IMG/VR virus record: IMGVR_UViG_3300009616_000304
Coordinates: 1-21,402 of that record
Strand: one strand, 5' to 3'
DNA length: 21,402 nt
Source of the DNA: a virus
Part shown: piece by piece, positions 1 to 21,402 of the stretch
Numbering within the stretch: position 1 is the stretch's first letter
How the letters are laid out: every line of letters begins with the position of its first letter
Program-made: the position numbers and the translations under genes
Notes under the pieces: model-generated
Told to the model about the DNA's origin: nothing
The model's database searches: none
Seen by the model: only the letters and a program-made list of their open reading frames with translations

Positions 1-743
1 CCCAGATGGGCAGCTTCGACCTCGCCCTCCACTGTGCAGCGCTGACGGGCGGCATCGAGGGGATCACGAGGTTCCCGGCGCAGATCGGGGCCATGAACGC
101 CCAGCTCGACGGGGCGTTCTTTGAGTGGGCGCTCCGCACCAGGCCGCGCAGGATCGTGTCCTTCTCCTCTAGTTGCGTCTACCCGCTGCACATCCAGCGT
201 CCCGGCCGGAGGCTCTCCGAGGCCGATGCCCAGGTGCGCGACTACCACGGCCAGGCCGACGCCACCTACGGCTGGGTGAAGCTCACCGGCGAGGTGCTCG
301 CCGAGTCCGTGCGCTCCGCCGGGGTGCCGGTGACCATCGTCCGCCCGTTCAGCGTGTATGGGAGCGATCAGGAGACCAGCCACGTCGTGCCGGTGTTCGC
401 GGAGCGGGCCGTCTCCCCGGCCCAGGCGCTCGAGGTGTGGGGCGACGGCACCCAGACCCACGACTTCGTCCACGTCGATGACTGCGTGGCGGCCGTCCTC
501 GCGCTCGCCGATGGCGGCGTCGACGGGCCGGTCAACATCGGTACGGGGGTGGGCACGTCGGTGGACGAGGTCGCCCGCCTGGCCATGCGGGCGGCGGGCC
601 GGGAGCGGCCGCTCCTCCACCGCACCGACCGGCCGGTGGGGGTCCCCTACCGGGTGGCCGATGTCACACTGCTCCAGAGCGTCTACACCCCGCAGATCTC
701 CATCGAGGAGGGGGTCGCGCGGGCCGTCCGCTTTCGTCAGTAG
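1..743 (+). CDS. NAD-dependent epimerase/dehydratase (extended SDR), 5' end outside window
   Basis: This is the C-terminal part of an extended short-chain dehydrogenase that acts on nucleotide sugars. The frame is open to the first base, so the gene begins upstream; the glycine-rich NAD-binding loop is missing only because of the window edge. Visible signatures are the strand ending in SSSCVYP, the catalytic Y-x3-K pair in YGWVKLTGE, the VRPFSVYG segment, and the substrate-side HDFVHVDD and NIGTG motifs typical of GDP-fucose synthase, UDP-glucose 4-epimerase or dTDP-glucose dehydratase relatives. I cannot assign the sugar. It is followed directly by an AGGAGG that serves the next gene, so it is probably cotranscribed with it. 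In a viral context it could modify capsid or host glycans, which is inference. Confidence 0.9.
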   Translation, partial: QMGSFDLALHCAALTGGIEGITRFPAQIGAMNAQLDGAFFEWALRTRPRRIVSFSSSCVYPLHIQRPGRRLSEADAQVRDYHGQADATYGWVKLTGEVLAESVRSAGVPVTIVRPFSVYGSDQETSHVVPVFAERAVSPAQALEVWGDGTQTHDFVHVDDCVAAVLALADGGVDGPVNIGTGVGTSVDEVARLAMRAAGRERPLLHRTDRPVGVPYRVADVTLLQSVYTPQISIEEGVARAVRFRQ

Positions 744-753
744 GAGGATGACC

Positions 754-981
754 ATGGCTCAGCATGTGATCCGTGTCCTGGGGCGTCGTGGGGACGCGCC
801 CATCACCTTTGACCCGAAGGCGCCGGCGGAGGTGGACGCCGCCCGGGCGGTGTTCGACCGCCTGATGGGCAAGGGCCACGCCGCCTTCGCCGACTACGGC
901 GACGGGGTCAGCACCAGGGTCAAGGAGTTCGATCCCCAGGCCGTCGAGACCACCATCATCGCCCCCGTCCAGGGGGGCTGA
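754..981 (+). CDS. small protein ending in FDPxAVETTIIAPVQGG
   Basis: A 75-aa soluble protein of unknown function. ATG 754 is chosen over the in-frame ATG 748 because AGGAGG at 742-747 lies 6 nt before it, whereas it abuts 748. The order of features is a short N-terminal strand (HVIRVLG), a helix (AARAVFDRLMGKGHAAFA), a polar turn, and the C-terminal FDP...PVQGG. From memory, small proteins with this helix followed by FDP and a terminal P-x-x-GG occur in phage-like elements, but I know no function for them. The Shine-Dalgarno overlaps the epimerase stop, so the two genes are translationally close. Confidence 0.75.
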   Translation: MAQHVIRVLGRRGDAPITFDPKAPAEVDAARAVFDRLMGKGHAAFADYGDGVSTRVKEFDPQAVETTIIAPVQGG

Positions 982-990
982 GCCCGGCCG

Positions 991-1686
991 ATGGAGCGGT
1001 CGGATCGACTGCTGCTGGGCTTCTGCATGGCGGAGCTGGTGACCGGGGGAGCCGCGCTCACGGGTGCCACCACCGCGTGGCCGTGGCCGTGGCCCCGGGC
1101 GCTGTTCATAGCCGTCGCGGTGGCGGGTGCGGTGCTGGCCGTCGTCTGCTGGCTCGCCGAGTTTGGCTGGCCCTGGCGCCAGCCCCCGGCCCCGACCCTT
1201 GACGAGATCCGCAGAGAGGCGGCTCAGGCGGCCGGTGTGGCGGCGGCGGAGCCGGAGGGGCGCTTCCGCGACATCCCCGCCGGAGCGCTCGATGCGGGCC
1301 TCCCGGAGATGCTGCGGGGCCACCTCGATCCAGCCCACGGGCACGGTGGGATGTGGACGGCGGAGGCGGAGCGGGTGGCCCGCGCCCTCCTCATCCGCCA
1401 CTTGAGCGATGAGCAACGGAGGAGCTTTGGGAACCACGGCTACTTCACGGTGACCCTGCCCGAGGCCTGGCGGCCCGACTTCTGGTACCGGCGCTGGCGG
1501 GTGCCCGGCCTGTACGGGCTGGCCGCGAGCCCGCTGGGCGAGGACGGCACGGCGCTGCCGTTCGCGCTCTGCGTGGTGCCCCGGGTGGTCCAACCGGAGA
1601 GTGACACCCTGCTCAGCACCAAACTGATGCTGGAGCACGATCCCGGTAGGTTCCTGCGCGTCGGCCTCGTCCATGCCCGGCGCTGA
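991..1686 (+). CDS. membrane-anchored phage-type protein of unknown function
   Basis: A 231-aa protein. Residues ~5-30 and ~33-55 form two hydrophobic segments (with a WPWPWP turn between them), so it is anchored at the membrane by its N-terminus with a soluble remainder. The C-terminal domain has the pattern HLSDEQRRSFGNHGYFTV ... LCVVP ... DTLLSTKLMLEHDPGRFL. I recall similar endings (DTLLAQKLMLE...E.FL) from hypothetical proteins of phages and integrated elements; the function is not known to me. The stop overlaps the next start as TGATG, so both are in one operon. No strong ribosome site precedes ATG 991. Confidence 0.75.
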   Translation: MERSDRLLLGFCMAELVTGGAALTGATTAWPWPWPRALFIAVAVAGAVLAVVCWLAEFGWPWRQPPAPTLDEIRREAAQAAGVAAAEPEGRFRDIPAGALDAGLPEMLRGHLDPAHGHGGMWTAEAERVARALLIRHLSDEQRRSFGNHGYFTVTLPEAWRPDFWYRRWRVPGLYGLAASPLGEDGTALPFALCVVPRVVQPESDTLLSTKLMLEHDPGRFLRVGLVHARR

Positions 1687-2417
1687 TGGCCACCATCATC
1701 GTCGTGCCCCGGGCCGAGGTGACCCCGCAGCAGGTGTACCAACTCCGCAACACGGCGCAGCAGCTAGCCCAGCAACTCGCCCACGCAGCGAACGGGGGCG
1801 GGGATCTTGTGTCGCGGGCGGTGAGCCCGGCGGATCTGTTCTCCGGTGGGGGGATCGGAGGTGCGCGGGCGGTGGCGCGGCTCCGCAACCCGGTGGCGCT
1901 GCGGGCCGACACCTGGGCGCACGATGTGTACCGGGGGACCGAGGCCCAGCCTCGGGCGGCCATCGCCCTGTACGGCTATGAGGCGCTCAGCCGCTGGCCC
2001 CGGATCGACGCCATGCGTCTCGGCACCGCTGCCGTGACCTTCGCTGAGCTCCAGCTGGCCCCCCTCTACGCCTACCCCCCCGACGAGCGCGACGAGAACG
2101 GCGTGCTCCTCTACCCGTTGCAGCGGGTCGGGTACTTCAACCCCGTCTACATCGCCCCCACCCAGCGGTTGGTCCTGTCGATGCTGGCCAGCCGGGACCT
2201 CCGCGCTGGCCGCGAGGAGTTCTGCTTCCTGGGGGTGATCTCGGAGCCGCCGATCAACGTCTTTGCCCAACCCCCGGTGCCCCCCGACTACCAGCGAGTC
2301 GGTTACTTCGAGCCGGTCCAGTTTCCACCCGCACCGGACAGGGGAGATCCTGACCGGCCCGGTGATGAGGCCCATTTCCGCCGCCAGCTCCAGGAGCTGG
2401 GTCCGGCCGGGGACTGA
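1686..2417 (+). CDS. unrecognised soluble protein, possible structural component
   Basis: A 243-aa protein without membrane segments or a signal peptide. The N-terminal half has a Gln-rich helix (TPQQVYQLRNTAQQLAQQL) and a Gly-rich stretch (GGGIGGAR). The C-terminal half carries two copies of a short phrase, QRVGYFNPVYI and QRVGYFEPVQF, about 60 residues apart, which may be an internal repeat. I do not recognise a family. It overlaps the upstream gene by TGATG and is followed by a hairpin and a new promoter, so it ends the first transcription unit of the window. A virion role is only inferred from its neighbours. Confidence 0.7.
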   Translation: MATIIVVPRAEVTPQQVYQLRNTAQQLAQQLAHAANGGGDLVSRAVSPADLFSGGGIGGARAVARLRNPVALRADTWAHDVYRGTEAQPRAAIALYGYEALSRWPRIDAMRLGTAAVTFAELQLAPLYAYPPDERDENGVLLYPLQRVGYFNPVYIAPTQRLVLSMLASRDLRAGREEFCFLGVISEPPINVFAQPPVPPDYQRVGYFEPVQFPPAPDRGDPDRPGDEAHFRRQLQELGPAGD

Positions 2418-2450
2418 TCTCCCTGCGAGATCGCCTCTCGGGGGTACCAT
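2416..2450 (+). promoter_or_regulatory. small hairpin and promoter-like -10 box before the 2458 gene
   Basis: GATCTC (2416-2421) and GAGATC (2427-2432) form a 6-bp inverted repeat with a 5-nt loop just after the upstream stop codon. GGTACCAT follows, with TACCAT (2445-2450) as a plausible -10 hexamer. It ends only 7 nt before ATG 2458, so a transcript from it would be leaderless or nearly so. No convincing -35 is visible. The arrangement matches the box before the 7192 gene. Confidence 0.45.
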
Positions 2451-2457
2451 CGGCGCG

Positions 2458-3702
2458 ATGCCCGAGTCGGCCGTCGCCCTCGCTCCGCCGCCGCCGCTTA
2501 CCCCCTCCCGGGGCCGCAAGCCGGTGAACCGGCCGAGCTCCCACACGGGCGAGAAGGTGGCCTTCGGCGCGGGCGGGGTGAGCCTCGCCGCCCTGCTCGC
2601 CTGGCTGCTCTGGCCGAGGTCGCCGACCTCCCCCTCATCGTGCCCCCCGGGGCAGTACCTCCCGACGGGGGCCTCGGGGTGCGTTCAGTGCCCGTCGGGC
2701 ACGGTGCGCTCCTCTGGGATGCCGATCTCGCAGTGCGTCTCCTGTCCCTCGGGCCAGCAGCCGCTCGGTGACCAGTCTGGCTGCGCGCCCATCCCGGTGC
2801 TCACGCCGATCTGCCCGCCCGCCGGGAGCATCATCGAGGACGCCTCAAGCGGCGCGCAGTACGCCGTCGACCAGGGCGGGGTGATGCACTACATCACCTC
2901 CCCCGCCGCGCTCGCCGCCTGCGGGTACTGTGATGATCCCTCGCACGTCACCCAGGTGTCGGACGCGACCATGCAGCAGCTCCTGGCCAGTTGCGCCCAG
3001 GGCACCGACATCGACGGCCAGAGCACCTGCGTGCTGGGGCCGGCGCTCTGCCCGGTGACCCCGCAGCCGCCAGCGACCCCGGTGGGCGCCTGCGGGACAG
3101 ATCCTGACAACGACCTCTCGGTGACCCCGTACTGGTGGTCGCAGGCCTCCCAGGCAACCCAGATCGCCTCCACGGTGGTCGCCATGCTGCTCGGCCGCTG
3201 GGACTGCACCGAGCCGACCGACCAGCACTGGACCAGCATCTACAATGCCCCCTGCTGCGGCTACACGCCGCTCCAGATGGTCGCCTTCCGCATCGTCAGC
3301 GACAGCGGCCAGGAGCTGGTCAGCGATGTGCAGCGCCTGGCGAATCAGTACCAAGCGGGCGGCGCCTTTGCGGGCAGCCCCAACCCAGCAGAAGATTGCT
3401 TCATCGCCGCCGCCTTCAACATCGTCTTCAACCGCAACTGGGCGGGCGCGCCGGCCTCGCTGCTGGACACGTGGCGCTCTTTCTATGAGACGCCCTGGAC
3501 TGAGCCGAGCGGGGAGACCCTCTCCGGTCCTGAGCGCCTGGTGTGGCAGTTCTGCATGCAGCCCGAGTTCAGCGACCGGGTCCAGTACAACATCGGCAAC
3601 CCGATCTCCTGCTCCCCCGGGGTGAGCGGCTGCAACGACTATGAGCCGGCCGGGATGGTGGCCTCGGCGGCGCTGGCGGTGTCGGCGCCCGGTATCCTCT
3701 GA
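2458..3702 (+). CDS. Cys-rich membrane-anchored surface or virion protein with C-terminal tail
   Basis: A 414-aa protein. ATG 2458 is chosen because it follows the TACCAT box; the longer open frame upstream overlaps the previous gene. Residues ~1-36 are a Pro-rich cytoplasmic or internal segment and ~37-57 a transmembrane helix. Next comes a Cys-rich module (C-PPGQYLPTG-C-VQC-PSG ... CVSC-PSG) resembling GCC2/GCC3 or TNFR-like Cys repeats. It is followed by a short YAVDQGGVMHYITSPAAL segment like those of cell-wall or surface proteins, and a helical C-terminal domain with further Cys. The last 14 residues (VASAALAVSAPGIL) recur at the end of the next protein. The topology suggests an exposed, disulphide-bonded ectodomain. 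Receptor binding is possible but unproven. Confidence 0.7.
   Translation: MPESAVALAPPPPLTPSRGRKPVNRPSSHTGEKVAFGAGGVSLAALLAWLLWPRSPTSPSSCPPGQYLPTGASGCVQCPSGTVRSSGMPISQCVSCPSGQQPLGDQSGCAPIPVLTPICPPAGSIIEDASSGAQYAVDQGGVMHYITSPAALAACGYCDDPSHVTQVSDATMQQLLASCAQGTDIDGQSTCVLGPALCPVTPQPPATPVGACGTDPDNDLSVTPYWWSQASQATQIASTVVAMLLGRWDCTEPTDQHWTSIYNAPCCGYTPLQMVAFRIVSDSGQELVSDVQRLANQYQAGGAFAGSPNPAEDCFIAAAFNIVFNRNWAGAPASLLDTWRSFYETPWTEPSGETLSGPERLVWQFCMQPEFSDRVQYNIGNPISCSPGVSGCNDYEPAGMVASAALAVSAPGIL
3658..3702 (+). repeat. C-terminal tail coding repeat, copy 1
   Basis: Encodes VASAALAVSAPGIL and the stop. It matches copy 2 (4063-4107) at 13 of 14 residues while using different codons at most positions, including TCG versus AGC for serine. 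This is conservation at protein level, not a recent DNA duplication. Confidence 0.85.
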
Positions 3703-3705
3703 GCC

Positions 3706-4107
3706 ATGGCCCATCACGCCATCGGGGCGGCGCTGCTCGGGGCGGGCGCGGGTGGGGCCGCCGACGATGTGATCCACATCCTGCCGCCCCGGAACGCGAC
3801 CAACCCATCCGCCAACCTCAACCCCATGACGGTCGGTATTGCGGTCGGCTCGCTGGCGGCGGCCGGTCTGGGGATCGCGCTCCTGCTCCAGTCGGAGCCG
3901 CCGGGACACGGCCTGAGCGCGTGGAACTGGGTGGGGGTGGGGGCGGCCACCCTGGGCGGGGCCGCGCTCGCTGAGGGGCTGAACTTCGGATACGCCTGGT
4001 CCCACGTCGTGTGGAATCTCCCCGACATCGCAGCGGGCGCAATGACCCCCTCGCACCGGGCGGTGGCCAGCCCAGCCCTCGCCGTCTCCGCACCGGGCAT
4101 CCTCTGA
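3706..4107 (+). CDS. small multi-pass membrane protein sharing the C-terminal tail
   Basis: A 133-aa protein beginning 3 nt after the previous stop. It is Gly/Ala-rich with hydrophobic segments at ~5-20, ~42-62 and ~75-95, and ends in VASPALAVSAPGIL, nearly identical to the end of its upstream neighbour. The rest of the two proteins shows no evident similarity. The pairing suggests the two proteins go to the same place or partner, for example a membrane-containing virion or a shared processing enzyme; that is inference. TATCCT at 3692-3697 could also act as a -10 close to the start. Confidence 0.7.
   Translation: MAHHAIGAALLGAGAGGAADDVIHILPPRNATNPSANLNPMTVGIAVGSLAAAGLGIALLLQSEPPGHGLSAWNWVGVGAATLGGAALAEGLNFGYAWSHVVWNLPDIAAGAMTPSHRAVASPALAVSAPGIL
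4063..4107 (+). repeat. C-terminal tail coding repeat, copy 2
   Basis: Encodes VASPALAVSAPGIL and the stop. See copy 1 at 3658-3702; only the third residue before ALAVSAPGIL-type core (Ala versus Pro) differs. Confidence 0.85.
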
Positions 4108-4115
4108 GGCCGGTC

Positions 4116-4331
4116 ATGGCGGCGACGCGGCTCCAGGTGGCGGGCGACGGGCTGATGATGGTGGGGCTCCTCTTCATCGCCCTCGAGGCGGCCCGGGTGT
4201 TCACCCGCCGCCCCCCGGAGACAGAGGCCCAGGCGGTGGAGCAGGCGATCCCGATCGGGACGGTGGCGGCGCTGCTGATCGCCTCCGGGGGGATCATCCG
4301 GGGCCGGGGAGCGCCCCCCGCGCGGGGCTGA
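4116..4331 (+). CDS. small two-helix membrane protein
   Basis: A 71-aa protein with two hydrophobic helices (~10-27 and ~48-62) separated by a charged stretch (TRRPPETEAQAVEQ), and a basic C-terminus. The size and topology fit a small holin or a virion membrane protein, but no signature distinguishes these. ATG 4116 is used because the upstream extension of the open frame lies inside the previous gene. It sits 8 nt after that gene's stop and 5 nt before the next start, so it belongs to the same operon. Confidence 0.6.
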   Translation: MAATRLQVAGDGLMMVGLLFIALEAARVFTRRPPETEAQAVEQAIPIGTVAALLIASGGIIRGRGAPPARG

Positions 4332-4336
4332 GGGCC

Positions 4337-4468
4337 ATGGACATCGGCGAGCCGGTCCGCACCGTGGAGATGCCGGAGCAGGAGCCTGCGGTGGAGCCGC
4401 AGGAGCCGGCGCCGGAGCGGGAGCCGGAGCGGGAGCCGGAGCGGGTGCCGGAGCGGGTGCCGGCGTGA
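4337..4468 (+). CDS. 43-aa Pro-Glu repeat peptide
   Basis: A tiny ORF starting 5 nt after the previous stop and overlapping the next start by GTGA. Apart from a short start (MDIGEPVRTVEMPEQ) it is entirely low complexity: alternating Glu-Pro with Arg, ending in tandem PERE and PERV units encoded by four 12-bp repeats. Proline-glutamate-rich chains are stiff and extended, as in the TonB linker. Here there is no attached domain, so it could be a spacer peptide, or an in-frame relic of a linker once fused to a neighbour. The tight overlaps on both sides support real translation. Confidence 0.55.
   Translation: MDIGEPVRTVEMPEQEPAVEPQEPAPEREPEREPERVPERVPA
4412..4459 (+). repeat. four tandem 12-bp repeats
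   Basis: The unit CCGGAGCGGGAG repeats four times in tandem (4412, 4424, 4436, 4448); the last two copies carry GTG in place of the final GAG. The repeats encode the PERE/PERV part of the 43-aa peptide, and copy number is likely to vary between relatives. Confidence 0.9.
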
Positions 4469-4974
4469 GGGTGGTGGGCTTCCGCGCCTTCGAGGCGGCA
4501 GATGTGCACGGCGGCGAGCTCCGCTCCTGGGCGTTCTTTCGGGTGTGGCAGATCGGTGTCAACGCCGCCTCCTGCGACCACCCCGGTTGCTCGGGCCCGC
4601 CCGCCCTGCACCCCGTCGCCACCGCCCTTGCCGGCGGGCGGCCGCAGCGGCTCGGCTGCGGCTTCCACGCCTTCGCCCACCTCGTGGCGCTCGAGCACTA
4701 CCTGGACGCCCAGCGCCAGCGCCCGCCGCTGCTGCGCCCACCCATGTGCGCGGTGGTGGGGGGCCTCGGGACGGTGCAACTCTGCGGCCATGGGTGGCGG
4801 GCGCGGCGGGCCGAGATCCTCGCCCTCTTCGGCGACAGCCCCCTGGAGCACCGCCTGGCGGAGCGGTACGGGGTGATGCTGCTGCCCGTCCCCGCCACCG
4901 CCGACCTGGGCCGGGTGGAGCGGTTCGCTGGCGAGTGGGGGCTGACCCACGGCGAGGCGCTCCGGCTGCCGTGA
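4465..4974 (+). CDS. phage-type protein with Cys/His motif, unknown function
   Basis: A 169-aa protein starting at GTG 4465 with a 4-nt GTGA overlap with the previous gene. The pattern VGFRAFEAAD...LRSW...W, then CDHPGC ... CGFHAF ... VVGGLGTVQLCGHGWRARRAEILALFG matches a widespread but uncharacterised family. I know it from actinobacterial and phage genomes (FRAW..LRS..W......C.......C.CGiyA....v.G.v.l.G.G.RAe.A). The conserved Cys and His residues could bind a metal. The family assignment is from memory of the motif and no function is known. Confidence 0.65.
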   Translation: MRVVGFRAFEAADVHGGELRSWAFFRVWQIGVNAASCDHPGCSGPPALHPVATALAGGRPQRLGCGFHAFAHLVALEHYLDAQRQRPPLLRPPMCAVVGGLGTVQLCGHGWRARRAEILALFGDSPLEHRLAERYGVMLLPVPATADLGRVERFAGEWGLTHGEALRLP

Positions 4975-5498
4975 GCGTCACGCCGGGAGCCATCATCTTC
5001 GTCCGCAACGCGGGCATCGGGCCGGCGCTGATCCGGCTTGGCGAGAGTCGCCGGTACGGGCGGGGGCGGGGGCCAGGCGACCCCGCCTATTGGAACCACG
5101 TGGCCGTCTGCGTCGCCCCCGGCGAGGTGATCGAGGCGCGTCCCCAGGGGGTCGTGCCCTGGGCTCTGGATCGGGAGGGCGGTTGGGCGGCCTGGCAGGC
5201 ATGGATGCCCCCGTACGGGCCTGCCGGCGCCGCCCCGTGCGTGGCCGCCATGCGCGAGCTGGCCGCCCACCGCGAGGGCTACGGCTGGGTGGGGATCCTG
5301 AGCGAGGTGCTGATGTTCCTGACCGGCTCCAAGCTCCGCCTCGGCCTCCAGGGGACCGACTTCTGCTCGGGCGCCGCCGCGTACGCGCTGACCCGCGCGG
5401 ACATCGACATGGGCACCGACGAGGAGTGGGACGCCCCCGCCACGGTCTACGCGCTGGGGCCGAAGGCCGGCGGGTGGACGCTGCTCGAGCGCCGATGA
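4971..5498 (+). CDS. permuted NlpC/P60-like (papain-fold) hydrolase
   Basis: A 175-aa protein starting at GTG 4971 with a GTGA overlap. The motif order is PGAIIFVRN at the start, WNHVAV with His43, VIEA with Glu55, and much later DFCSGAAAYAL with Cys132. His-before-Cys order is the hallmark of circularly permuted NlpC/P60 enzymes (the YiiX/YaeF-like group). Relatives cleave peptidoglycan peptide bonds or act on lipid-linked amides. Here it may open the cell wall for virion entry or lysis, consistent with the small membrane proteins beside it. No signal peptide is visible, so export would need a holin or incorporation into the virion. Confidence 0.65.
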   Translation: MSVTPGAIIFVRNAGIGPALIRLGESRRYGRGRGPGDPAYWNHVAVCVAPGEVIEARPQGVVPWALDREGGWAAWQAWMPPYGPAGAAPCVAAMRELAAHREGYGWVGILSEVLMFLTGSKLRLGLQGTDFCSGAAAYALTRADIDMGTDEEWDAPATVYALGPKAGGWTLLERR

Positions 5499-5815
5499 TC
5501 GGCCGGCGGCTGCAACCGGTGGTGGGGGAGGACGGCATCGCGCGGCCTCCCGAGTTCGAGCGGCCCGGCGACTACTGCGGACCGCTCCTCGGCTTCACGG
5601 GCGACAAGCCCGCCGTCTTCTACCTGCTCCCCAACGGCCAGGTGGGCGACATCCCCCACCACGTCGTCTCGCCGCCGCACACCTTCCGGGAGTGCGCCGA
5701 CGGCAGCCTGGAGATCCGCAACAGCATCCTCCACCAGGGCTTCATCAGCGAGCGCGAGCCCGACGGTAGCTGGCACGGCTACCTGGACGAGGGCCACTCC
5801 TGGCGCGAGGTCTGA
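5495..5815 (+). CDS. small protein with DKPAVFYLLPNG and WHGYLDEGHSW motifs
   Basis: A 106-aa soluble protein overlapping the hydrolase stop by ATGA. Its layout is CGPLLGFTGDKPAVFYLLPNGQ, then PPHTFRECADGSLEIRNSI, then DGSWHGYLDEGHSW. It looks like a compact all-beta fold and recalls the small phage-associated DUF6527-type proteins, which share the 'SLEI..SI ... WHG.L..G..W' layout, but the metal-binding Cys set of that family is not evident. That link is weak. It is the last gene before the tRNA, and a promoter-like box follows it. Confidence 0.6.
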   Translation: MIGRRLQPVVGEDGIARPPEFERPGDYCGPLLGFTGDKPAVFYLLPNGQVGDIPHHVVSPPHTFRECADGSLEIRNSILHQGFISEREPDGSWHGYLDEGHSWREV

Positions 5816-5823
5816 GCGGGCGG

Positions 5824-5829
5824 TACACT
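5824..5829 (+). promoter_or_regulatory. promoter-like -10 box upstream of tRNA
   Basis: GGTACACT, with TACACT as the -10, begins 8 nt after the previous stop codon and 65 nt before the tRNA. It resembles the other GGTAC-type boxes in the window. No clear -35 is seen. Confidence 0.4.
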
Positions 5830-5843
5830 GCGAGCGAGGATCG

Positions 5844-5880
5844 CGGCCCGCCGGGACGGCTCACGTTTGCGGGCGGGCCG
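5844..5880 (+). terminator. GC-rich hairpin before tRNA-Pro
   Basis: CGGCCCGCC (5844-5852) and GGCGGGCCG (5872-5880) form a perfect 9-bp stem with a 19-nt loop, followed by TTCCCC without a real U-run. It could be a terminator, or a leader structure processed during tRNA maturation. Confidence 0.4.
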
Positions 5881-5888
5881 TTCCCCAC

Positions 5889-5963
5889 CTGGGCGTGGCG
5901 CAGCGGTAGCGCACGTGCCTCGGGCGCACGGGGTCGGAGGTTCGAGCCCTCCCGTCCAGACCA
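5889..5963 (+). tRNA. tRNA-Pro (anticodon CGG), CCA encoded
   Basis: All arms fold by hand. The acceptor is 5889-5895 with 5953-5959 (7 bp, one G-T). The D stem is GCGC/GCGC. The anticodon stem is CGTGC/GCACG around loop CTCGGGC with anticodon CGG at 5921-5923. The T stem is GGAGG/CCTCC with loop TTCGAGC, followed by A73 and an encoded CCA. C1-G72 fits bacterial proline identity. It would read codon CCG, which is frequent in this GC-rich element. tRNA genes like this are common phage passengers and integration targets. Confidence 0.93.
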
Positions 5964-5999
5964 TGTCAGATGTGCTCTTGTGACACCGTCTGAGGAGGT

Positions 6000-6060
6000 C
6001 TGACGAGGCGTCAGGAGATCGGTGTGATCTCCCGCAGTGGCGCTCTGACAGGGTCATAAT
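6000..6060 (+). promoter_or_regulatory. operator-like inverted repeats and -10 box before the 6067 gene
   Basis: The tRNA-to-gene gap carries CTGACG-AGG-CGTCAG (6000-6014) and TGAC-AGG-GTCA (6046-6056). Both have the same spacer and arm sequence. The second overlaps CATAAT (6055-6060), a plausible -10 that ends 6 nt before ATG 6067. A repressor on these sites would block the promoter. The TGAC/GTCA half-sites also occur in the 20.2-kb control region. Confidence 0.45.
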
Positions 6061-6066
6061 CGGCCC

Positions 6067-6606
6067 ATGAGCGACGCCCTGGTGACGCTGCCGCTGCCCG
6101 CCGACGCCCTGGCGGGGGCCTCCGCCGATCTGGTGGCCGCCCAGGTGTACCTCGAGGAGGCGATCCACGCCCCGTATGAGGACGAGTGCTTCGCCGCCCT
6201 CTGGCAGGTGAAGGAGTGGCTGGAGTGGGCCTGCGCCGACTACCAGGCGGCCGGCCTCGGCCCGGCGGCGGCGGTCTGCGGTGCGGTGCTCGCCCAGGTG
6301 CGCGGCCTCACCCAGGCGGGGACGGTGCCGGGCGGGATGAGCCTCGGGGACTTCCAGAGCCAGCAGCTCCTGCCGCTGCAGGGGGCTCTCGTGGAGATCC
6401 GCCTGGAGCCCATCGCGGAGTGGGCGCAGGGCCAGGCGGAGGCCTGGAAGGGCGACAACCTGATCTTCTGGGGGCTCTTGGGGACCGGGGTGGGCATCCT
6501 CGCCATCGCGGTCGGCATCGACGCCCTGGAGCGGCGCGGCAAGTACCCGAGGCCGCCCCACGCCCGGCGGGTGGCCGTGACTGCGCTCCGCTACCCCAGG
6601 AAGTGA
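6067..6606 (+). CDS. unrecognised helical protein with C-terminal membrane segment
   Basis: A 179-aa protein. Residues ~1-130 are Ala-rich and helical with several Trp and Cys (YEDECFAALWQVKEWLEWACADY); ~133-150 form one transmembrane helix (FWGLLGTGVGILAIAVGI), followed by a basic tail. It starts 6 nt after a promoter-like CATAAT and overlaps the next gene by GTGA. The topology suggests a large soluble domain tethered at the membrane by its C-terminal region. No family is recognised. Confidence 0.65.
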   Translation: MSDALVTLPLPADALAGASADLVAAQVYLEEAIHAPYEDECFAALWQVKEWLEWACADYQAAGLGPAAAVCGAVLAQVRGLTQAGTVPGGMSLGDFQSQQLLPLQGALVEIRLEPIAEWAQGQAEAWKGDNLIFWGLLGTGVGILAIAVGIDALERRGKYPRPPHARRVAVTALRYPRK

Positions 6607-6617
6607 CTGCGCTCCGC
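6577..6617 (+). repeat. 15-bp direct repeat at gene junction
   Basis: GTGACTGCGCTCCGC occurs at 6577-6591, inside the end of the 6067 gene, and at 6603-6617, where it is the start of the next gene. Both copies are read in their own gene's frame as VTALR. The 26-nt offset is not a multiple of three, so losing one repeat period would join the two ORFs in frame. Confidence 0.85.
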
Positions 6618-7145
6618 GCCCAGATCGCCCGCGACCTCAAGTCGGCCGAGGGGGCGCTGTGCACCCTCCTCCAGGTGTGGGCCATCGTGGCGGCCCAGCT
6701 GCCCAGCCTCGGGGTCTCAGCCAAGGTGGTGAGCGGGGCGGCGGCGGCGCTCGCGCTGGCGTCGCTGTGCGTCAAGGCCGGGCTCACCGCCGACTCGTAC
6801 GGGCTGGAGACAGCCCTGCTCTCGATCCAGGGCTCCTGGTCCGTGGTGGGGGCCAACCTCGGCCAGGTGGGGGCGCCGCTCAAGGTGGTGAACCTGGCCG
6901 GCACGGGCCTGGCCCTGGCCGTCTTCTGCCTGCAGCGGGCCGCCCAGACCCGCCGCCCCGCGCCGCCGCTCCCTCCCCCAGCGCCCCCTCCGGTGAGCTC
7001 CGTGAGGCTGGAGGGCCCCGTGTCCATCGAGACGGGGCGGGCTCCGCAGCCGCTCTCGGAGGAGCTCGCGGGGCTGCCCGGGGTGACCTCGGTGGAGAGC
7101 GGCGCCGAGGGCGGCATGGTGCACGTGGACATCGGGCTCGGCTGA
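6603..7145 (+). CDS. membrane protein with Pro-rich linker and small C-terminal domain
   Basis: A 180-aa protein starting at GTG 6603 with a GTGA overlap. The N-terminal ~110 residues form hydrophobic or amphipathic helices (~18-35, ~45-60, ~90-105). A Pro-rich linker (PPLPPPAPPP) follows, then a ~55-residue domain (SSVRLEGPVSIETG...LPGVTSVESGAEGGMVHVDIGLG) that looks like a small beta structure. No family is recognised. It ends just before a hairpin and a fresh promoter, so it closes this transcription unit. Confidence 0.6.
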   Translation: MTALRAQIARDLKSAEGALCTLLQVWAIVAAQLPSLGVSAKVVSGAAAALALASLCVKAGLTADSYGLETALLSIQGSWSVVGANLGQVGAPLKVVNLAGTGLALAVFCLQRAAQTRRPAPPLPPPAPPPVSSVRLEGPVSIETGRAPQPLSEELAGLPGVTSVESGAEGGMVHVDIGLG

Positions 7146-7160
7146 CGCGATCTCACCGCC

Positions 7161-7183
7161 ACCCGCCACCGGGCGGGTACGAT
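7161..7183 (+). promoter_or_regulatory. hairpin overlapping a promoter-like -10 box
   Basis: ACCCGCC (7161-7167) and GGCGGGT (7172-7178) form a 7-bp stem with a 4-nt loop, perhaps ending the upstream transcript. The last base of the stem is the first base of TACGAT (7178-7183), a good -10 that ends 8 nt before ATG 7192, so the mRNA would be leaderless or nearly so. Confidence 0.5.
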
Positions 7184-7191
7184 AGGGCGCG

Positions 7192-8208
7192 ATGGCCGGT
7201 CTGGATCCCGATGCGGCTGGCGAGGTCGCGACCTTCGTCACCCGGGGAGCGCTGACGCTGGTGAGCGAGGCCGCCCGCGGCGCCCTGGCGGGGCGGATGA
7301 CGGGGAGCTTCGTGACCGAGGAGGTGGACGGGAAGCGGTACGGCCCGCTGCCGCCGCTCAGCGAGAGCGTCCACCTGGGCGACACCATCGGGGCGACGGT
7401 GATCGCGGAGCAGGAGGCGGCCGACCTCGAGGGCCAGCGGATCACCCTGCCCCCCGGGGTCTATGACACCGTCGTCGGTCTCGACTACGAGCGGGGCATC
7501 GTCCGGATGTGCGTGGAGGGCGAGGCGCCCCAGTCGGTGCTCCTGGTGGGCGACCCCGGCACCGGCAAGTCCATCCTCATGCAGGCGACCCGCGAGGCCC
7601 TGCCCGAGGAGGGCAAGTACATCGACGGCAAGCAGATGACCCCGGCCGCGCTCGCCAAGGTGGTCGCCGACCCGCGCGTCCGGGTGCTCTTCATTGACGA
7701 GATCGAGAAGGCGGATCGGGATGCCCAGGAGTCGCTCCTGGAGCTGATGCTGGGCCGGGTGTCCACGGCCAAGGTGGGCAACATCCAGGAGATCGTCAAG
7801 GATCTGCGGGTGATCGCCGCCGCCAACGACCCGGAGCGGATGTCGGCGGCACTCCGCGACCGCTTCATCGAGATCGAACTCCCCCACTACAGCCTCCCCC
7901 AGCGGCGCGAGGTGATGAGCAAGGTGCTCCAGGCCCGCCACGGGGTGGCTGAGGAGGATGCGGAGCGGATCGCCAGCGAGGTCGCCCCCCACTCCACCTC
8001 TATCCGGGATGCGGAGCAGGTGGCCTGGGCGGAGAAGGAGAACCCGGCGCTCGCCCGCGAGATGACGGAGCGGATCCGCCGGCGTGCTGGCGGCGCCGAG
8101 GCGGCCGTGCCGCCGGGCACCGCACCACCGCGCACTGCACGCACTGCAACCCGCAAGGCTGCGCCCAAGCCGCCGAAGCCCCGGCCCCGGGCCGCCGCGC
8201 CAGCCTGA
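7192..8208 (+). CDS. AAA+ ATPase (MoxR/RuvB-like)
   Basis: A 338-aa protein. Residues ~1-110 are an unassigned N-terminal region. The AAA+ core has Walker A GDPGTGKS (120-127), Walker B VLFIDE (165-170), sensor 1 AAND (~210-213) and an arginine-finger segment ALRDRF (220-225), followed by a helical lid. The C-terminal ~50 residues are a Pro/Ala/Lys/Arg tail that could bind nucleic acid. Such ATPases remodel proteins or DNA as hexameric rings. It lacks features I would expect of a HerA/FtsK-type viral packaging ATPase. It is followed at 13 nt by a small HExxH protein, which may be its partner. The start is set by the promoter box 8 nt upstream. Confidence 0.85.
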   Translation: MAGLDPDAAGEVATFVTRGALTLVSEAARGALAGRMTGSFVTEEVDGKRYGPLPPLSESVHLGDTIGATVIAEQEAADLEGQRITLPPGVYDTVVGLDYERGIVRMCVEGEAPQSVLLVGDPGTGKSILMQATREALPEEGKYIDGKQMTPAALAKVVADPRVRVLFIDEIEKADRDAQESLLELMLGRVSTAKVGNIQEIVKDLRVIAAANDPERMSAALRDRFIEIELPHYSLPQRREVMSKVLQARHGVAEEDAERIASEVAPHSTSIRDAEQVAWAEKENPALAREMTERIRRRAGGAEAAVPPGTAPPRTARTATRKAAPKPPKPRPRAAAPA

Positions 8209-8221
8209 CCGGAGGGCTGGG

Positions 8222-8617
8222 ATGCCGCTCCTCCGACCCGGGGTGGAGGTTGACAACCGCACCCGGTACCCCACCGCCGAGGTGCGGGCGATCATCCAGC
8301 GCTGCATGGTGGGGCGGCGGGCCAAGCCTCCCCGGGTGATCGTGCTCCCTCAGCGCAACCCGGCTGGCGACCTGGCCTTCACCCCGTTCGACAGCGCCCA
8401 GCCGATCCGGATCTGGCTGGACCCGCCCTCCCGCTACCCCCAGGTGGGGGCCAGGACCTGGAAGGAGCAGCTCGCCAAGAGCGCGGGCCACGAGGACTGG
8501 CACTTCCAGCACCCGACCGAGGAGTGCCGGGGCGGCAGCTGCGAGCGGCGGGCGGAGCGCCACGCCACCCGCCAGTACCGCCGGCGGGCCGGGCGGCTGC
8601 GGAGGCGGGCACCGTGA
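8222..8617 (+). CDS. small HExxH metallopeptidase-like protein
   Basis: A 131-aa protein preceded by a good GGAGGG at 6 nt. ATG 8222 is selected by this site over the longer open frame. HEDWH (His90-Glu91-His94) is a zincin motif, and the helix SCERRAERHA ~18 residues later offers Glu112 as a third zinc ligand, as in small ImmA/IrrE-like or phage zincins. A CRGGSC pair lies between them. The C-terminus is strongly basic (RQYRRRAGRLRRRAP). Cleavage of a repressor or virion protein is conceivable. Alternatively the basic tail could mean DNA or RNA binding with a degenerate protease fold. Confidence 0.65.
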   Translation: MPLLRPGVEVDNRTRYPTAEVRAIIQRCMVGRRAKPPRVIVLPQRNPAGDLAFTPFDSAQPIRIWLDPPSRYPQVGARTWKEQLAKSAGHEDWHFQHPTEECRGGSCERRAERHATRQYRRRAGRLRRRAP

Positions 8618-8802
8618 ACGTGAAGCTGGTGGCCCTGGCCCCCCTGCTGCGCCCACACCGCGACCGCGACGAGGTGCTGCGCGAGATCAGCGACCGGCTG
8701 CGCCGCCTGGACATCCATGTGAGCCGGGCGGTTCGCGAGGTGGAGAGATCGCGGCTCCGGTGCCCACCGCCCGTGGACGATTCGCCCGACGCTGGGTGCT
8801 GA
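8614..8802 (+). CDS. small coiled-coil protein
   Basis: A 62-aa protein starting at GTG 8614 with a GTGA overlap and GGAGG at 8601-8605. The middle (RDRDEVLREISDRLRRLDIHVSRAVREVERSRLR) is a charged amphipathic helix likely to form a coiled coil; the tail ends with PPPVDDSPDAGC. It sits between the zincin-like protein and a second helical protein with a membrane anchor. A chaperone, scaffold or spanin-like role is possible but nothing decides it. Confidence 0.6.
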   Translation: MNVKLVALAPLLRPHRDRDEVLREISDRLRRLDIHVSRAVREVERSRLRCPPPVDDSPDAGC

Positions 8803-8803
8803 A

Positions 8804-9214
8804 GTGCTCCGCGAGGGCCTGCCGGTCGCGATCCCGCTGACGCCACGACCCCACCGCCGCCCCAAGCGCCCGCGCGAGTCCGACCTCGCCTACCGCATGG
8901 AGTTGCTGGAGGCGGACAGTCAGTGCCACTTTGAGCGCGCGCACGACCTGAACGGGGCCGTGGGCATGGTGCGGCTGGACCAGGAGACCCTCCGCCGTGA
9001 CCTCCTCGGCGACCCGACCATCGGCCTCAAGGGCATCCTGGGCGACATCCGCGACGAGGTGCATGGCCTGGTCACCACCGTCGGCGAGCTCCAGCAGGCA
9101 GGCCCCAGCCGGCGGCGGCGGCTCACCTGGCAGCTCTGGGTGCCGCTCCTCATCGCGGTGGTGGCGGGAGCGGTGGGGGGGCTGGTGGGGGCGTTCTCAG
9201 GGCTCCACCCTTAA
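8804..9214 (+). CDS. helical protein with C-terminal membrane anchor
   Basis: A 136-aa protein starting at GTG 8804, one base after the previous stop. The N-terminal ~30 residues are basic and Pro-rich. Residues ~30-100 are helical and coiled-coil-like (TIGLKGILGDIRDEVHGLVTTVGELQQ). RRRR precedes a transmembrane segment (~112-131), and the protein ends 5 residues later. A tail-anchored helix with an inside-positive flank fits a membrane-tethered rod. The start is uncertain because no ribosome site is obvious, so an internal ATG at ~8898 is also possible. Confidence 0.6.
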   Translation: MLREGLPVAIPLTPRPHRRPKRPRESDLAYRMELLEADSQCHFERAHDLNGAVGMVRLDQETLRRDLLGDPTIGLKGILGDIRDEVHGLVTTVGELQQAGPSRRRRLTWQLWVPLLIAVVAGAVGGLVGAFSGLHP

Positions 9215-9221
9215 CCGGACA

Positions 9222-9269
9222 CCGCACCGTCGATGCTCCCCGGGGCGGCCGGGGCGTGGTACGGTGCGG
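9222..9269 (+). promoter_or_regulatory. inverted repeat and promoter-like box before the 39-aa gene
   Basis: CCGCACCGT (9222-9230) and ACGGTGCGG (9261-9269) are perfect 9-bp arms with a 30-nt loop containing CCCCGGGG. The right arm overlaps TACGGT (9260-9265), a GGTAC-type -10, so the structure could both terminate the upstream transcript and control the next one. Confidence 0.4.
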
Positions 9270-9309
9270 GGGGCAGCGCTTGCGGGACGGGGCGTCGTCG
9301 GAGGTCGCC

Positions 9310-9429
9310 GTGTACACCCACTCCCACCCCCATAAGCACATGGGCAAGAAGGGGCACAAGAGCCACAAGAAGGGCCGGAGCCGGGCGCGTCAGCCGCGCA
9401 ACCGCCTCGGCCAGTTCAAGCGCAAGTAA
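9310..9429 (+). CDS. 39-aa His/Lys/Arg-rich peptide
   Basis: A short ORF with GTG at 9310 and GGAGG at 9300-9304 (5-nt spacing). The first third is His-rich (THSHPHKHMGKKGHKSHKK) and the rest Arg/Lys-rich, ending NRLGQFKRK. More than half of the residues are basic. It resembles the short basic peptides that coat or condense viral DNA and the 'NxxGqF' C-termini of phage nucleic-acid-binding proteins. It has its own promoter-like box and a perfect terminator hairpin at its stop, so it may be a highly expressed single gene. The function is inferred from composition only. Confidence 0.65.
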   Translation: MYTHSHPHKHMGKKGHKSHKKGRSRARQPRNRLGQFKRK

Positions 9430-9444
9430 CCGGCCTCCGGTTAC
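9426..9444. terminator. bidirectional hairpin between convergent genes
   Basis: GTAACCGG-CCT-CCGGTTAC is a perfect 8-bp stem with a 3-nt loop. The TAA stop of the plus gene (9427-9429) lies in the left arm and the TAA stop of the minus gene (9441-9443) in the right arm, so one structure ends both operons. There is no U-run on either side. Confidence 0.7.
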
Positions 9445-9647
9445 CGCTTGACCTCGGTGGAGGGGGCGGGGACCCGCTCCTCGCCCCCTGCCGCCTGCCT
9501 GAGTATCGCGGGGTGGCGCCGACCGGAGGGGGTCGGCGCCCAGTGGCACCAGCAGGGGCAGGGCGGCAGCCCGTGCCACGGCAAGTCGTGCTCGCGGGCA
9601 CCCTCAGAGGTGGCGCACCCGGCGGAGCAGAAACAGATGGGACTCAT
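9441..9647 (-). CDS. small Cys/His-rich protein
   Basis: A 68-aa protein, last of the long minus-strand operon, starting 12 nt after the previous stop. Its N-terminal half has CFCSAGC, then two His, then CPCWCH, a good metal-binding set; the C-terminal half is Arg/Pro/Glu-rich and probably flexible. The stop lies in the shared terminator hairpin. A strong 10-bp hairpin lies inside the coding region at 9515-9540. The function is unknown; the Cys spacing matches no named zinc finger I know. Confidence 0.55.
   Translation of the reverse strand: MSPICFCSAGCATSEGAREHDLPWHGLPPCPCWCHWAPTPSGRRHPAILRQAAGGEERVPAPSTEVKR
9515..9540. other. strong intragenic hairpin
   Basis: GGCGCCGACC (9515-9524) and GGTCGGCGCC (9531-9540) form a perfect 10-bp stem with a 6-nt loop inside the 68-aa gene. 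It may stop read-through from the plus-strand operon or stall transcription in the last minus gene. Confidence 0.5.
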
Positions 9648-9659
9648 CCGTGGCCGCCA

Positions 9660-10034
9660 TCAGTCGTCGTCAGGACCGCTCGTCGCGTCATTGAAGAGGT
9701 CGCGCGCAGCGGCCGCCGCGCTCTCTGGCCGCTCAGGGTGCCCAAGCCGCGCCAGGATGCGTGTTGCCCGTGATCCGAAGGCATCGAAGTGAGGCGGGAA
9801 CCAACCGTGAGCCTCCTGGATCCACGACGCCCTCATCCCCTCCCGCTCGCCCCAGTCGCGGAGCACGGGTAGCTCAGCCATGACGTGCAGGAACGGCCCG
9901 CGCCTGGCTTTCCCGCCGATCACGGTCCCGCTGTAGTCAAGGTTCTCGTGGATGGCGACGCCCCCGTCAGCCGCGAAGCGGCACGCCTCCATGATCTCTC
10001 TGAGTGGGAAGTAGCGCTCGCGGAGTTCACCCAT
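9660..10034 (-). CDS. unrecognised soluble protein, weakly DUF4031-like
   Basis: A 124-aa protein with no membrane segment. The stretch LHVMAELPVLRDWGEREGM...SWIQ...WFPPHFDAFGSRATRILARLG recalls the DUF4031 layout (H-x-x-AE-L ... G ... W/FQ ... HYD ... R..A...GA), a small family of unknown function common in phages. The similarity is a pattern match by eye and may be wrong. It overlaps the upstream gene by 8 nt and is part of the long minus-strand operon. Confidence 0.6.
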   Translation of the reverse strand: MGELRERYFPLREIMEACRFAADGGVAIHENLDYSGTVIGGKARRGPFLHVMAELPVLRDWGEREGMRASWIQEAHGWFPPHFDAFGSRATRILARLGHPERPESAAAAARDLFNDATSGPDDD

Positions 10035-10686
10035 TCGGCCGTTCCCGAGCCTCCCTACCGCCCTTGCCCATCGCAGCGATCAGCTCATCGGGGCGCGAGG
10101 TCACAGCGTCATGCACGAGGGCATGGGTTGGGCCGCAGGCCGTCGCGCTGTACCGTTCCCCGCACTGGGGACAGGTGACGCGGGGTTCCCACGCCTCAAG
10201 GAGCGACCGCCGACGGGCGGCGAGGCGGATCAGCTCATCCCGTTGGGCCACGAGGTCGTGCACCTGGCGCTGGAGCATGGTGATCTCGGCAACCGCTCCG
10301 GGGTTGGCAGGATTCGTCACCGCCCTTCCCGAGAATCTCCTGTTGCGTGCCGGGTTATCGGCCGAGTGCGAGTGGTGGGTGGGGGCACCCGCCGCTGCGT
10401 AGAGGGCGTGGAAGATGCCCTCCACGGGCTTCTGATCCGCCAGGCAGGCGGCGAGGCAGCCGGGGCAGCACAGTGCGTCAGGGTCGGTGCAACCACCGCC
10501 GAGTGACCACCCGGGCCCGCCCTTGGCGAACCGATCCTTGCCGCATAGCGTCGGCCCCGGCGTCCCGTGGTGGGTCGCCCCGACGAGGCAGACCTCGTGG
10601 AGCGGCCGGCCATCGACCAGACCGCCGAAGGCCCACTGGAGCGTCTCATAGGCCACGATTTCGTCGGCGCTCGGCGTCTCAGTCAT
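10027..10686 (-). CDS. fused ORF: Cys-rich N-terminal protein joined to a zinc-ribbon protein
   Basis: A 219-aa open frame that looks like two genes joined by a one-base insertion. Residues ~1-120 contain Cys/His sets (VCLVGATHHGT..TLCG; CCPGCLAAC). The second part has a helix and a ribbon (CPQCGERYSATAC). At the join (10331-10344) the junction motif reads CAGGAGATTC instead of CAGAGATTC. Removing one G at 10339/10340 makes the first gene end NRDSREGR-stop with the TGA overlapping GTG 10320 of a 97-aa second gene (10027-10320), exactly the overlap style used elsewhere. A sequencing error or a recent mutation could explain it. ATG 10686 is preferred over 10695 by the position of GAGGG. Confidence 0.6.
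   Translation of the reverse strand: MTETPSADEIVAYETLQWAFGGLVDGRPLHEVCLVGATHHGTPGPTLCGKDRFAKGGPGWSLGGGCTDPDALCCPGCLAACLADQKPVEGIFHALYAAAGAPTHHSHSADNPARNRRFSGRAVTNPANPGAVAEITMLQRQVHDLVAQRDELIRLAARRRSLLEAWEPRVTCPQCGERYSATACGPTHALVHDAVTSRPDELIAAMGKGGREARERPNG
10331..10344 (-). repeat. junction motif copy with one-base insertion
   Basis: Minus strand reads AACAGGAGATTCTC: one extra G relative to the consensus AGCAGAGATTCCC. A GATAAC lies upstream with the same 9-nt gap as at three other copies. Confidence 0.6.
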
Positions 10687-10969
10687 GTGTGACATCCCTC
10701 GGTTGGTCCGCTGAATCTCTGCTCAGGTGAGGCTCACGCTCAGCTTGCCTTCTCAGTGCGGCCACTACAGCCGGGGATGATCCCAGCGGCACATCCACGG
10801 GGAGCCCGCCCATCAACTTCGCCACCGTTTTCACCGTCCGTACAAAGAGGGGCAAATCAACGGGCTCCCCTACTGGAGGATTGAAGGCAGCGAGGAAGGT
10901 GGCTTGGGGGTCGCCCTCTATGCGATCAGCTGCGCGCCGCAAGAGGTCGGGCAGTCTGAGGTTAGGCAT
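10679..10969 (-). CDS. unrecognised small protein ending in the SRDS tail
   Basis: A 96-aa soluble protein starting at the ATG of a junction motif copy (10967-10982). Predicted helices include LRLPDLLRRAADRIE and VRTVKTVAKLMGGL; there is no Cys or membrane segment. The C-terminus is encoded by another motif copy (LSRDSADQPRDVTHD), extended by a few codons before the stop, which lies 8 nt inside the next gene. No family is recognised. Confidence 0.65.
   Translation of the reverse strand: MPNLRLPDLLRRAADRIEGDPQATFLAAFNPPVGEPVDLPLFVRTVKTVAKLMGGLPVDVPLGSSPAVVAALRRQAEREPHLSRDSADQPRDVTHD
10711..10723 (-). repeat. junction motif copy
   Basis: AGCAGAGATTCAG on the minus strand, encoding SRDS near the end of the 10679 gene. 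The core matches but the CCATG end is lost. Confidence 0.75.
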
Positions 10970-11153
10970 GGGGATCTCTGCTCACGATGTAGAGGCGATC
11001 CACATATCCCTCGGGTGGGGGCGGTGTCAGGGGCGCCCAATGCAGCCCGAGCCGCGACACCGTCCGCCCCTGGCAGGTGCAGACGTAGGAGGCATTGAGG
11101 CCGTGGCCGCGCCAGTTGGCGTCCTTGTCCGCGCAGGCGCACATCAGGGTCAT
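10962..11153 (-). CDS. small Cys-pair protein ending in SRDPHA
   Basis: A 63-aa protein starting 3 nt after the methyltransferase stop. CAC near the N-terminus and CTC 19 residues later, with an intervening GHG, could bind one zinc. The C-terminus VSRDPHA is encoded by a junction motif copy and overlaps the next start. It is one of a set of tiny proteins in this stretch built the same way. Confidence 0.6.
   Translation of the reverse strand: MTLMCACADKDANWRGHGLNASYVCTCQGRTVSRLGLHWAPLTPPPPEGYVDRLYIVSRDPHA
10967..10982 (-). repeat. junction motif copy (15 of 16 bases)
   Basis: AGCAGAGATCCCCATG on the minus strand; its ATG starts the 10679-10969 gene while SRDPHA ends the 10962 gene. Confidence 0.9.
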
Positions 11154-11156
11154 GCG

Positions 11157-12086
11157 TCAGTGCTCATGGGAATCTCTGCTACCCGGTGGGTTATCAGCGG
11201 CGGCGATCATCTGCCGCCCGACCCATTCCGCGACCTGGGGGACGACGGCGTTCCCGAGGCAGCGCAGTCGGTCCAACCGAGAGGGAACCCCATGAGCCAC
11301 TCGACCCACGTCGGGTTCAACGCGCCAGTATTCCGCCCAATCTCCTGGGACACGGCGTCCTCTAGCTTGCGGATGCCCCCGCCTGGCGTCGTTCGAGCCA
11401 TCTGTCCGCCACCCGTCGGCGTCTTCGGGGTTGGCCACAGGCCTCGCCTCGCCATCATCGTTTCCTGGAGCGACCCGTGCCGCCCGCTCGCGGTCATACG
11501 CACCTGGCTGGCGTCGCTCGCCGTCGGCGTCGGCCAGAGGCCACGCTCCGCCTTCATCGCCAGATGGGCCTCGGGCGTCTTCCCGTCGTCTTGCCCCACG
11601 GGTGTAGGCCACAATGAAGACCCGGTAACGGAGATGCGGGGCACCGAAGGCGGCCGCGGGGATACAGTCCCATTCCGCATCGTACCCGAGCGCGGCCAGG
11701 TCCCCAAGAACCTCGGCCATTCCAGGTCCAGCAAGGAGCCCTGGGACGTTCTCCAGGAGCGCGAGGCGGGGTCGTAGAACGCCAAGGAGCCGTGCGAACT
11801 CGGGCCAGAGCCATCGGCTGTCGGCGGCTCCTCGTCGCTGTCCAGCCAGGCTGACGGGCTGGCAGGGGAATCCTCCAGCGACGAGGGTGGTTCGGGGCAG
11901 CTCATGGCCGGTCAGCTCCTTGATGTCGCCAAAGCGGGGAACGTCGGGCCAGTGCTTCTCCAGCACCCGGCGGCAGTAGGGGTCGATCTCCACCTGGGCG
12001 CGGCACGTCCAGCCGGCGCGGTCCAGCCCGAGGTCGATCCCGCCGATCCCGGAGAAGAAAGAGACATAGGTGAGGTCATCCTGCAT
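11157..12086 (-). CDS. DNA (cytosine-5) methyltransferase
   Basis: A 309-aa enzyme that transfers methyl from S-adenosylmethionine to cytosine C5. Visible motifs are I (VSFFSGIGGIDLGL, ~8-21), IV (GGFPCQP with catalytic Cys75), VI (ENV, 112-114), VIII (HLRYRVFIVA), a short variable target-recognition stretch, and the C-terminal LGNAVVPQ. ATG 12086 is used because motif I begins directly after it; an open frame upstream only covers the previous gene. The last residues (GSRDSHEH) come from a junction motif. No restriction enzyme is visible beside it, so it is probably an orphan phage methylase for host-restriction evasion. A broken relative lies at 20496. Confidence 0.92.
   Translation of the reverse strand: MQDDLTYVSFFSGIGGIDLGLDRAGWTCRAQVEIDPYCRRVLEKHWPDVPRFGDIKELTGHELPRTTLVAGGFPCQPVSLAGQRRGAADSRWLWPEFARLLGVLRPRLALLENVPGLLAGPGMAEVLGDLAALGYDAEWDCIPAAAFGAPHLRYRVFIVAYTRGARRREDARGPSGDEGGAWPLADADGERRQPGAYDRERAARVAPGNDDGEARPVANPEDADGWRTDGSNDARRGHPQARGRRVPGDWAEYWRVEPDVGRVAHGVPSRLDRLRCLGNAVVPQVAEWVGRQMIAAADNPPGSRDSHEH
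11165..11180 (-). repeat. junction motif copy (perfect)
   Basis: AGCAGAGATTCCCATG on the minus strand, encoding SRDSH at the end of the methyltransferase; TGATAAC lies 9 nt upstream. Confidence 0.95.
11207..11905 (-). other. long alternate-frame ORF overlapping the methyltransferase
   Basis: A 232-aa open frame on the same strand, lying entirely inside the methyltransferase gene in another frame. It contains LWPTPVGQ, GLWPTPTASDAS, GLWPTPKTP and NPTWVEWLMGFPLGWTD. I recall WPTP and NPxWVEWLMGFPxGWT phrases from phage hypothetical proteins near C5 methylases. It could be a genuine overprinted gene, or a by-product of GC-rich codons with the methyltransferase under selection. The methyltransferase frame is certainly real, and this one is uncertain. 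Confidence 0.3.
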
Positions 12087-12237
12087 GGGTCTGGGAATCT
12101 CTGTGGAGTTGGCCGCTGCCGAATAGCTGGTCACACCCCCAGCAGAGTTGGGAGGTGGGGACGGACGGGCGGTTCCACCGGGTCAGCAGGCAGCGGCAGA
12201 CGGCGCAGCGGGGGTCCTTGTCGATGGTCTTACGCAT
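12076..12237 (-). CDS. 53-aa zinc-ribbon-like protein (MRKTIDK...)
   Basis: A small ORF starting at the ATG of a junction motif (12235-12250). Two knuckles, CAVCRC and CWGC, are ~17 residues apart, a typical single zinc-ribbon layout. It ends LHRDSQTHAG, encoded by another junction motif copy, and overlaps the methyltransferase start by 11 nt. It shares the first three residues (MRK) and the layout with its upstream neighbour, so the two may be distant paralogues or cassettes with the same boundary sequence. The function is unknown; such ribbons often bind nucleic acid or partner proteins. Confidence 0.7.
   Translation of the reverse strand: MRKTIDKDPRCAVCRCLLTRWNRPSVPTSQLCWGCDQLFGSGQLHRDSQTHAG
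12093..12105 (-). repeat. junction motif copy
   Basis: CACAGAGATTCCC on the minus strand, 7 nt before the methyltransferase ATG and in frame as HRDSQ in the upstream 53-aa gene. Confidence 0.85.
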
Positions 12238-12391
12238 GGGAATCTCTGCTCTTGGGTGGCAGCGGTCGCTTGTCCCACGGGGACCGCAGGTTGTAGCCCT
12301 TCGGTGGGAATAGGCGCAGGAGCCGCTCTAGCCGGTCGGACGGTGACTCGGGTGGCGGGGTCCACCCGCACATCGGGCACGGCTTACGCAT
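12230..12391 (-). CDS. 53-aa zinc-knuckle protein (MRKPCPMCGW...)
   Basis: A small ORF starting at the ATG of a junction motif (12389-12404). CPMCGW at residues 5-10 is a single CxxC knuckle; the rest is basic and Pro-rich (SPSDRLERLLRLFPPKGYNLRSPWDKRPLPP), so zinc binding would need dimerisation. It ends KSRDSHA, the SRDSH again coming from a junction motif. Overlap with the next start is 8 nt. No family is recognised. Confidence 0.65.
   Translation of the reverse strand: MRKPCPMCGWTPPPESPSDRLERLLRLFPPKGYNLRSPWDKRPLPPKSRDSHA
12235..12250 (-). repeat. junction motif copy (perfect)
   Basis: AGCAGAGATTCCCATG followed by CGTAAG, so the identity with the 12389 copy extends into the first codons of the downstream gene. 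Confidence 0.95.
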
Positions 12392-12620
12392 GGGAATCTC
12401 TGCTGAGCGGCTCGTTATCAGGGCGGGTGTTCAGCCGAGCCCTGAGCCGCCGCTCCACCTCATCGAAACAGGCACGACGCTGGGCGCGGGTAAGCGTCCA
12501 AACCCCGAACCCCCCGCCGACGGCCAGGCAAATCTCCTTCTCATCGAAACCGGCCTCGATGATGTAGTCAAGCGTCAGGGTCGGTGCGTCCCAGTGCATC
12601 TCCCCTTTGACGCGCGTCAC
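12384..12620 (-). CDS. unrecognised small protein ending in SRDSHA
   Basis: A 78-aa soluble protein. GTG 12620 is chosen because it overlaps the upstream TGA as GTGA. The ATG inside the junction motif upstream opens only a ~20-codon frame. The sequence has a helix-turn stretch (LTLDYIIEAGFDEKEICLAVGGGFGVWTLTRAQRRACFDEVERRLRAR split by a Gly-rich loop) and two Cys. It ends PLSRDSHA from the next motif copy. No family is recognised; a small DNA-binding or adaptor role is possible. Confidence 0.65.
   Translation of the reverse strand: MTRVKGEMHWDAPTLTLDYIIEAGFDEKEICLAVGGGFGVWTLTRAQRRACFDEVERRLRARLNTRPDNEPLSRDSHA
12389..12404 (-). repeat. junction motif copy (perfect)
   Basis: AGCAGAGATTCCCATG followed by CGTAAG; TGATAAC lies 9 nt upstream. 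Its ATG starts the 12230-12391 gene. Confidence 0.95.
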
Positions 12621-13084
12621 GTTCGATGCTCATGGGAATCTCTGCTATTAGCACGAACCGGCTCCGGCTCGTCCTCACGCTCCAACGGGTCGCCGCAGTT
12701 GTCGCACTCTGGAAACTCCATGTCATCCTGGGCGACGCAGGCCCACCCGCAACTCTCGCAGACGTACCTATGCGTAGTTTCAGACATCGCTAGCTCCCGT
12801 CGAATCTCTGCTATCAGCCCAGGACCTCGCCGACCCGCCAGCGGGCCGTCGTCATCCCACTCCTCGGTCCGCCATCCATCCCTCTCCAGGCGATCCAGGA
12901 CCAGGCTGGCGCCGCGTAGGAACCGCCGCGCCTTCTGGATCACGATGCGAGGGTTGCTGCCTACCACCAGCCGGGTCTCCTCGCGGTGACCATCGGCCGC
13001 ACTGATGACATCCAGATAGAACTCGACTTCTCCGGTGTCCACCCACCGGATGCCAGTCGGGGCAAGACGCGGCGCGTCAGCCAT
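12617..13084 (-). CDS. two-domain protein with C-terminal zinc ribbon, apparent gene fusion
   Basis: A 155-aa open frame. Residues ~1-95 form an unrecognised alpha/beta domain (GEVEFYLDVISAADGHREETRLVVG...); residues ~100-155 contain CESCGW...CDNCG, a rubredoxin-like ribbon, and end NSRDSHEHRT. The join falls on a junction motif (12801-12812) read in a different frame (IAEIRREL) from the usual SRDS. The ribbon has its own ATG at 12787 preceded by CGGGAG, so it may also be made alone as a 56-aa protein. In the SRDS frame the motif runs to a TGA overlapping that ATG, so this looks like a lost gene boundary. Confidence 0.65.
   Translation of the reverse strand: MADAPRLAPTGIRWVDTGEVEFYLDVISAADGHREETRLVVGSNPRIVIQKARRFLRGASLVLDRLERDGWRTEEWDDDGPLAGRRGPGLIAEIRRELAMSETTHRYVCESCGWACVAQDDMEFPECDNCGDPLEREDEPEPVRANSRDSHEHRT
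12631..12646 (-). repeat. junction motif copy (perfect)
   Basis: AGCAGAGATTCCCATG on the minus strand, encoding SRDSH at the end of the 12617 gene. Here the ATG does not open the main downstream frame. Confidence 0.95.
12801..12812 (-). repeat. junction motif copy in shifted frame
   Basis: AGCAGAGATTCG on the minus strand, inside the 12617-13084 open frame and 13 nt before the internal ATG at 12787. Confidence 0.8.
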
Positions 13085-13349
13085 GGTCTAAGTCTCTGTT
13101 TACCGGAGCAAGCCGCCAGATCACGTCCTCGGGCTTCGTGTCGGGACCGATCCACTCAGGGTATCCCTCGCGCCACACCCCGTCGATCCGCAGCAGCAGG
13201 GGGAAGTGATCCCCGCGACCGGCGAATAGGGCTGCGTTCTCCCGCTCCACCTCCCTCAGGAGTTCTGACTGGCAGAGGTACTCTGGATCGACGGTCGCGA
13301 GCATCGTCTTGATGTAGGCCATGCGCTCCGGGGTCAGGGCGTCAGCCAT
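13077..13349 (-). CDS. unrecognised small protein (MADALTPERMA...)
   Basis: A 90-aa soluble protein with a good GGAGGAG before ATG 13349. The N-terminal half is helical (PERMAYIKTMLATV ... LLREVERENAALFAG); the C-terminal half is aromatic and polar (LLRIDGVWREGYPEWIGPDTKPEDVIWRL). It ends VNRDLDHG from a diverged junction motif. Its first four residues (MADA) match the next gene downstream, so the shared boundary sequence extends into both starts. No family is recognised. Confidence 0.65.
   Translation of the reverse strand: MADALTPERMAYIKTMLATVDPEYLCQSELLREVERENAALFAGRGDHFPLLLRIDGVWREGYPEWIGPDTKPEDVIWRLAPVNRDLDHG
13090..13101 (-). repeat. junction motif copy (diverged)
   Basis: AAACAGAGACTT on the minus strand, in frame as NRDL; the next ATG follows after GACC. 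Confidence 0.65.
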
Positions 13350-13674
13350 GGCTCTCCTCCGAGTCTCTGCTTCCAGCGGTGTTATCAGCGCCAAAGAAGG
13401 CGAGCACCTCGGCGGACTCCGGGGGTACCGCTGCCTGAACCACCCGACGACCAGCGACAAACGCATTGAAGTCGTCTGCCGCGTGCCACCAGCACTGGAA
13501 ACCCCACACAACCGATCCATCCTCTAGCACGATCTTGGGGTTTGGGTGCTTGACGAGGCGTAGATAATCTCCGATCTCTCCAGGCGGGTAATCGTCTCCG
13601 ACATACTCACCAAAGCCGATCAGGCGCACCTCATCATCGTCAGCGCTCAAAATGGCAACCACGCGCTCGCTCAT
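13342..13674 (-). CDS. unrecognised acidic small protein
   Basis: A 110-aa protein overlapping the upstream stop by ATGA. It opens with a strand-rich segment (ERVVAILSADDDEVRLIGFGEYVGDDYPP), followed by PKIVLEDGSVVWGFQCWWHAADDFNAFV and a helical tail. The ADNTAGSRDSEESHG end is coded by a junction motif into which an ordinary GGAGGAG ribosome site has been set for the next gene. It looks like a small beta-rich domain; no family is recognised. Confidence 0.65.
   Translation of the reverse strand: MSERVVAILSADDDEVRLIGFGEYVGDDYPPGEIGDYLRLVKHPNPKIVLEDGSVVWGFQCWWHAADDFNAFVAGRRVVQAAVPPESAEVLAFFGADNTAGSRDSEESHG
13360..13371 (-). repeat. junction motif copy with added Shine-Dalgarno
   Basis: AGCAGAGACTCG then GAGGAGAGCC before the ATG; TGATAAC lies 9 nt upstream, as at the perfect copies. 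Confidence 0.75.
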
Positions 13675-14237
13675 GTCTCTCGCACTCCGAAGCTATCGGG
13701 CTCGGCGGCCCACTCCAGGGCGCACGGCGCGCAGAGCCGCCAGGGATTGTCCTCGCCGCCCTCGCCGTCCAGTTTCCCGTGACACGACGGGCAGCGGCCC
13801 ATGCGGGCCTCCTTCCACGCCGGGCCGATCTCTCCGGGGCCGAGCCCCAGGCGAACGTAGAGCGCCCGGTACTCCTCGGACGGCGGGGTGAGGACGAACG
13901 GCGGGGTGCCGATCTCCTCGGCGCTCATGCCGCCGCCCAGCGCGGAGAGCCGGTCTACCTCGCCCTGGAGCCGCGTGACCTCCTCGGTGAGCGTCTCCGC
14001 GATGGTGCGCCATTCCTCGGCGTCTCTGTTACCAGGCCGATCCTGGCAGTCGATGCCGCAGAGGGGGCAGGTGCCCACGTCGCGAAGGGCGCGGTGGTGC
14101 TCACACTCAGCGTCGTGACGGCCCGCAGCGGCAGCGGCCTGATGGGCAGGGCGGCAGCGGGTTCGCCAGGCGATCAGTTGCCCCTCGGTCACCCCGAGAA
14201 TCGCGGCGTCCAGGGAGAGGAGATCAGCGTCGTTCAT
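13671..14237 (-). CDS. protein with two Cys-pair (zinc-ribbon) regions
   Basis: A 188-aa protein overlapping the upstream gene by ATGA. The N-terminal part is helical (LLSLDAAILGVTEGQLIAWRTRC), then CPLCGIDC. A central coiled-coil helix (EEWRTIAETLTEEVTRLQGEVDRLSAL) follows, and a C-terminal ribbon CPSCHGKL...CAPC. Between the first knuckle and the coiled coil lies GNRDAEEW, coded by a junction-motif-like sequence, so this may be an old in-frame fusion of two cassette proteins. An adaptor or nucleic-acid-binding role is plausible but not shown. Confidence 0.65.
   Translation of the reverse strand: MNDADLLSLDAAILGVTEGQLIAWRTRCRPAHQAAAAAGRHDAECEHHRALRDVGTCPLCGIDCQDRPGNRDAEEWRTIAETLTEEVTRLQGEVDRLSALGGGMSAEEIGTPPFVLTPPSEEYRALYVRLGLGPGEIGPAWKEARMGRCPSCHGKLDGEGGEDNPWRLCAPCALEWAAEPDSFGVRET
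14021..14032 (-). repeat. junction-motif-like sequence inside a gene
   Basis: GTAACAGAGACG on the minus strand, in frame as GNRD. It is the most distant and least certain copy. Confidence 0.4.
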
Positions 14238-14524
14238 GCCGGAACCTCGGCGCTGATGGCGGGGGCGACCTCGAAGACGTGGACGATGATGAGCCCGCCG
14301 ATGAGATGGCCCATCCCGATGCTCCTGACAATCCGCAGCGAGGCCGGGATCTCCTGTCCGGTATTGATGCAGAGGTAGTGGTGCTCCGTCTCGGGGAGGG
14401 CATCCCCGTGGAGCGCCCAGATGCAGACGGTGCCGCCCCGCTCCCGGCAGTACAGCGGCGGATGGGTGAGGCGCACGGTGGTGACCCCGTCCAGCATGAG
14501 CGGGTACTTGAACACGGCGAGCAT
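14234..14524 (-). CDS. unrecognised small protein with possible metal site
   Basis: A 96-aa protein. ATG 14524 has GGGAG about 8 nt upstream; the longer open frame is a shadow of the previous gene. It has a short N-terminal strand (AVFKYPL), CRERGGTVCIWALHG, EHHYLCINTGQEIP, and a hydrophobic C-terminal strand pair (IGMGHLIGGLIIVHVFEV). It looks like a small beta-barrel-like phage protein. The opening 'vfkypl...v.lp...' resembles a family of short phage hypothetical proteins I have seen but cannot name. Confidence 0.6.
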   Translation of the reverse strand: MLAVFKYPLMLDGVTTVRLTHPPLYCRERGGTVCIWALHGDALPETEHHYLCINTGQEIPASLRIVRSIGMGHLIGGLIIVHVFEVAPAISAEVPA

Positions 14525-14537
14525 TGAGGATCTCCCT

Positions 14538-14891
14538 TTACGGTGATGGGGTTGCGGTAGTGAGCGGATAGAGGGAGGGCGGCGGGATCTCCGCCGTTGG
14601 CAGCGGGGTGGTGAGGTAGACGCCGGCGCAGGGCGACGATCCGGCGGGCGGCGGCCAGCTGGAGCACGCGGGGGTGGCATACGGCGTCGGCGTCGGGGTG
14701 CCGAACGTGAAGCTGGGCACCGGGGCGTAGGTCGGCCCCGTCCAGGTGCCGGAGGGCGTGAGGCTGGGCGTGGCCAGCTGCACCACGAGCGGAGAGCCCG
14801 GGCCGAGATCCCAGATCACCAGCACCACGACGCCAGCCACGACCAGGATGGCCAAGATCATGAGCAGGCCACGGAGGACGGCGGTCATCAT
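14538..14891 (-). CDS. membrane-anchored Thr/Pro-rich protein
   Basis: A 117-aa protein starting ATGATG with an ATGA overlap. Residues ~8-27 are a transmembrane helix or uncleaved signal (LLMILAILVVAGVVVLVIW). The rest is an extracytoplasmic Ser/Thr/Pro-rich chain (TPTPTPYATP) with two Cys (ACSSW...SPCAG) that could pair. The gene at 17271 has the same plan. Such proteins may coat the cell surface or act in superinfection exclusion, which is inference. Confidence 0.65.
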   Translation of the reverse strand: MMTAVLRGLLMILAILVVAGVVVLVIWDLGPGSPLVVQLATPSLTPSGTWTGPTYAPVPSFTFGTPTPTPYATPACSSWPPPAGSSPCAGVYLTTPLPTAEIPPPSLYPLTTATPSP

Positions 14892-15151
14892 CCACGCTCT
14901 CCGTCGGGGTGGCAGCGGTAGCAGCGGGCGGTGCCGGGCACGGCGGACAGCCGGAACGGCAGAGCCCGCTCAGCCGCCTCGCGGAGGACCTTCCCCGTGA
15001 CGGCTAGCGACACCCCGGCCTGCTCATCGAGGTCGAAGGTGCCGTCGGTGTGGAACCGCACCAGGCAGCGGCCGCAGTCGGAGCACATCTCCTCCTCGAT
15101 CACGGGAGCGTCGGGAGGCGGCGGTGCGGGACGCGACCAGGGGAGCCTCAT
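14888..15151 (-). CDS. small four-cysteine zinc protein
   Basis: An 87-aa protein overlapping the upstream stop by ATGA. The knuckles are CSDCGRC near residue 23 and CYRCH near the C-terminus; between them lies a segment like LVRFHTDGTFDLDEQAGVSLAVTGKVLREAAERALPFRL that probably forms strands and a helix. An N-terminal Pro-rich stretch precedes. No named family is recognised. Confidence 0.65.
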   Translation of the reverse strand: MRLPWSRPAPPPPDAPVIEEEMCSDCGRCLVRFHTDGTFDLDEQAGVSLAVTGKVLREAAERALPFRLSAVPGTARCYRCHPDGERG

Positions 15152-15447
15152 CGCCGCAGCATCCGGGGCGAGCCCGGGGCCGGGCCACGGCCCAGCCAGA
15201 GCAGCGCCATCCTGACCTTGGGCTCGCCGGGGTGGTGCTGGTGGAAGTGTGCCGCCACCATCCCGATCTGCTCCGTGTTCTCCCACTCGTCGCCGCAGAT
15301 GCGGCAGACCAGGGCGAAGTCGCGAAAGCCGTACCCGGCGGCGATGCTGCCCTCGGTGCGCCTCGGCACCTGGACGCCGTCGTCATTGACCCCCCAGGAG
15401 GCGGGCGGGTAGAGGACCCCGTACCGGGAGATCTCGGGACCGGCCAT
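15148..15447 (-). CDS. C2H2-type zinc-finger-like protein
   Basis: A 99-aa protein starting at ATG 15447 (TGATG overlap). The central CRICGDEWENTEQIGMVAAHFHQHHPG has a C-x2-C then H-x-H-x2-H arrangement like phage and archaeal C2H2-type fingers with a hydrophobic helix in between. The N-terminal ~45 residues hold a SRYGVLYPPASWGV stretch. It probably binds zinc and may bind DNA, RNA or protein. Confidence 0.65.
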   Translation of the reverse strand: MAGPEISRYGVLYPPASWGVNDDGVQVPRRTEGSIAAGYGFRDFALVCRICGDEWENTEQIGMVAAHFHQHHPGEPKVRMALLWLGRGPAPGSPRMLRR

Positions 15448-16007
15448 CACCCGTCCTCGCCGATGGTGATGATCAACCCCGCCTCGGCCCGCTGGATGCG
15501 GTCGCCAAGGTGGCGCAGCCCGTCGGGCAGCGGGGCCGTCCGCAGGGCCTCCAGTGCCTCGCTCCACCGCTCATCCATGTCCACCACGGGACCGGCCAGC
15601 GTCTCGGCGGCGGCGCGGATGACATCGGCGCGGAGCCCAAAGGCGGCGGCCTCGGCCTCGGTGGGGAGGCGGAAGTACACGGTCGCATAGGTCGAGTCGA
15701 AGTCGTCGTCCTCGTCGCTGAGGTACAGCGGGTTGCTGGGCAGCCGGTGGGTGATGATGCAGCCGGGGCACACGCAGTACGGCCCCTCGGAGGTCTCGGG
15801 GTAGCTGAGCGCCCAGTGGTCGCGGTTGCCGCCGCCGTTGCGGGTGTAGACGGCGACCCGGAGCTGGCCCGGCTCCGTGCGCTCCACCCAGGCGTCGCGG
15901 AAGCGTCCCACGTCGTCGGGTCGCAGCCCGACCAGGAGGAGCACGACATCGGAGCGGGGGGCGTCCCGTGCCCCTCCCGGAAAGACGAGGTCAAACATCG
16001 TGGACAT
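15447..16007 (-). CDS. phage-family protein with YTRNGGGNR and DDDFDSTYATVYF motifs
   Basis: A 186-aa protein. ATG 16007 has AGGAGG about 7 nt upstream. The motif series VAVYTRNGGGNRDHW ... YCVCPGCIITHRL ... LYLSDEDDDFDSTYATVYFRLP is, from memory, shared with hypothetical proteins in several actinobacterial and other phages (YTRNGGGNR ... P.Y..D.DDdFD.TYA...F). Its function is not known to me. The acidic cluster and Cys pair hint at metal binding. It is one of the best-conserved-looking proteins of this operon. Confidence 0.75.
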   Translation of the reverse strand: MSTMFDLVFPGGARDAPRSDVVLLLVGLRPDDVGRFRDAWVERTEPGQLRVAVYTRNGGGNRDHWALSYPETSEGPYCVCPGCIITHRLPSNPLYLSDEDDDFDSTYATVYFRLPTEAEAAAFGLRADVIRAAAETLAGPVVDMDERWSEALEALRTAPLPDGLRHLGDRIQRAEAGLIITIGEDG

Positions 16008-16365
16008 CGGATCCCTCCTGGTCGGGCGGGAAGTTGTACCCCTCCGAGAGGCCAGCCTGGCTGAGGTAGGCGGCGTGACGGCGCGCCACCTCAAGGTCGT
16101 CGGCGTAGGTGACGCGCCAGCACACTGACCCCACCGCTGCGGTGGGTGGGGTTGGGCGCATGTTGGGGAGCAGCTCCAGCAGGATCGGGAAGACACCCTC
16201 GCGCTGGATCAGCTGGGTGCCGAGTTCATTCCACTGCTCCGGGCTGGGCAGCGCGAACGTGCCCTCGGCGCCGGTGCGGGTGGCCACCCAGATGTGATCG
16301 ACGTGGATGCCGTCGCGGCAGGAGCCGCGCAGCCCGCACTGGTGCGGCGGGAGCATCTCACCCAT
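15991..16365 (-). CDS. unrecognised small protein with CxxxxxC and HVDH
   Basis: A 124-aa soluble protein. ATG 16365 overlaps the ASCH gene's stop by 8 nt; the longer frame is a shadow. The N-terminal part has HQCGLRGSCRDGIHVDHIWVAT, a possible metal site; the rest has strands (GTFALPS, SVCWRVTYADD) and helices. The end overlaps the next gene, whose ribosome site lies within it. No family is recognised. Confidence 0.6.
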   Translation of the reverse strand: MGEMLPPHQCGLRGSCRDGIHVDHIWVATRTGAEGTFALPSPEQWNELGTQLIQREGVFPILLELLPNMRPTPPTAAVGSVCWRVTYADDLEVARRHAAYLSQAGLSEGYNFPPDQEGSDVHDV

Positions 16366-16807
16366 CGCGTGGAGTCCAGGAGACGAGTAGGCCATCGGGT
16401 GGCGTCCACCCCCAGAGCCGCTGATGGCCCACGGCCGGGATCGGTCTCTCCAGGCGATGAATGTCGGCGAGGAGCCACGCCCAGCGCTGCGGCCCGTAGT
16501 CGCCCAGTGGCTCCTCCAACGGGCGGGCACGGAGGAGTGAGCGGACGGAGGAGTTATCGACAGAGAGGCAGCAGCGCAGTACACAGACGGCGACCACCGT
16601 GCCAGTCGGGAGGGCATCGACATCGACGCCCATGTACAACTGGGCGAGGTGGCGCTGGGTGTCGAAATAGGCCGAGGTGGGCCGTCCCCTGGCAGCGTGG
16701 ATGGCCAGCGGGCCACGGTAGCGCGTCGACCAGGAGCGCGTTTCGACGCTCTTGTCCCCCGCTGCGACCAGCGATGCCCACGGCTGGGTAAGCGTCAGCG
16801 CCTTCAC
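16358..16807 (-). CDS. ASCH-domain protein
   Basis: A 149-aa protein starting at GTG 16807 with a GTGA overlap. The opening KALTLTQPWASLVAAGDKSVETRSWSTRYRGPLAIHAAR is the classic N-terminus of phage ASCH domains, with the QPWA, K..E.R.W and RG.laIHA elements. The domain is a PUA-like beta barrel; some members deaminate or deacylate modified nucleosides (for example N4-acetylcytidine amidohydrolase) or bind RNA. The substrate here is unknown. A DRLERPIP...WGW segment near the end is also typical. Confidence 0.88.
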   Translation of the reverse strand: MKALTLTQPWASLVAAGDKSVETRSWSTRYRGPLAIHAARGRPTSAYFDTQRHLAQLYMGVDVDALPTGTVVAVCVLRCCLSVDNSSVRSLLRARPLEEPLGDYGPQRWAWLLADIHRLERPIPAVGHQRLWGWTPPDGLLVSWTPRDG

Positions 16808-17274
16808 GGGAGCCCCTCCACAAACCGATCCAGGGACGCGACCTCCTCGGTCCAGTGGCGGAGCGTGTCCCGTGCCTCGGCGAGGCGCTGGTGCGTCTCT
16901 CTGATCGCGCTCAGCGCTGGCCACCAGAGACGCGGAACCGCTGCGGTGCCGACGAGGAAGACGCTCTCGAGGGAGCAGCCCTGGGGGATGCCGACGAGTC
17001 GCCCGAAGAGGGCGGCCTCCCGGAGGGGGGCGGCCACCGGGAAGAGCCGGTAGTGGAAGCCGACGGCCCGTTCAGCGATCCAGGAGGCGAGGCCGATCAC
17101 ATCGTAGGCGCGGGCGAAGCCGTCCTCGGAGAAGAGAATGCAGACATCGCCGAGGTCCATGTAGGGGCGCCGGGGCAAGGCGCCTGGTGCAGTGACGGCG
17201 GGGAACTCCTGGACGATGGTGACGGCGCCCCCCCTACCCTCTGAGACGACCGGCCAACCCCATGGGCGGGTCAC
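16804..17274 (-). CDS. unrecognised soluble protein
   Basis: A 156-aa protein. GTG 17274 is preferred because it overlaps the upstream stop as GTGA; GTG 17283 is also possible. The middle (YMDLGDVCILFSEDGFARAYDVIGLASWIAERAVGFHYRLFPV) looks like alternating strands and helices, and the C-terminal ~50 residues are a helical, probably coiled-coil stretch (AIRETHQRLAEARDTLRHWTEEVASLDRFV). No family is recognised. Confidence 0.6.
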   Translation of the reverse strand: MTRPWGWPVVSEGRGGAVTIVQEFPAVTAPGALPRRPYMDLGDVCILFSEDGFARAYDVIGLASWIAERAVGFHYRLFPVAAPLREAALFGRLVGIPQGCSLESVFLVGTAAVPRLWWPALSAIRETHQRLAEARDTLRHWTEEVASLDRFVEGLP

Positions 17275-17480
17275 GTCCAGCACTCCCCGAGGGGGGTGGA
17301 GGCGGCCGACCCGCAGGGCGGCGGGGACGGGGTCGGGGTGCCCCAGCCCACCGCGTGGACGGGGGTCAGGGCCTCCCAGGCGAGCAGCGTCGCGAGGAAG
17401 GCGAGCGCGACCAGGAGCACGATGACCGGGAACGCCCCGGCGGCGCGCCGCGCGAGCCCGCTCATGGTCAGCGCCCTCAT
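17271..17480 (-). CDS. small membrane-anchored Thr/Pro-rich protein
   Basis: A 69-aa protein with an ATGA overlap. The N-terminus is basic, residues ~17-36 form a transmembrane helix (FPVIVLLVALAFLATLLAW), and the external tail has TPTPSPPP followed by two Cys in its last 16 residues. It has the same plan as the 14538 gene: one helix, a TPTP linker and a Cys pair. It probably sits in the membrane with the tail outside. Confidence 0.6.
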   Translation of the reverse strand: MRALTMSGLARRAAGAFPVIVLLVALAFLATLLAWEALTPVHAVGWGTPTPSPPPCGSAASTPLGECWT

Positions 17481-17638
17481 GGCAGACCCTGACCCCAGAG
17501 GGGGTTTCCCGTGCTCACCCAGCGGATGATCGCCCAGATCAGGACGGCCCAGAAGGCGATGCCGAAGAGGATCGCCCCGGCCCAGCCGATGATGGCATCG
17601 CGTCGGCGTCGGCGTCGCCATCTGCTGAGGTCATTCAT
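17477..17638 (-). CDS. 53-aa single-pass membrane protein
   Basis: A short ORF. ATG 17638 overlaps the previous stop as TGATG; a longer frame exists upstream but lies within that gene. The N-terminus is strongly basic (RWRRRRRRD), then a ~22-residue hydrophobic helix (IIGWAGAILFGIAFWAVLIWAII), then a short polar tail. The inside-positive rule puts the N-terminus in the cytoplasm. The function is unknown; it is one of several tiny membrane proteins in this operon. Confidence 0.6.
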   Translation of the reverse strand: MNDLSRWRRRRRRDAIIGWAGAILFGIAFWAVLIWAIIRWVSTGNPLWGQGLP

Positions 17639-18060
17639 CACCCCGTCCTCCGCTCGCACCACTCGACCAGGGCCAGGAGGTCATCGTCGGACATGGTGAA
17701 GTAGGCGTAGTAGCGGAAGGGAGAATCGGGGGTTGAGATCCCGGTGGCGGCGGCGAGGCGGTAGGCGAGGTCGCGACGGGCGTCGGCCTCTGCCTGCTCC
17801 CTATCGTGCTTGAGCTGCCTCTCGCTGTCGCGCAGCCGACGCTGCTCATGGACACCGCAGAGCGTCCCCACCTTGCGGCGGTTGAGACAGGGGTGGCCGT
17901 AGAGCATCGACGTGCAGCGCTCCTCGGGCGCGAGGTAGGGCTTGGCCACGGGCTGATCGTAGAAGTGGGGATGAGCGAGCCGCCACTCGGCAAGCGCGAG
18001 CACGGCCGTGGCCGCCTCCACCGCCACGACCTTGTCGCCGTCGACGTACATGAACTTCAT
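17638..18060 (-). CDS. protein with Cys/His metal site and helical tail
   Basis: A 140-aa protein preceded by GGAGG about 10 nt before ATG 18060. The central CTSMLYGHPCLNRRKVGTLCGVHEQRRL has the C..C..C-x2-H spacing of a small phage zinc site (GxPCxxxxxxGxxCxxH). An acidic/basic coiled coil follows (DSERQLKHDREQAEADARRDLAYRL) and a C-terminal TMSDDDLLALVEWCERR helix. The fold resembles small phage-encoded zinc proteins of unknown role. Confidence 0.65.
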   Translation of the reverse strand: MKFMYVDGDKVVAVEAATAVLALAEWRLAHPHFYDQPVAKPYLAPEERCTSMLYGHPCLNRRKVGTLCGVHEQRRLRDSERQLKHDREQAEADARRDLAYRLAAATGISTPDSPFRYYAYFTMSDDDLLALVEWCERRTG

Positions 18061-18099
18061 CGGATCAGCCTCCAGTGGGGGGTGGGTGGGTGCGGGGCT

Positions 18100-18294
18100 T
18101 CACAGCGGTGCGGTCTCCCAGCGGTGGACGGTGGATGCGACCGTCTCCAGGCCGCCGAGGCAGCCGTCGCAGATGGGCCGCCACGGGTGCTCCTGGCCGG
18201 GCGGCGCCACCCAGCGGAAGCGGAGGGAGGCTTGCCGCCCGCACCAGGCGCAGGGCCGAGCCCTATCCCTCCGCTCCATCGTCCCCACACTCAT
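18100..18294 (-). CDS. 64-aa zinc-ribbon protein
   Basis: A small protein overlapping the upstream stop by ATGA. CAWCG (~15-19) and CDGC (~42-45), separated by strand-forming sequence (ASLRFRWVAPPGQEHPWRPI), make a standard one-zinc ribbon. The C-terminal helix (LGGLETVASTVHRWE) follows. It is one of at least eight such small Cys-pair proteins in the minus-strand operon. A 39-nt gap holding a ribosome site separates it from the next gene. Confidence 0.7.
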   Translation of the reverse strand: MSVGTMERRDRARPCAWCGRQASLRFRWVAPPGQEHPWRPICDGCLGGLETVASTVHRWETAPL

Positions 18295-18944
18295 GACTGC
18301 GCGCAGGCAGCGCCGTCGGCGCAGGAGGCGTCAAGGGCGGTGCCCAGCATCCCGATGAGACGGTCGTAATTCTGCTCCCACTGCGTGTCCCAGGCGGCGT
18401 CCTGGGGGTACAGGCTGGCGTCGTTCTCGTGGCTGGCCAGGGCTTGGGTGACCCACCCGGCCGCCTCGGCGATGTCAGTCCGGGTCGGGTACTGCCCGCT
18501 CTGGCAGGCGGTGGCGATCCAGCCCGCCAGGGTCGTCCAGTCGGACGCCTCCTGGCGGTAGTAGGGGATGTCGGAGAGTGGGTAGCGGGTGTCGGTGCCC
18601 GCCTGCAGCGCGGCCGCCTCGGCGCTGTCCAGGCTGGCGTCCTGGCCGAGGGTCGCGGCCGCCCAGGAGCAGTCCGCCGCCGTCCAGGCGACGCTCATCA
18701 CGGGCGTGGCGGAGGGGCTGAGCGGGGTGAGCGATGGCGCCGTCGCGATGGAGGATGCCCCCCCCGTCGGGGCGATCAGTTGCGGCGCGGCGGGCGCCTG
18801 GGCGGGCGTCGGTGTGGCGCTGGGGCTGCTCAGGACGGGCAGCGGCCCGGTGTAGAAGGGTTGGAAGGGCGGGTGGCCGCCCACGAGGTTGAAGCCCGCC
18901 AGGGCGAGCCCGGCGAGGACGAGTCCGGTGAGGATCTTGAACAT
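18291..18944 (-). CDS. secreted or anchored protein with Pro/Ser/Thr linker
   Basis: A 217-aa protein starting at ATG 18944 with GGCACCGAG just upstream; the longer frame is a shadow. Residues ~4-22 are a signal or membrane helix (ILTGLVLAGLALAGFNLVGG); there is no lipobox Cys. Residues ~35-85 are a Pro/Ser/Ala/Thr-rich linker; ~85-217 form a helical domain rich in Trp, Asp and Ala with four Cys (DCSWAAA, TACQSG, SCADGAAC). It is probably extracytoplasmic. No family is recognised. Confidence 0.65.
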   Translation of the reverse strand: MFKILTGLVLAGLALAGFNLVGGHPPFQPFYTGPLPVLSSPSATPTPAQAPAAPQLIAPTGGASSIATAPSLTPLSPSATPVMSVAWTAADCSWAAATLGQDASLDSAEAAALQAGTDTRYPLSDIPYYRQEASDWTTLAGWIATACQSGQYPTRTDIAEAAGWVTQALASHENDASLYPQDAAWDTQWEQNYDRLIGMLGTALDASCADGAACAQS

Positions 18945-18955
18945 CTCGGTGCCTT

Positions 18956-19069
18956 TCAGTGGTGGTGGGCCAAGCGCCGATCCAGCACGGCGAGGGCCGT
19001 GATGAGGGCGGCGGCGAGCCCGACGGTGGTGACGATGAGGACGGCGGCGGCACTGACCAGGGCGGTCAT
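18956..19069 (-). CDS. 37-aa single-pass membrane peptide
   Basis: A tiny ORF overlapping the upstream stop by ATGA and ending 11 nt before the next start. It is one hydrophobic helix (VLIVTTVGLAAALITALAVL) with a C-terminal DRRLAHHH tail, so N-terminus out and C-terminus in by the inside-positive rule. Its size fits a small holin-like or regulatory membrane peptide; nothing further can be said. Confidence 0.55.
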   Translation of the reverse strand: MTALVSAAAVLIVTTVGLAAALITALAVLDRRLAHHH

Positions 19070-19425
19070 GGCAGCCTCTCCGCCGGGAGCTTCGCGATGA
19101 CGGCCTCGGCGAGGTCGGAGGCGGTCTGGGGGTGGTCGGGGAGCAGATCCAGGGCCACGCCTCGGCAGGCGGTGGGGATGATGAGGGGGCGCTCCAGGAG
19201 CACCCCCCGGCGGCGCCCTGGCGTCGACGCGCTGGGACGGAGCACCCCGTACACGATGGCCCCGTCACCGTCCACCCGCTGGCGCACGGTGAGGGTGGCC
19301 GTCTGGTCGCCGACATCGACGGCGGAACCGGCCAGGATCGGCCAGATCGCCCTCACGATGCGGATCGGCGGCCGCGAGGTCAGGGTGATGGTGAAGTCGG
19401 GCTCATCCACGGCGACATCGCTCAT
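19066..19425 (-). CDS. unrecognised soluble protein
   Basis: A 119-aa protein. ATG 19425 overlaps the upstream stop by ATGA. The first 60 residues are strand-rich (DFTITLTSRPPIRIVRAIWPILAGS...QTATLTVRQRVDGDGAIVYGVL); the end is a helix (ASDLAEAVIAKLPAERL). The 'a.wp.la......d....' opening resembles small phage proteins of unknown function, but this is weak. Its neighbours are a zinc-knuckle protein and a membrane peptide. Confidence 0.6.
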   Translation of the reverse strand: MSDVAVDEPDFTITLTSRPPIRIVRAIWPILAGSAVDVGDQTATLTVRQRVDGDGAIVYGVLRPSASTPGRRRGVLLERPLIIPTACRGVALDLLPDHPQTASDLAEAVIAKLPAERLP

Positions 19426-19589
19426 GAGCGAGCCCTCCGCTGCGGGTCGGGGCGGCCACAGGCGGGGCAGCGGCCCCGTAGGACCACCACCCCGCACGGG
19501 CAGACACGTCGGGTGCGCTCGCGCTCCGCGCGCTCGCAGAGCGCGATGATCCGGTCACGGTTGGCCATAGCCTCGGCGCGGGTGCTCAT
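19422..19589 (-). CDS. 55-aa zinc-ribbon protein
   Basis: A short ORF with 4-nt ATGA overlaps at both ends. The N-terminal helix (RAEAMANRDRIIALCERAERERTRR) leads into CPCG...CPAC, a compact one-zinc ribbon, then a basic tail. The perfect overlaps at both ends are the best evidence that it is translated. The function is unknown; a nucleic-acid or adaptor role is likely given its charge. Confidence 0.7.
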   Translation of the reverse strand: MSTRAEAMANRDRIIALCERAERERTRRVCPCGVVVLRGRCPACGRPDPQRRARS

Positions 19590-20161
19590 AGGGACTCCCA
19601 GCCGACGCCCATGGTCCAGACCAGGCAGGGCGCAGGATACTTGCGGTCGAGCGTCTCAAGGGCGGTATCGCGCGAAGCCTTGACGACTCGGAAGGCACCG
19701 CCTGGGTAGACACTCTCGCCGGGGGCGAGGAAGGGTGTGGAACCTCGCTTCACGAGACGGTCGAGGCGTTGGCGCAACTGCTGCTCCTCCACCAACATGA
19801 GGGCGACCGTCTCCTCCCGGCTCGCCTGGAGCGTCTCATCGGAGATGCTCTCGCCGATCAGCCGTGCCAGGGAAGCGAGGGGTACAGCAGCGACGAAGGC
19901 CCCCCACGCCTTGGGGACGATCCTGAACGGATCCCCGAGATAGTCGATGTGAACCCGGATCATGCCCCCGTCGCCAGCATCCTCGATGCTGCCGACCACC
20001 GTGCCCTTCCAGGCCAGGGTGGCGCGGTACGCGATCCCTTCATGAGTCCGGTGCCCACTGTAGGAGGTGACGATCCAGTCCCGGTTGGGTGCCTCGAGCA
20101 GGCTGGCGGGGAGCGTGATGCTGGCGACCACGGCCACCGGGACCTTGGATGTGCGGGCCAT
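19586..20161 (-). CDS. first gene of the minus-strand operon, unrecognised
   Basis: A 191-aa soluble protein. ATG 20161 has a strong GAGGAGAT 6 nt upstream, unlike most genes in the operon, as expected of the leading gene. The N-terminal domain has strands (VAVVASITLP, WIVTSYSGHRTHEGIAYRATLAWKGTVVGSIEDAGDGGMIRVHI); the middle is a helix (EETVALMLVEEQQLRQRLDRLVKRG). The motif 'y..A.l...g..vG.v.d.G.GG' resembles a family of phage early proteins of unknown function. It lies divergently from the regulator gene at 20282. Confidence 0.7.
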   Translation of the reverse strand: MARTSKVPVAVVASITLPASLLEAPNRDWIVTSYSGHRTHEGIAYRATLAWKGTVVGSIEDAGDGGMIRVHIDYLGDPFRIVPKAWGAFVAAVPLASLARLIGESISDETLQASREETVALMLVEEQQLRQRLDRLVKRGSTPFLAPGESVYPGGAFRVVKASRDTALETLDRKYPAPCLVWTMGVGWESL

Positions 20162-20210
20162 CTGGATCTCCTCTGCGCCGTATTGGGGGCTGGCGCGTAC
20201 CCCATCTGTC

Positions 20211-20275
20211 TGTCATCTGACATTCTCCTCCCCGGACTGGGTGACTGTCAAGTGGCAGCGGGGTCGCGATATGAT
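20211..20275 (+). promoter_or_regulatory. divergent control region with operator-like repeats and -10 box
   Basis: TGTCA-TC-TGACA (20211-20222) and TGAC-T-GTCA (20242-20250) are inverted repeats built from GTCA/TGAC half-sites. TATGAT (20270-20275) is a good -10 ending 6 nt before ATG 20282, so the regulator mRNA would be leaderless; the second repeat covers its -35 position. The region also drives the minus operon on the other side. Autoregulation by the 20282 protein is a natural guess. Confidence 0.5.
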
Positions 20276-20281
20276 GGCGGC

Positions 20282-20506
20282 ATGGAGGCCACCGCCAACC
20301 GGCTGCGGGCGCTCCGCATGGCTCGGGGCTGGACGATCCTGGAGCTGGCCCGGCGCTCCGGCGTGGACGACTCCATCATCGGCCGCTGGGAGCGGGGCAA
20401 GCGCCAGCCCCTGGTGGCCTCGGCGCTCGCCGTGGCCCGCGCCCTGGGGGTGCCCCTCGAGGAGATCCTGCCCGCCGGCGTGGCCGTAGGCGCGGATGGA
20501 GGATGA
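20282..20506 (+). CDS. XRE/Cro-type helix-turn-helix regulator
   Basis: A 74-aa protein that is almost nothing but a Cro/C1 domain. Residues ~5-62 read NRLRALRMARGWTILELARRSGVDDSIIGRWERGKRQP...ALAVARALGVPLEEIL, with the helix-turn-helix at ~18-38 and the W-E-x-G-x-x-x-P element of the family. Small stand-alone XRE proteins act as phage or restriction-modification controllers. It overlaps the start of a cytosine methyltransferase fragment by 11 nt, an arrangement like a C-protein or regulator next to a methylase. It is probably transcribed from TATGAT at 20270. Confidence 0.88.
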   Translation: MEATANRLRALRMARGWTILELARRSGVDDSIIGRWERGKRQPLVASALAVARALGVPLEEILPAGVAVGADGG

Positions 20507-20672
20507 CACCTTCGTCTCGGTGTTCTCCGGGATCGGGGGCTTCGACCTCCCGCTCGAGCGCCTGGGCTGGCACTGCGTCGCCCAGGTGGAGATCGACCCC
20601 CAGGCCCGGGCGGTGCTCGAGCGCCACTTCCCCGATGTCCCCCGCCACGGGGATGTGAGGGGTGTCCACGCA
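20496..20672 (+). pseudogene. truncated DNA (cytosine-5) methyltransferase
   Basis: Only the first ~58 residues of a C5 methylase are present: motif I FVSVFSGIGGFDLPLERLGW, then VEIDPQARAVLERHFPDVPRHGDVRGVHAA. The PCQ catalytic motif and everything after it are missing; the frame continues into unrelated sequence to a stop at 20807. It is related to, but clearly different from, the intact methylase at 11157, so it is not a copy of it. The break lies near 20672, next to a GGTCA-GTT-TGACC inverted repeat that may mark the end of an inserted or deleted element. Confidence 0.8.
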
Positions 20673-20690
20673 GCCAGACGGTGGGTAGTG

Positions 20691-20703
20691 GGTCAGTTTG
20701 ACC
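20691..20703. repeat. inverted repeat at the methyltransferase breakpoint
   Basis: GGTCA-GTT-TGACC is a perfect 5-bp inverted repeat within GTGGGTCAGTTTGACC. The wording resembles the internal terminal repeats of IS21-family ends, but no full end is visible, so this is a weak suggestion. It could also be another operator-like site. Confidence 0.35.
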
Positions 20704-20758
20704 TAGGCGGTCGCCAAATGACATACCAGACGGGCAAGCGCCGCCGCATCATCCGTTC

Positions 20759-21256
20759 GTGGCTGAGTGGCGGCGGGCCTGGATCGGGGTCGGGACCGCG
20801 CTCGTGACGGCCGGAGTAACGCTTCTTGCCGCCGTGGGACCGCTCCTCTTGACAGGCGCGATCCATGCGCCGCTGTGGCTCGCTGCCTTGGAGCCAGCCA
20901 TCGCCTCCCTGGCCTTCGGATTCGGGCTCTACTGCCTCGTAGCTGGGGCTACGGGAGGGTGGCTGCCCGGCAGGAAGCGGCAACGAGAGCGGGAAAGGCT
21001 CCTTGAGCGTGAGAAAGAGACCCACGAGCGCAGCAGCCGTGCCAGCGAGCGGGCGTTTACACGTGACCGCACCGAAGAGCTGGCGGAAGCGGTGAACAAA
21101 CTGGCAGACGCTGTGCTGAAGAGCCAGGGTTTGGAGCCGCCTACCCGAGCAGCGCGACGATCTCCTCGATCTTCCAAACGTGGTCAGCCACCCCGGCCGC
21201 CATCGCAGGAGTCCGGGGAAACTGGTCGAGCCCTGCATCCTCGCCGGGACCAGTGA
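20759..21256 (+). CDS. membrane protein with coiled-coil tail, chimeric C-terminus
   Basis: A 165-aa open frame starting at GTG 20759. Two transmembrane helices (~8-32 and ~38-63) are followed by a basic loop and a long charged coiled coil (KRQRERERLLEREKETHERSSRASERAF...ELAEAVNKLADAVL). The plan resembles small phage-encoded membrane/coiled-coil proteins. The last ~38 residues are Arg/Pro/Ser-rich and are antisense to a transposase remnant (21141-21218), so the true C-terminus was probably replaced by insertion of that sequence. Confidence 0.55.
   Translation: MAEWRRAWIGVGTALVTAGVTLLAAVGPLLLTGAIHAPLWLAALEPAIASLAFGFGLYCLVAGATGGWLPGRKRQRERERLLEREKETHERSSRASERAFTRDRTEELAEAVNKLADAVLKSQGLEPPTRAARRSPRSSKRGQPPRPPSQESGETGRALHPRRDQ
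21141..21218 (-). pseudogene. transposase C-terminal remnant
   Basis: The minus strand encodes PRTPAMAAGVADHVWKIEEI and VALLG before a stop. TPAMAAG..DHVW..EE is a familiar C-terminal phrase of DDE transposases of IS1/IS3-like elements. Only ~26 residues remain; the rest of the gene and the element ends are gone. It abuts the methylase fragment that follows. Confidence 0.65.
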
Positions 21257-21402
21257 GCGTGGATGCTGCCCGGTGTGCGGGGCATCCTGGGAACGGGTGA
21301 TTGAGGGTACGGTCGCACGTCCCGGGGTTGGGGGTGGCTGCGGTTGGGGCGGGCAGACCGACCCATCCGTCTCCGCGCGAACGCACCGCCTGACCATGCG
21401 AG
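21213..21402 (+). pseudogene. fragment of an N4/N6 amino DNA methyltransferase
   Basis: The plus frame reads GKLVEPCILAGTSERGCCPV and then CGASWERVIEG and on to the window end. 'P..LvepCIlAGtSe.G.Cp.CGapWeRv.e' is the zinc-knuckle insert characteristic of many phage adenine/N4-cytosine methylases, usually followed later by the SAM-binding DPFxGSG motif, which would lie beyond the window. The 5' part, including the DPPY-type motif, is absent, cut at about 21213 by the transposase remnant. The gene may continue past the end, so 'fragment' refers to its missing front. Confidence 0.65.

What the first reader, a model, noticed from the sequence alone, without database searches (positions are those of the whole stretch)
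10331..14032. Start-associated junction repeat AGCAGAGATTCCCATG that both ends one gene and introduces the next
On the minus strand, four perfect copies (11165, 12235, 12389, 12631), two near-perfect (10967, 12093) and up to six diverged copies lie at gene boundaries. Read in frame they give each upstream protein an (S/N/H)RD tail (KSRDSHA, LSRDSHA, GSRDSHEH, VSRDPHA, LHRDSQ, VNRDLDHG). The ATG often starts the next gene. The codons are invariant, including AGA, which should be rare at this GC content, so selection is at DNA or RNA level. At four copies GATAAC lies exactly 9 nt upstream. It resembles the start-associated sequences of cluster K mycobacteriophages and the conserved boundary sequences of lambdoid phages, but the sequence is different. 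It might be a ribosome-recruiting element, a promoter or processing site, or a recombination boundary for swapping small-gene cassettes.
Basis: partly seen in the sequence, partly recalled or inferred. Interest (0 to 1): 0.82.

Follow-up and report, generated by a model that had tools for sequence, protein, structure and literature searches.

The report
Frame-keeping joints between phage gene cassettes
In an uncultivated bacterial virus, a short repeated sequence sits at the joint between small genes, and sister viruses have gained, lost or swapped exactly the genes between two of its copies, so it looks like a reusable connector that lets small genes be exchanged without breaking their neighbours.

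Summary
The repeat is real: 4 exact 16-mers and one with a single mismatch (0.11 matches expected). All 11 gene boundaries of a 3-kb run of small genes in a tailed-phage contig carry a copy, 10 with the core CAGAGA[T/C] and one with an extra base. The genes between copies are unrelated, so this is no tandem duplication. Relatives act as natural experiments at copies 13369 and 11178. G004 lacks all seven cassettes and joins inside the motif; G006 and G022 carry one different cassette; G001 has foreign DNA up to the CAGAGA of copy 13369. A diverged phage (G021, other hits 70-87% identical) carries one cassette 100% identical over 157 bp, starting and ending at motif edges. In the motif's frame the next start overlaps the stop by exactly 8 nt at 7 of 11 copies, against 0.6% of other positions. 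Best reading: a translational-coupling joint that also serves as the short crossover homology for cassette gain, loss and transfer. Coupling and the recombination route are inferred. It is an array-form variant of known phage boundary repeats (Corndog, Island3), not a cluster K SAS. A promoter is unsupported. A small serine recombinase is encoded, but nothing ties it to the motif.

The parts
13342..13386 (-). Joint 1: GATAAC-N9-AGCAGAGAC..., upstream gene stop overlaps next ATG by 8 nt; crossover point in G001, G004, G006, G022
13077..13100 (-). Joint 2: AACAGAGACTTAGACC + 8-nt stop/start overlap
12780..12812 (-). Joint 3: AGCAGAGATTCGACGG..., 8-nt overlap in the motif frame; the current upstream ORF passes through in another frame; start edge of the shared cassette
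12617..12646 (-). Joint 4: exact 16-mer, GTGA 4-nt stop/start overlap
12384..12419 (-). Joint 5: GATAAC-N9-exact 16-mer, 8-nt overlap; 31-bp match (93.5%) to G021:47933-47963
12230..12250 (-). Joint 6: exact 16-mer, 8-nt overlap
12076..12105 (-). Joint 7: CACAGAGATTCCCAGACCCATG; the methyltransferase ATG (12086) overlaps the upstream stop by 11 nt; an ATG at -4 opens another ORF
11157..11195 (-). Joint 8: GATAAC-N9-exact 16-mer after the methyltransferase; next gene starts 3 nt beyond the stop; crossover point in G004, G006, G022
10962..10982 (-). Joint 9: one-mismatch 16-mer, 8-nt overlap
10679..10723 (-). Joint 10: AGCAGAGATTCAGCGGACCAA..., 8-nt overlap (right arm resembles the G006 cassette's TTTAGCAGACCAA)
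10317..10359 (-). Joint 11: GATAAC-N9-AACAGGAGATTC, one extra base relative to the other copies; ORF 10027-10686 now reads through it
12650..12806 (-). Single cassette (small protein with CxxC pairs) 100% identical over 157 bp to G021:36388-36544
11157..12086 (-). Cassette gene H: C-5 cytosine DNA methyltransferase (PF00145, E=1.4e-41)
13342..13674 (-). Flank gene A, found in G002, G003, G004, G006, G022; its C-terminal tail changes with the joint
13077..13349 (-). Cassette gene B, 90 aa, no family match
12788..13084 (-). Cassette gene C (ORF now continues into D, 12617-13084)
12617..12787 (-). Cassette gene D, 56 aa, CxxC pairs; weak zinc-ribbon matches below Pfam cut-offs for 12617-13084
12384..12620 (-). 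Cassette gene E, 78 aa
12230..12391 (-). Cassette gene F, 53 aa
12076..12237 (-). Cassette gene G, 53 aa
10962..11153 (-). Flank gene I, 63 aa
10679..10969 (-). Gene J, 96 aa
10027..10686 (-). Genes K+L, read as one ORF through joint 11

Best explanation
The repeat is a reusable joint between small accessory genes of a tailed phage. Each copy carries the last codons of the gene before it, (S/N/H)-R-D-..., and, just downstream, a stop codon in that frame that overlaps or adjoins the start of the next gene, most often as ATGNNTGA or ATGNNTAA. A ribosome finishing one gene can then restart on the next, although SD signals are mostly weak (inferred). Because the copies share core and phase, recombination between two of them, in one genome or between genomes, removes, inserts or swaps whole genes and still yields an in-frame stop next to a start. 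SHOWN: the repeat; one gene per interval; the alternative states with breakpoints in the motif; one cassette identical in a diverged phage; the overlap geometry. INFERRED: that exchange or annealing at the short homology is the route; that coupling of translation is what keeps the element; that copies multiply because each incoming cassette brings one (n cassettes, n+1 copies: 0/1, 1/2, 7/8).
For: Between copies 13369 and 11178: seven cassettes in the window, G002 and G003; none in G004, with a join inside AGCAGAGA; one unrelated cassette in G006 and G022. G001 switches to foreign DNA at the CAGAGA of copy 13369, and the foreign upstream ORF ends in the same tail in frame. Flanks in G004, G006 and G022 have 0-1 SNP per 500 bp in the nine bins from 6501 to 11000 and none at 13501-14500, so the swaps are recent. 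In G021 one cassette is 157/157 identical, from GATT inside copy 12810 to GTGCT just before copy 12644, while the other 11 blastn hits are 70-87% identical. Cassettes resemble each other essentially only over 16-39 bp at their ends. In the motif frame a start at exactly -8 from the end of the stop, opening 40 codons or more, occurs at 7 of 11 copies against 26 of 4239 positions of the region outside the copies; among actual adjacent gene pairs elsewhere in G001, 1 of 41 has it (Fisher p=1.8e-5 for 7 of 11, 1.4e-4 for 6 of 11 if 12810 is not counted). Array starts: SD of -6 kcal or stronger in 3 of 10 against 18 of 29 elsewhere; mean folding energy -6.6 against -14.7 kcal/mol; GC 58 against 70%.
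Against: Swaps are seen at one pair of copies (13369/11178); G004 and G001 are one contig each; no swap was seen at the other copies. The core shared at the G004 joint is only 8 bp, short for RecA-type recombination (general knowledge). Another deletion in G004 (17830-18138) shows almost no homology, so this phage also loses DNA without the motif. In G021 the shared cassette lacks part of the motif at both ends, and the rest of that island has no CAGAGA on that strand. At G006:61121 the cassette gene stops before the motif, and at G021:47944 the upstream gene probably stops at the TGA of TGATAAC, so in-frame coupling is not universal. At 10344 and 12810 the open ORF runs through. The overlap test was framed after seeing the copies, and gene starts are my predictions. 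Direction (gain or loss) is unknown. No RecT match was found in 3 of 3 genomes.
Confidence: 0.66

Rival explanations
1. Pure translation-start element: the motif recruits ribosomes, as proposed for the start-associated sequences of cluster K phages. The coincidence with cassette ends arises only because each gene brings its own start signal, and recombination uses any homology available.
For: Position just upstream of or over starts, low structure and low GC; the full element is kept in front of a start at another locus of the diverged phage G021.
Against: Pairing with the anti-SD is only -1.9 to -3.2 kcal at 7 of 10 starts; the other three starts have a good SD downstream of the core, belonging to the cassette; distance from core to start varies from 11 to 35 nt.
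Confidence: 0.18
2. Site-specific cassette system: a phage recombinase, such as the small serine recombinase encoded by G001, G006 and G021, recognises the motif and inserts or excises cassettes, in the manner of an integron.
For: A PF00239 protein in 3 of 3 genomes searched; n cassettes with n+1 copies; crossovers of four joints (G004, G006 left and right, G001) inside or at the edge of one short core.
Against: The element has no clear dyad symmetry (best self-match 12 of 24), which sites of that enzyme class usually have (recalled); the G021 crossovers lie at the edges rather than in the core; no tyrosine integrase was found in 3 of 3 genomes.
Confidence: 0.08
3. Conserved C-terminal peptide: the tails (S/N/H)RD.. 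are selected as protein tags.
For: At 9 of 11 window copies the upstream ORF reads the motif in the same frame and ends soon after.
Against: AGA is the codon at 10 of 11 copies though it is 0.9% of Arg codons elsewhere (partly because copies were found by CAGAGA); the DNA persists where the tail is not made (12810, 10344, G006:61121, probably G021:47944).
Confidence: 0.04
4. Chance or assembly artefact: mis-joins of metagenome contigs.
For: All data are metagenome contigs; the G004 and G001 states each rest on one contig.
Against: The seven-cassette state is in G002 and G003 as well as the window, and most of it in G001; the one-cassette state is in G006 and G022; the homology at the joints is far shorter than usual assembly k-mers (general knowledge); the G006 cassette is absent from the window.
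Confidence: 0.04

Closest known systems
Cluster O mycobacteriophages: Corndog gene 14 and YungJamal gene 60 flanked by short repeats (PMC4351075; section 12 and other passages read)
   Same: A small gene between two copies of a short repeat at gene junctions, one copy in relatives without the gene; recombination between repeats, or with a partner carrying one, proposed.
   Different: There, single genes and other repeats; here 11 copies in a row with seven consecutive cassettes, a constant reading phase and a cassette shared with a diverged phage.
Island3 genes 67/68 of cluster I mycobacteriophages (PMC3029335; passages read)
   Same: The inserted gene repeats the C-terminal coding end of its upstream neighbour (18 residues, about 50 bp), giving the homology for gain or loss.
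   Different: Described as a single event; no multi-copy element is mentioned in the passages seen.
Short conserved boundary sequences of lambdoid phages (recalled; named only as a concept in the PMC3029335 passages)
   Same: Short sequences at module borders as sites of homologous exchange.
   Different: The original papers were not read; here the boundary sequence is one element repeated within one run of genes, so it also serves deletions and serial arrays.
Start-associated sequences (SAS/ESAS) of cluster K mycobacteriophages and cluster EF Microbacterium phages (PMC3203893, PMC7302621; passages read)
   Same: A 13-bp repeated, strand-oriented sequence at starts of non-structural genes, some with an upstream companion element.
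   Different: SAS of cluster K contains AGGAG, lies typically 3-7 bp before starts, mostly after gaps over 50 bp; here no AGGAG in 10 of 11 cores, stop/start overlaps, and no cluster K SAS match in the window.

Membership tests
Phage boundary/junction repeats mediating gene gain or loss (Corndog, Island3 type) | Short repeat at both ends of a gene block, single copy in relatives lacking the block | tested here: met
   G004 has one copy where the window has eight; join inside the motif
Phage boundary/junction repeats mediating gene gain or loss (Corndog, Island3 type) | Repeat lies at gene ends and joins leave genes open | tested here: met
   Upstream ORF of the G001, G004 and G006-left joints still ends in frame shortly after the core with a start at -8, +3 and -4; two of 11 window joints are now read through (12810, 10344)
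Phage boundary/junction repeats mediating gene gain or loss (Corndog, Island3 type) | Recombination between copies shown in the laboratory | not testable with these tools
   Comparative data only
Start-associated sequence (cluster K SAS) | Consensus GGGATAGGAGCCC within 2 deviations | tested here: not met
   0 matches in the window, 1.44 expected by chance
Start-associated sequence (cluster K SAS) | Contains SD core AGGAG in ribosome-binding position | tested here: not met
   Core is CAGAGA[T/C]; only the 10344 copy contains AGGAG
Start-associated sequence (cluster K SAS) | Mostly before genes with upstream gaps over 50 bp | tested here: not met
   In the motif frame starts lie at -8 (7), -4 (12644), -11 (12103) and +3 (11178) from the end of the stop; 10344 is read through
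Start-associated sequence (cluster K SAS) | 17-bp inverted repeats (ESAS) upstream of a subset | tested here: not met
   7 inverted-repeat pairs (arms of 10 nt or more, 60 nt apart at most) in 10300-13420, each different, none recurring at joints; the companion here is GATAAC at 4 copies
Integron gene-cassette array | Tyrosine recombinase (IntI) in the genome | tested here: not met
   No PF00589 match in 3 of 3 genomes; 14 of 14 control genomes match
Integron gene-cassette array | attC sites with imperfect dyad symmetry at cassette ends | tested here: not met
   No clear dyad in one composite element; no recurrent inverted repeats at the joints
Integron gene-cassette array | Serial cassettes with one site each, exchanged singly | tested here: met
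   n cassettes, n+1 copies; one cassette shared with G021
Small serine recombinase (resolvase/invertase) target | Dyad-symmetric crossover site | tested here: not met
   Best self-match 12 of 24 positions; that the class needs a dyad is recalled

The most novel reading that the evidence does not exclude
A phage counterpart of an integron without attC sites: a dedicated, frame-keeping connector sequence acted on by a phage-encoded recombinase, letting these phages capture, stack and trade single small genes as expression-ready cassettes within one run of coupled genes.
Probability: 0.08. Interest if true: 0.85.

Novelty: new variant of a known kind. Interest (0 to 1): 0.55.

Why it matters
How phages keep swapping small genes without breaking their operons is an old question. 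[quoted passage not shown] Here the joint is visible, repeated, and caught in several alternative states among nearly identical phages, with a plausible reason (keeping stop/start overlap and frame) for a short sequence to become a preferred border. That makes the boundary-sequence idea testable with an element of some 16-35 bp.

Tried and rejected
Tandem duplication of one gene: rejected. All-against-all BLASTP of 14 ORFs (12 of the window, 2 of relatives) gave one match beside self, between two tails; BLASTN of the 12 window ORFs gave matches at their ends plus one internal 16-bp match. Promoter or terminator: none found, and no Rfam family. Anti-phage defence models: only the methyltransferase of 10 array proteins matched. 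The motif in unrelated records: 18 viral stretches hold the exact 16-mer. Six belong to this phage group (L005, L007, L008, L016, L018, L020). The other 12 have one copy each and no BLASTN match to the window; I take them as chance. The 81 stretches of genome contigs have one copy each, in many phyla by their titles; I opened none of them. Composite-pattern hits outside the group (L217, L218, L219, L221, L222, L224) are lower-GC contigs (32-45%) without BLASTN similarity to G006, G001 or G021; L224 has a tblastx match to G006 elsewhere. Methyltransferase relatives: of the 80 kept loci, AGCAGAGATTC occurs six times in each of the three near-identical contigs, once in L035 (not followed up) and in none of the other 76. 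Integrase, RecT and HNH: none in 3 of 3 genomes. Host: not identified. One protein resembles a mycobacteriophage terminase at 34% over 42% of its length (that those phages are cluster C is recalled) and the primase is D5-like; an actinobacterial host is only a guess. Literature: the listings (58 rows out of larger sets) show no title on this motif; a search for the string AGCAGAGATTCCC found one paper, on leukaemia, by its title unrelated and not opened. The library is open-access PMC only.

Full report
WHAT IS THERE. The window (71% GC) is part of an uncultivated tailed phage. Three near-identical contigs (G001, 59.5 kb; G002, 55.4 kb; G003, 21.7 kb), three close relatives (G004, G006, G022) and one diverged relative (G021) were found in IMG/VR. 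G006 has 127-bp identical ends, consistent with a complete genome of about 70.5 kb. One G001 protein matches mycobacteriophage terminases at 34% and another is a D5-like primase. With diverged copies there are 11 in a row on the minus strand from 13369 to 10344, plus a doubtful one inside a gene at 14028. In 15 aligned copies (11 of the window with the doubtful 14028 and without 10344, and 4 of relatives) CAGAGA is invariant, but they were collected by that hexamer. Not set by the search are A at -2 in 14 of 15, T at +7 in 13 of 15, A at +11 in 12 of 15 and G at +13 in 13 of 15. Each of the 11 successive gene boundaries of the run has a copy, 10 with the exact core.

ANATOMY. Each interval between successive copies holds one gene. 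Read in the phase AGC-AGA-GAT, the ten copies from 13369 to 10721 are followed by an in-phase stop 19-43 nt on. The next gene's start overlaps that stop by 8 nt at 7 copies (13369, 13098, 12810, 12402, 12248, 10980, 10721), by 4 nt at 12644 and by 11 nt at 12103 (an ATG at -4 there opens another ORF); it lies 3 nt beyond the stop at 11178. The eleventh copy, 10344, has one base more than the others and its ORF runs through. At 12810 the geometry is intact but the present upstream ORF passes in another phase, so there the overlap is with a stop that this ORF does not use. A start at exactly -8 opening at least 40 codons is found for 7 of 11 copies and for 26 of 4239 other minus-strand positions of 9660-14900; the distance limits of that test were chosen after seeing the copies. 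Among 42 adjacent gene pairs examined in G001, 2 have the -8 overlap and 15 the common 4-nt overlap; one of the two is joint 1 itself, so 1 of 41 (Fisher p=1.8e-5 against 7 of 11, 1.4e-4 against 6 of 11). Ten array starts lie in a weaker-structured, lower-GC context with weaker SD pairing than 29 other genes; starts are my own predictions, so this comparison is rough.

NATURAL EXPERIMENTS. Between copies 13369 and 11178 several states exist. Window, G002 and G003: seven cassettes, eight copies (G002 aligned whole; 12.4 kb of G003 aligned). G004: no cassette, one copy; gene A is followed by a single motif leading into gene I, with the crossover inside AGCAGAGA. G006 and G022: one cassette (66-aa ORF) not in the window, two copies. 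G001: the array as in the window, but the sequence upstream of the CAGAGA of copy 13369 is unrelated, and its last ORF (93 aa) ends in the same tail through the same joint. Whether G001's first 2214 bases belong to the same phage or to a mis-assembly cannot be decided here. In G004, G006 and G022 the flanks of the swapped block are almost free of SNPs (at most 1 in each of the nine 500-bp bins from 6501 to 11000, none at 13501-14500; the bins that hold the joints show 0-5 mismatches at the very edge), while regions further out differ by up to 18% in a bin. Gene content at this locus therefore changed very recently.

SHARED WITH A DIVERGED PHAGE. Twelve BLASTN hits join the window to G021; eleven are 70-87% identical. 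Its island between the matches to window 15164 and 9433 is syntenic but has different genes. It nevertheless contains 157 bp 100% identical to window 12650-12806, from GATT inside copy 12810 to GTGCT just before copy 12644. To its left G021 has GCTGATAACACC, as in joint 1, then GATTCG: the middle of the motif is missing, but an upstream ORF still ends at a stop overlapping the cassette's ATG. On the right the cassette ORF continues into other sequence. G021 also has one complete element at 47963-47917 in a different place, 93.5% identical over 31 bp to joint 5, where the upstream gene most likely ends at the TGA of TGATAAC. So the DNA element can persist where the tail peptide is not made.

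NOT A DUPLICATION, NOT A PEPTIDE TAG. The cassette proteins match each other only in two tails, and the DNA matches lie at gene ends over 16-39 bp, with one internal 16-bp exception. AGA is 6 of 685 Arg codons in 29 backbone genes and the codon at 10 of 11 copies.

MECHANISM. I propose a joint with two roles. As RNA it ends one gene and restarts the next by stop/start overlap. As DNA it gives a short shared sequence, in constant phase, at which recombination produces new neighbours that still fit. The first role would explain conservation of phase and context; the second explains the breakpoints. Neither has been tested at the bench. The recombination route is open: no tyrosine integrase, RecT or HNH match in G001, G006 and G021; a small serine recombinase is present in all three, but the element shows no clear dyad symmetry. 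Unrecognised recombinases are possible: of 72 ORFs scanned (61 of G001, 11 of the window) only the first 25 of 32 matched families were shown for each of two libraries.

COMPARISON. Cluster O and cluster I mycobacteriophages offer the same logic in single cases (PMC4351075, PMC3029335), and the boundary-sequence idea goes back to lambdoid phages (recalled; mentioned in PMC3029335). Cluster K and EF start-associated sequences (PMC3203893, PMC7302621) resemble it in position, but the cluster K definition fails in four tested features. What seems new is the array form, the constant reading phase with 8-nt overlaps, and several alternative states plus one shared cassette for one element. I file it as a new variant of a known kind.

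LIMITS. Seven related records only, all from IMG/VR; the G004 and G001 states rest on single contigs; host unknown; the viral collection was scanned to its cap (8 scans); swaps were seen at one pair of copies.

Noticed in passing
G001:58365-58763(+), G006:1597-1995(-), G021:24874-25272(+): A small serine recombinase (PF00239, E about 1e-45 to 1e-47) in all three genomes searched.
   Followed up: partly
window 20684-21226; G006:25964-26506: A 543-bp segment 99.6% identical lies elsewhere in G006, some 25 kb from the neighbours it has in the window/G002; the junction at 20683 is also a breakpoint for G004.
   Followed up: partly
window 3657-3703 and 4062-4108: Two stretches share a 47-nt repeat (72%) and G004 lacks the segment between them: a second, different repeat with loss of DNA.
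   Followed up: partly
window 17830-18138: Deletion in G004 with almost no homology at its ends, so loss also happens without repeats.
   Followed up: partly
window 20496-20645: 153-bp stretch 74.5% identical to the start of the cassette methyltransferase (11934-12086): a second, partial methyltransferase-like sequence.
   Followed up: no
window 14028: AACAGAGAC read as NRD inside ORF 13671-14237, possibly an old joint now inside a gene.
   Followed up: no
window 7902-7979; G001:25234-25311: 78 bp 88% identical between the AAA-ATPase gene and another gene of the same genome.
   Followed up: no
L035: One AGCAGAGATTC in a locus with a 49%-identical methyltransferase; not examined.
   Followed up: no
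ORFs scanned as alignment A1 (61 of G001, 11 of the window): Single matches to DUF5131 (E=1.8e-105), an RNA ligase family, a nucleotide-sugar epimerase, glycosyltransferases and a vitamin uptake transporter family.
   Followed up: no
window 4399-4463: 12-bp units repeated in tandem, four overlapping 29-nt copies.
   Followed up: no
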